Below, piece by piece: positions 1-64,000 of a DNA stretch of 64,000 nt. The notes below the pieces were generated by a model. The model saw only the letters and a list, made by a program, of their open reading frames with translations, did not search any database and was not told the DNA's origin. Position 1 is the first letter of the stretch. Each line of letters starts with the position of its first letter. Source of the DNA: Priapulus caudatus (taxonomy: Eukaryota; Priapulida; Priapulimorpha; Priapulimorphida; Priapulidae); NCBI RefSeq assembly GCF_000485595.1, contig NW_014578063.1, positions 25,626 to 89,625 of the forward strand, read 5' to 3'. The translations under genes were made by a program, and so were the position numbers.

Positions 1-2273
1 CGTCGCAGCATATGCTGTCGCAGATCCCTAACCTACCCTAAATCGCCAGAATGCTCAGACATTAAGCGGTATCAATGGCTAAGAGCTACTTGCCGATCCG
101 AACAAGAAAGAACTCGAACATCCACGCTCAAACTTAAGACAGAAAAGGGATCAGACCATTGCAGCTCTGAGCTAGTGATTCTGAAGGGATCGGCGCAAAG
201 AGAAGCATCAATGCCGGCTACCAGGTAACACGCCATACTTAGCAAACGTATAACTGATGAGTGTACAGGACGGTCTGATATTCAAGGCGAGAGGCCGTTC
301 ATCCCTGCAAGCATAGAGCAAGCGCAAATGAAGAAGGCTATCACACCTCCTGCATTTAGGGAAGAGTCGTGTCTCAGGAGGCCAGAGAACACTATACTGG
401 TCAGTCCTGAACGCGGAAGATCAATGACCTTCAATATCAACTTGCCGACAGCAATGCCTGCAACTATGAAACCAAGCCAGTGCAAAAGAAACTATGATGG
501 CCCACATGAACTCCTGCGTAGACCCTGGAAATGAGGTGCCAATCGACCGCTATTTACTTGGAAGACAAGAAGACTTACCTAGGTCACGTCAGATATACAA
601 CCAGATTTCTGGTAGGTGGACAACTAAGAAGAACCAAAACTCTTTCACTATCACAGCAAAGCTGAAAAGCATTTGTCCAGAACCAGGGAATACTCAAGAC
701 AAGTGTTATTAGCGACACATGCTCAAACATTGACATCTGATGTAATTCCAGAGTATCGTCGCGAGAGACGGGATTTGAAACACGTCACAGTGAGTCCGTA
801 CACCAGCAAAGCAAATGGCAAAAGGCGGAATCATCGAGTGAAGCGCAAGCAACAGCGCCACGCTACGGAATGCGAAGAAGTCGCAGGAACCTGGAATGCC
901 ATGATCCGTCGCCCTGCTGGGAGATTCGCCACCGAGGGCAGGGGCCAACACAAGAATTGCGCAACCCCATTCAGCGTTCGAATAACCGCGTCAGGCACGC
1001 ACGCCTGTTACGCCTGAATCGACACCGAACCTGAACTCAAGCCCCTCGGTGATCAACGTCTGAAACAGAGAGAGATCAAATCGAACAGCTGAAGAATAAC
1101 CAAACAATAAGTACTACACAGACGCAAGAAAGATCTTGCCCTGCATTGAAAGAAGGGACACGCGAAAAGAAGCCCTTTTGCTAAAAGGACAACGAGAATG
1201 ATAGAAAGGTGTTGTAGTGCTAGGCTCGATGAGCGAGGTCGTAGCACGAGTGGACAACACCAGATGTGCAATTACAGACGTAATCGTGCGACATTTAAAC
1301 CACCATGGAGGAACTCAAACATCACGCGCGCACTACCATGCAACGAAAATGCATTACACATACCGGCCAAGGAATTGGTGAAATTGAGTCAATAGCAGCC
1401 GAGACTGGACGTGTAACACGAGCCAATCCACAGGCCTATTCCACAACAAATTGGCAAGAGAAGAACCCATGCAGAACAGTACTAGAGAGAAAGAACAATG
1501 TACATACGCCGACAAAAGAAATTGGCCACGCCTCAACCATACATTACTTCTCCACCCATTGCACGACCAGTGCTATTTGTTTTGTTTTTTATTTTTTTTA
1601 TTGCTTCAAACAATCACAACAACACCAGGTCAAGGTAAGAAGCCGTCAAGAGACCCCGCTCACCAACTAAGCCATTTATAAATTATGTACCGTGAGCGAT
1701 GATAGAAGGTGATCGATAGGGCCATCAGTACAATCTGACACCATACACCCAGGAAGATTCTAACTAAGTTGTTTTTAAGGATACAAAACCTACATCAATT
1801 GAACTGTAGGTCAGGATGATATTATTTGAATGTGGCATTTGTTAAAGTCCCTATAATAATGGAAAATTCGTTTGTTATCATTTGTTAGTTGACTGTGTTG
1901 TAAACAACTGTGTTGTATAGGTACGCTGTATACAAGGTTCCACGTGCACAGTGTTGAGAGTTTTGAGTTATTTCATATAGGAGAAAAGATGTATCACACC
2001 GCGTAGTCTTGTTCTATGTGTTCCCGCCCTGTATGTGTGAAGGGTCACGTGGTGTGAACGTGGTAGTTGGAAGATGGCGGAACAAGCTGTGTGTTATCTT
2101 TCACTCTGAGTTATGTTTATACTGGCGTGTTACAGTCACACAGCCTGGTCCGGTTATGGTGTAGTAAGAACACTAAATTTGGTGCTGTGACGTCAGTGAT
2201 CCGCGCTCCAAGCGGTGATGGAAAAACGATAGCCAAAATGCTTAGGGGCGAGACTGATATACCGCGTTCACAC
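1..2273. other. Unassigned sequence
   Basis: About 2.3 kb with no gene I can support. Bases 1-1690 are rich in A and C and hold several short overlapping plus-strand ORFs (for example 673-1017 and 1305-1670) that match no family I recognise. Bases 1605-1635 share a short stretch (AACAATCACAACAAC) with the Gypsy LTR at 43.18 kb, which could mean old LTR-derived sequence but is too short to rely on. Bases 1700-2260 show nothing. Confidence 0.4.
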
Positions 2274-2763
2274 GGTCATGGTTTGGCTCGAGCCAAATGG
2301 CCCAAATTTGGCTCGGGCCGGTTTGAGTCGGAGCGTTCACAAGTACACAAGTGAATACTGTCTGTCAATTTCAAATTCAAATTCAAATAAATGTTATTGC
2401 ACAAATATCTCACAGATACTTTGGCAGTATGTCGCAGGATGGCGTTGTGTACGATTCAGTGTTTCCGTTCCGAATTCAATTATCAATCTTAAAAACGTGC
2501 ATCCTGATCAAATTTTTCGAATTTTTATACTGTTTTGGACTTTATTTCGTCGAAGTACACGTTCGACACTCGCGGCATCTACCACTCAACCGATTTAGCT
2601 GGTGCTAAAATTTGGCTCGGGCCTGGTCCGACGTTTTCGATGGGACCAAATTGGCTCGTGCCAAATTGGCACGGCCCAAAAAACCAACCGTGTGAACGCT
2701 CGGCTCGAGCTAAATTTGGCGTGGGCCCAATTAGGCTCGGGCTAAAAACGTCCGTTTGAACGC
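2274..2763 (+). mobile_element. MITE family A, copy 1
   Basis: A 490-bp non-autonomous element with imperfect terminal inverted repeats: it begins GCGTTCACACGG and ends with the complement of GCGTTCAAACGG. Subterminal regions are packed with TTTGGCTCGAGCC-type palindromes. A second copy lies inverted at 43449-43905. The middle holds a short ORF (2429-2608) that is also open in the second copy, with in-frame indels. No transposase is encoded and the superfamily is unclear. Confidence 0.75.
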
Positions 2764-2915
2764 GCCTATAGTGAATACTAGCTGGGGATTTTTTGGGTGT
2801 TACTGCTTTTCTGCTATTTCATGCGTTTTCTGCTATTGCTTGCGTTTCGGCATTTCATGCGATTGCCTGATTTTGAGCCTGACTATAGTTGAGCGCTATA
2901 GGATTGCTGTTTACT

Positions 2916-3953
2916 TTTCTGCTGCGCTAGGATTCGTCTCGACTTTTCTGCTGCAGTGTATAGTCGAGCGCTAGGATTGCTGTTATTGTTAACTTTTCTG
3001 CTGCAGGAGTAGGAGGGTATATAGCGCCACCGCGCGGACATTTATTAAAATAATAAATAATTTTAATTTTAATTTTAAACTTTAATTTTGTGTATTTTTT
3101 TTTGGTGGGGGGCCTTATAAATGGTCGTCGCGACATGCTGATTAAGAATATATATGCCATGGTGTTGGGGGTGACCTCTTATGGGGGGGGGAGAAGATAG
3201 ACAGAAGGACAGACACAAATACAGACTCGCCCCCGATTCTATTATTATTCTATTATTATTTTTCTGCTGCGCTAGGATTCGTCTCGACTTTTCTGCTGCA
3301 GTGTATAGTCGAGCGCTAGGATTGCTGTCATTCTTAACTTTTCTGCTGCGCTAGTATTTTTTTGGGGGAAATCTGTTGTTTGTTTTTTTTGCCCTTATTT
3401 TGGCCTTTTTGTGCAAATTGTTTTTGGCCTAAAATGGTCGTCGCGTCATGCTGATTGAGAATATACCTCACGAGTCACCTCTTACTGGTCTCGAGAAGAC
3501 AGACAGACAGAATCAGATAGATCCGGCGATTTATTGTAGGAGATGAATACGAAACACTCGAAAATACGAAAATAAGCAGCAAGTTAAGCATTTATACCTA
3601 TATGGTAGTCGTCTATGACGCTTTCGTGTCTCCTTCGAAGGTAATAATTCGTTTATTGTCGCTGTAATTCGACAATAGAGCTACAAAATACCGCTACAAT
3701 ACAGCGAAAACGCGCACTCGATGCAGTAGGAGGGTATATAGCGCCACCGCGCGGACATTTATTAAAATAATAAATAATTTTAATTGTAATTTTAAAATTT
3801 TAATTTTAGACTTTGTTATTTTGTGTATTTTTTTTTAGCCTTATAAATGGTCGTCGCGACATGCTGATTAAGAATATATATGGTGTTGGGGGTGAGCTCT
3901 TACGGGGGGGGGAGAAGATAGACAGAAGGACAGACACAAAAACAGACTCGCCC
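2916..3953 (+). repeat. Tandem and direct duplications (345-bp period plus a later copy)
   Basis: A module containing TTTCTGCTGCGCTAGGATTC occurs at 2916-3004 and again at 3261-3353, a spacing of 345 bp. A second module, starting GTAGGAGGGTATATAGCGCC and ending in a run of AGACAGA motifs and ACAGACTCGCCC, occurs at 3009-3232 and 3726-3953, with a partial copy at 3428-3515. The whole region is therefore a set of diverged tandem copies. No coding content. Confidence 0.75.
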
Positions 3954-4034
3954 TTTATGTAAGAGATAATGGATTGGAGGCGCCAAGAGGCCTGTGGGAG
4001 GGGAAGTTTACGAGCCAATATCTCAGGCCAATAT

Positions 4035-4105
4035 CTCCAATAGCCTAGGAGTATCGTATTGACAAGCGGTTGGTCTTGTTTTAGAGAGCAAAGAATTCTG
4101 CTTAA
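4035..4105 (+). repeat. Dispersed repeat R0, left part (interrupted)
   Basis: This stretch and its continuation at 4666-4800 match 26527-26700, where the repeat is uninterrupted at this point. The junction GAATTCTGCTTAA is followed here by the MITE at 4106-4661 and there directly by TTCAATACC, so the later locus is a related empty site. Confidence 0.8.
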
Positions 4106-4661
4106 AGGGATTGTTTACTCTAGGTTCTAGGTATATTTTCAGTTAATTTAGGTTAAAATTACGCTACATAAAAAGTCATGGTTCAATCGCCATTAGAAAT
4201 ATTATTAAAAAATGTTTTAAAACTAACGACTGCAGTTTGATTACAACGACGGTGGCGCCACTCAAAGCGCACGATCTGATAAGTTGCGCAAAACCCAAAA
4301 GGGCTACAGACCGAGGGTGTTTCTTATTTAATTTAAAAGCAAAAGGATTGTAATATCTTATAAACGACATATAGTTTCAGTTATAATTTGGATAAATTTG
4401 CCCTAAAATGAATATCGTTCGGTTAAATAGCATTTAGGTATAAATATAATTGCACTTTTGTGATTAACCCTCGGTCTGTAACGTGCAAAATAAATTGTCA
4501 AATTGACAAATACGCAACTTTTTCGGGGTGGCAGCACGGTCGCGGGTGTCATGGCGCCATTCAAATTTCGTAGCGTTGATGTGTAATTAATTATAACAAT
4601 TAAATTAGGTATCTGGTAACAAATACGTGTGGGTATAGACGTCCTAGAGTCTACTATCCCT
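4106..4661 (+). mobile_element. TTAA-targeting MITE R1, copy 1
   Basis: A 556-bp element flanked on both sides by TTAA (4102-4105 and 4662-4665). The termini read AGGGATTGTTTACTCTAGG and, reversed, AGGGATAGTAGACTCTAGG. Comparison with the uninterrupted repeat at 26.57 kb confirms insertion with TTAA duplication. The target site resembles that of piggyBac-type transposases, but no transposase is present and the assignment rests on TTAA alone. Confidence 0.85.
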
Positions 4662-4665
4662 TTAA

Positions 4666-4870
4666 TGCAATACCATAAAATTATTCTAGACTCACAGGCA
4701 AAGAAGAATAATGTTGTCGTGAAATAGCACTTTTTTCCCGCTTTTCCGTTGTACACTCTAGGTATTATTAGCTCTTGATGTAGGTTTATTAGCGTCGGGA
4801 GATTGCACGCAACAGATAATGTTCGGGGACTCGAGTTTGTCGAGTTGACATCGCGAGTGTTCAGAAATTT
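4666..4870 (+). repeat. Dispersed repeat R0, right part
   Basis: Continuation of the repeat interrupted by the TTAA MITE. It matches 26575-26700, including the phrase TTATTCTAGACTC and the end GTACACTCTAGGT. Confidence 0.75.
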
Positions 4871-4961
4871 CACCGATTTTACTGCATATATATAGCTATC
4901 AAACGCAGCTTTTTATAACATCTGGTGTATGCTCATTTGCCAACTGTCTGAATTGTACGTA

Positions 4962-5515
4962 GTATGGACAAGTACTTTGATTCACTAGACAATGTAGCCA
5001 AAGCACGCTATCTCGATAAACTTGCGTGCATTGAGAATCGACACCCATACGAGAATGGAGCGAGGACCACAACTTGTGCCCATCATGCACGTACTTATTT
5101 GGATCTCGTGAATTGACTGCCTAACATTCTAGCCGAGTCCATTTTATACTCTCAATGACTTTCAGAACCACAAAAGCCTGGATGCCTACGATTGACTGTT
5201 CTGCGGTTGGGGTAGTGGTGTATCAGTCTACATCTATCATGTGAACAGTGAGAGTCCCATTTACGTTATCCGAACATGTGTTATGCTCTCCCCGTCTCTG
5301 ATTATACTATCTCTCTATCCGTGCATGGGTCGATCACGATGAGAGAATATGGGACAGGCATCATGTCAGCACAATGTAATTGTAAAGCCGGGCTTGGTGA
5401 ATTCTGTTCACATGTTGCCTCGGTGCTATTTTATGTAGAGTATGCTGCACGTGCAAGAGAAATCACCACGCACTCAAACAGCTGCCTACTGGATGCCGGC
5501 GATATATGTAAATAA
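4962..5515 (+). pseudogene. Decayed SWIM-type zinc-finger protein fragment
   Basis: Several in-order pieces of one protein can be read in shifting frames. At 4962-5116 a 51-codon ORF starts MDKYFDSLDNVAKARYLDKL. It is followed near 5115-5215 by a piece with YTLNDFQNHKSLDAYD and a stop before LFCGW. The ORF at 5276-5515 carries CNCKAGLGEFCSHVASVLF, a C-x-C-xn-C-x-H SWIM signature. This order (YTL..KSLDAY, CGW, then the AGLGExCSH finger) is known to me from large invertebrate families of uncharacterised SWIM-finger proteins, often found with YqaJ-like nuclease domains and present in many copies per genome. Here at least one stop and one frame change separate the pieces and no nuclease domain follows, so it is a fragment, probably of mobile origin. 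A diverged repeat (R2) follows it. Confidence 0.65.
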
Positions 5516-5524
5516 GTGTAAATG

Positions 5525-5700
5525 TGTAGCGGCGTGTTGCAGAGCAGCATTTGACCGGCATTTACAGGTAATTATCGGCATTACTAGGCGAAAGAGCGTA
5601 GAGAAACATTAAGACATTGGTAGTAAATACTTTCGTGTTGTAAAGCATTGCTTTTTTATTGAAAATGCTCAAAGCGTCTGTGGTCCGCCTGCGCTCTCGT
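5525..5700 (+). repeat. Dispersed repeat R2, copy 1
   Basis: About 175 bp containing GGCATTTACAGG, GTAGAGAAACATTAAGAC and TTTTATTGAAA in order. Related copies lie at 21036-21212 and 22530-22690 in the same orientation. Confidence 0.75.
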
Positions 5701-5816
5701 CACTTTACCTTGTGTTGTGATCACGCTAGGCAGCCTAAAAAAGCTGTGTGACTCTCTCTGATGCCGATTGCTGCAATTGACAACACTGCAGGAGATTGGC
5801 ATTGCGAGAGATTTGC

Positions 5817-6416
5817 TTAATAGGCGAATGAAATGAGCATAGGTGCGTTGGTCAATGCATGTACTTGTACAATGCCAGAACTAGTTCTGACTACCAACAT
5901 GGCCGGCGGCGTTGCATTGTGGGTAATTTGGAAATTTGCGGAGCCCTCTATACGAGAGGTAACTCTATCTGCACACTGACGCACCTCCACAATGTTCAAG
6001 ATAGTGTTGAGCAACGTGTTATACGCTTCACTCATCTGTTCAAGTTTCTGCTCAAGACCATAAACCATGTCCTCAAGGAAGGATTTTGAGCATCTCGCTG
6101 CGATATCTCTCTCTGCTGTGAGTACAGTGGACATGCAGTCTTTGTATTGGTACCAGAATCTCTGAATGTCGGCTTCCATATTGTCTATGACCTGATCTGT
6201 AGGTACACGTTGTATTATTGAGGCTTGTCCTGACATCTCTGTAGGCGCTCTCTGCTCTGACCTTGATTTGACGAGCATCTGAGATGCTTTGCCACGTGCT
6301 TCGCTCTTAGGTTCACATGCCGTCTGTTCAGTGGCATTCTGTTCGGCATCTGTTTGATTACCAGTTTGAGAACCATCATTCAACGTTTCCGTCGAAACTT
6401 TATCTCGAGTCGCCAT
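5817..6416 (-). CDS. Hypothetical protein, 199 aa, helical
   Basis: An uninterrupted minus-strand ORF starting MATRDKVSTETLNDGSQTGN and ending at a TAA. I do not recognise it. The first 75 residues are polar and rich in T, E, Q and S, as in a disordered tail. Residues about 75-150 are predicted by eye to be helical and may form a coiled coil (stretches such as SFLEDMVYGLEQKLEQMSEA). The last part is mixed. It has no cysteine cluster, signal peptide or membrane segment. The composition recalls the N-terminal part of some retrotransposon gag proteins, but no capsid or zinc knuckle is visible and no pol follows. No intron signals were found, and it could be a chance or transposon-derived ORF. 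Confidence 0.35.
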   Translation of the reverse strand: MATRDKVSTETLNDGSQTGNQTDAEQNATEQTACEPKSEARGKASQMLVKSRSEQRAPTEMSGQASIIQRVPTDQVIDNMEADIQRFWYQYKDCMSTVLTAERDIAARCSKSFLEDMVYGLEQKLEQMSEAYNTLLNTILNIVEVRQCADRVTSRIEGSANFQITHNATPPAMLVVRTSSGIVQVHALTNAPMLISFAY

Positions 6417-6419
6417 TGC

Positions 6420-7569
6420 ATGGGAGTATCAAGATCTCTCTCACTTTGGTTCCGAGTTACTTCGCTACATTGTCCATCAATGTAGCGCAGTTTTATTATA
6501 ACCCAACCGCTTATTTAGAGACAATGATGTTAAAGTGGTAGACATACATAGACATTACAAACATACAGTGATAGACACTTGCAATAAAGTGGCAACCCAA
6601 TTTACAAACAACCTACTTTCAACCTGAAATGTTGATAAAAACTGCAACACAACAGTACTACATCTCACACAGGCAAGTGCAAAATGTCAATAAGAGCTAA
6701 ACTGCAAATGTCTATAATCTAAAATCTCTATCGCCATGTCTACACATCACACGAAATGCATGCAACATCTAATGCAATCGGTGTCCAGTCAAATGAGTCC
6801 GTTGGCGACGTTCAGCTTTGGTTGGTTATGGTTGCTGGATAGAAAACACAGCAAGGTAAATGTTATTGTCTTAATAACAACTTTTTTGGATGTATTTGCG
6901 AAGTCGTCGTCAGCCGAAGTGTCGTCGCCTGTCAACGTGAAGACCGCTGGTGACCTCTGGTAACCTTGGTTGACACATTGTCAGGATGTGTCGTCGGTTG
7001 ACAGTAGGTCACGCTATTCGCTGTTTGCATGCAGTGCTGTCCTATGTTGACGAGTCGTAGTCTATTGCTATTCAGCACTGTTGTCTCTTGAAGCAGAGAA
7101 CTGGGTAAATTCATCGTTCAACTTGCACTCTGTCTCTGATGCTCGCCGCACGAAGTATATTGGCCGATGAGTGGAGCTGATGCAGGTATCTCCTCTCTCT
7201 TCAACTCGAGAAGTTATAGAGTTTCACTCTTGAAACCATTCGAGTATCACTGTAGCTGTCCCGAGGTTACCTATACATTGGTCGAGAATCATACAGATTT
7301 TGTTTGAATCAGTTTATTACATAGTTTTCATCATATCCGTCATCGTACAATGCCGTGAAACTCGTTGGGTCTCTGAGTAACTTGGGAATATCTCTAAGTC
7401 CAATAAATGAGGAGAATATCTCTATTTGCTCTTCCCGCGTTGCCGTAGCAAACAAAAGAGGAAGTAGATCCTATCCGGTTGGCAGAGGGATACACATGAA
7501 TTCCGAACTATACACAAACGTTTACTTATATACTGATTAAATAACTTCATCGGATCTCTATAATTTACA
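6420..7569. other. Unassigned sequence
   Basis: About 1.1 kb between the orphan ORF and the Penelope element. Only short ORFs are present and I see no repeat copy or RNA gene. Confidence 0.4.
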
Positions 7570-7696
7570 TGCTAATAACGTTAATCTCAGTTAGATTCAT
7601 AATCAGTACAAAATAACTTACTCTGACGAAATTTTGGTCCATCTCTCTGACAGACTTCTTTAGGTCGAACGTTTCCAGGTAGATGGCAGCACTGGA
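7570..7696 (-). repeat. Penelope terminal repeat, left inverted copy
   Basis: This is the inverted copy of 9028-9155, including the shared blocks TCTCAGTTAGAT, ACAAAATAACTTACTCTGACG and CCAGGTAGATGGCAGCACTGG. It joins the 5'-truncated reverse transcriptase directly, an arrangement typical of Penelope-like elements. Confidence 0.85.
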
Positions 7697-9007
7697 ATTC
7701 GCTAACACACCGATTAGCAAAGCCCTCGAAGTGATACGGAAGAAAATAGAAGATGATACCACTTTGAAGAAGAGAACGCTACTCACAGTAGACGACATAA
7801 TGGAGTTGCTGGAATTCGTGCTCACCACCACCTATTTCATGTTTGGCGGACAGTTATATCAACAGAAGTTTGGCACGGCGATGGGTAGCCCCATATCTCC
7901 AATCGTTGCCAACTTATACATGGAAGATTTAGAACAGACAGCCATCAATACAGCGTCTGAACATATCAAACCCAGATTTTGGAAACGCTATGTAGATGAC
8001 ATGCTAGCGGAGGTTACCAAGGGATCCACACGCATCCTCAATAATCATCTCAACTCAATAGATACGTCCGGCAACATACAATTCACCTCTGAAGAAATGG
8101 AAAACAACAGCATTCCTTTCCTAGACACGAAGATTGTGAGCAGAGAAGATGGTACGATTAAAACCGTGGTCTACAAGAAGAAGACCCATACCAATCAATA
8201 TCTGAACTTTTAGTCTCACCACCCGATAATTCACAAACTGGGAGTCGTCCGCACACTACTTGATAGAGCGAACACCGTTGTAACGGAACCGGAAGATTTA
8301 CGCGCCGAGGAACTTGAGATTCGACACGCACTTCGAAATTGCGGCTACCCAAACTGGACAATTGAAGACACAAAACGGAAAATAGGAATAAAAGTTACCA
8401 ACAACAAATTGAAAAAGAAGGGGAACAACTTGAAAACGAAAAATAGGGGGTTGGTTATCATTCCTTACATCAAGGGCATGTCCGAGAGGTTAGCCCGCAC
8501 CTTAAGGACATTCAACATCTCTTCAGCTTTCAAACCCCACAAGACCATCAGGAACATCTTAGTTCATCCAAAGGATAAAATTGAAAACATAAATACTACA
8601 GGATGTGTATACCGTATCGCCTGCTCGAACTGTGACAGCGCGTACATTGGGGAAACAGGCAGAAAATTTGGCACACGTTTAAAAGAACATATGACTGATG
8701 TCAATACTCACACAAAAGGAACCAGCACACGAGCGGCTCGTGCGTCCACTTCAGGACAACAGCATAAGTCAGCCATAACATACCATATTGTCGATCAAAA
8801 CCATCTGCCGGACTGGAAAGAGGCCACTGTCGTGTCAAAGGAATCAATTCCGAGTCACAGATAAATCAGAGAAGCAATTTACATCCACAGGGAACCGACT
8901 ACAATGAATAGAGCTGAGGGGTCATACCATCTATCCCACATTTACGACAACATTCTCAGATCTGCACCCACTCGAGGGGACCGCAGGCTGGAAGCCGCCC
9001 GAAAATG
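7697..9007 (+). pseudogene. Penelope-like element: reverse transcriptase plus GIY-YIG endonuclease, broken
   Basis: The reading frame runs from the left inverted repeat through 9007 and encodes the C-terminal part of a Penelope protein. The first part (to 8210) is the reverse transcriptase palm, with AMGSPISPIVANLYME and the catalytic RYVDDM box; the earlier catalytic segments are missing, so the copy is 5'-truncated. After a linker, 8600-8720 holds a GIY-YIG endonuclease, seen as GCVYRIACSNCDSAYIGETG followed by R and LKEH, with the conserved zinc-like CxxC. Two in-frame nonsense codons (TAG at 8211, TAA at about 8862) interrupt an otherwise continuous frame. Family knowledge: Penelope elements prime reverse transcription at nicks made by the GIY-YIG nuclease. 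The copy cannot make a full protein. Confidence 0.9.
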
Positions 9008-9027
9008 ACCAGGATTGAACTTCCGTT

Positions 9028-9155
9028 TCCAGTGCTGCCATCTACCTGGAAACGTTAGACCTGAGGAAGTCTGTCGGAGAGATGGACGAAAATTTCGTCA
9101 GAGTAAGTTATTTTGTACTGATTATAGATCTAACTGAGATTAACGTTATTAGCAT
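9028..9155 (+). repeat. Penelope terminal repeat, right copy, with hammerhead-like core
   Basis: Inverted relative to 7570-7696. At 9061-9099 it contains CTGAGGA, a 7-bp stem (GTCTGTC with GATGGAC, two wobble pairs) closed by a 5-nt loop, then GAAA and GTC. That is the order of a hammerhead ribozyme core, a motif reported from Penelope terminal repeats. Stem I is not convincing here. The left copy has lost core residues (CTAAAGA, CAAA). Confidence 0.6.
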
Positions 9156-9844
9156 ACTTATATACTGTTATTATAAACAAAAGTGTTAACCACATATCGT
9201 ATATCTACTAAGTAAAAAGGGCATAAAGATAACACACAATTTCAATTATGCAGTCAACAGTCAAAGGAACTGCTTGTTGCGTAAGAACATCCTGCAAAAT
9301 GCAAGCAGGCCACGCATTAATACACCACGTTACCGCACACGCTCCTGAGGGCAGTCACTCTTCTCGTAGCTAGCTACTTTTCAGGTGCGCTACATGACAT
9401 ATGGTGTACTCAGTATATATTATTATTAGATGCAATCGTTAATATATTTATTCATTGAACTATATTGCGCCTTTCCGTGAATGTTCATGTGACACTGCTG
9501 ACACGTCCACTGCTTTCTAATAGTAATACGTCGTTCTTACTACGTTTTAGTATCACGCCCCCTCTGAATTTATTTTATGGCAGCCTCCATGCTTAGGCCT
9601 AAAAAAGACGTTTGTTTCTGGTAACCCGAACGAGTTCATTTTAAACCGCCGAGTGTAAACTTATTGTGGTCTGCCAAAAAAAAAATTTTAATCCCAACGT
9701 CATATCGATTGGTGAATGCATTGATTCATTACGCACCGCTTCCGGTAGAAATTCCCGTGAAAACGATAGGGTGCTCGATTATAAAAGCACAACAAGAACA
9801 ACAATGGCGACCTCTGTAGTGGTTGCGTTGTATTTGGATGCGTG
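9156..9844. other. Unassigned sequence with one dispersed repeat
   Basis: No gene. Bases about 9355-9440 (CATATGGTGTACTCAGTATA) are repeated in inverted orientation at about 50060-50150, so this is a dispersed repeat of unknown type. Confidence 0.45.
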
Positions 9845-10510
9845 CAGTGGCGGCACCAAGGGGGGCGTGGGGGCATTAGCCCCCCAGTCAAAGCCTTTGC
9901 CCCCAGTTGCCCCCCCCAGTCAGCTCCTGCACAAAGGTTTTAATTTAAGGACACAGTTCACATGAGCAATGACAATATAAATTTTACTCCATAGGCCCAT
10001 AATGTTGCCTTTCAATCTTTGAGTTTTAACCCTAGTCTATGTAATATGAATTCTTATTGAGTGGCGGACTTCCCAACCCTTTGCGATTTTGGCGGAAAAT
10101 TTTCGCTTTCTTATTCCATTTCCGCCACTACGAATTTTCCCTTTTATTTTTCCGCGAAAGAGCAATTTCCGTGGATGGCCTATATTTACAACACTAGCGC
10201 ACTACAGTAAAATTAGAAGTTTGGATATATGGATCAGAAGTGCTCTACAATCGTGTTTATTTATCTGTTTAAGGCACACAGAGGCTCGGTTTTTCACCTC
10301 AAAAATGCTAAAAGCTCAGAGCTAATGTAGCGTAGGGCCGGCCCCTGGACCACACCAGGGGCTGTAGAGCCGGCCCTTGAACCCCACCTATTAGTTCTTG
10401 CACTACACGCTCGAGGTGGCGCGACACGATCACAACATTTTGCCCCCCAACATTTTCCCTTGCCCTCAGCTTGCCCCTCCCCCACTTTTACAATCCTGGT
10501 GCCGCCACTG
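9845..10510 (+). mobile_element. hAT-like MITE
   Basis: A 666-bp element with perfect 14-bp inverted termini CAGTGGCGGCACCA. The flanks GATGCGTG (9837-9844) and GACGCCTG (10511-10518) match at 6 of 8 positions, fitting an aged 8-bp hAT target duplication. The subterminal regions are rich in C and G runs (GCCCCC). No transposase. Confidence 0.8.
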
Positions 10511-11121
10511 GACGCCTGCATGTGTACACGGCATCAAGTGAAAACAAGTTAGGACAATCGATAGTAAACTAAAAATTGAGAACATTTTTGTTCTCATACA
10601 CCCTGAACAAACGGATACGAGTAAAGTAAATGTGAGATGTCGGACATCGCCAGATTCGCAACCGTTCGATGTGAACAGGGAATTGCAACTGAAATAATTA
10701 TCTGGAACAATTTGCAACAAATGTACTGGTGCTGGACTGGTTGCAGTTGTGGCTCGGCCATACGGAAAAGGGTTGAATGTCAGATGTGTATATGCTGGAC
10801 TGGTTTATATATATAACTAATTAATGATATATATCCTTGAGTCTGACTTTCTTGTTTCTGTACCTTCTGGGTTGAATCTCGTGAGACTTTGAAGTCATTA
10901 TGTGAGCTGTTATAAGTATAAAACAAGTATTGCTAGAATACAAAAAAAATATTTGCCTGCCTACCGTGTAAGAATTAAATAGATATATTGTTGTACGTAC
11001 ATTTCGTGTCTGTCTACTTTGTTATTACCTCAGGGTACCTCACAAGGGTGCCCGCGCCAAGCAGGACCTTTTGGGTTAGAACATCGCATGGTATACATTA
11101 TACGTCACGAGCCACGACACA
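10511..11121. other. Unassigned sequence
   Basis: Only short ORFs and AT-rich stretches. No feature that I can support. Confidence 0.4.
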
Positions 11122-11123
11122 GC

Positions 11124-11155
<32 letters not shown>

Positions 11156-11157
11156 AG

Positions 11158-11194
<37 letters not shown>

Positions 11195-11195
11195 T
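11122..11195. repeat. Compound microsatellite (AC)n(AT)n(AG)n
   Basis: Uninterrupted AC, then AT, then AG dinucleotide runs. Confidence 0.95.
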
Positions 11196-11451
11196 ACACA
11201 ATATTATATGCACAAACCCGATCATTACACCAGCCTCGAGCATATGTTTATATATATCATATGTGTGAAGTAAAATCTTAATACGTCAACATCACTTCAA
11301 CGCTTCCAAGTTTTATTCTGTACGTGACTTTTCCTCAATATAGCTGTTTAGCTAAGCACGGCAAAGAACCTGCGGTCAAGAAATAGTAACACAACGCAAG
11401 ACTAAGCAAGAACAATTATACGATACGATCATCCGACCACCATTTCATATA
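11196..11451. other. Unassigned sequence
   Basis: No gene or repeat copy recognised between the microsatellite and the minisatellite. Confidence 0.4.
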
Positions 11452-12222
11452 TGCTTCTGACATACATCAGTAGCGCCAGTATATATGCTTCTGACATACA
11501 TCAGTAGCGCCAGTATATGCTTCTGACATACACCAGTAGCGCCATACAGTATATGCTTCTGACGTTCATTGGTAGCGCCAGTATATGCTTCTGACGTACA
11601 TTGGCAGCGCCAGTATATGCTTCTGACGTACATTGGTAACGTCAGTATATGCTTTTGACGTTCATTGGTAAGCGGCAGTATATGCTTCTGACGTACATCA
11701 ACAGTATATGCTTCTGACGTACATTGGTAGCGCCAGTATATGCTTCTGACGTTCACTGGTAGCGCCAGTATATGCTTCTGACGTACATTGGTAGCGTCAG
11801 TATATGCTTCTGACGTACATTGGCAGCGGCAGTATATACTTCTGACGTTCCTTGGTAAGCGCCAGTATATGCTTCTGACGTACATCAGTACGTAGCGCCA
11901 GTATATGCTTCTGACATTCACTGGTAGCGCCAGTATATGCTTCTGTCGTTCACTGGTAGCGCCAGTATATGCTGCTGACATTCACTGGTAGCGCCAGTAT
12001 ATGCTGCTGACGTTCACTGGTAGCGCCATTATATGCTTCTGGCGTACATTGGTAGCGCCAGTATATGCTTCTGACGTACATTGGCAGCGCCAGTAGGGGC
12101 CCTATATGCTTTTGAACTACGTCGGTATCGCCAGTATATGCGTCTGACTGTCTCTGACATACGTCGGTATTGCGGGTAAATGCTTCTGACATACATCAGT
12201 AGCGCCAGTATATGCTTCTGCA
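11452..12222 (+). repeat. 32-bp minisatellite, about 24 copies
   Basis: Tandem array with unit about GCTTCTGACGTACATTGGTA plus GCGCCAGTATAT (32 bp). Point variants alternate between GACATACATCAG, GACGTACATTGG and GACGTTCACTGG. Long minus-strand ORFs over it (unit peptide YVRSIYWRYQ) are a by-product of the repeat, because 32 is not a multiple of 3 and no protein family matches. Confidence 0.95.
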
Positions 12223-12743
12223 CTGCAGCCGGCCTGTGACCGGGATCCGCTGGCTGTTCCCAAGGTTAAACGGATTAATGTTATTTTTTCGAAGTAGCTA
12301 CCGGTTGTTGTTGGAATTGTGTAGCTCGGAGCAAGAGGGGTTACGGTGGTGGGATGGATGCATTAACTCGGTCTGCGTGTTGCACTAGTGAAGAGTACTT
12401 GGACACTGATTAACGGCGAGTTTCTACTGATCATGCATTACACACACCTGCTGGCTACGTACGACTGATCAATCTCTTCGGAACTATGCATTATTGATAA
12501 CTCTGTATCGCGCGGCGGAGGGATACACATATAGAGCTAAGCGTGTGCCTGCACTAGGTACGTGACAATGCCTCCTCGCGAGGAGCGAAGGAGAGAAAGC
12601 CTAAAATGCGGGATCTCGCTTGGATGAGAAACATATGTTTAAAAAAGGTTTAGTGGCGACCGTCGGGGTCGGGCATGTTTGAGCTTGCAGCTAAATGCTC
12701 AGTGATGCGGTGGTTAGGTACAATGTTTTTGCTGGTAACTTAA
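12223..12743. other. Unassigned sequence
   Basis: No gene seen. Ends at the TTAA target site of the next element. Confidence 0.4.
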
Positions 12744-13850
12744 AGGAATATTTTACTCTATAATTTGAGAGTATATTATGATAGTAGATTTATAAATAAT
12801 AGCACATACATATAAATATCTATAATTACGCAGTCACGTTTGTCATAAAACAACATTGAATTTCGAAATCTTCATTTATGGGCGCTGACATGACACCCGA
12901 GATCGTGCTGCCACCCTGAAAAAGTTGCGCATTAGCCAATTTCTTTTTCACGTTAGGCCTTACAGACCGAGAGCTAATCATAAAAGTGCAATTATATTTA
13001 TACCTAAATGCTATATATTAACCGAATGATATTCATTTTAGGACAAATTTATCCATATTATAACTGAAACTATATGTCGTTTATAAGATATTGCAATCCC
13101 TCTGCTTTTAAATAAGAAACACCCTCGGTCTCTACAGGCCCGTAGCCAGCTTTCTATTGGGGGGGGGGTTCGTTTTTCAATGTTGGCAATTTGCTCGGCA
13201 GGGGCGTTTACAGGATTTGTAGCAGGGGGGTATAACCGTAACCCATAGTTGCGAGCACGCGAAGGGTGGGTGTGGGGGGCCCTCCCCCAGAAATTTTTTA
13301 AAATTACACCCCCTCAGATGCGTTTTCTGCGCGAGCAAGGGGGGGTCCGAACTCCCTGGACCCCCCCTGTACACGCCCCTGCTCGGGCGCGAAGCGACCA
13401 GGCGAGGGAGCCAAGCGCCGGGAGCGGGGGGAGGGTGTTGCGGAGAGGGGTGTTCACTGTTCATCGAGAAGAGTCCTCTCGCAGGCTGCAGATTTATGCC
13501 AATTATTCACACTAAAATGAGAAGCGAGCCTGAGGTGACAATTCTTCAAAATTTTCAAAAAAAACTATTTTTTGCTTGGGGGGAGGGCTCGGGGGAGGTT
13601 CGTTCGAACGCTCCCGAACCCCCCCCCCCCTGGCTACGGGCCTGGTCTCTAGCCCTTGGCTGAAAAGTCCGTTTGCGCAACTTTTCAGATAGTGTGCTTT
13701 GAGTGGCGCCACCGTCGTTGTAATCAAACTAGTCGTCAAAACATTTTTTTAACATTTCTAATGGTGATTGAACCATGAAATTTTTAATGTAGCGCAATTT
13801 TAACTTAAATCAACTGAAAATAACTCTAGAACCTAGAGTCAAATATTCAT
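12744..13850 (-). mobile_element. TTAA-targeting MITE R1, copy 2, split by a hAT-like insertion
   Basis: Bounded by TTAA on both sides (12740-12743 and 13851-13854), with termini AGGAATATTTTACTCTA and, reversed, ATGAATATTTGACTCTAGG. The interior matches copy 1 (4106-4661) in inverted orientation, including the phrase AAGAAACACCCTCGGTCT. A 509-bp element is nested at 13135-13643. Confidence 0.85.
13135..13643 (+). mobile_element. hAT-like MITE nested in R1 copy 2
   Basis: Termini are CAGGCCCGTAGCCAG and its complement. The 8-bp target duplication GGTCTCTA lies at 13127-13134 and 13644-13651. R1 copy 1 supplies the empty site: GGTCTGTAGCCC, inverted at about 4305-4318. A related, left-truncated copy lies at 59611-60043 and a fragment of a similar end at about 31937. 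The interior is rich in G and C runs and has no coding potential. Confidence 0.9.
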
Positions 13851-13997
13851 TTAATGGTACGTTCCTTCAATATTGGTACGTCACATTCCAATATTCCATT
13901 CAAATGCATAGCTCTGCACACGCGCGGTCGCACGCGTTCGCACGCAATACTGTATTATACTGTATTATAGCACTGAACGGCTAGGATAATGCAGGAA

Positions 13998-14012
13998 ATA
14001 TACGAGAGAGAG

Positions 14013-14046
<34 letters not shown>
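13998..14046. repeat. AG microsatellite
   Basis: A GAGAGA run followed by purine-rich sequence to about 14165. The overlapping S/L-rich ORFs are artefacts of the repeat. Confidence 0.9.
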
Positions 14047-14050
<4 letters not shown>

Positions 14051-14300
14051 CAGAAATAGTGGGAGGTATGATGTAGGGAAGAGGAAGGGAGGGAAAGAAG
14101 TGCGAGGGATGCGAGTGAGGAAGAAAGAAGGATGGTAAGAGTGCCAAGGAAGAAGATGGCGAGGAGTTAAGATCCGCTTCTTGCCCTCTCTGCGTTCCTT
14201 GTCCCAAACTATATCACTATTATTCACATATAGTCACAAAAATACACCACTAGTACTTAGCGAGGATTTCTCATGTTTTCCCCAACCGTTTTCATATTTT

Positions 14301-14650
14301 TATACCCTCGCAAACGAAGTTTGCAGGGGGTATATAGGAGTCATCTTACGGTCGGTCGGGCGGGCGGTTGGGCTGTAGGTCCGTTGCAAAACGTTTGTGG
14401 CGCGAACTACTTCCACAGTTTTCAAGGGATTCCAATAAAACTTCATACACGTGATCACTATGAAGTGTAGGTGTGCCTGACATATTTTATGTGTGCGTCG
14501 GTCAAGGCGTTGCCATGGAAACCGTATCTCATCTTCATTTTTTTTAAATTCCATCATGTTTTTTTGTGATACGTGTATTCTTTTCTCATAATATATGCCA
14601 CACCATGACCTTCCATTTCCCCTCCGACAACGCGGTATTGCGGGGGTATA
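14301..14650 (+). mobile_element. Small hairpin-ended MITE
   Basis: A 350-bp element. The left end TATACCCTCGCAA and the right end (reversed) TATACCCCCGCAA are inverted repeats. The left end also folds on itself: CGCAAAC, GAA loop, GTTTGC, then GGGGGTATA. A GGTCGGTCGG run follows. Four other loci in the window share this design (see findings). Confidence 0.7.
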
Positions 14651-15252
14651 AATCACTATCAGTGATAGCTCTCTCTAGTGTCGACCGTTCTGATAATTAC
14701 CGGTGCTCCTTGGATAACACCAAGTGTATATAGTAAGGCTACATGTCATAGAACACTCGTACATATACACCGATCTGCGTTTCAAATTAGATATGTTTAC
14801 ACATCATGACACATGTCAAGAACAATGGCGCGTGATTTTTGCTCTCGGGCAATGCTATCGACTGGTACCATGTCTCTACACTTTGTTACATTTGTCTACA
14901 TTTCGAGATAGGTACCAGTCTATAAAAATTTGCATCACGCAACTACGTGCACTTGTAATGCGGAACCGTTAAAAATAATAGCAGGCGCACGTTCGTTGTT
15001 CACTTACTGTTTTATAGCCTGTAACAGCACAAACTCTACAGTAATAATTTTTATGCTGAAGTAGTCAATGTGTACGCTGACATGTGTTCGATTTGTTTGA
15101 GATATGTTCGTTTTAAGATGTCGCTAATTTTTGCCATCACGCTTTTATGGGTGCTGTCACGCTTACGTTTGCAGGAAGTCTATATCACAACTATAACCAG
15201 TAATGTTATATATATTATATATATATATATATGACCAATATAACCTAATATA
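14651..15252. other. Unassigned sequence
   Basis: No gene. A short AT microsatellite lies at about 15208-15233. Confidence 0.4.
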
Positions 15253-16478
15253 CAGGGCTCGACTTAACGGTGGCCCGGGTGCCAATGGCCACTGAAACGG
15301 CGTCGGGCCACCTGAAACTGTCGGGCTGGTGGCCGCGCTGGCCACCAATAAAAATAAGGCCGTGGCTACGCGACCGGTTCCGGACGAAGAGCCGCAGTCG
15401 CGGACATCCATCTCAACACAGAGATCTTGGCGACACGTACACGCATGATTACGGCAAAGCTGATTACGCTCTGCTGATTGCCAAGTGTGTGTGTACGTGT
15501 GCGTGTGTCCATATGGCGTGTGCGCGGCGCGTGTGCGTGTGTACGCGCGCGCGTGTGTGTGTGTGGTCGTGTGTGTGTGCATGTGCGCGTGCCGGCGCGT
15601 GTGGTGTGTACGTGTGGTTTACTGGAAGCAGATTCTGAGAATGTCAATGCAACAAGAAACAATGCTTTACTTGGCCTAAATCAAAACGTAAGTGCACCTG
15701 CAATCCATTCGCTACGCCATCAGCTGTGGGTGTTCGCTTGCGCATTCATTTCTCACGAGTTCAAGACAAGTGAGTACATACAGAGTGTATGTATAGAGAG
15801 GGTGTAGGGATGATACGTGTAGCGACAGGAGGGTGTAGGTGGGAGAGGTGTAGGGATGATACACTGTAGAGACAGAGAGGGTGCAGGGATGGGAGCAGGG
15901 CGTGTAGGGATGATACACTGTAGAGAGCACGGGAGGGGTGTAGGGATGATACACTGTAGAGACAGAGAGGGCGTAGGGGGAAGGGTGTAGGGATGATACA
16001 CTGTAGAGACAGAGAGGGTGTAGGGGGGAGGGGTGTAGGGATGTGCAAAATAGACCAGCAGCTGAGCCAGACTGGCACTGTCAGATGGATCTGACCCCAT
16101 GTCAGAAATTGATTCTGATTCATCAGAAGGTTCAGATGACAGTCACACTGACATTGAATGATTGAAGGACAGTTTTGATTGACATCTTAATGACATGAGT
16201 TCTGCTACTTAATAAAGATACTGGCAGAGGATTTGTAAGCTTTTTAATATTTGGAAACTTATTTAACTCAGTCAGGGTTTTGTTCTTTCTTTGTTGTTGT
16301 CGTAATCTAGTTATGTTATTGCGATTATTTGCCAAAACACATTACCCATAGTTAGAATACAAATAAATTATTTAATAAATGTAGCAACCGGGCCACCTGA
16401 AAATCCATTTGGCCACCTGAATCTCATACTCAAGTGGCCCGGCCGGCCACCTGAAAAAAAAGTTAAGGGCAAGCCCTG
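15253..16478 (+). mobile_element. hAT-like element remnant with internal minisatellite
   Basis: Begins CAGGGCTCGACTTAACGG and ends with the complement of CAGGGCTTGCCCTTAAC. Both ends carry the words GTGGCC and GGGCCACCTGAA. AT-rich flanks make the target duplication uncertain. Inside lie a GT/GC tract (15485-15615), a 46-bp minisatellite (about 15790-16040) and, at about 16075-16160, a short reading frame ending in acidic residues (MSEIDSDSSEGSDDSHTDIE then stop). The acidic tail resembles the C-terminus of a hAT transposase or similar ORF, but this is inference. Confidence 0.65.
15790..16040 (-). repeat. 46-bp minisatellite, copy at locus 1
   Basis: About five units containing GGGATGATACACTGTAGAGA and a G-rich GTGTAGGGGG part. 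The same unit, in opposite orientation and with the same flanking sequence (GATGTGCAAAATAGACCAGC here), forms the array at 60105-60399. Confidence 0.9.
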
Positions 16479-17687
16479 ATATATATAATCGTGAATGTCA
16501 ATCGTGCCATGGTGATTCATTCTCATGATGTCGTCTGAACAATCGTGGGTTTAAAGTTCCTTCTGCCAACACTGACTTGAATCTTACTTCATCTAAGCGA
16601 ACGCCACGGTAGCTGGGTGGTGAGTGCTAAAATGGCAGAAGCCTCAGCCATTTAGCATAGAACAATTGAGTGACGTGATCTAACACAGCCTATCTTTACA
16701 AAAGCCACTGCCCTGACGATTAATACGTATCACGCTCATCTCATACGATTGCTATTTTTTCAACATCTGCAGACTAATATAAAGTGTTTGGGATACTACC
16801 GTTTTACTTAATCGTATTCCTGTACCCTCCCCCCTCGGATTCTTACCAGAACGCTGCGAGTCGCAATGATGCTCGATCAGTATGCCTGCTGCTATCTTCG
16901 CTTTTTCATGAAGTTTTTTGGGTAATCGGGTCGAGTAATCCTTTCATTCTTGCTCACAATTTGCATATTTGCTTAGTTAGATTAAACGCACACCGACGGT
17001 TTATCCCAATAACCCTCTCACTATTGTGAGGATGGAACCTTATAATAACCATCTGCCTACGTTACTGGAAAGAACCCCGCAAGAATCACTTTCTAGCAGC
17101 CATCAATAGAATCTTGCAATACCCCACCCTCCTGCATACAGGAATGAGATCTTACAATGAACCAACTGCCAATATTAGTGGATGATCAGTCTAAATGCTA
17201 ATAGCTAAATGCAACCTTCCAATAGCCACCCACCTACACCCACTTTTGGGACCTTACAATAACCGCCCTTCTATATAAATGGGTCGAACCATGAAATAAT
17301 CACTCACCAATGGTCATTGGATGTGACCGTACGTTAACCACTTTCCAACAGCATTGCCTTTGTCGCTACAATAAAGCCTTTTTTTTATTTCGGAAACGCT
17401 AAATTACCATTGTCACGCACAGTCAGCTGTACAGTGTCGCTTTGCGGCATCCCACAAACTGCGTACATGCGAACCAAATCTTGCTGCTTTGTTTTGAAAA
17501 TATAAAAACATAATTTAATACCAAAAAAAATCATTTTACATTCTGAGCAGTGTTGGACACCACCGATCACCATCGGTCACCGCTACCATCTTATTATCTC
17601 TGTTCACGCTGCCTTCTTTCTACCTCCCTTTCTCCCGCACTCTACGCAACTTGCACACGTACGCACGCACACACGATTTCTTCTCTT
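16479..17687. other. Unassigned sequence
   Basis: About 1.2 kb with no gene, RNA or repeat that I can identify. Confidence 0.4.
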
Positions 17688-18109
17688 CCCTTACAAAAAT
17701 TTAAGCAATCCACAAGCGATCGAACACATCGATTGCTTGTCGATTGCTTAATAAGCAATCGACAAGCAATCAAACTGATCCTAAGCAATCGACAAGCAAT
17801 CGAGACTGATCCTAAGCAATCGACAAGCAATCGAGACTGATCCTAAGCAATCGACAAGCATGCGAGACTGATCAACAATTCCAACTGATCAACAAGTAAT
17901 TGAGACTGATCCAAGACAGATTGTCAAGCGCTGATATTTTTCTGTGTGTGTTTTTTTGTTTTTTTTCTGGCATGGTCGAATGTTTAAGATTGGCAGTGAT
18001 TGAGCAGCAGGATCAATCGGTCATATATTTAATAGAGTCTCTGGATACAGTCGTTTGAAGCACATACCCATAGCCAATCAGGTGTTAACCGAATCCACTT
18101 CATGTTGGG

Positions 18110-18560
18110 TATATACCCAGCTAACACATAACGTTTCCTAACGTTATGATCTGAGTTTTATTTTGGTTTGTTGGGATTAAACCTTCTAAGAACGCGCGGC
18201 GTTCATTAAACGTTTAAATAAATTATATATAGGTAGAAAACAAACGTTAGCTGCACACCTATTAATTACAAACTATAGTACTGAACGTTTATCTAAGGTT
18301 AAATTAATCTGTTGAAAATAAACGTTATTTATAAACTTTGTCGTAACCATTAACAAACGTTAGTCATGAACGTTACACTAACCATATATTTAACGTTTTT
18401 ATCATGTTAGAAACAAACGGTTTGCTGGCACATATTATATGCACCTATTAGAAACCAGTACTGAAAGTTTAGGTACTGTTTGGAGGTTGTAAAAATAAAC
18501 GTGCCAATTCCATCAATAAACGTTAGCCATGCATAAACTTGCACTAACAAATCTGCGTGA
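18110..18560. repeat. AACGTT-rich AT-rich segment
   Basis: The palindromic word AACGTT, or AACGTTAG, recurs many times in both orientations over 450 bp, in the interior of the foldback-like element. The pattern suggests a decayed MITE or subterminal repeats. Confidence 0.55.
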
Positions 18561-18714
18561 AATAAAAGTTATAACTCTAGAATACTATATTATAGTTTTT
18601 TTATCAAAAAGGCGTTACTAGATTTGTGGGAATTGGCGGCTATATATACTTGGCAGCCGCGTGTACATAAAAGGGGGAGGCGGAATTGGGGTAAATTAAT
18701 GGAGATCGAGCTAG

Positions 18715-18840
18715 GTGAAGGAGGAGGAGGAGGAGGAGGAGGGGGAGGAGGAGGAGTGAGAGATATAGGGAAGGTCGAAAAGGGGGATGTGGAGCAGGAG
18801 GGGGAAGTGGAGAAGGTGGGTGGATGGGATGATAGCTAGA
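18715..18840. repeat. GGA-rich microsatellite
   Basis: Purine-only stretch of GGA and GAG units. The overlapping G-rich ORF is an artefact. Confidence 0.9.
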
Positions 18841-19947
18841 GGAGGCGGAGAAAGAAACTGGGGGATGTAGGTGCGGTGGGGGAAAGCTATAGCGTATAGG
18901 TAACCTACGGCCCTGTAGCATCTCTGTATATATCATGTATCACTATTTCTAGTATAAAGCATATAACTTCTAATAACAGCATGTTTATAATTAATATATA
19001 TAGCAAATCAACGAAACAAGCTCAACTAATTTAGCAGCGCTCACTACAGCCCCATGTTCTTGATTGACCTAGGAAAAAAAATCACGCCTACGGGTACGGT
19101 AGCCGTACCTTAATGTCTCGAGACTACGGGTACGGTAGTCCATGCGTTGCTTTCCCACAAAATAATGCCGTTGGAAATTAATTCACGATTAATTAATCTC
19201 TAGCCTAATAATTAATAAATTAATTATTTAATATTAAATTAATTAATTAGCTAGCCTACACTAGTTGTTTGGATTGATTGTTAGTTCAGACGCAAAATAT
19301 TGAAAGCAAAAAGGTTATACCACCATAGATTGTTTTATCTGTTTTTATACACGTATATAAGCCGAGTCTGTTTATAGTTAGTGTTAGGGAGAAGTCAAGC
19401 CATTTTCAAGTAATCAGCGATTGCTTAAGCGATCATTGATTGCTTAAATGATCAGCGTGGTCCTGAGAGCACGCTGATTTCGTCATGATGAATAAGCAAT
19501 CGTCGATCTCTTCAGGACTGATCAAGCGATCAATAGTATTGCTTAAAATAAGGCGCTCAATGGTGCAGAGGATAGCTTAAAGGCATAATTCGGACCATTG
19601 ATTATGCAATTTAACGAATGCTACAGTAACTGGCACCTTGTGTAGTTAATAAGTACATTACCTATAGCCAAACGCGTATTAGTTTGTCAATATCACTGCA
19701 TGGTTACTAAGAAATGTCTAATTGAAATCCGCAGTCCAAGAAATCGGTTGTTGACAGTTACAAACCGCCATGCGGCCGTAACCGGCGAGGGCGGTGCATA
19801 AAGATTATAGTGCACCGACATTTTCGCACGTATGCTCGCCGTCAGTGATTTGCGATCCTTGTAGTCTGAGTGCGCATTCCCGTACGTTATGGTTTTACTC
19901 TTGGGATTCGGGAATAACATGAATATAACGAAGTTCTTGAGATTAGT

Positions 19948-19972
19948 NNNNNNNNNNNNNNNNNNNNNNNNN
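19948..19972. other. Sequencing gap (25 N)
   Basis: Run of N directly before the right tandem-repeat arm, so the true length of that arm is unknown. Confidence 1.
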
Positions 19973-20350
19973 CGCTTGACAATCTGTCTTGGATCAGTCT
20001 CAATTACTTGTTGATCAGTTGGAATTGTTGATCAGTCTCGATTGCTTGTCGATTGCTTATGATCAGTCTCGATTGCTTGTCGATTGCTTAGGATCAGTCT
20101 CGATTGCTTGTCGATTGCTTAGGATCAGTTTGATTGCTTGTCGATTGCTTATTAAGCAATCGAAGATCGGTCCCGATTGCTTATTATGCCATCGATGATT
20201 GGTCCTGATTGCTTATTAAGCAATCAATGATCAGTCCTGATTGCTTAATAAGCAATCAGATAAGCGATCCTCTGCACCATTGAGTGCTTATTTGAAGCAC
20301 TCGTTGATCGCTTGTGGATTGCTTGTAGATTGCTTAAATTTTTGTAAGGG

Positions 20351-20948
20351 TCTTTCTCTTACTCACGACCTCGCCCTCCCCTCTCCTCCTCTCTCCCTCC
20401 CTCGTCATTTATTCTCTTCTTTTCATTTTCCTCTCCCCTGCTTTCTCCCCATCTCGCCCGCAATCCTCATCATTCCATTTTTCACTCCTGTCACTTGTTA
20501 CCGTTGAAAGACACTCGCAGGCAGACTCTCGGCGGCGATGCTGCACGCGGCTGTCATGCGTTTACACACTGTCCCCGGCCCACACGGCCTTGCTTTAGTT
20601 ACACGCAGATGACTGAGATACTTGGAAACGCCTCCGGGCATTGCGTAGAGGGGAACTTACGTCGCACGTCGGCTGGTGGCAGCTTGTGGCGCAACGGTCT
20701 CAGCGCTCCTCTTCGCGCCGCGGATGAATCATCGAGCGTTCAGTGAGTAGTTCAAAATGACAGTGGCTTGAGTTGCCAGCGTGTTTCGAATTTAATAACA
20801 TTTACAGCGCATCAAAGGCCGCTTCTGGCGTGTTTGTACGACCGTACGCGCAACACAAAAGTAACGCGCTGCGGGTGGGCGGTTTTCGGTTGTGGACCTG
20901 TTACAGTACCGTAAACCTTCTCCATAACTGCAGTGTATCGTGAAACTA
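20351..20948. other. Unassigned sequence
   Basis: Pyrimidine-rich at 20380-20480, then mixed. No gene seen. Confidence 0.4.
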
Positions 20949-21236
20949 CGGTGGCCAATATGAACAAAACACAAGTATATACCGGTAGTTATATTTATTA
21001 TGTGTATTTATTATATATATATTTATGTGTCAGTGTGCAGCAGCTAGTGTGCGGCGTAGATGAGCATTTGGACGGCATTTACAGGAGATTGTCGGCAATA
21101 ATAGGTGAAAGAGAGTAGAGAAACATTAAGACTTTGGTAGCAAATAGATTTCGTATTTATTTAGCATTATATTTTATTGAAACGCTCCAAGTGCCTGTGT
21201 GCTTGCGTGCTTGTGTTTTGTTCATATGGGCCACCG
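20949..21236. mobile_element. Short element bounded by 27-bp inverted repeats
   Basis: Left arm 20949-20975 and right arm 21210-21236 are complementary with one mismatch (core ATGAACAAAACACAAG). They enclose a copy of dispersed repeat R2 (21036-21212). Size and structure fit a MITE, but no target duplication is clear. Confidence 0.6.
21036..21212 (+). repeat. Dispersed repeat R2, copy 2
   Basis: Shares GGCATTTACAGG, GAGTAGAGAAACATTAAGAC and TTTTATTGAAACGCTC with copies 1 and 3. Confidence 0.75.
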
Positions 21237-22529
21237 TATGAAACAGAACGGTAGCCGTCGGATATGGCGAACGGCTAGTATCGGTTTCACTGTTAGGCTC
21301 CTAATCTCTCTAGGTCACCTTCTCGTTTGTCCTTGGCATGCGGATGATGTAACCTCGCTCCGTTGGCTGCTCTATACGCGCAAGTGTACCTTATTAATGA
21401 AAAGTGCTTGACGTGCGTAGACGTGTTCGAGCGCGCGTGACCGGCGGGGTGTGTTCGTGCGCACGGACGCGTGTAAGTGCGTGCGTGCGCGCGTGTACAT
21501 GCGTGTGTCTATGTGCGGGTTTACGCGCACGCATTAGTGCACGCACGCTCTGACGGCAAAGCGGTAAACCGCACATATTTAGAAATAAATGCTCAAAAAC
21601 ACAAAATCTGAAAAAATAGCGAAATAGAGTCTCATATGATAGCGGATATGTTACTGATTACACAGACTTGAAAAACCGTGGCCGTAACACCATGGCATAT
21701 TTGATTATAGCGACAATTAATTTGCAAATTGCACCTTCAAAACGAGTGCCCCACCAGACTCGCAAGAAATGGCAGCGGAAATCAATATTCGAATCATGCA
21801 TATTTTTGGTAAGTTTATATTTTTAGCTACTGAGTAAGAAGCTTCTAAGACAAGAGTGCGCGCGATCGTGTGCAAAATAAATCGGAAAAAGCGCAACTTT
21901 GTCATGGTGGCAGCACAATTGCAGGGTGTCATTTGCAGATTTCGAAACTCACCATTGTTTTATAACAAAATAATGTGAATGCATGATTACAGAAATGTGT
22001 AGGCATTTACTATTATTTCTGCATTCACTATCATAATATACCCTAAAAAAAGAGTTTCGAAATCTTAATTTTTAGTGTGTGTGTGTGTGTGTGTGCGTGC
22101 GTGCGTGCGTGTGTCGCTGACTCCATTCTCTTTCTCTGGATCTGTATATCCTCTTCCACATCGTTATCTATATAGCTGTCTTTATATCTCTTCATCACTT
22201 ATTTTTAATCCGTCTGTTCTTGACCTCGTCCGTCGCCTACATATGCATATGTCGCGCCTCATAATAATCGCAGGTACTTCGTCAATTTCAATGGTAAAAT
22301 GATTTTAGATATACACAAATTGTATTCACTACCAAAGTCAATGTTGATGTATTACTCTATAGACTATTAATTAATTTCACGTGAATGCCGTTCAAATGTT
22401 CCTCTGTAACACACATTTTCACCTCATGCACACAACTGCACATTCACAGAAGAATTGTGATTCTCTATCTCTCTATCTCTCTCTATATTTCTCTGAGTTT
22501 GGCGCAGTGGCGTGCGTGTGGTGAAATTG
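21237..22529. other. Unassigned sequence with repeat fragments
   Basis: Contains a GT/GC-rich tract at 21420-21555, a fragment related to MITE R1 at about 21890-22070 (GGTGGCAGCACAATTGCAGG, then TTTCGAAATCTT), and a GT microsatellite at 22075-22115. No gene. Confidence 0.55.
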
Positions 22530-22690
22530 TGTGTTGAAGAAGAGCGTTTCAACTGTATTTACGGGACACTTACTAATAATAGGCGAAACAGAGTAGATAA
22601 ACATTTGTAGTAAACACATTTTCGTGTTTAGTTACCATCGGTTTATGATTGAAACGTTGCAAGAGCCTGTAGACTGACTCGTTTGTAATA
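22530..22690 (+). repeat. Dispersed repeat R2, copy 3
   Basis: More diverged copy with TAATAATAGGCGAAACAGAG and TGATTGAAACG in the same order as copies 1 and 2. Confidence 0.65.
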
Positions 22691-23099
22691 ACCAACCAGC
22701 TAACAATCAGCGTTGCTGCCAATGTTGTATTGCGGAAATTATGTGCGGAATGTCGTGCACGTAGCCGGAAAGCAGGAGAAAGCCATGGATTTTACAATCA
22801 ATATGGTGCTGTTACAATTACTCTAGGCTTTAGGGGGAGGGGGTGTTCGTGACGTGTACATGCCTCTTTTAGAGTAAAACCTTATATTTTCTCATTTCTT
22901 ATGGTAAGACCCCAAAAAAGTTTGGGTAACACCTCCAGGTCAAGTACGTTTTTTCGGTACAGCCAATTATGTGATTTTCGGTTAGGCGCCAAAGTGAAAA
23001 AATGACAATATTGACGCTTCAAGTCTTTAGTAAGCAACCATAAAAATATTGATTGTAAAATCAAATCTAGTGAGGAAGTGAGGGAGAGAGCGTGCGTGT
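22691..23099. other. Unassigned sequence
   Basis: No gene seen between repeat R2 and the palindrome array. Confidence 0.4.
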
Positions 23100-24145
23100 C
23101 TATGGGGCGCCAAGTGTCGCATGACTGATTTCGTTACGAAATCATTGATTTCGTAACGAAATCAAGTCTACAAAGTGATTTCGTTACGAAATCAAGTGCT
23201 GTGAGTGATTTCGTTACGAAATCAAACTAACTGCCGAGTCATTTCGTTACGAAATCAGCTACCTGGCCGGTCTTTTCGCCGTTACGAAATCATACTACAA
23301 CTTGGCGCGCCGGCGCGCCAAATGTCGCCATGACTTGATTTCGTTACAGAATCATTGATTTCGTAACGAAATCAAGTTACAAAGTGATTTTCGTTACGAA
23401 ATCAACTACTGCCAGTGATTTCCGTGACGGAAATCAGCTACTACGGAGTCATTTCGTGACGAAATCAGCTACTGCGAGTTATTTCGTCTTACGAAATCAT
23501 GCGACACTTGGCCGCGCCGGCGCGCAAGTGTAGCATGACTTGATTTCGTTACGAAATCAGCTACTGCGAGTAATTTCGTAACGAAATCATGCTAGACCTT
23601 GGCACGCCGCGCGCGCCAAATGCACATGACTTATTTCGTCTAACGAAATCAGTACTGCCGCAATCGTAATGATTTCGTTGCTACACTTGGCGCTGTGGGG
23701 CGCCACAAGTGTCGCATGAACTGATTTCGTTAGCAAAATCATTGATTTCGTAACGAAATCAAGTCTACAAAGTGATATTTCGTTACGAAATCAAGTCTAC
23801 AACGTAATTTCGTTACGAAATCAACTACTGCGAGTGATTTCGTGACGAAATCAGCTACTGTAATCGAGTGTTTTCGTTACGAAATCATGCTACACTTGGC
23901 GTGTGGGGCGCCAAGTGTCGCATGACTGATTTCGTTACGAAATCATTGATTTCGTAACGAAATCAAGTCTACAAAGTGATATTTCGTTACGAAATCAAGT
24001 CTACAAAGTAATTTCGTTACGAAATCAACTACTGCGAGTGATTTCGTGACGAAATCAGCTACTGCAATCGATTAAAGACTAACACTAAGATCGTGTGGGG
24101 CGCCAAGTGTCGCATGACTGATTTCGTGACGAAATCAGCTAATGC
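23100..24145. repeat. Array of short palindromes in about 200-bp inverted-repeat-bounded units
   Basis: Roughly thirty copies of TGATTTCGTTACGAAATCA, whose 9-nt arms are perfectly complementary around one central base, alternate with TGATTTCGTAACGAAATCA. They are spaced by short linkers (AGTCTACAAAG, GCTACTGCGAG). About every 90-210 bp a boundary motif occurs: TCATGCTACACTTGGCG then GGCGCCAAGTGTCGCATGA, which are complements of each other, with GC palindromes such as GGCGCGCCGGCGCGCC between. Each unit is thus bounded by inverted repeats, as in a tandem array of small MITEs. It is followed by an AT-rich tail. Confidence 0.9.
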
Positions 24146-24367
24146 GAGTAAAGACTAACATTAATAACTTATTAACACTAATAAATTTAATTTAATTAAA
24201 AAAAAAAATTTTTTAATTAAATTGTTGTAAATAAATTATGTAAATATTTGCGTTAATTGCCAAATTGGGGGAAAAAAACTCCTGACTTTCTCCAGGATCG
24301 AGATAAAGCGTGACCGCAATTCCTCATCAACAATATTTTGATCGGTTCTGATTGGGGTTGTCTATAT
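24146..24367. other. AT-rich spacer and truncated retrotransposon flank
   Basis: AT-rich sequence follows the palindrome array. The last 100 bases may be decayed BEL/Pao sequence downstream of gag. No clear coding. Confidence 0.35.
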
Positions 24368-25498
24368 TCAGGCTGTCTTTGAGATCAGCTTTTTACACTG
24401 GTCGATCCAGTGATCTCCGGTTTGACAAATCCAGCATCCGTGAAAACTTGGTGGCTGAGCTTGTAAATTATCCTTGTCCTGGGCCTGTGACATATGACCA
24501 ACTGTTGCCTGACGAGAGTCACTTATGATAGGTGCGGCTGCACGCATTCTTGCTTTCATTTCTCCACCCATCCAACAAAGTAACATTTGGAGAGAAACAG
24601 GATCTTTCTCCATCTCCTGATGTCTGAACCACACCTTCCTATCGTCTGAACCCATCTTTCTCTCGATCATGGCTAACATGTTGTTATTATCCATATCGTT
24701 CACTTGCCCAACTTCCTTCAACGTGTTGAAACTTCTTCTTACCAGCTGTACTAACTCACAAAAACGACCATCCTCTTGCTCTCTAAGAGGCCTAAACCTC
24801 GAAAGATCATAAATTATTGCATCTGCCACAACCCTCGGATCGCCATAGATGGAATCTAACTGTTCCCAGGCAGCTTCTTAATCTGACCCGATGCCCCTAA
24901 TGAGCTCTAGAGGACGTCCTTGTAGGCAGGTTCGCAATATCGTGATTGCATCCCTCTCTCCATAATTACCCTCGATGAGGTGCATAAAGTCTGACTTGAA
25001 TACGCAGTAGTCTCTTACATCACCACTGAACCTTGGTAATTTAGGTCTTTCCATCTTAAAACGGCTCCTTGAATTACTGACAGCTGGTGATGGAGAAGGA
25101 CTGGTCTCAGCTATTCTAATCTCCTCCGGTATGCTAGTCTCATCCACTGGGCAATTCCCAGCCTGATTTTCTGCAGCTGAATCCGTAGATTCCTCACTGA
25201 TGGGGTAGTAGTCAGTGACAGCAATCTGAAGCTTCATAAATTCCTTCTGACATACCTCCATCCATTTCTCTTCCTTTTCAAATTCACTGTCATCCTCGAC
25301 GGTCATGGTGAATTTATCGTGTGCCTCCTGTACATCTTGGTAGGCCTGCTCATACTTGACGAAGGAGCTTAGCATCTCTGACTTACTGCGGCTTTCGGTT
25401 ATTAATATCTGTAATCCGTGGCCATACCTAGTGAACTTTGCTTTTGCTCCCCTTCGTTTGAGCTTCAGTTTGCAGCTGTTTTCCTTTTCATCGGCCAT
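24368..25498 (-). pseudogene. BEL/Pao retrotransposon gag fragment
   Basis: Two minus-strand ORFs (24878-25498 and 24368-24829) belong to one frame separated by a nonsense codon at about 24878. The N-terminal 125 residues are charged and helical. Next comes the DUF1759-type capsid region typical of BEL/Pao gag: KLPRFSGDVRDYCVFKSDF, then ILRTCLQGRPLELIRG, then LDSIYGDPRVVADAI past the stop. A zinc knuckle CWICQTGDHWIDQC lies near the C-terminus at about 24400. The ORF starts at a good Met (MADEKENSCK). Protease, reverse transcriptase and integrase are absent and no LTR was found, so this is a truncated, inactive copy. Confidence 0.85.
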
Positions 25499-26526
25499 TC
25501 TTCCTCCTCTGACACGTCCCAGGTTAGCGTTGAAATTAAATCGATGGATCGCTCCAGAGGCAGGAAACGCAAACGTCTTAACGCTCCCGTTGAAATGATA
25601 TAACCGTTAAATGGTTTTATTTAATCTGTAAGAACAGAACAATTACAAATGCATTAAATGCCACATTTACCATAACGAACATAAATCCAACATGGCTACC
25701 ATCCTGCCACAAGCGTGAACACGCCCCTCTTTTGATGAATACTAGAAACGGTACGTTTACTCAATAAAGATATGTAAAAATAACCATAATTTTAAACCCG
25801 TATGCCAACATAGTTTACCTGTATACTCTATACAAATACATAAGTCTACACATTTATATAAATGCATGATATACCCGTCCCGTCCGTATCCTAAATAAAC
25901 GATAACATTCAGACCAATTTCAGTTCACATATTCTGAGCTCAATGTAATTCACGTTTCGCTTCATTTCGCGAGTACCGTTTATGGACTCAAATGCTAGAC
26001 ATATTATTTTAAACTGTTCCATTCACTCTGTACTATAAACTTACTTCTTGGCGGGAACATAAAAGACGTGCTCGCGTTCATAATGCCTGGCAAAATCACC
26101 ATAACCACGAGACTCAACTCATCCTTTCGCTGCCAGATGAAAAACTACAGCTGTTCAACAAATATGGCAAAGTAATCGGCCACGAATGCCGCAAGTGCTT
26201 GTGGGAAACTCACGTGATTAACACTACGGTGTCTTCAACGTAACAAACTGAACTACTCAGCGAAACAGTAACTGAGCTGCGTTGTAGAGACTTAATTTAG
26301 AAAACATTGCCGGCTCCATCATGACGGGCATTAGCCGTGCTAGGCAAGATAATGGGAGATAAGGGCATAGGCGATGCCCCCGAAAGTCACCGATGATAAC
26401 CGAAATGCCGTTCATTCATAAAGTTATCGCGGAAAAAACCAAACTCTCACGAAGCGACTTTCCTAACCCGCAAAAGGCGAGAAGGATAGTGAATAATTAT
26501 TGTGGATGCGAGGTGCCGTGAGGCCT
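25499..26526. other. Unassigned sequence
   Basis: Upstream flank of the gag fragment. No LTR end, primer-binding site or gene could be recognised. Confidence 0.4.
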
Positions 26527-26700
26527 GTGGGAGCCGTATTGACATGCGGTTGGTCTTGTTTTAGAGAGCAAAGAATTCTGCTTAATTCAATACCATGAAA
26601 TTATTCTAGACTCGCAGGCAAAGTAGAATAATATTGCCGTGAAATAGCACTATTTCTCCGTTTTTCCGTTGTACACTCTAGGTGTTTATTAGCTCTTGAT
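26527..26700 (+). repeat. Dispersed repeat R0, copy 2 (empty site)
   Basis: Matches 4035-4105 joined to 4666-4800. The site TTCTGCTTAATTCAATACC lacks the MITE seen in copy 1. Confidence 0.8.
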
Positions 26701-26734
26701 ATCATAATAACAACAACGTTATATGATATCTATG

Positions 26735-27002
26735 GTCTGTACTATGTCTACGGTAGATAAGCGGTGGCGCCACAAGCTAATCCATACTTTCTGCTACTTC
26801 AAGATAACAGGAAACGATTGTTTACAAAAACTAACTTTTTTGGTGAATACGAAGGTTCTAAGACATTTTATTGTTACTCTAGACAATTGCTGTTACTCAA
26901 GCAATAACGGTAGGTGTCATGAAAGTGGTGAAAACACTGGAAAACTCTCGCAATAGTTACTTTAAATGAAAATATGTGAAGAACCTAGAGTAATGTATCC
27001 CT
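26735..27002 (-). mobile_element. TTAA-targeting MITE R1, partial copy 3
   Basis: Ends at 27002 with the complement of AGGGATACATTACTCTAGG, followed by TTAA (27003-27006). An internal GGCGCCAC block is shared with copy 1. The other end is not recognisable. Confidence 0.6.
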
Positions 27003-27255
27003 TTAAACAATCGTGCACCCCCCATACATCAATCAATGCTGTAAATCAATGGATACAAAAATCCGGACTTCCATTTATCAGAACCCGTTTTCACCTGCAT
27101 AGAATGAATTTGTCCTATTAGTATATCCCTAACGCGCATTGTCTTAATCCCATTGCATGTCTATCATTTATGATTAAGCTTGTTGGATTTTGCAAATGCA
27201 CGGGGACAGCGCTGTTTTATGGGCGACTATACGACTGTGTGCGTTGTGTTTGCAG

Positions 27256-27383
27256 GACGCAATGAGCTTATAGCGAGGTACATCAAGTTGCGGACGGGGA
27301 AGAACAGGACGCGCAAGCAGGTTTCCAGTCATATCCAGGTGCTGGCACGCAAGAAGTCACGAGAATTTCAAACCAAGCTCAAG
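27256..27383 (+). CDS. TEAD: TEAD/Scalloped exon: second half of the TEA DNA-binding domain
   Basis: The 128-bp exon lies between the acceptor TTTGCAG and the donor GTATGT. One base comes from the previous exon, giving 43 residues starting G-R-N-E. It reads [20 protein letters not shown] followed by [20 protein letters not shown], the helix 2 to helix 3 part of the TEA domain; helix 3 ([16 protein letters not shown]) contacts the M-CAT/GGAATG element and carries the nuclear localisation signal. TEAD proteins are the DNA-binding partners of YAP/Yorkie and Vgll/Vestigial in Hippo signalling. The exon boundaries match those of vertebrate TEAD genes. The first half of the TEA domain (the part ending KMYG) is not found in bases 1-27255, so the upstream intron exceeds 27 kb or the missing exon is beyond the window. 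Confidence 0.97.
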
Positions 27384-27711
27384 GTATGTACTATGTAGGG
27401 GGCCTACCGATGCGTACAATCACGTCATCTAACGCAGGAAATAGGTGGGGATCAGCGAATGTTTCTCGACATCTGTGTTGAGTAACATATTGTTCCGTCA
27501 GTTAGTTGTTTCAGTGTTATTAGGCCAGTATCTGTGTATCCCGAGACTGGACAGCCCGTTGACATAGACACATTATAGGCCACCGGGTGAGCAGCCAAAA
27601 CTGCTTTAGTTTTGTCACCCCCCCCCCCCATCGGCATGTACATGAAATTTTACACAAAGATAAAGAAAAATATACTGAAAACGATTGCACAACTCGGCAG
27701 TGGGAAAAGGT
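27384..27711. other. TEAD intron sequence without other features
   Basis: Start of the 20-kb TEAD intron (27384-47388). A C10 homopolymer lies at about 27620. Nothing else recognised. Confidence 0.6.
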
Positions 27712-27905
27712 GCACACTAATTAGTTATTTCCAATTAAAAATTTATTAATTATGATGTACGCCTTCTGGTGTTGTATCTAAGACATCTGTGTGTTATCCT
27801 ATGGGAGATTACTCTTTGTGGTTGTTATCAAATGAAACAGTTAAAATAATGCAATAACTTATGAAAATGTGCACACTAATTAGTTATTTCAAATAAAAAA
27901 TTTAA
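27712..27905 (+). repeat. About 168-bp satellite, first unit
   Basis: Unit contains GATGTACGCCTTCTGGTGTT, AAATGAAACAGTTAAAATAA and ACTAATTAGTTATTTCC. The remaining units lie at 29055-29515, so the array is split by about 1.15 kb of inserted sequence. Confidence 0.85.
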
Positions 27906-28550
27906 TATACCCCCCCCCCCAACGAAGTTAGGGGGGAGGGATACTGGAAACGGTCTGTCTGTCTGTCTGTCCGTGTGTCCGCCACCAGACTTGTTCGGAC
28001 ATCTCGAAAAGTACTGGACCTATTTCAACCATATTTGGTATACATATTCAGTACCCAATGTAGTTGTGCACCTGCGATGAATTTTTTGCGTCCGACATTT
28101 TCGGAAAGATTTATGGCCGTTTTTCGTAAATAAACCCATTTGGTTATGTATGACATGCTGATGCCATCTAGTGGATTATTTCATACATAACTGCCCACCC
28201 ACTTCATACATAACTCGCCAGCTCTAGGCAGGATTTTTGCAAGACCTAGCATAACAAGGTACGCATTCCAACCGCTGTATAAAAACGTATCGATCCGCAA
28301 CCCAGCATAAAAACGTATGCCGTGGCACTGCCGTCTACGCATGCATTCCAACCGCTGTATAAAAACGTCTATCGTCATACGACTTTTTGCAATCTGTTCG
28401 TTCATTTCATATGTAGCTGCCTAACCACTACTGCATCATAAGTGTCTTGTCTATAGTAACCAGCCGTATACAGCCACAGGCCCTGCGCCGTCGGTTCATT
28501 CACCTGCTTTGCCATACAATCGCCGCGCTTCGAGATGAGCGTCACCAGTT
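27906..28550 (+). mobile_element. Hairpin-ended repeat, left end, and flanking repeats
   Basis: Begins TATACCCCCCCCCCAACG, then GTTAGGGGGGAGGGATA, an imperfect hairpin, followed by a GTCT/GTCC run and GGACCTATTTCAACCA, wording typical of a widespread animal repeat type. No right end was found. Within it CGCATTCCAACCGCTGTATA occurs twice (about 28262 and 28343). Confidence 0.5.
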
Positions 28551-28963
28551 AAGGCCCGTCTCCACACACGCGGCGCGGCACGGAACGCCACGGAAACGGC
28601 GTCGTTCCCCCCTACCGGCAAAGTTCAAATCTATTATATCTTATGGCGCAGTGTACACTGACACGGCACGGCGCCATCCCGGTTTCACGGCGACGGCGAA
28701 AGTCAAATGAGTTTGACTTTTTCCGGCTGCTGTGTACAGAGAAAGACAGTTTAACCAATCAACGCGATTGTTTTTATCACGTTTTCTGCTCACGCCACCA
28801 TCAGCCAATGAACAACAAGCACATGTATAATTTCTGATCACTGAACCAGAGTGAACACAATGCAATCAGATACAATGCGCGAAATCACAATGTTTTTTTT
28901 TCAGCACAACGGCGCTGCGTTTTGCTGTGTCGTGTCGTGCCGCGTGTGTGGAGACATAGCTTT
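28551..28963 (+). mobile_element. MITE C with CGTCTCCACACACGCGGC-type termini
   Basis: Left end GGCCCGTCTCCACACACGCG and right end, reversed, AAGCTATGTCTCCACACACG carry the shared core TCTCCACACACGCGGC. Length about 410 bp. No coding capacity and target duplication unclear. Confidence 0.7.
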
Positions 28964-29054
28964 ATGCTCTCACATATCACCGGCACCATAACAACTCGAA
29001 TCGGGTGGTATTATTAGTCCCTCTATTAGTCCCTATCTGGGACAATCATTCTAG

Positions 29055-29515
29055 TTAATTATGATGTACGCCCTCTGGTGTTGTATCTAAGACATCTGTG
29101 TTATCCTACATGGGAGATTACTCTTCGTGGTTGTTATCAAATGAAACAGTTAAAATAATGCAATAACTCATGAAAAAGTGTGCACTAATTAGTTATTTCC
29201 AATTAATAATTGATTATGATGTACGCCCTCTGGTGTTGTATCTGAGACATCTAGCTGTGTGTTATCCTATGGCGGGAGATTACTCTTTGTGGTTGTTATC
29301 AAATGAAACAGTTAAAATAATGCAATAACTCATGAAAAAATGTGCACTAATTAGTTATTTCCAATTAATAATTTATTAATTATGATGTACGCCCTCTGGT
29401 GTTGTATCTAAGACATCTGTGTGTTATCCTATGGTAGATTACTCTTCGTGATTGTTATCAAATGAAACAGTTAAAATAATGCAATAACTCATGAAAAAGT
29501 GCTGTTTATCAATGG
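29055..29515 (+). repeat. About 168-bp satellite, three further units
   Basis: Units start at about 29055, 29215 and 29385, each with GATGTACGCCCTCTGGTGTT and ending in CAATAACTCATGAAAAA. Few differences between units suggest recent amplification or gene conversion. Confidence 0.9.
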
Positions 29516-30848
29516 AGAACCACGACCTGCAGGAATTAAACGCACAGGATAACTATGGAAACTTTGAAGGAAGTTTGAATGCTCACCCTTGATGGACCAT
29601 TCACAAGAAGTTTAAAATAAATTATTCCTTACTGGTTTTATTCAGCATTTTCCTTCAATAAATAGATGTCCCCCTCCAATCACACTCCGTGTTCACTCTT
29701 TACAATCTCTCTCCTGCCCCTGCCCCCCCTCCTTTCCACTCAATCTTATGCCTCTAAATTCATAAAACGCTAATTTACTGCACTGAAATCAATAAACAAA
29801 ACACAAACTTCCATGTATTGACATAATTGATAATATTGGTTTGAAATGTTTGTGCTGGTTTAGTCCGGGTGGTAGACTGGTTGACCATGGCGATGCCTTC
29901 TCCTTGTAGTTATAAAAAAAAATTAAAACATTAATCTTATTTCATTCATTTCAATTTGTCAATTTGTGCTATTATGAGACAGCCATGATAATCTGTATTT
30001 TGTGAACTGAACACTTGTCTTGTCTGGTTGCACTGTGACTACTCCCGCAGCGCTCTAAAAACACCGCGCAAAATCTCACAACAGCATAACCTAACACCTC
30101 CATGGCCACTTGTCAGGTAACTCATGTTTATTCGGTGTAAATGCGGTAAACTGTAACACAAAAATGAGGAGTGGTAAGTATACATTCGCTACTACTCGGT
30201 GATTACAGTCTCATAATCATCAATATACAATGCCTGCCTCAGTTATCAAAAAACAGTAGTGAGCTTGGAAAATATTTAAAACATTAAACAGAACACACCC
30301 CGGTATGCTAAATAACCAGTCAAATGTAGTGTGGCACGTACTAGCACTGTTGTACACATTAACTGCAAGCTCCGCAAGTCTTTACGAAACTAAATTGAAG
30401 AATTACAAATGTCGTGGGTTGTAATAACACGACGAAGACGAGTATAATGATTGAACCTGTACGAGTCTCACAGAACAAGTGTCCGTTACATTTTGGTGAG
30501 ACGCACCACAACGCGTCAATGTAAATCTGCTTAAATTAACGATGACAGTTTCTGATTCACACATAAACGTGTTCTGCGGACATTCATCTGAATACTTGCA
30601 CCGAATATTTATCAAAACTCACAGACTGTGCGCTGTCAGGGCTAGATGTACCATGAACGTAAATTGGCAACAAAACCAAACTAAAGATAGCAGCTTCCTA
30701 CTAAGTCACGCTGCAACCAGATGAGACGGGATACTAGAGAAGCGTTGCCGAAAGGAGGTGTTGATCAGAAGCGCTGTGCGCAGATCTTGCGCGCAGTTCC
30801 GCGGCAAGGCGCACGCGACCGCGGGAACGTCCTACGACAGTATGCAGC
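29516..30848. other. TEAD intron, unassigned
   Basis: About 1.3 kb with no gene or repeat that I recognise. Confidence 0.45.
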
Positions 30849-30891
30849 GCTGGCAGCTATGGATCCGAGCGCCGGATCCATAGCTGCCAGC
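30849..30891. repeat. Perfect 18-bp hairpin
   Basis: Arms GCTGGCAGCTATGGATCC (30849-30866) and GGATCCATAGCTGCCAGC (30874-30891) are exactly complementary around the loop GAGCGCC. The surrounding sequence is GC-rich; it may be the centre of a MITE. Confidence 0.9.
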
Positions 30892-31005
30892 AAACAGTCG
30901 GCAATTTTAGCGGGGGACACAGAGGGCAGACATTTGGGACGTGGGAGCAACTCGCGACTTACATGGAGGGGTCGTACACATGGGGGGGCGAGAGCAAAGC
31001 TAATA

Positions 31006-31484
31006 GCCTCGTTCACACGAGACCTCGTATTTATGAAATACGGCATTTGCGAAATACCGAATCTGAGACAAATACGCGGCCGAGCGTTCACACGCTGATT
31101 CGCGGCTCCAGAAATACGGTATTTGCGAGCTGCGAGCTGCTTTAAACAATCAAGCGAAATAAACAATGCAATGCGCACCAACTGCCGATAAAATACGTAG
31201 ACTGGTCCGCGCTCGACAATTCCACTCGCATTACACTGGAACTGTCGAGCGCGGACCAGTCTATAAAATACGCGGCTTCAGAAATCCGGTATTTAGCGTT
31301 CACACGAGGAAATGCGCGGTCCAAGAAATCCGGTAGTTCTCAAGCACGGCAAATTATTCGGGGTCTGGGAAGCCTCGTATTTACATGAAATACCGGATCT
31401 GTTTAGATACCGTATTTCTTGGGCCTCGTATTTTGCCTCGTGTGAACGCTAAATACCGGATTTCTTCCTACGTGTGAACGCGGC
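31006..31484 (+). mobile_element. MITE D with CGTTCACACG termini and internal hairpin
   Basis: Ends read GCCTCGTTCACACGAG and, reversed, GCCGCGTTCACACGTAGG. The interior repeats AAATACGG and CCGGTATTT words and further copies of GCGTTCACACG. At 31198-31263 it holds a hairpin with perfect 21-bp arms (TAGACTGGTCCGCGCTCGAC...) and a 24-base spacer. No coding. Confidence 0.75.
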
Positions 31485-32099
31485 TTATGATTTCGCCGTG
31501 GTTCCATTTCCGTGTGGTCTTACGCGTTTTCACTATAAGTTCCAAACATCAGAGAAATCGGACCATTATTTAATGGGAAATTTTATAAAATAGTGATACG
31601 AAATAGTACGCGGATTGTGCGCTCAGTTACCTCTTTGAAATGATACGATCTTTAAAAATCGCCATTTGCTGCATTTCCCAGGAGCTCCACCCACTTTAAA
31701 AATAGTGTTAGCATTGTGGCAGTGGTATCCTGAGTGTACGAACGAGTTAGTATTTTGATTTTCGATTTTCGATGACAGCAGTAAAGCGAAAGTGGAGCAT
31801 TTCAATACAGCTTACTTCATTAGCATTATATGTAGTATGTAATCATTTCCTGAGAGCTTCTTTTTCTATATATAAACAATTAAGACATTATCTGCCATCT
31901 CTATCATCTATGTGACCTTACCTTATATCATATGCCAGGCGCGTAGCTAGGATTTTATTTTGGGGGGGGCGGCAATGAGCACGTGAAGTGTGAGAATCAG
32001 GGGCGTAAATCCGTACCGAGGAGTGGGGGGTATCATCGGCGATAGCCATCACATACTAGCACGAGCACAAGCCCACAATAATTTACGCACACGCGCACG
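31485..32099. other. TEAD intron, unassigned, with a hAT-like end
   Basis: Mostly unassigned. At about 31937 CAGGCGCGTAGCTAGG followed by a T/G-rich stretch resembles the left end of the hAT-like MITE at 13135. Confidence 0.45.
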
Positions 32100-32104
32100 C
32101 ACGA

Positions 32105-32145
<41 letters not shown>

Positions 32146-32244
32146 AACAAACAACAAAGTTACACACAAACACACAACACATACACACACAAACGAACAA
32201 ACAACAAAGTTACACACACACACACACAAACACAAAACCTGGAT
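32100..32244. repeat. AC-rich microsatellite
   Basis: AC runs interrupted by two copies of AACGAACAAACAACAAAG. It abuts the truncated 3' end of the Gypsy element. Confidence 0.9.
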
Positions 32245-33235
32245 TTTGTGTCTACCCTTGTATCCCTGGTTTCTCAGGAAGACTCTTCCCCCAATTGGGA
32301 TACTGGTATCCTGGGCCTTCTTATTTGTCAATGACTGTCGTCGAAGTACCTCTTCCTCCGTTCGTCTAAATGCCTGTTTGCGGGCCGCCTCGAGACGCTC
32401 TTAGTGGTCGGCCACCCACTGACTGACGTCACCTCCCCCATTTTCATCCTAGGCCTCTCCTAAGAGGTGGTCGATTGGTAGTTTTGGCTCGCGTCCAAAG
32501 AAGAGGAAATAGGGAGAGAACCCGGTGGTAGCGTGAGGTGTGCAGTTGTAGGCATATACCAAGCCTGACAGGTATTCTGGACACCGCCTCTTCTGTCGGA
32601 GCTCGAGTGTCCTCAACAAGTCGTGCATTGTCCGGTTGAATCGTTCACACTGTCCATTTCCGTCAGGATGGTAAGGAGTTGTGCGACTCTTGGACACCCC
32701 ATATAACGTGCACAGCTCCCGAACGATTTGGTTCTCAAAATTACGTCCCTGGTCACTGTGCAGTCTCCTAGGCACTCCAACCCGGACAAACCAGTGGTCT
32801 ACCAGTGTCTTAGCCACCGTGGTAGCCTTCTGGTCCTTGACGGCTATGGCCTGCGTGTACTTGGTGAACACATCGGTCATCACCAATACGTCTTCCTTAC
32901 CTCCTAGACCAGGCTCCAACACTGTGAAGTCAATCGCCACTACTTCCTGTGGTCGACTTGCTATCAGGCTTCCCATGGCTGTTTGGGGTCGTTTCCCAGC
33001 TTTTGCCAAAGTAACGTTGGCACTTCTTGACATGCTGCTCGACCTCTCTAGCCATGTTTGGCCAAAAGCATCTGGCTCTCGCGAGACGTAGGGTTCTTTC
33101 TATGCCTTGGTGTCCAGCCTGATCATGTACGGCCTGTAGTACTGATGCTTTCAGGGCAACCGGAAGCAGTACCTGCTGCACGTTCTGACCGCATTCCACC
33201 AATACTCGGTGAAGGACCCAGTCGCGCAGCACCCT
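32245..33235 (-). pseudogene. Gypsy integrase, frameshifted and truncated
   Basis: The N-terminal zinc-binding domain (H-x4-H then C-x2-C, in HDQAGHQGIERTLRLA and VKKCQ) lies at about 33020-33150. The catalytic core (32449-33033) has all three acidic residues of the D,D-35-E triad: AIDFT, then HSDQGRNFE, then GQCERFN. A frameshift lies at about 33010-33030 between the zinc domain and core, and an in-frame TAG at 32449 precedes the C-terminal domain, which can be followed to about 32245 (TNKKAQDTSIPIGGRVFLRN). There the element is cut off by an AC microsatellite, so the 3' LTR is missing. Family role: integrates retrotransposon cDNA. This copy is not functional. Confidence 0.9.
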
Positions 33236-34354
33236 TCAGACCTCTTTGGGTTCCTGTTTCAATTCTCGCACTGTAGGGGCTTGCTTCTTATCCCACCAGT
33301 GCCAGATCCTCCTAAGTATTGGGTCATCCCGTTGCAGCTTGCTCAGCTCCGGTCTGGGTATTTCAGGCAATGTGCCTGTAGCAGCAGGGACCGTATGTCT
33401 GGACCGTGTGCTGATCTCCTGCATCCACTGGGGCGCTACACAGTTGATAACGGCCTCCTTCAGGTCCTCTGGTAGGTTGGTAGCTGGGAGATGCCGATCC
33501 AGACTGGCAGCGACTGGTTCCGCTGCAATTTCTTCAAAGCGTGAGCTAGCTGGCTCCTTGCCATGATTTCCCTTCTGGCTCAGGATGTCTGGTACCACAT
33601 TAGCGCGTCCTGGCTTGTACCTCACGGTGAAGTGAAAAGAAGCCAACTCTGCTGCCCATCGCATTTCAGTGGCGTTCAGCTTGGCCGTTGTTTGCAGGTA
33701 ACACAAAGGGTTGTTATTAGTGCATACTGTAAACCGGGATCCCAGGAGCATGTCCCTAAACTTTTCTGTAATAGCCCACTTTAAGGCTAGCAGTTCAAGC
33801 TTCTTGCTGCTGTAATTGTCCATGTTTCGCTCTGCCTTCCGCAGCCCCCGACTCGCATAGCATATGACAGTACGTTTTTTGTCAACTTCCTGGCATAGCA
33901 CTGCACCCAAAGCCTGGAGGCTTGCATCTGTCTCTACAATGAATGGCTGCGAGAAGTCAGAGTGCCCCAGGATGGGAGCAGAGATTAGCAACCTCTTCAG
34001 TTCTTCAAAGGCCACCTGGCAGTTTCCAGTCCAGTCCACAGTGATGTCCCTTGAGGGATTCCTCCTTTTCTGGTTAGATTTGCTGGGTCCTCCTATCAGC
34101 GCATGCAGTGGTGCAGCCAACTGTGAGAAGCCTTTCATGAACTGGCGGTAGTAACCCGAAAGGCCAAGGAACGCCCGAAGTTGACGTTCTGTCCGCGGGA
34201 CCTCCCACTCCTGCATCACTCTAACCTTTTCTGGGTCAGGGGAAATACCCTCGGCAGACACCATGTGGCCTGAGTACCTGATGTGTTTCTTGGCCACGCT
34301 ACATTTCTCCGGCTTCACCTTGAGATTATGCTTGCCGAGACGTTCTAACACCAT
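33236..34354 (-). pseudogene. Gypsy reverse transcriptase C-terminus and RNase H
   Basis: A 372-codon minus-strand ORF that continues the reverse transcriptase begun at 39235-40514, from which it is separated by a nested transposon. It opens with MVLERLGKHNLKVKPEKCSV and the thumb phrase LRAFLGLSGYYRQF. RNase H follows: FIVETDASLQALGAVLCQE (first Asp), ELLALKWAITEKFR, then TNNNPL where the family has T-D-N-x-P, so a catalytic Asp is replaced by Asn here. The tail leads to the integrase zinc domain. The ORF is open, but the missing acid and neighbouring damage mark it as decayed. Confidence 0.9.
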
Positions 34355-34764
34355 TAGTCCATCAGCCCCGGTATCAAATCAGGGGGAGAATGCTTATAGT
34401 GATTTTTGGGAAGGTATACACCCCTAGAGTTAGAAAACTTGTGATAGCATTGGGGGGTGGCAGCTTTATGTGAGTTATCTCCCCTTTTCCAAAATGGCCG
34501 CCAAAATGCTAATTAAGCTATATATCATGTTCTAGAGCAGCTAGGATAGTGATTTTAGTGTCTATGACCAGGTATTATGAGTCGTAGATTTTATTTCTGT
34601 CTTTACCTAAAACATTGAACACAAATTTAATGAAAATATATCCAAGATGGCCGCCAAAATGCAAGATGACCACCAAAATTGCTGTTTTCAAGCTCGTATA
34701 GCAGTTAGAACAGTAATTTGTGTCTATTATTTCAACTAGTCAAAGATTCTTTATTCACCTAATC
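34355..34764. repeat. TIR, left copy of transposon 1
   Basis: Contains AAAATGGCCGCC (34491) and AAGATGGCCGCC (34644), resembling the YY1-binding word AANATGGCGGC, and the phrase AACTAGTCAAAGATTCTTTA shared with the right copy. Confidence 0.85.
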
Positions 34765-34849
34765 CAATAAAGCCTTCATATAATAATACAATCCAAGACA
34801 CAATGGCGGCTGTAACAAGTGTCCAACTACAGTGAAATGTACATGATGA

Positions 34850-37800
34850 GTCTAATACTCATCATTACTGTCCAGTTCATCTTCATCCACATCGTCGTTC
34901 TCGTCCGTGCTTTCCCCATCATCTGGTAACCGATTATCGCAGTCTGACAGTCTGCACATATCAGTGCACTTAAGTCAATTTGCCAGACAGACAGAATTTG
35001 GCAGTGTACACTTCCTTGGACATATTGGCAGGCCAGTAGGGCCAAGATAGCCTCAGGTGCTGGCTGACCATCCATCCAATCCACTAGCATTGATTGCTCA
35101 GTTCCATCCATTTCAATTTTCCACCCACTGCCAAGGGAACTTGGTACACCTGGATCTTGTTCAAGACATCTTCTCCATATTCCAGCCTGATAGTTTGCCC
35201 TTTGTGCGTGTTTGACTAAGCAGTCCCTGCAGGGTAGAAGCTGATGACTCTCTATCTCACTTTTCTTGACACAGAACAAGTGGTACCAGATATCATTGAC
35301 CTTGAATTCTGCTTTGGGACCATAGAGGAGACATGTGAAACACTCTAGTTTGTTCATCAGTTCTGAGGAGAGGTCCCATTCCTGGCCCAACTCCGCAAAT
35401 GTATTCCTAATTTCCCTATTGATGGTCAATAATTTTAGAGCACTTGCCTTCCCTTTACCTGCGAAAGCACTGGTAGTATCACATCCAGTGTATGAATGCA
35501 TTCCAATAAGAGCTCTGCAGACATCTATGCCGACAGTGGCAGCGACTTTCCCTATGTAAACTAAACTAGTTCTGGTTCTTGTTCCACATTTCTGGAATAA
35601 CGGGGCTCCTATCTGGTCATGGAATGCCAAACACATGATAAAGACATCTGTATCCTCTGAGCATATCACTACAACCGGGTAGCCCTCTCCAGCAGCATGG
35701 ACCGCATGAAAAAGTAGGCGTCCATCTGCTTCTTCCTGCTGGCACTGTATATCTGGCACCTCTTCACTACCCTGCGATGTAATCCTGTAGCATTTTTCAT
35801 CTACAGTTGCATACAGAATCTTCTCATGTAGTTTCTCTCTATACACTGGCTTCCTCCATTCCCTGACAATGAAGATAATCAGACTGGTTTTGTTATTTAC
35901 TCCTGTCAGGAAACTTCTCCATTGCCTCACGATCTGTGTGCTTGTGATACCCTGCAGCTGGTGCCCAGTTTCTTCCCGTCGTGCCGATCTCTCACTGTTC
36001 TTGGTAGAATTCTCTCGATACGTGTCAAACACAACATCTATTCTGGTACTTTTACTTCCTTCACTTAATGCCATAGACAGAATGGTAGAGGCAATGTCTC
36101 CAAACGTAGCTTGATCACCCTTTATTCTTTGAACTAGGTTAATGCCATCGACCACAGAGGTAGAATTTTGTAGGACTTGGTCTGCTACTGTCACATTCTT
36201 CTGCAGAGATGTGGCTAGGGCAGCTTTGTTTGTTTTCCTGAGTAATCCGTCTGGGGTGGTGAGAGACCAGGGTAGTGGTCCCATGGGGTGAGCGAGGATG
36301 TCCTCCATCTTGAGATTGCGCTCTTGTGCCATCACTATGATGCGACCAAACAGAGACCGATCAGCTTTCAAGATGATCTCCTTCCCACTTGTTTTTACTA
36401 CCTTCTTCTTACACATATTAGTGAATGTTTTCAGCTTGTTAGTTTTCATCGGATCGTGAAATGGTTTTGCTGGTGGATCGTTCTCCAGTCTCTCGTTTTT
36501 GAAAGTGGCATAACTCTGCTCTCCAATATCGCATGCCTTCATCAGGTCAGAGGCAATGTCTTTGGGTGCCGATTTTGCAGTAGAAATGCTTATGAGGTCT
36601 TGCTTTTCTGAGAATGGGTTGATCCAGGCTTGAATGAGGCAGACGACTGCCGATACTGTTTCCTCATCTTTTTGGAATCTGGGCTGCTGTAGATCAGCAT
36701 GGTTGAGTTCCGATTGGTTCCCATGTACCATGTTTCTTAAGTGTCTAAGAAATGTGCTGCGGTACTCTGCTGTTATGTAGAACCTTCTGATGGCTCCTGT
36801 TTTTAGGCTGAACCGTGCCGTGCCTCCAGGAGTCTGAGTGTCTTTGTTCACTGTAACCTCAGTTGTCTGATCTATAGGTATCCACCCAAAGGGATTATTG
36901 CTGGACATCTGCACCGAAAAATGACCTTCCTGAAAGGCTCTGTGTACATCAGGATTAGTCTCTGGAAGATTTGTTATCTGATCAAAGTATGCAGACAGGT
37001 ACCTGGCATAGTTGACCTTATCGTAGGCAAAACACCATGGGATCATGGTTCGAATGGCATTGATGTGCAAATCCCAGTTTCCCTCACGAGATGCACGCAG
37101 AAGGCCAAGTATCACATACTCTACTATGTCTATGTATGAAATCCAGTATTCCGATAGCTCCCCATTGTTGTGGCAGAGGTGTTCCAAGAAGTCTCTACAC
37201 AAGATCATCAACTCTAACAATTCTGGACTGTAGAGGAGATTACTGATGTTCTGTTGGTTGAGTTCATCAGCTATGCTGTTCACCTTGTCAACGCATGTTT
37301 TGTTCACAGCGCTCTTCTCCTCATTGCTCTCTACCCATAGTTTGAACTCTGCCCATGCCAGTCTCATCAAAGCTTCATAGATGCACTTGTGGATCCTGAT
37401 AGTACGATTGTACCGTTTACCATCGATGACCCTATTTATGGACCCCTCCGCGACTATCCCAGCTTCTTTGCATATGTCCTTCCAACCACCATCACAGAAT
37501 CGCTTTTCTATGATACTCAGGGCATTCATGATAGTGTGGAATGTTCCCATCCTCAAGAGCACATGGGAAAAACGCTCTTTGTGCTTCCAGGCAATTTCAA
37601 CGGCTTTTGCATAGAGTGCTTGATCCATGACTACCACAAGTGTTTCCAGACACAGTTCCTTTCTGATTAGATCTGACTGTTTAAGAATTTTAAAAACTGT
37701 ACTCAACTCTGTTAGCTGGTGCATTGACTGCTGGGCAGGTATCCAACAACATCTTCTGAGATTGATTCTTGCGTCCTGGTTTTGATATTAAACCCAGTCC

Positions 37801-38820
37801 AACTTGGGATTGTCTGACTCTCTGATGTTGTTTGTCTTGCTAGGATCCATACCAGGTTCTTGTTACAGGCGACTTGCAGCAGACTCTTGTGCTTCCTGGA
37901 TGTGGTTCTCATGGTTCGGTGGCTAAGGCTGTGGACTACACGTGCACTAGCTACATAGACTTCCAGATCTTCGTGTTCGAATGTTGACTGATCTTTGTTT
38001 CAGTTTATCAATGTAGGAAGTTCTGTCGTAGGTGGATGAGGTCCATAGACCTTAGGCTGGACCGCTATTCCGTTGACTCAATTGGATGTACCTTTTCCAG
38101 TAAGTGTCTCCCTCCAGTTGTCTATATTGTCCCATGCAAGATTGTGAAGGCCATGTGCGGCTTTTGATTGGAGACTGGTAGAACAGCTCTCTGGTTTAAG
38201 CCCATTGCTAACTTCTGGAGACAGAGAGCAGTATCATTCTCTTCTAGCTGGTCATAAGACACTTCATGTCCAAACTTGTTCAGTGTCCGAATGACCTCAA
38301 TGTTTCCAGTGAGTGCTTTCACCGCATAAGGAAGCAGGAAATGTTTTGGTGGTTTACACTGCCCACGTGTCACAGCATATATCATGTCCTGGCTAAATGA
38401 CTCAACTAGAATAGCAGTTCTGTGGGATGTATTCGTAGTACTAGAATCTCCAGTGAGGAGCCCGACAAGAAATCGCTCTAGTTGATTTGGTATTGCGATA
38501 TGAGTAGCTACATCAGACGGATGGTATGGCCATGGTGTGGATATCATGTCCTGTTTGGTGGCCGTTCGGATATGTGATGAAGTCTGATCTATGATCTTGT
38601 TGACATCTGTAGACTTGGCCTTCCAAAGCTTGAGAGAGTTTTGAGTAGAGTTTGATTTTCCAAGACAACATCATTTAATGATACACAGTAGGGAACCAAC
38701 AACAACTTTCCATTGTCATCGGGAAATATTTCCATGGAACCTCCAAGCTTGGATTGCAGTCTTCTGTGGATATTCTTCTTTGTTGAATCCTTAAAAAGTT
38801 TAACTCCACCAGATAACTAT
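34850..38820 (-). pseudogene. PIN/FEN1-like transposon protein with CXC-like tail, decayed
   Basis: The largest intact part is a 965-codon ORF (34827-37724). Residue D34 in VVMDQALYAKAVE and the following RMGTFHTIMNAL belong to a conserved N-terminal block known from many uncharacterised invertebrate proteins. Residues about 520-770 carry an XPG/FEN1-type PIN signature: VVDGINL (D526), VVFDTYREN (D567), EEADGRL (E665, D667), SEDTDVFI (E690, D691, D693) and TGCDTTSAF (D749), followed by GKGKASALKLL, which resembles the FEN1 helix-turn-helix GIGxKTALKLL. Upstream coding (37725-38820) is read in shifted frames with several stops (WDNIDNWRETLTGKG; 38122-38547). Near 35030 a frameshift hides a cysteine-rich tail (KCTDMCRLSDC) ending in acidic residues at about 34855. 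Function in transposition is inferred from its place between TIRs, not shown. Confidence 0.75.
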
Positions 38821-39234
38821 ATTTAGGTGAATAAAGAATCTTTGACTAGTTGAAATAATAGACACAAATTACTGTCCTAACTGCTATACGAGCTTACAGC
38901 AATTTTGGTGGCCATCTTGCATTTTGGCGGCCATCTTGGATTTATTTTTATCAAATGTGTGTTCAATGTTTTAGGTAAAGACAATAATGAAATCTACGAC
39001 TCATAATACCTGGTCATAGACACCAAAATCACTGTCCTAGCTGCTCTAGAACATGATATATAGCTAAATAAGCATTTTGGCGGCCATTTCGGAAAAAAGG
39101 AGATAACTCACATAAAGCTGCCACCCCCACAATGCTATCACATATTTTCTAACTCTAGGGGTCCAGACCTTCCCAAAAATCACTATTAGCATTCTCCCCC
39201 CAATTTGATACCGACCAACCTGGCTGATGGACTA
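38820..39234. repeat. TIR, right copy of transposon 1
   Basis: Complement of 34355-34764, with GGCGGCCATCTT at about 38935 and GGCGGCCATTT at about 39079. Confidence 0.85.
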
Positions 39235-40514
39235 TATATCCAGACGTTCGATCATCTGGTCGAACGATGAACCGAATACCAAAAGGTCGTCCAGATAGTT
39301 GATCAGTGTTTGGAAATTCTGATCTCCAAATATGCGGTCCATCAGCCACATAAAAGTCCCCGGAGCATTGCACAAACCCATCGGCATGCGACAGATTTCT
39401 TAAAGCCCACCTGTGCCAGGTCTGAAGGCGGTCTTATACCGGTCCTCCTCAGCCCCTGGTAGCTGGTAGAAGCCGTGGGCCAGGTCTAGGCTGCAGAAGT
39501 ACTTCCCACCTCTCAAAGCCCTGATGGTTTCCTCACCAACACCACTGGAGATGCGTAAGGACTGTTGGATTCACGGATAATGTCCCTCTCCAATGCCGAC
39601 TTGATAAAGTCTTGCACTTCTTTCCATTGGTTTGGCGGAACACTCCTGTGAGCCACCCTCACTGGCTTATCATCTGAGGTGTGGATCCTGTGGGTGACTA
39701 GGTCACAGTAACCTATGTCATCTTCGTCTCGGCTGAACACATGCTGGTGCTTCCTGATTAGGGCGTTCAATACCTCGTGCTGATCCTTTGTGAGTCCCTC
39801 GCCTATGTCCATCCGGTTGATCAGGTCATGGGCTACGTCATTGGCCCGCCTTACACCAACCTCTTCTTTCCGCACCTCATGGAGACTCACGGGATGGATC
39901 CTTAGCTGGGGGTTCAGCGTGACCTGTTCCACAATGCCCACAGGCGTCCGTGGATTCAGATAGAGGTCGCTGCCACTCCAGTTGGTCACCTGTTTCGGCA
40001 CGCGTCCTGAACAGCCTAGCTGGGAGCAAGTCCTGCCCACAGCAAGGCCCATAGGAAGGGCTGGTAGGATTTCCTCCTGGTGCTCTACCATTACGAGGTG
40101 TTCTTCTATAGCCCCCATGCATGTGCCCTCCAGTATCTTCACTGACCGGGCTGGTATCAGCTGTGGCCCTCTACCAGCTACCCTTACCCTGGAGGTGCTT
40201 GGTTCAGTGTGGTCCGCTTCTGCCTTAGTTTGGATTGCTCCATATAAGGCAAGGACATGAGCCCAGTGGCTCCCATCTACTTGGCTGGAGTCTGTCAAAT
40301 CCTTAAGATAGGTCTCGCCCCACTTCTCCTTGAGAGCTGTCCGCATTCTTCGCAGGATGTTACTCCCAATTACCCCCGGAACAAACCGCTTCCGATTCTC
40401 CATGGGGGTCCCTTTTGGGTCGCACACTACCAGGAATCCCATCCTGTGGAAGGTATGCCGGCAGATCTCAAGGTCGCGTTCTATATAGCCTCGGTAAGGG
40501 ACTTTCAAGCTCAC
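39235..40514 (-). pseudogene. Gypsy protease-RT linker and reverse transcriptase N-terminal half, with internal deletion
   Basis: The 333-codon ORF at 39513-40514 covers the linker after protease (MSLKVPYRGYIERDLEI) and the start of the reverse transcriptase (SPYASPVVLVRKPSG). At about 39520 the frame stops and resumes as ETIRALRGGKYFCSLDLAHG, so a stretch of the fingers region is deleted and the frame is shifted. The palm follows, including LCNAPGTFMWLMDRIFG and the catalytic YLDDLLVFG box at about 39280-39310. Coding ends at 39235 at the nested transposon and resumes at 34354. Bases 39155-39234 belong to the transposon, not to this gene. Confidence 0.9.
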
Positions 40515-41225
40515 GGGCCCGTTGTCAGAAACAAATTAGTCTTAACATTAACCTTAACATTAACTTTTTTTCTTACAGCGTTGACAGAAACTTCGTAAAT
40601 TAAAAATTCTCGTAACTTTTCTCTTAACTTAAGAGATCCTAGACCCTACCTTAACTTTAATATTAAGATGAAAATAACACATTTAGACTAAGAATTACAA
40701 TTACAGTGATGTTATATTTTATATTAATGAGTAATATCATGTGTTTTTCTTGGAAAAAACGTCAAAAACATTAATTATCTACCGATCGTGAAGCAAAACA
40801 AAAGTGTCAAAACATTTACAAATGCCGTATGGCATTTGTTCTCTTGTTTTAAATACTTTTGCACTAATATGACAACACGACTCTCGCGTCTCGTGAGAAT
40901 TGCTACAGTATGAGAATTTGTCTGGTTGTGCAGAATAAATTCAAGACCGTGTCGTTTTTCATCAAATATTATTTATATGTGGTTAGCCATCATAATATGC
41001 ATAAATTACTGTAATGTACAATAAATGTGTATGAATTTGAATTTTGTGATCGATTCCCATCCAATCAGCAGCCTTGTGATGGAGTTCCTGTTATCGTAAG
41101 TTTTCACTTAAGTCAGTTTAGTTAGGCCTACTTTAGGTTTCTGTCAACGCTATTAACTTTTCTCTTAACATTAACATTAGTCTTAAAATTAATCGTAACT
41201 TTACGAAGTTTCTGACAACGGGCCC
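40515..41225. mobile_element. MITE E nested in Gypsy
   Basis: A 711-bp element with termini GGGCCCGTTGTCAGAAAC and its complement. Second, inner inverted blocks (GTTGACAGAAAC with CTTTTCTCTTAAC) repeat the terminal word. It splits the Gypsy frame between the protease (ends SISGAQG) and the linker (SLKVPYRGY). Interior AT-rich, non-coding. Confidence 0.85.
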
Positions 41226-41470
41226 CTGGGCACCAGAAATGGAGATAAAATTTGACACATTCTTGGGATGCTCGCCATTGCTCAGTTGCTCACGGAAGAA
41301 TGATTCTGTTACCGTGGAAACCGGAGCTCCCGTGTCCAGCAAACATTTCATCTCCGCCCCTGCTATCTTAACTAGGGCCTCGGGGCACTCTCCTACTGCC
41401 TTTTTTAAAAGTCAGCCTACCCTGTCCGTTTCCACGCACAGCTCACTGCAACAGGCGACTTTAGTTTTCT
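41226..41470 (-). pseudogene. Gypsy aspartic protease
   Basis: Minus-strand reading frame with the retropepsin active-site LLDTGAPVSTVTESFF (catalytic Asp in DTG) at about 41300-41345, preceded by EALVKIAGAEMK and followed by ISISGAQG. The following MITE interrupts the frame. In the family this enzyme cleaves the gag-pol polyprotein; one domain of the dimer is encoded per chain. Confidence 0.85.
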
Positions 41471-41519
41471 GACAAATTTGGCCTGGACACCTGGGGGTGG
41501 CCCCACCGGCCCATTCCCC

Positions 41520-42560
41520 TTATCCGGGCAGTTCCTTTGAATATGGCCCGGGGACTGGCAACGTCAACAAAGCATGGGGCTCTTGTCAGCCCCATACTGG
41601 CGCCGTGGGCCCCTGTTGACAGGTCGACCCCCACTCGCCTGTTGTCGCAGCATATCCATCATGACAGACATGTGCTGCTGCTGCTGCTGCTTTAATACTT
41701 CAGCTAACTGGTCGCCTTGTTGCTTGATAGCAGCCACCACTGGGTCGACAGCCTCAGAGGTGACCTCCTGGTCCATAGCGACACGGTGACGGCCCTTGTC
41801 ATGGCTGATGCCCAGTCACTGTATCGCCCGGTCCCGCAACTCGAAATAGGTCAGGGCTGGGGACTCGAGGTTGAGGCACCTTAATTCCCGTTGCAAGTCT
41901 TCCTCATGGACTGCCTCTGCCAGCCTCCCCTTCAGAGTAATGTATCTGGAGGCCTCCCATGATCCATCCATAGCGGTGATCTGATTGCTCAATTGGACCA
42001 GCTCCAGTGAGCAGCCAAGCAGGTCTTGGCTCCCTTTCTGCTGGTACGAAAAGAATCACTGCTGGATCCTCGGCAGAGATTGGTGGTCCGCATCTCTGAA
42101 GGTCGTCAACAGGACTTCGAAGATCTTAGCATCTCAGCATCTTCGCTTACTCCTCGACGACCACTCACCTCCATGCGGGCCCTGCCCCCCAGTTGCTGGA
42201 GGACCACTGCCGCCCTTTCCTCCTGGATGCCTTTACGGGTGGCTAATTGAGCCCGCATGTCCCCAACCCATTCTTCAACATCCGGATCGCCCGACTTCTC
42301 TGGACGGTACCCAGTCCCGTTCCACATGTCGAGAGGGAGCAGTATAACCCGGCCCATGCTGGCACACAGCCTTAAGTGTGGCCTCCACCAATTTGGCCTT
42401 CGCTAACTCCTCCTCCAACATCCTCACCCGATCCTCCATTCCGCCACCCGCGGGACTCCGTGTGAGAATGGACCACGTAGTTTAGGGACCCAAGGGCAAT
42501 GGGAGGCTTGTACTCGAGAAGCTTCCTCAGTCTACAGTCTACACCATAAATCGCGCAATT
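41520..42560 (-). pseudogene. Gypsy gag with CCHC zinc knuckle
   Basis: Pieces of gag are read in two frames: 42106-42357 (WNGTGYRPEKSGDPDVEEWV, a capsid-like start) and 41564-41776 (helical, with a Gln run QQQQQ). The CCHC knuckle C-x2-C-x4-H-x4-C (RCQSPGHIQRNC) lies at 41526-41569, with a TGA in place of the residue after the first Cys. At least one frameshift occurs between 41780 and 42110. Gag packages the element RNA in the family; this copy cannot do so. Confidence 0.8.
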
Positions 42561-42834
42561 CATTCATACAATACAAATATGTACAAAGTGCATTATTGTT
42601 TTTGACTAAATGCTACGCTGGCTATCTGACTAGCTGGTCGCCATGCCATCAGGCAGAATGCTGGCAACGGCTTGGTCGGCATGCGAGTCCATGTGTCCCT
42701 GCAGAGCCTTCAGCATCACGTATGCCACGCTACAGATCGTGCAGATGTTCGCCTTATAGCTGTCTTCTTGTTTCTCTCGTCTCCCTCAGGGGTTTGTTCA
42801 TCTCATCGGATCAATGGATGCCGTACTTGATTAA

Positions 42835-42851
42835 TCCTGTCGACTGCGCCA
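42835..42851 (-). promoter_or_regulatory. Gypsy primer-binding site
   Basis: On the minus strand TGGCGCAGTCGACAGGA follows the LTR end (CTCACA) after two bases. TGG-initial sites complementary to a tRNA 3' end prime minus-strand DNA synthesis in Gypsy elements. Confidence 0.8.
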
Positions 42852-42853
42852 TT

Positions 42854-43202
42854 TGTGAGGTCGGGAAAAATACTCCAACAATCAAGTGCGGAGTAGACGA
42901 TTTATTTGTGAACAAACAAAAAACCCCTAGGGAGCCAAGTACATGATCGGGCTAGATCGTGCCACCGTAGGACTAACCACGCCAACTTGTTGTTGCCAGT
43001 TTGTTGCCCGCGAGTCACACGATAACCTCGTAGATGTTGACCGATAGAAATTACTAATCAGCAGAATGCTTTCTTCTGCTTTCTATCTGATCCAGCATGG
43101 TGGCCTAGTGCTGCCATCTGTTCTCTGTAGTGCTGCCGGCTATCTTTTCTCTCCTTTCGCCACTCGAGGCCAGCACCAAACAATCACAACAACCCTGGGA
43201 CA
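42854..43202 (-). repeat. Gypsy 5' LTR
   Basis: About 349 bp, starting TGTCCCAGGGTTGTTGTG and ending CCCGACCTCACA on the minus strand, a TG...CA form. An AATAAA signal lies at about 42900. The upstream boundary is inferred because no second LTR exists for comparison. Confidence 0.65.
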
Positions 43203-43448
43203 ATTCGGCATGTCACACAACAACAACAAAATATTATAATAAATATAAAAAAATAAAATAAAATAATTAATTAATTAAATATTGTAAGATCGACTTGCTA
43301 CCGATGCTTTACCGCTGTCTGCAGCGCACACACTCGTGTTTTACGTACGCACAACATTTTCACGCAGTTAATGTTATGGAGCCAGTGGGTTGTTTAGAAC
43401 CAGTGGGTTCGTTGTCATGCCACCGTGACGTCACACTTCGGTACTCTA
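43203..43448. other. TEAD intron, unassigned
   Basis: AT-rich stretch then mixed sequence; no feature recognised. Confidence 0.45.
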
Positions 43449-43905
43449 TTTGGCACGAGCCAATTTGGTCCCATCGAAAACGTCGGACCAGGCTCGAGCC
43501 AAATTTTAGTACCAAAATTGCAGCAAAGCAAAAAGCAAAATAGCAGCTAAATCGGTTGAGCGGTAGATGACGCGAGTGTCGAACGTGTACTTCGACGAAA
43601 TAAAGTCCAAAACAGTATAAAAATTCGAAAAATTTGATCAGGATGCACGTTTTCAAGATTGATAATTGAACCCGGAACGGAAGTAAACACTCTGAATCGT
43701 ACACAACGCCATCTCGCGACATACTGCTAAAGTATCTGTGAGATATTTATGCAATAAACTTTATTTGAATTTGAATTTGAATATGACAAACAGTATATTC
43801 ACTTGCGTACGTGTGAACGCTCCGACTCAAACCGGCCCGAGCCAAATTTAGCCTAAGCCAAATTTAGCCAATTTGGCTCGAGCCAAACCATGACCGTGTG
43901 AACGC
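43449..43905 (-). mobile_element. MITE family A, copy 2 (one end truncated)
   Basis: Inverted relative to copy 1 (2274-2763) and highly similar over most of its length. The end at 43905 carries the complement of GCGTTCACACGG; the other end stops at about 43449 within the TTTGGCACGAGCC block. The short ORF of copy 1 is also open here, longer by in-frame additions. Confidence 0.8.
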
Positions 43906-45112
43906 GGTATATATGAGTATGAATGATGAAACTTAAATCACGTATAAAAAACTGAACCTTAAGCTAAACCAAGCCCATTTGCATTAGGCGATAGTATCCC
44001 TTTAAACGATGCGACCAGTCAAAGTCGAAAAAAGTCTCTCAAAAATTCTGATCACTATGTAGGCCTCGTATTTACAAATCAATTTCGTTAAAGTCAGTTT
44101 AGTATACAAACGTGTATAGTGTGGGTGAAAATACAAAATATAATACATTAGCAAAATGGCAGTTGAGGTCAATCTTTGTCACCATTCTCAGAGCTATGCT
44201 TAGATTGCGCTGTTATTAATATTACATCAACCTTAAATTGACTACGTCCCGAATTTTCTATGGTGTATATTTGTAACATTTTTGTTGCCATTTTTTACAT
44301 TAAAAGTAAGTACTAACGGGGCTAATTGTATCGTCAAATTTTTACCTGGTAAGATTGTTTCTCAACTAGTTAAAAATCCAAAAAACTTGGACGATTTGAT
44401 ATTATGATCCTGACAATAATTGCTTGCTATGGGCTATGTATGAGTCACGAGTGTATGTTTACATCGAACAATATAGTAAACTAGGAAGTATAATGCAGCA
44501 ATTTAACCAGAAAAAAGTGAACAGAATTACATACATTTTGTGAAAAAGTGGAAATATTTTGTTTACTTTTACTATTTACGGTGATGTAATCACTTTAACT
44601 TCTCATCATTTGATCTGATAGCCGCTGAACTGTACCAACCACTGATTCAACTTCGTGATAGCTTTGTTCCTATATAGAGGATGTTGTACACTGGTTTAGC
44701 AAGGAGTCTTGAGTCCCACTGTCAAGGCTAACATATAATAGCAGTTTGCATTCTGTTTCAGAATGAGGTCGTCAAAGTTGGATCATCCTACGAGGTTTGT
44801 ATGCTATTTCGACAACATCGGTTTCTTGGAGCAGGGTTTCATGCGATCCAAACCTTGTCAGATCAATGTGTGATGCGTGTTACGTGTATAGATCGTGCAA
44901 CCCCCATAGCATAAAATAGCACTCAAACCACATATACAACATGGAGAAAGAAACAGCTCAACTCTACTGATATTACCCATAGATGATCGATATCAGTTCA
45001 GTTCAGTCCCCGGGGGGGGGGGGGACTCGCCTAGGAACTAGGTAGGGGGGGTGCCTCGGGAACCTTGAAAACCTGACCCTGTCGCAAACCGCTTTGCACC
45101 CTAAAATACACC
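43906..45112. other. TEAD intron, mostly unassigned
   Basis: A TTAA-MITE R1-like end (GTATCCCTTTAA) occurs at about 43991 and a G12 run at about 45010. Otherwise AT-rich with no gene. Confidence 0.5.
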
Positions 45113-45224
45113 ATGTCCCAATATACTGCACTAAAATGTGCTCAAAAAATTGCTAAAGTGCTCAGAAACTGGTATGAGAATGTCTATCATGGACCAATCA
45201 AGGACCCGCCTATGCAACCTTACC

Positions 45225-45420
45225 GATATTGGCGTGCCGCTAAGTTGTTCATATTGGACCTATGTTGGCTTGCTTATATTGGCTTGCCTATATTGGTCCG
45301 ATATTGGCAGATATTGGACCACTGCCTGCTTATATTGGTCCAATATTGGTGTGGTGATATTGGCCCAATATTGTTTTGCCAAGATTGGGCCAATATCAGC
45401 TTGCTTGCTGGTAATCTAGA
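45225..45420 (+). repeat. Degenerate ATATTGG minisatellite
   Basis: About twelve irregular repeats of CATATTGG, TATATTGGTCC and CAATATTGG. The 170-codon ORF across it (45113-45625) shows no family and is read as chance. Confidence 0.75.
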
Positions 45421-46168
45421 TAACCCTGTGCCAATAATGATGTTCGGAAAATATACCCTGTCCAGCGACACGTCCCCAGTACCTTTAACAATTGTAGTGC
45501 CCCCCACCCCCCGGGAGTTCAGTAAACATGAACCCTCGAAATCTATGTTTCTGAAGTCAGCGTATCCATATGCCGTGTTACTTACACAGAGAGCAGAGGC
45601 CACACATGGCATCAAGTATTCCTAATATCCCCTACAGCGCCAAGTGTCACATAGTAATGAGTTCGGCCCTGCTATCGCGGCAAGTTTAGCTTTTCTCATG
45701 CCAGAAGAGATAAAAAGTGTGTGAAACCCCGTCGTATTCAAAGAACATTTTTGAAAAATACATACGATTTTCCGGTAAACTGCTGGTGTCATATGACTAA
45801 GGGAGAATCAAAGATTAAAACAAGGTAAAGTTTGAATAGATTTATTCACATATTAATAGAATAAATTCAAGTTGAACACTGCCCAATCACTCTGTAAAAC
45901 ATTCTTCTATTATAAACTCTTGATATATATATATATGTATAGCTTTGGCTGAAACACACCGAGACGTTCTGAATGTGCTCTAGACTGACCCGTAATCAAC
46001 AACTGCACTCACAAGCGCACCATACACAGTCCTACAGTATGTGCGGAGTAACAACAGACACCAGTCACTCAGCACTCTTGATTGTTTTGCGGTAGCAACT
46101 TTGGCGGCAATACAAGCGCGCCCCATATATTGACAGGTTTCTACAACAGCAGAGGATATTAACGTGAT
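45421..46168. other. TEAD intron, unassigned
   Basis: No gene or repeat recognised. Confidence 0.4.
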
Positions 46169-46996
46169 ACCAAGAGTAGATAATAACACAAGAGTAACAC
46201 ACCCGATTCCCGCATTTTTAACTGATTTTTCTCATCAAAATTTGCCACCAATAAAGAAGCAAGTGTATACGTTCCTCAGCTTATTATGACCACTAATCAC
46301 TCACCTTCGTGGTACTGATATTCGTTACATATATTTGCTAGCGTATTGCTGTAAATCGTAATCTTGCACGAGCTGAATTCGCACAATTTACCGCTATTGT
46401 GTGAGGTGTTAAGACAAATTTTGAAGCTATAGTGGCGCCAATATTTAGCAACGGACGGTTTCCAAATCATTCGTGCCCCGATAGGGGTTTAATGTACTTG
46501 ATTACCTGCGTGTGCGTAATGTGATACTTACTGCAAACTACTACAGAGAATATTGTTATTATGGTGTTATTACTTATGTAAGATAGTATGTCAATTTCTT
46601 GTGTTGCGATCACAATAACTGAGCGCGTCTCGCGGCTCCTCACGAGATCAAAATTCGAAATTTAGATTGTCTCTCAACCCTATCGGGGCACAAATGATTT
46701 GGAAACAGTCCGTTGCTAAATATTGGCGCCACTATAGCTTCAAAATTTGTCTTAACACCTCACACAATAGCAGTAAATTGTGCGAATTCAGCTCGTGCAA
46801 GATTACGATTTACAGCAATACGCTAGCAAATATATGTAAACGAATATCAGTACCACGAAGGTGAGTGATTAGTGGTCATAATAAGCTGAGGAACGTATAC
46901 ACTTGCTTCTTTATTGGTGGCAAATTTTGATGAGAAAAATCGGTTAAAAATGCGGGAATCGTGTGTCTCACTCTTGTGTTATTATCTACTCTTGGT
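46169..46996. mobile_element. Element with 320-bp inverted repeats
   Basis: Left arm 46169-46488 and right arm 46677-46996 are inverted copies of equal length that differ at only a few positions by eye. Outer ends read ACCAAGAGTAGATAATAACA. The spacer is 188 bp. The flanks GTGAT on both sides partly overlap the ends and may be a target duplication. No coding frame is evident; a foldback-type MITE is the simplest reading. Confidence 0.9.
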
Positions 46997-47388
46997 GATA
47001 CTGAGAGAGAGTTCATGAAATAAAAGAAAGAATTCAAGTGAAAGGGCATTACATGTGCTTTAGCTTGCCATATGGTTTAAGCTAGACCAGTTAAGCTCAC
47101 CTAGTTTAGCAAACTTTAGCTTGCCTTATTTCCTGTTTAACATCTGCATCATTTGTATCGCTATACGGACGCTGCATATCGATTATCGTATCAGGGGCTG
47201 CTGTACGGTAAATTGTTACACCCCTAGTAAACACTACCACTGTAGTAGTGTAGTAGACAGACTGATCTGTGTTATCAGGACATAGCGCGATGATGAAGTG
47301 TTCTTGCTCCCACGTGGGGTTGGGCGTTGTACGATGTTCGTGAGTCATGGCGGTGGAAGTGGCACTGAATGGACAGTTGTTGCAGCAG
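46997..47388. other. TEAD intron, last part before exon 47389
   Basis: No repeat recognised. It ends with a tract leading to the acceptor TTGCAGCAG. Confidence 0.5.
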
Positions 47389-47553
47389 GATCAGGCAGCA
47401 AAAGACAAGGTTCTGCAGTCACTGGCAGGCATGTCATCGGCTCAGATCGTGTCCGCCACTCTACTCAATCACAAAGGCTTCCCAGCAATGATGGGTGGTG
47501 TGCCACCATTCGGCAACACTATGGGGCCCACCTATCCTGCAGCCACGCCAACG
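47389..47553 (+). CDS. TEAD: TEAD exon: linker after the TEA domain
   Basis: The 165-bp exon encodes 55 residues between acceptor GTTGCAGCAG and donor GTAAGC, in phase 0 at both ends. It begins DQAAKDKVLQSLAGMSSAQI followed by VSATLLNHKGFPAMM, the conserved segment directly after the TEA domain in animal TEADs. A proline-rich, divergent stretch ends in YPAATPT. The region links the DNA-binding domain to the YAP-binding domain and is partly disordered in family members. An alternative acceptor three bases upstream (TTGCAG) would add one Gln. An in-frame ATG lies upstream at 47347, but the match to the family begins only at the acceptor, so it is not taken as a start. Confidence 0.95.
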
Positions 47554-48803
47554 GTAAGCCCACTGACCCTGTCTCCACCCTCACAGTAGTCATCCCCTTC
47601 CTCGCCCCCACTCTCACAGAAATTGCAACCTACCCTGTGTCCAGCCTCACTAAGCCCCACCTACACTGTCTCTACTTTTACAGCAGTTGTCCCCTATTCT
47701 TCTGCCCATGCCATGGTGATCTTTCCCTACCCAGCTACAGTCAATAGTGTATGCCCCACTATCTATCACTGCTAGGAAAATGTCCTATAACCTCAGGGTA
47801 AGCCCCTCTACCCTTCGAGTTTCCCAGGACAAGCCTCATATACTCTCCTATCATCTCAGTGCAAGCCTCCTCCCCCTTCCATCACTTCTATGAAGCCCTC
47901 CCATCTTCTCAGGGCAAGCTTCTATTATCCCTCACCATCTCAAGACAACTCCCCCTCAACCCTTCCACTATGTCATTACAAGTCCCCTCCCCTCCCATCA
48001 CCTCACCCCCATTACCTCAGAGCAAGCCTCCTTCCCCTTCCATCATCTCAGGGCAAACCTTTAACCTCATAATTTCAGGAAAATACTCCTACCCTTTCAC
48101 AATCTCAAGGCATATGCCCTGTATCCCCCACCATCTCAGGATAAGTCCACTTCTACCATTACACCATCTCAGGACAAGCCGTCTCTATGCTCCCATCACT
48201 TCAGAGTAAGCCTCCTTTTCTTTCCCTCCCATAATCTCAGAGGAATCCTTGGCTACCCTTCCACCTCTAGGCAAGCGCCACGTACCCTCCTACCACCTCA
48301 GGGCAAATCTCCTGTACACTCCAATCATGGCAAGAAAGCCACTTCAACGCTCACACCTTTATATTATTTGCACCATGTCTATTGAACTCGTCAGTAGATC
48401 AACCTTTCTGCATACATGTACTAGATACATTCTGGCACATTCATGTATAGTAGCTTTCAAACAGAAGCACCGTAAATGTTGCAGCAATTTTTTATATTGG
48501 AGCATATATAGTTGTGAAGAAAAATACAAAAAACGATTATTGTTATTTATTAACGCTGCTATTTAATGTTACCACCCTGGCTCCATCTGAATTGGATCCA
48601 CCTTACAGCTGGGGACAGATCTACAAAACTGGAGACTAGGTTGTAATCATTCCCTCAATTAGAGTGATCGTCCTCTATAAGAGTTTGTACTGCTACCATG
48701 ATCAAGGTGAAGAAGAAGAATTTTCAGTGATTTTTATCACCCTTTGTCACCCACTAACATAATGTGACACCGAAATTCACCCGTCTCTGTATCTCTTTGA
48801 CAG
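47554..48803. repeat. TEAD intron with degenerate TC-rich minisatellite
   Basis: From about 47800 to 48330 imperfect repeats of about 30 bp contain CCATCATCTCAGGGCAAGCC flanked by TCC-rich sequence. Long S/P-rich ORFs over it are artefacts. Bases 48350-48803 show nothing. Confidence 0.75.
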
Positions 48804-48844
48804 TTCTGGCAGCCAGGGTTATCACAGCCAGCGACAACTCAAGA
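48804..48844 (+). CDS. TEAD: TEAD small exon (FWxPG segment)
   Basis: A 41-bp exon between acceptor TTTGACAG and donor GTAAGT. It encodes FWQPGLSQPATTQ plus two bases of the next codon, which is completed by the first base of exon 50800 to give Asp. This corresponds to the FWPG...SSQ|D segment of vertebrate TEADs, where an intron interrupts the same codon. The exon is too short for an ORF search; it is identified by its position, splice sites and the FWxPG motif. It belongs to the linker before the YAP-binding domain. No other role is known to me. Confidence 0.93.
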
Positions 48845-50367
48845 GTAAGTAGTATTCCCTCACACCATTTCAGATTATCCACAATGAGCATTCCGAATGA
48901 TTACAAAAAAGATTCCTAATTATGAGTGATGATTTTTTAGCTCACCTTGACATCGTCAAGATGGGCTATTGCAATGGGTCGTTGTCAGTCGTACGTCAGT
49001 CCGTCCGTCAACATTTGGATACGGTCAAAGATAACTTGAGAACCGTTTGACCGGCATGTTTCAAATTGCATACAGTTGTTACTCCTATGGGAGAGGTCTG
49101 AACGTCCTATTTTGGCTCAGTTCAGGTTCAACAAATTTTGCTAATTTTTGGTATGTGAATGAATAACGACTGTCCCCAAAACATATCACAGGGATTTTGA
49201 TATTTTTGAGAAATTATGCAAGTTAGGTAGATATTGGCAATTTCACTATGCATTTCAGTGTCTGCCTACGGTCAACGATAACTCACGAAGCGTTTGACCC
49301 ACATGTTTCAAATTGCATACAGTTGTTACTCCTATGGTAGAGATTTGAACGTCCTATTTTAGAGCACGCCAGTCGACCTACTTTTGAGCCACGCCCACTT
49401 TTTGGCAAAAATGGAAATGGCCATAAGTCAGTTCAGGTTCAACGGATTTTGCTCATTTTTGGTATGTGAATGAATAAGGACTGGCCCCAAAATATATCAC
49501 AGGGGTTTTGATATTTTTTTTAAATTATGCAAATTAAGTAGATTTTGGCAATGTCACTATGCATTTCAGTGTCTGCCTACGGTCATCGATAACTGAAGAA
49601 CCGTTTGACCCACATGTTTCAAATTGCATACAGTTGTTACTTGTATGGGAGAGATGACAACGTCCTATTTTGGAGCACAGCAGTCGACCTATTTTTGAGT
49701 CATTCTCAACTGCGTGTTTACATGCGTTACTAAAAAGTAGTTATTTTATGCTAAGAACAATGAAGGAATTAATTAGAAGTCTAATTAATACCTTTAGTAT
49801 AGTACCACTAAATACTGTTAAAACTGGTGGCTAAACTGCCCCCCACTCAGTGCACTTGTTCCCACTCTCTCATTTGTGCCCTTTTTGTGGTGAGCTACAG
49901 TGTCATTGACACTTTCATTTCACTAGAGATGAAGTCTTAAAAACATGGTACAACTAAGATTCTATTCCCTTGTTGTTGCTTAGTGAGTAAATTTACATCT
50001 TTATTTTCAATATTTTTCATATTTTGACGATTTCATTTCATCTGTTAAGGATTGCCGCTCGTAATAATGTATACTGAGTACACCATATACCATGCTGTAC
50101 AGCGTGACAGTGGCCAGCTATGAGAAGGGAAGCTATTTGGTCACGTGAGCAGATATACGCGCCCCAACAGTGCACACCTAAGTGGGGGGGGGGGGACATC
50201 AATGAGTCTAAGGCGTAGTATAAAATATAGATAAGTGTATGCTATATATGTTACGACACACATAATTGCAACAAGTCGACCGAAACTGCCCAACGGCCAC
50301 GAACACCAGAATCAGAACATTTAGTCCCGGGTATCTTTCGTCACCTCCCTTTTTAGGGGAGTCCTCT

Positions 50368-50409
<42 letters not shown>

Positions 50410-50441
50410 GTCTCTGTGTCTCTCTCTCGCTCTCTCTCTCG

Positions 50442-50485
<44 letters not shown>

Positions 50486-50799
50486 GCTCCCCTTCGCTCT
50501 CGCCCAATTGTAGGTGATCTACCTTAATTAACTAGCGACCTTTCGTATTAGGCCTGTTGATGGTCTATGTTGCATTATGGAACTGTGGTTTTTCAACACT
50601 ACATAAGTTTAGATGTGATTAAGCTTGAGCATGTCTGGACATGTCTTATGGGAATAAAGAGAAAATCATTGTAAAGATATTCAGTAGTTTTCTTGCATTA
50701 GTATCTTGAACATCATCACTCACTTATTTACAACATCAAGACGCTGCTAACTTGGTTATAACATCGACATGTTGCTCACTTGTTTATTATAATTGACAG
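48845..50799. other. TEAD intron with repeats
   Basis: Holds a TAGCTCACC element (48938-49897), a dispersed repeat at about 50060-50150 (inverted partner at 9355-9440), a G10 run at 50184 and a TC microsatellite at 50370-50480. Confidence 0.75.
48938..49897 (+). mobile_element. Hairpin-ended element with TAGCTCACC termini
   Basis: Termini TAGCTCACC and its complement (49889-49897). Just inside the left end CTTGACATCGTCAAG folds as a hairpin, followed by GTCAGTCGTACGTCAGTCCG. A segment containing TTTCAAATTGCATACAGTTG occurs three times (about 49060, 49305 and 49615), so the interior is a diverged tandem array. No coding. Confidence 0.75.
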
Positions 50800-50971
50800 T
50801 GTGAAGCCATACATCGCTCAAGCATATGGAATCCCGGGTAAACCAGAGATGGCGCCACCAATTAGTTCCTCCACCTCAACGTTGTCATGGGAAGGACGCT
50901 ACATTGGCACGTCCAAGCTGCGATTAGCTGAATTCTCAGCGTACATGGACCAGCAACGAGAAACAGACTCA
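50800..50971 (+). CDS. TEAD: TEAD exon: start of the YAP/Vgll-binding domain
   Basis: The 172-bp exon lies between acceptor ATTGACAG and donor GTAAGC. After one base completing Asp it encodes 57 residues: VKPYIAQAYGIPGKPEMAPP, a serine-rich linker, then WEGRYIGTSKLRLAEFSAYM and DQQRETDS. WxGRxIGTxKLRLxEFSAF is the first beta-strand pair of the immunoglobulin-like YAP-binding domain in all animal TEADs. Compared with vertebrate proteins the linker before the tryptophan is short and diverged. The donor falls after DS, the same place as in vertebrates. The intron upstream is 1,955 bp and the one downstream is 6.5 kb and contains transposon 2. Confidence 0.97.
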
Positions 50972-51585
50972 GTAAGCTAACAGGGTGACGGCACGTGTAT
51001 GCACGTTTTTTGTTATTACACACGTGAGGTTGCAAGTGTAGCCAAGTGATTACATGGTTGTGACAGTGATGAAGAGACCACCCTGTTTTACTTTAAAATG
51101 CTTATAAGTGAGATGGCAGCATCTCTTTTGTTTGCAAACCCCCTGCTGATTATATGTGACCTACACCTGCCAATTTTGTGTCTCTGTTGTGAAGAGATTG
51201 CTATGTGAGGGGTGTGTGTTACTTTTACCACTTTTATTGTGTCGGCCATGGCTTTCGTGTCACAAAATGCACATTGCGTGTTTGTTGGAAACATTAAAAC
51301 TAGACATGTGACTATATCGAGGACGACAGGAGATACCTAAAGGATGTAAACTTCCTAAACTAAATATCAAAAACAGTTTCTTCAGCCAATCAATCATAAA
51401 ATCAATCCATCAAATAAAGCATGCTTCTAACCTTCACAATTCAGCCATCGATCTTGATGCCACAAGATCACTGCAGCAAGCAATCATAAAACTCTCTCTC
51501 ACTCTCTCTCTGTCTCCCTTTCATGTCCTCCCTCCTCCCTCCCTCCGTCTCCCCTTCTCTTACCCTCTCTCTCTCTCTCTCGCTG

Positions 51586-51620
<35 letters not shown>

Positions 51621-52133
51621 GTATGTATATATATATATACATGAATGGATGGATGGATGGATGGATGGATGGATGGATGGATGGGTTGGTAAATGGGTGG
51701 GTGGATGGATGGATGGATGGATGGATGGATGGATGGATGGATGGATATATGATATATGATATAGATATATATTACTGAGCGTTCATATTATGTATATCCA
51801 TTGTTACAGAAAAAATTCAGTTTGGCACTATATCTGAAACCATTTAATATACCCTTAACATCATATATCCCAATTTTGTTGCTTATACCACAAAACCCAC
51901 AATCCTTCTACACATCTGCCCCACTAGTATGGTTGGAGCTAAATTCTTTCACACCGTGTGCAGGTCTTGATGTCAGCGTTAGGGTGCATGTAAAAGTATT
52001 TGGCTAACAATTGCTTGCATACTAGAACTGCTGTTTTGTGTCAAATGCTCGCATGCGCCTCTTAAATTCTTGCATGCTACTTAAAAATCTTGATGTGTTC
52101 ATGACAAGATGTGTAACCAAAAGAGAAGTGTAT
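50972..52133. repeat. TEAD intron with TC, AT and GGAT microsatellites
   Basis: TC runs at 51490-51600, AT runs at about 51602-51640, and a GGAT array at 51644-51746. Nothing else recognised. Confidence 0.85.
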
Positions 52134-52430
52134 TAGTGGGGCAGATAACAGCCATTTTTGATAGGAATCGTGCAAATGATGATACAAGCATCAAATTTGG
52201 CACACTTGTTCTCCAAGTGATACTAATCAAATCTGCCCGATTGGCCAATTGAAAATCTAAGATGGCGGCTATTTTTCAAGATGGTCGCCAAATTAGCCTC
52301 CCGAAGTTGACGTTTTGCTTAGAAGTATTTGTAGTTGTCCGATTTGCATGATCTATGTGTGGATTCCTATGTTTTCAAGCCTGCTGAAGTGGATTTTCCT
52401 GTTTATAAAACACACTGACACATATTTTTC
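52134..52430. repeat. TIR, left copy of transposon 2
   Basis: Contains AAGATGGCGGC at 52258-52268, a perfect match to the YY1-type word, then AAGATGGTCGCC. Shares AATGATGATACAAGCATCAA with the right copy. Confidence 0.9.
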
Positions 52431-52528
52431 AAGATGGCCACTAGATTGTCTGTTTTTCATTACGTAAGCTTTGCCCCAGCTAGTAAATGTTCAAAGTTAT
52501 ACATACCATGCCACTGGTCCTCCAGCTG

Positions 52529-55510
52529 CTACTGTTCACATATGCAGCTGCAGAGTGATGTGCAGGGGAGCTTTGACTGAAAGCACTTGCATCTTCCTTT
52601 ACAACCTTTCTTACAGGAACACTTCGTCAGTTCCCGACAGCTCGCTCCAATAGGTGGTAGTGTTGTCCAACATATCTGCCATGTCTCTCCTTTCTGTGTC
52701 CACACCCATTCAGCGGGACTGCTCGTGTCTGGATTGGAGATGGTTGCCTGGCCCCAGATGATCCCAGCCTGATAGGCCGCACGCTTTGCATGTTCTCTGA
52801 GGGCTGCCTGTGTTGGTGGAATTGAGTTGTACGGCCTCTGCTTGCGGGCAAAGAGATCTAGTCTTGCTTCGTCCACACCAGTGGCTGCACTTGATCTGTC
52901 GTACACGAGGACAATGAATCTCTCCAGCATCTGCAGGTCAAGATCACGAATTAATGTTGGATGCTGGCTGAGATTAGTGAATGTTTCAGAAACATCATCA
53001 AATACGTTCCAAGTCTGCCATGCAGATTTCTTCGCTTTACAACGGAAGGCAGACACGAGGTCACATCCAGTAAACGGATGAAAGTATGGGATCCCTCTAG
53101 CTTTCTCAATCTCTATTGCAGAAACTACCTCATGGACTGGAATCCATCGCATCTTGGCTCCTTGGCCAAACGCAATCCACATGTTCTTAAGGCCTAGTTC
53201 TTGTAACGATGGCAGTACAGATATTGCTATGACTAGCACGTCCGTGTCATTAGCCTTAATGATAATAGACTTGCTCCCATCAGTCGTTGCATCCCTGGCG
53301 TGTACAAATATTCGACTGTCAGCTTCTTCATGACAACATGGGGACACAGCATCCAGAGACTTCCTTGTGTTGCTAATGGCATCTTCTTTTGTGACGATGA
53401 CTGTGCTTGTCGTCTTTGCTTCACACATCTTTTTCGCAAGGAAGTGAAACAGCTCAGTCTAGTTTCTGGCGTCACGAAGGAAGCTTTGCCAGTTACTTGG
53501 TGTCTTACTCGTTCCTGTCACTCTTCTTCTGATTTCTTGCCCCTTTTCGACCTCGTCTCGGATTTCAGACTTGACTTCTTGTACACATCAAAGACTACGT
53601 CCACCCGCTCGTACCTGGCACCATAGGATTCCACCTTTGGGATGATGTCTTATTTAGCATAGTTATGAAATGTTTTTGAAGTGCGTGGAGGTAATAAATT
53701 GATAAGTGCTGAGCCATCAATGATGATTGCATCTCCCTTTTGTTCTCTGTCTGGGATGTTCACTTGCGCTTCAAGAATTTCAACCAGCTGTGACTTCTGA
53801 CACGTATGAACCTTTCCGCTGTCACTGAGAGATGCAGGCTGTGACTGATTCTCGTGCTTGAAGAATTCTTGCAAGTCACACTGCCTGTTCTGGCACGAGA
53901 TGAAGAGTCGCGGGAATAACTGATGGTTGTCTTTCAGGACTTTCTCCTTAGAAATTCCTTCAGCCTGCTCTTGTTTGAAGAAAGAAACAAGGTTTTTCTT
54001 GATTGGATAATAGAAAGGACTTTCACCTTCATCCTCTAGCCCCTCCATGAATGATTGGAACTGCTCTTTGCCCTGCCGGTGTAGCTACCATTTCAGCTAG
54101 TTGGGTATGCAATGTTCTTCGTGTCTAGCACCAGCAGGTCGGCTGATTCTTCTTGGAATGGGTTGCCCATCTCCTGCATCACTGCAGAGAGTAATTTTAC
54201 CTTTTTAACGAGAGATTTCTGGGCACTTAGTGTCTGCTCATGGTGTCTGCTGATGTAGGTGGCATCTTTCATACCAGACATGGCCTCGTATCCAGCTACT
54301 AAACGACTAACTTCGGGTCCAGCGACCATCCACCTACGAAGTGCTGACGGGTCTTCTGTCAACCCAATTGCTCCTCCGTCACCTTTGATCACTGCATTAT
54401 TGTGCTCGAGTGCTTGGTCAATCGCCAGGGCAGAGAATTCTCTTCTTGACTTGTGGATGGCGAAGTTCCCTTTGTGAAACTCCCTGGCCACATCTGGATG
54501 TTGTTGCTCAAGTGACATCATATCTCGGAGGTGAATTGTGATCCATCGCGCATAGTTGACATTGTTATTCGCAAAGAAGTAAGGCACCAGTTCTGAAAGT
54601 GCTTCACGGTACAAGTTGAAGACGCCTTCTCTGAATGAGCGGATCAGGGTGAATATGGTGAGCTCCATGTCCAGCACCAGACTCCAGAACTGGAACTGCA
54701 GACTCTCTTTCCTCCGTTGTTAACACCAATCCTCAAAGGTTATATCTGATATGCTAGACTCTTCAGAGCGGTAATTATGGTATGCCTTCTTCATCAGTTT
54801 GTACAAGCTGCATGCAGTGATCTGGTGTGCTTGTCTTGTCTGGTGTGACACTGGATGCAGACAGGTAAGACTGTGCTGTACCAGATGAGGCCACCCCTGC
54901 TTCCACAATGGCACTGGTCCAGCCACTGTCCCGTAGTAATGTTCCTATTAATCGCAGTGCAGCCATTTCTATATGAAGTCCACCGAACATGATCACGAAC
55001 TTGTCCTCTCCATATTCGGGCCACTTTCATTGTATTTGTTTTGCCAGAGCATACAACGGTTGGTCAGCAGCAATAACAGGTGTCTGCCCTGGGTTCAGAA
55101 AAGCCACTGTATCACAGACCTTCGCCATGGCATGCTTGATCGTTGCAATAGAGTGAGCCTGGTCTCGCCACAGAGGCATCATTGCTGAAATGCTCACTTC
55201 AAATGGATGGCTCTTTTTCTGCGTTGCATGGTGGGCTGACCATGTGATGCTGACTGCATCAGCCACATCCTCAGTGAAAAAGACTTCCTCTAACCAAGAA
55301 TATTTTTCTTTCAAGTGTGACCAGATCGACTCGGGTACTCATCTAGTTTAGCCCGCGAGCCAACGCGGTTTACCAGGGTCTGGCTGATGCCGTGCACTAG
55401 CATCTTCTTGGAGCCATAGATGAGAGTTGGGCCAGTGGTGAGGACCAGTGCCAGTAGTCCATCCAATGGATGTGGCTGACTGCTAAAACAAATTAAGGTA
55501 CTACCTCTAA
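52529..55510 (-). pseudogene. PIN/FEN1-like transposon protein with CXC tail, decayed and N-terminally truncated
   Basis: Minus-strand pieces in order: 55027-55314 (ADQPLYALAKQIQ, corresponding to MDQALYAKA of element 1), 54775-54996 (MFGGLHIEMAALRLIGTLLR), 54093-54677 (ARWITIHLRDMM, then ALAIDQALEHNNAVIKGDGG), 53650-54048 (AIIIDGSALINLLPPRTSK, first PIN Asp) and 52529-53428 (EEADSRIF, then NDTDVLVIAIS, then FTGCDLVSAF). Between them VDVVFDVYKKSSLKSE is read at about 53570-53600. The C-terminus has a CXC-type cysteine cluster, CSCKKGCKGRCKC then CTSLCSCIC. Stops at about 53655 and 53462 and frameshifts separate the pieces, and sequence upstream of 55314 is mostly deleted. The order of blocks is the same as in transposon 1, supporting one protein architecture. 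A nuclease role is inferred from motifs only. Confidence 0.8.
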
Positions 55511-55591
55511 CACTACACCCCTACACCCCTACACCCCTACACCCCATAGCCATGCAAACGTATGAAAATCATAAACAAATGTGCAAAGGGA

Positions 55592-55877
55592 GAAAAATAT
55601 GTGTCAGTGTGCTTTATAAACAGGAAAATCTACTTCAGCACGCTTGAAAACATAGGAATTCACACCTAGATCATGCAAATCGGACAACTACAAATACTTC
55701 TACGCAAAATGTCAACTTCGGGAAGCTAATTTGGCGACCATCTTGAAAAATGACCGCCATCTTGGATTTTCAATTGGCCAATCGGGCAGATTTGATTAGT
55801 ATCACTTGGAGAATAAGTGTGCCAAGTTTGATGCTTGTATCATCATTTGCACGATTTTTCTGTTATCTCCTAGACTA
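55592..55877. repeat. TIR, right copy of transposon 2
   Basis: Complement of 52134-52430, with ACCGCCATCTTGG at about 55753. Confidence 0.9.
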
Positions 55878-57478
55878 TATGTATACCAGAAGCAAGCATA
55901 GTTTTCAAATTTATAAGTTCACAACCCCGGATCATGATGTCCGTATATAGGTGTTTAGCCAGAAAAATGAATGCTGAACGCGGGTGCAGGGTTTCACATA
56001 CGACATCAGGGTTTCTTCGGAGGGAAAATTAGACAAAGGAGGTAATGGCCAGTTTGGGGAAAAAAACGTGCATGATGGATTCAAATACAGGATATATTGA
56101 TATACTTATAGATGTATAGATACAGGATATACTTATTAGTAAATACAGGAATATTTTCACAACGGCGATGTTAAAATTTGACAACGGTGGTGCGCCACTG
56201 TGCCTCCTATGTATAAGAAACCCAGGACATACGTCGTTGCCGTACAACAATTTAGTCTCGTCTACACCGTGCCTAGGTCTTAATATCCTTTGTAAGGCAT
56301 GCAACCGAAAAACAAATGTGTGTACAGCCCTCAACACTAACGGTTGTCCGATTGCCCGGGACAAGTGAAAGTCTATGTCGGACAAGTTATTCTCTTGCCT
56401 AGTTGCCCGATCGGACAACTGAAAAGTTCTAGTTGTTTAATATTCTTAACATCCTCTGAGCCAGGGCGCTATCGCACCACATTCTTACTTCAAAAGTTTT
56501 CGAAGGTCCCTGAAAAAAGCAGCCCGCGACACCCACTGTTACCATTACAGATTTATTCAGAGTGGCAATGCGTACCTCCCTGGCCGGGGCGGCATTGATT
56601 TATGTACTGGGGTGGGGGTACGATTGTTTATAAGTCGGTTGGGGCATATTCATTACTGAATATGTAGGGGGTGGGCATTGCTGGAATGAGAGGACGACAG
56701 CAAAACTCTTTCCTGTGATTGAGGAAAAAGCTGCAATCGGTAATGACACACAATGAGCGTGCCAGCATGCAAACATAAACGTGTGAATTTTATTACGATT
56801 TTACATGTATACTGTATTTACTCGTGTATAAGTATAATTCATGTATATTATAAGTCTTACCCCATATTTTGCATTGAAAAGTTGGTACAAACATTGGTAC
56901 ATTAACAAGATTTCTTAGCCTCGTCTATAAGTCGCACCCACTGATTTTTTTTTATTGAAGTTGTGTACAAAAAGCGCGGTTTATACACAAGTAAATTTAT
57001 ACGGTATATATACTGTAATTGTAATACACACGCACGCTCGCATGCAAACGCGCGCGCAGCCACATGCCTAGGTATGTGCGAGCCTATATGCACGCAGGGA
57101 ATACTGGAAAAAATATCAGGAGTGTATAATATATATATATATGTCTACATCTATTTATAAATATTATATATGTATATATATCTATTTATATATCTATTTC
57201 TATAATATAGATCTCTATATTATACACTCCTGATAATATGATATGCACTGAACCAAAAGAGGACATTAACGGCTCATAGATTGCACAAGTAAATTTTGGA
57301 CAAGTAAAAATTGCTTATTGTTGCCCGACAGGACAACCAGATCTGAAAATAAGCGTCGAGGCCTGGTGTATGATTTCCCGTTCACGATACATCGTTCCAC
57401 AAAACGTGATGCATTCCTCTGCATCTATGAAAGAATTAAAAAAAGGTTTTCTCAGGCTCAGCGTATGTATTATTGCAG
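55878..57478. other. TEAD intron, mostly unassigned
   Basis: TTGTCCGATTGCCCGGGACA at about 56343 and, in reverse, TTGCCCGACAGGACAACC at about 57323 could be the ends of a 1-kb element, but the match is weak. AT microsatellites lie at 57128-57215. No gene. Confidence 0.45.
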
Positions 57479-57649
57479 TACAACAAGCACCTGTTTGTAC
57501 ATCTGGGTGGACCTGGCGCCAGCTACACGGAACCGCTAGAAGCTGTTGACATTCGACAGATCTACGACAAGTTCCCAGAAAAGAAGGGTGGACTCAAGGA
57601 ACTGTATGACAAAGGACCTCAGCAGGCTTTCTTCTTAGTCAAATTTTGG
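57479..57649 (+). CDS. TEAD: TEAD exon: YAP/Vgll-binding domain core
   Basis: The 171-bp exon encodes 57 residues between acceptor TATTGCAG and donor GTGAGT, phase 0 at both ends. It reads [20 protein letters not shown], then [20 protein letters not shown] and [37 protein letters not shown] is among the most conserved parts of the TEAD family and forms helices and strands that bind YAP and Vgll. The exon ends at KFW, where vertebrate genes also have an intron, before the segment ADLN that leads to the palmitoylated cysteine. That next exon was not found in 57650-64000. The open frame upstream of 57479 is intronic. Confidence 0.97.
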
Positions 57650-58065
57650 GTGAGTGGCACAAGCAATAAGATGGTAGTTTGTATTGCTGTGTGGTGCTGC
57701 CATGCTGTACGTTTTCTTCTAGCTCGATAGTTGGCAGGTGACCTCTTTATGGTTGTCCCAAGCTAACCTATAGTTTCAATGTAAATGGTAGTAGGGAGCA
57801 ATACAAGGTAGTTATCATCTTTCCTCTTGTGACAACTGCACACTGTAATAATGGTTAGCCCCTATAATAGTCACTCCATGACCGTTTGACTAAAAGGAGT
57901 AACAACAAGATCTCACCGGGGGAAAAAAAAATTTTCACGAAGCTCTTTTTCATGTCTGTGGAAAAAATTGCTCTCGTCAAAAATGTTACGGGTGCTATTT
58001 TGAATTGCCTATTTTCACTATACCCGATTCTCTCTAGTTACCCCTCACTTCAAGAATATCTTCAT
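57650..58065. other. TEAD intron, unassigned
   Basis: No gene or repeat recognised. Confidence 0.45.
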
Positions 58066-58089
58066 GTTTGCACAGTCCTGGGGCACGTT

Positions 58090-58690
58090 GTGCCTAAAGC
58101 CTGGCGCACACGTTACGGTTTTTCCCATCTTAGCAAGTCTTGGTATCCTGCGATTTTTCCCTCAAGTAACCGGAGCATATCAAGCTGGTTTGATATCTCC
58201 CGGTAAAAACCGCACGGATAAAATCAGACTGCAGCATGTGCGGTGGTCAGCGGGAAAAACCTGTTACACGGGCCAATCAGCATCGAGCAAAAATCACATG
58301 ATCGATAAAATGGCAGCGTCCATGGAAGCCGCGCAGTTTTATACTACAAAAACGAACTTTGTCTACGCATTCCGCCATTTATTGGTTTAGGATGCCCAAG
58401 ATTGGCAGACTGTTAGTTGATCACCCTTAGGGTGGCCTAAGCACATTTAATAGGTTACACTAAAAACTAATATTTAAAAGCAAGTAAAATAATAAAAGTA
58501 CAAACGCTTCGAAATGGCTGTTGTTGCCGTAACGCGCAATGCATGTTGCGAAGACTCGCACCGCATTTGTCCCGATTTTAATCGGTAGCCAGCGCACACG
58601 GCGTTCCGTGTGCGGGGTACACCAATTATTTCCTGCGAGAAAACCTGGCGATAAAAACCGTATAACTTATAGCATGCATGTGCGCCTAGC
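58090..58690. mobile_element. Possible MITE with GGCGCACAYG termini
   Basis: Left part TAAAGCCTGGCGCACACG followed by TTACGGTTTTT, and right part, reversed, TAAGCTAGGCGCACATGC followed later by ATACGGTTTTT, look like diverged inverted termini. An internal GCGCACACGGCGTTCCGTGTGC hairpin word occurs at about 58590. Boundaries are approximate. Confidence 0.5.
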
Positions 58691-59373
58691 TTAAACCAAG
58701 ACAAAAAACTGTGTCTCATGTTACAGTGTGAGAATTTGTCTGCACTGATCGTTTCATTTGCATTGTTCGATTGGACGCATTGTTTTTTTTTAGCTCGCAC
58801 ATCTGCCAGATCCCCCAGCTACGCAAGCGATTTTTTTCAAATTTTTTTTTTGCTCTTAATTTGTTTCGCGGGAGCGATTTCAGAGGTTTGAAGAGCTCAT
58901 CGCTCATCGCTCCCGTGTATTTTTTACCCTGGATCTCACCTATTGTAAAACAAGCATGCCAAGTCTACATGGGAGGAGTGAACTGGATCTGGGTTTCAAC
59001 TGCTTCTCACGTGTATTGTGACTGTCTCAAGTTAAATTGCTCTCTTGGAAAGCAATAATCTTGTAGGCGAATTGCTTCTGCATAATATTATGTTGTGTGT
59101 GCACATTCCTTCTGTGTATGCCTAAGTGCATTAGAAATTATAATGCTTGCAATAATGAATCATGAATGCCTTGATCATTGATGAAATTTAAATGCTACTG
59201 CTAAAACGGTTTCGTGCAAATGTGTTCGAAAAAAGCTGCGCCAAGTTTTTAATTTGACATCGTAAAAACGTCGGATATGGAGACGTATGATAAAAGGCAT
59301 TCAGGCACTGTGGAGTCTGTGTTGCTGAGATTTTGTCAGGTTTTGCCAGTCTTGCTTTCTCTGTCTATCTCTT
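58691..59373. other. Unassigned sequence
   Basis: T-rich runs at 58786 and 58830. No exon of TEAD or other gene recognised. Confidence 0.4.
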
Positions 59374-59600
59374 TAGCTCATCTGACATAGTCAGATGCAG
59401 CTTGTAGAATCGCATGAGCGTGCGTCCGTGCGTCCGTCCGTCAACAGTTGGGCACAAATCTAAATGGCTCGACGTACGGATTCGAAAGTCGGGACGTAGG
59501 GGGGTAATCCGAAAACGAGTTGGGATGTCGAAGCTGGGGGATCAAAGGTCAAAAGGTGTAAAAGAAGGGGGAACATTGCCTCCTTAACTTAAACTATAGG
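59374..59600 (+). mobile_element. Hairpin-ended element, left end only
   Basis: TAGCTCATCTGACATAGTCA with GATG completes a hairpin, followed by GTGCGTCCGTGCGTCCGTCC. Same design as 48938. The right end is not found; the hAT-like copy follows. Confidence 0.5.
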
Positions 59601-59610
59601 GAGGAAATGC

Positions 59611-60043
59611 ATTGGGGGGTTCGTTTTTCAATGTTGGCAATTTGCTCGGCAGGGGCGTGTACAGGATTTGTACCAGGGGGGGGGGGTCTAACCGTAACCC
59701 AAAGTTGCGAGCATGCGAAAGGGGGGTCTGGGAAAATTTTTAAAATTAGACCCCCTCAGATGCGTTTTCTGCGCGAGCAAGGGGTGGTTCGGACTCCCTG
59801 GACCCCCCCTGTACACGCCCCTGCTCCGGCGCGAAGCGACCAGGCGAGGGAGCCAAGCGACCGAGCGGGGGGAGGGTGTGGGAAGGGGGTGTTCACTGTT
59901 CACCCTCCTGCACGATGGAGATTTTGCAATTATTACACTAAAATGGAGCGACCTGAGGTGAAATAAGGTTGAATTTTTTTGCTTGGGGGGGGGGCTCGGT
60001 GGGTTCGTTTGAACCCCCCGAACCACCCCTGGCTACGGGCCTG
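59611..60043 (+). mobile_element. hAT-like MITE, left-truncated copy
   Basis: Closely related to 13135-13643 (GGTTCGTTTTTCAATGTTGG at the left, CCTGGCTACGGGCCTG at the right end). It is joined to the flank GGGTCAGACCCATCAGAGTC, which belongs to the other hAT-like element seen at 15253-16478, so it was inserted into a copy of that element. Confidence 0.8.
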
Positions 60044-60104
60044 GGGTCAGACCCATCAGAGTCTGGCTCAGCTGCTGGTCTCTTTTGCACATCCCTACAC
60101 CCCT

Positions 60105-60399
60105 CCCCCCCTACACCCTCTCTGTCTCTACAGTGTATCATCCCTACACCCCTCCCCCTACACCCTCTCTGTCTCTACAGTGTATCATCCCTACACCCCT
60201 CCCCCTACACCCTCTCTGTCTCTACAGTGTATCATCCCTACACCCCTCCCCCTACACCCTCCCTGTCTCTACAGTGTATCATCCCTACACCCCTCCCCCT
60301 ACACCCTCCCTGTCTCTACAGTGTATCATCCCTACACCCCTCCCCCCTACACCCTCCCTGTCTCTACAGTGTATCATCCCTACACCCCTCCCACCTACA
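60105..60399 (+). repeat. 46-bp minisatellite, copy at locus 2
   Basis: About six regular units of CTACAGTGTATCATCCCTAC plus a C-rich part. Opposite orientation to the array at 15790-16040, with the same flank GCTGGTCTCTTTTGCACATC. It stops at an N at 60400 followed by an AG run. The three overlapping long ORFs are artefacts. Confidence 0.95.
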
Positions 60400-60400
60400 N

Positions 60401-60443
<43 letters not shown>
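60400..60443. repeat. Ambiguous base and AG microsatellite
   Basis: One N then about 21 AG units. The abrupt change suggests an assembly join. Confidence 0.9.
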
Positions 60444-60446
<3 letters not shown>

Positions 60447-60957
60447 AAGACTCTGTCGACGTCTCTGTTCCCTGTCATTTGCAATATCTACTCTTCCATC
60501 GCCGATGATTCAATTCTATGAATTACGAGTCTCACCACTACGCTTTTCATTACTGACAACAATTCGGCGCCAGCGGACAATGTTGACGGTGTTTACTGCT
60601 CATGACGATCACTGTACAAGCGTGAATAGAATGTAACGTTATATACTTTATGGATCCGTCACTCAGCCGCTAATTCGGACGAAACATGCGAAGCGCAATG
60701 TAACGCAATAGCACGCCATACAATAATTCCATGGACCCGTTTCTATACGGTGACGTCAGAATGGTTTATTCAGGTTTTTAGTAATAAGCATGAACGCATA
60801 AATGGGCGTCGGCAGGTTTACAATGCTACACTGAAAATGAGGCAAAAATGATGAATGAAATGAAATTGAAAATGTAAAAGAATGAGGGAAGGGACGTCGG
60901 AAATACCTGCGCTAGATTATAAACACGGTCTCACTGGCGCGAGAGCAGGCGCGAAAC
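60444..60957. other. Unassigned sequence
   Basis: No gene or repeat recognised. Confidence 0.4.
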
Positions 60958-61003
<46 letters not shown>

Positions 61004-61690
61004 ACACACACACACACACACCACAGCAACACAACACACAGCACCCCTCACACAACACAAACACAGCACACACACACACACCACACACACGCACACCACG
61101 ACAGACACAACACACACACCAGCACCCCCTGCCACACACAAGCACCACGCCTCACACACAACACCCGCGCACACACACACACACAAGCATATATACAACA
61201 CCACACAACACACATTCCACCACACAACAACACACACAGCAGCCCGCATCACAACGCACACTACCCACACACACACACACCTCAACACACACACGCACAC
61301 ACACACACACACACATACACACACAGCACCCCTCAACGCACACACAAGGCGCCGACACACACACACACACACACACACACGCACGACTACACACGCAAAC
61401 AACACACACACACACACACCCAGCGCATCCCCTCACACGCACGACACACTAGGCACACACCACACAACACACACAGCCACACACACACGCGCAACACACA
61501 CACACACACACACAGACACACACATACACACACAGCACCCTCACGCCACACACCACACACACACACACAGACACCCCCCACGCACACACACACCACCACA
61601 TGCACACCACACACACACTCTCTCTCTCTCTCTCTCTCACGACACACACACAGCAGACCACGCGGCACAGCACACATCACACACACGCAG
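60958..61690. repeat. Long degenerate AC microsatellite
   Basis: About 730 bp dominated by CACA with scattered substitutions and short TC runs at 61618-61640. The 286-codon THTHT-rich ORF is an artefact. Confidence 0.95.
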
Positions 61691-61856
61691 GCCGATCACG
61701 CTGAAGGACAGCGATAATCACACAACGCGAATACACAAATGATGAACGCGGACGAGAACGTGCACCGTGACGAGGAAGCCACATCGCGCAACCGGCAGTT
61801 AGATAGCGATATGATATGATACTAGACCACTTTAAATTTAATTAATTTTTTTTTTT

Positions 61857-61932
61857 AGGTTAGGGTTAAGGGGTTTAGGGTTAGGTTTAGGGTTTAGGTT
61901 AGGTTAGGGTTAGGGTTAGGGTTTTTTTTTTT
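61857..61932 (+). repeat. Interstitial telomere-like repeat
   Basis: TTAGGG units mixed with TTTAGGG and TTAGG, flanked by T9-T11 runs on both sides. Unique sequence continues beyond, so this is not a chromosome end as assembled. Confidence 0.85.
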
Positions 61933-62329
61933 AAGTGCGCTAGTAGTCATATCCTCGTGCCTAGTAGTCCATAACTCATATCGCATCTAAACTGCCGGGT
62001 GGCGACCATCGCCGCCGCATTCACTGTCGGTGCCAAAAGAACGAGCCTCGCAATCGAGGGCTAGGCTGCGATACAATCTATACACGCGCACAGCACTATC
62101 AGCGGACACGGCGACATCAAACGCATCTTTACTAGAGCACTCGGGAGAGCACAGAACCGCTCCCGCCAAGCGGCAGCTGAATTCTCTCAGTGAATTTTTT
62201 GTTAATTATTAATTAATAAGTGGACAAAATTAATTAATTAATTCAAATTAATTAAAATAATATAATCTGGATGCCGTATTAGTGCGAGCGGTGCAGGTGG
62301 GCGGAGGACTGTGTGTTGCCCCCTTAGCC
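61933..62329. other. Unassigned sequence
   Basis: No gene. AT-rich TTAATTAA run at about 62200-62260. Confidence 0.4.
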
Positions 62330-62473
62330 TGTGTTTGTAAGTCTGCAGCCCAGCGCACCTAGCCGGAAGTGAACTGAAAGCGTGCATGGTAAACACACAC
62401 ACAAAACCAACACTCAATGAATGCACGCCGGTGAAACATAACCTCCGCCACGCCGCACTGGCGGAGGTAATTA
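62330..62473 (-). mobile_element. Hairpin-ended element, terminal fragment
   Basis: The hairpin ACCTCCGCCA, loop CGCCGCAC, TGGCGGAGGT occupies 62441-62468 and is followed, on the minus strand, by TTATGTTTCACCGGCGTGC and a GTGT run. This is the known animal repeat type beginning ACCTCCGCC...GGAGGTTATGTTTTCACCGGCG. Confidence 0.65.
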
Positions 62474-62944
62474 GACGTGCGCGTGAATGGCTGGCTGGCC
62501 GTGTTACGTTACGCGGAATAAGCTCAGCCGCGCGAACGTGGCTGGCGATTTAATGACGAAGGGCAGTGCGCTAGCCTTTTCGTGATGTCGTTATCCCAAT
62601 TACGCTTACACATAAGATAGATGTAGCGCTATACTACACCATAGATAGAGATGTACTCGGATGTACAGATGAAATATCCGAATTCTTTCGTCGTATTACT
62701 GGTAAATGCGGCGAGTGTGGAAAGTTAATGAATGCGGGCAATTTGTGCGTCAGCGTCTGACAAATTCATGTCTACCAGTTTCCTCCGACCGCTATATATA
62801 GCGTGTGATGTTATAATTCGAATGATCTATGTTAGTTCTATGAATACCAGCCTCATTACTACTCGTCTTTCCTTCTGGTTCCTCTAATATTAACAACACG
62901 GGCTGTCAGTTGTCCTAACGTTTAGACTTCAAGTTTTTGTAGTG
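62474..62944. other. Unassigned sequence
   Basis: No gene or repeat recognised. Confidence 0.4.
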
Positions 62945-63420
62945 CTTATTAAACGACGATGAGCGACGACGAAGCGACACGACGACAACGACGACGACAA
63001 CAACGATGACGACGACGGCGTACAACGACGACGATTACGACGAACAACGATGACGACGACGCGCAACGACGAACGATGACGAAGACAACATGACGACGAC
63101 GGAAAGACAAACGACGACGATGACGAACGACAACGACAACGACGACGACAACAACGATGACGACGACGGCGCAACGACGACGATGGACGACGACAACGAT
63201 GACGAACGGTTACGACGAGCGAGCGATGATTGACCGACGGCGACAACGAACGACGAATGACCGGACAGACATACGATGACGACGGTTACGACGACCGACG
63301 ATGATCGACGACAACGTTAGCAGGGACGACGACGACGGTACGGTTACGACGACAAATGATGATGGACGAACGACGACGATGACGACGAAACTACTACTAT
63401 AACTAAACTCTGACGACGGT
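62945..63420. repeat. GAC/ACG trinucleotide-rich tract
   Basis: Nearly 480 bp of GACGAC, AACGAC and GATGAC units with irregular interruptions. Overlapping ORFs rich in R, S or V are artefacts. Confidence 0.9.
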
Positions 63421-63684
63421 GCGGAACTACCAAGCATTGTTGCGTGAAACGCCCACGCGAGATGGTTTTTTTTATCAAAAGTCTACGCAGCGATTCAACA
63501 GACGCTCCCACCACTAGAACCCGATCAAAGGGCGGTCTCTCGATTTCTATAGAACAAAGATGCAGATCAGAAATCCAAAAGCGCGTATCTGCTAGCGCAC
63601 GTTATAGGCAAACAGCGCCCGACAGTCCAGTGACCGAGGCCGACGTCGAGGCGGGAACCTTGATCGTGCCTCACCTGCTAACTG
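63421..63684. other. Unassigned sequence
   Basis: No feature recognised. Confidence 0.4.
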
Positions 63685-63945
63685 GTGTCCTCACTCCTCC
63701 TCGCTCCTCGCTCCTCTGCTCCTCCTCCTACCTCCTCCCTCATCCTCCTCCTCCTCCTCCTCTATTCCTTCCCTTTCTTCGCTCTTCCCTCTTTCCTTCT
63801 CTCCTTCCGCTTCTCACTCCTGCCTTCTCCTCCTCCTCCTCCTCCTCCTCCCTGCTCTTCCTGCTTCGCTCCTCCTCTTCTTTCTCCTCCTCTTCTTGCT
63901 GCCCTCCTCCCTCCTGCGTCCTCCCTCCTCCTCCTCCTGGCTTTC
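63685..63945. repeat. CTC/CCT trinucleotide-rich tract
   Basis: Pyrimidine-only stretch of CTC and TCC units. Confidence 0.9.
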
Positions 63946-64000
63946 TATTTTGTCAACCGGGCAACCTTGGTTATATATACCGGCTAGATATACATTATTA

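Follow-up and report, generated by a model that had tools for sequence, protein, structure and literature searches.

A stretch of 64,000 nucleotides from contig NW_014578063.1 of Priapulus caudatus (the window) contains two segments, E1 and E2, in which a large decayed gene is enclosed by long terminal inverted repeats (TIRs), raising the question of which kind of element they represent and whether the nuclease that they appear to encode replaces or assists a transposase. Our analysis indicates, with a probability of roughly 0.87, that both are decayed transposons of the AcademX type, in which one protein combines a probable cut-and-paste transposase with a nuclease of the DNA-repair type.

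Boundaries and gene remnants of the two elements

E1 spans positions 34355..39234 (4880 bp), carries its gene on the minus strand and was delimited by its TIRs and their tips. The left TIR (34355..34762, plus strand) and the right TIR (38823..39234, minus strand) are 91.1% identical over an alignment of 416 columns and end in the tips TAGTCCATCAGCC; the TIRs of both E1 and E2 are TAGT-tipped. The bases flanking E1, CAT on the left (34352..34354) and TAT on the right (39235..39237), differ at one of three positions, and we read them as the two copies of a 3-bp target duplication, one base of which changed later. The gene remnant (34906..38816, minus strand) corresponds in three frames to residues 247-1547 of the 1558-aa protein P0001, with 67-81% identity per piece by tblastn. 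The 965-codon ORF (34827..37724, minus strand), which holds the candidate second catalytic D (residue 34), the candidate D/E helix (residues 285/289) and the nuclease domain, covers only the C-terminal ~60% of this gene. Within it, the FEN1/EXO1-type nuclease domain lies at 35136..36230 (minus strand; ORF residues 499-863, converted by hand), while a further piece with two stops (37733..38143, minus strand; tblastn) retains, in another frame, the DNID block with the candidate first catalytic D. The C-terminal CXC (tesmin/TSO1-like) cysteine cluster is found at 34906..35022 (minus strand) in a shifted frame that contains one stop.

E2 (52134..55877, 3744 bp, gene on the minus strand), delimited by its TIRs and by tblastn, is a decayed and apparently internally deleted element of a second lineage. 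Comparison of its left TIR (52134..52430, plus strand) and right TIR (55592..55877, minus strand) gave a core of 265 nt that is 95% complementary, and the matching flanks TAT (52131..52133) and TAT (55878..55880) form its target duplication. Its gene remnant (52529..55335, minus strand) comprises matches to residues 511-1409 of the protein P0121, at 80-90% identity per piece, and the CXC end; the nuclease domain falls at approximately 52715..53799 (minus strand), as hand-interpolated from P0121 and P0132 coordinates. No trace of the first ~510 residues of P0121, including the first candidate catalytic D, was found in E2 by tblastn.

The long TIRs, TAGT tips and flanks that the preliminary description had reported for the two elements are reproduced here in both coordinates and sequence. 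The motif blocks that it had placed in both genes are likewise present, in the 965-aa ORF of E1 and spread over four ORF pieces of 299, 132, 194 and 95 aa in E2. The cysteine cluster that it had assigned to both genes is also there, but that of E1 lies outside the 965-aa frame.

E1 is inserted within a Ty3/gypsy-like pol gene, whose fragments it splits (33236..40514, minus strand; ORFs 33236-34354 and 39513-40514). The empty site was reconstructed in silico by joining short flanks, and removal of 0 and 3 bp was compared. When E1 was excised together with one 3-bp flank, the Ty3 reverse transcriptase match ran ungapped across the junction (E 3.3e-7), whereas retention of the flank gave a match with a one-residue insertion (E 2.1e-5); removal of 6 bp also keeps the frame open.

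Among the 28 inverted pairs of at least 60 nt in the window, the TIR cores of E2 and E1 rank first and second, respectively, and chance inverted repeats were considered as an explanation of the element ends and rejected. An 828-bp foldback at 46169-46996, with arms of 319 bp that are 97.5% identical, has the appearance of a MITE or foldback element; at 17740-20163, inverted 191-bp arms (98%) composed of short GATTGCTTA-type units enclose ~2 kb; inverted arms of 129 bp (95%) located 1.3 kb apart at 7569-9155 may delimit a small TIR element; and a dispersed repeat occurs as an inverted pair at 2355-2666 and 43448-43796, 91-97% complementary in three pieces.

The predicted nuclease and the probable affiliation with AcademX

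Searches with the gene remnants recovered a large protein family. The 965-codon ORF of E1 matched 275 proteins at E <= 1e-3, many of the 120 listed being 1,530-1,590 aa long, and the E2 read-through, for which scoring was confined to the 7995 candidates with the most shared words, matched 574 proteins; the 120 of these that were listed include full-length relatives of about 1,480-1,540 aa. Among the matches listed, P0001 is the closest relative of the E1 ORF (88% identical over 93% of the ORF) and P0121 that of E2 (87% identical to the read-through over 96%). The two elements fall into two lineages about 23-29% identical, whose alignment extends over 1432 columns (hhalign E 3e-135). Named matches among those listed come from lancelets, sea anemones, a coral, a sea spider, a gastropod, a crab and fishes, in line with the wide distribution proposed earlier; no relatives were found in the viral contigs queried with A1 and P0121. 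At the C-terminal cysteine cluster, the Pfam TCR family was matched weakly in 17 of the 27 relatives scanned (best E 0.041).

The C-terminal third of these proteins has a predicted fold that matches FEN1/EXO1-type PIN-like nucleases in two predicted models. XRN entries tie in one of these, while in the P0132 model XRN1 and XRN2, 5'-exoribonucleases acting on RNA, rank below EXO1 and FEN1. The acidic residues that form the active site of FEN1/XPG nucleases are conserved and follow one another as in that family (D, D, E/E, D/D, D), and 32 of the 365 columns of the domain are invariant in all 58 proteins compared, more than in any other segment counted. Sequence comparison added little: PDB sequence searches with P0001 and with a 74-row profile returned one meaningless match each, no XPG family was listed by Pfam for the proteins scanned, and the PIN model PF20698 appeared weakly in two of 27 E1-lineage members (best E 0.024). 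The PDB sequence searches being uninformative, the nuclease assignment rests on predicted structure, by which the PIN/FEN1-type fold put forward in the preliminary description is well supported, no predicted structure without a PIN fold having been seen. The domain thus resembles the FEN1, EXO1, XPG and GEN1 nucleases in predicted fold and in the order of its acidic motifs, but differs from them in being fused to a transposase-like core and in a sequence similarity below profile detection.

The AcademX lineage of the Academ superfamily, reportedly owed to Kapitonov and Jurka in 2010 and Kojima in 2020, has a nuclease of the XPG type. According to Kojima's IS481EU paper (PMC10045372), target site duplications (TSDs) are 3 or 4 bp long in AcademX and 9 or 10 bp in AcademH, a difference that seems related to the encoded enzyme, a helicase in AcademH and a nuclease in AcademX. 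Academ is among the DDD/E superfamilies listed in another source (PMC9587614), and a bivalve survey (PMC10294476) gives 100 curated Academ consensus sequences with a mean length of 5565 bp, built with the use of DDE/D profiles. Compared by these published descriptions, E1 and E2 fit AcademX in their nuclease, 3-bp TSDs and TIRs; their putative DDE core would suit the DDE/D class of Academ, the ~5.5 kb bivalve consensus is a further point of likeness, and no difference was seen in any feature tested. Membership in AcademH, which belongs to the same superfamily, was rejected on the 3-bp duplications and on the Pfam scan of 58 relatives, in which no helicase family was among those listed at E <= 1. 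The element type is already named and not new: the earlier statement that no named superfamily has this combination is not supported, AcademX being described in a paper (PMC10045372) rather than found in a repeat database. The same bivalve survey finds Academ among molluscs almost only in bivalves; the matches obtained here include the gastropod Nucella lapillus.

Alternatively, the elements could represent a separate superfamily without a name, whose XPG-type nuclease was acquired independently of AcademX. The likeness to Academ is by description, and the TAGT-type tips stand outside the features compared, yet the elements agree with AcademX in nuclease, 3-bp TSDs, TIRs and size, and we know of no second eukaryotic superfamily with this set of features, which makes such independent acquisition improbable.

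The predicted transposase core upstream of the nuclease

In all 58 proteins of both lineages, D474, N475, D477, D641, Q642, D892, E896 and N900 (P0001 numbering) are invariant. In the predicted model of P0132, D65 lies within strand 60-67 and D236 follows immediately after strand 232-235; the chain then continues through a helix, strand 260-263, a second helix and a long helical stretch to helix 453-465, which bears D454 and E458. From the model, this order appears to be that expected if a DDE transposase of the RNase H fold carried a helical insertion ahead of its E, and from this layout together with the invariance we infer a probable DDE role for the upstream region. The DDE-recombinase entries shown by Foldseek were RAG1 only (E 1.1-2.5, probability <= 0.08) and are only a lead. 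In either model, the transposase part gave no confident fold match, the match rows being filled by the nuclease, a result that says nothing on the fold of this part. The Pfam family DUF6589 (PF20231), itself a domain of unknown function, matched the middle of the protein at E <= 1 in 13 of 31 E2-lineage and 5 of 27 E1-lineage members (best 6e-8); P0121 scored 26.3 bits against a cut-off of 27 over residues 669-828, in its transposase-like middle. These matches suggest that part of DUF6589 belongs to the transposase core, and no paper naming DUF6589 appeared in a literature search of partial coverage.

Could the PIN nuclease itself be the transposase, with the upstream region only structural? 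No other part shows a clear fold match, and none of the segments counted holds more invariant columns; however, the segment around E896 exceeds it in invariant density (7/45) and that around D641 equals it (7/80), and this reading is weakened because of that density. It is further opposed by D474, D641, D892, E896 and N900, which are invariant throughout and in the model take an RNase H-like order. Moreover, we know of no FEN-type nuclease that carries out strand transfer. Together with the published listing of Academ among DDD/E superfamilies (PMC9587614), the invariant D/D/E set and the density of invariant columns led us to reject a nuclease-only transposase as highly improbable. The preliminary description had left it undecided whether the nuclease replaces or assists a transposase; the evidence leans to assisting, because the predicted RNase H-like region with its invariant D/D/E set sits in the same polypeptide.

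Genomic copies, target duplications and a proposed mechanism

The P. caudatus genome searched comprises 385 Mb in 2952 contigs. P0001, with 30 of 1082 candidates scored, yielded 46 matched stretches, and P0232, with 31 of 1194 scored, likewise 46; some places are common to both lists. We inspected 26 regions, namely 25 contig regions of the P0001 search (E1 included) and E2, leaving out C1164 of the P0001 search and the further contigs of the P0232 search. Element ends were set by TIR self-comparison or by tip pattern (at most 2-3 substitutions), independently of the flanks, and both ends were resolved in nine regions. Six of these nine copies have exact 3-bp duplications (E2 TAT/TAT, C765 TGG/TGG, C2217 GTG/GTG, C1460 TAT/TAT, C514 ATA/ATA and C620 ACA/ACA), two match at two of three bases (E1 CAT/TAT and C1312 ACA/ACT) and one has none (C2188 CAT/ATA). 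With independent sites and base composition only, the chance of six exact pairs in nine is ~1.5e-9. C765 has two candidate right ends, of which the outer, used here, gives TGG/TGG and the inner TGG/CCA; without this copy, five of eight pairs are exact (chance ~6e-8 on the same basis). Like the XRN tie, this second end weakens a detail of the main reading and lowers our confidence in it only slightly. Tip variants occur at one end each of C1312 (GAGT), C514 and C2188 (TAGG) and C620 (TAGC). A structurally complete element is present at C620:47221-53139, with a 157-bp TIR core at 91%, ACA/ACA flanks and an intact 1,525-aa ORF that is nearly identical to P0232, the representative of a cluster of 222 sequences.

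When E1 with 1 kb of flank was compared with its close copies (C184, C1293, C856 and C565; 93.9-96.0% in the longest stretch), homology ended at most two bases from the right tip in three of the four, C856 being the exception. That the proteins belong instead to a host gene family, domesticated or repair-related, with coincidental TIRs can be dismissed: one or both ends are unresolved in 17 of the 26 regions, where flanks are often short, masked or contig-cut and copies without TIRs may occur, but nine bounded copies, six of them with exact duplications, tip-limited homology and the insertion of E1 into a retrotransposon stand against it. The evidence thus supports a TIR transposon that makes 3-bp duplications as the source of this gene family, as had been supposed from the window.

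The analysis establishes where the elements end, their 3-bp duplications, the order of the domains, the predicted fold of the nuclease and the conserved catalytic positions. Starting from these, we consider it most likely that the DDE core cuts and joins DNA with a stagger of 3 bp, a strand at the junction being processed by the FEN/EXO1-type domain. The core would bind the TAGT-tipped TIRs, cleave, and join the element to target cuts made 3 bp apart, generating the 3-bp duplications. The nuclease, each of whose steps we infer, would process a strand, branched or 5'-ended, that remains at the junction with the donor or the target, by second-strand cleavage, flap trimming or hairpin opening. 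A more specific, tentative and less likely proposal is that the nuclease domain is a built-in end-processing enzyme: a RAG-like DDE core would make branched or hairpin intermediates that the element's own flap/junction nuclease resolves, which might free excision or joining from the need for host nucleases and set the 3-bp duplication, as opposed to the 9-10 bp of the helicase branch. No account of the role or fold of the AcademX nuclease was found in the literature, as partially covered by our search.

The intact copy at C620, together with the fold models and their conserved catalytic sites, makes the roles of both putative activities directly testable, and likewise the link between accessory enzyme and duplication length suggested in the published account (PMC10045372). 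Our results also suggest that some animal proteins annotated as 'uncharacterized' or 'hypothetical' are transposon products.
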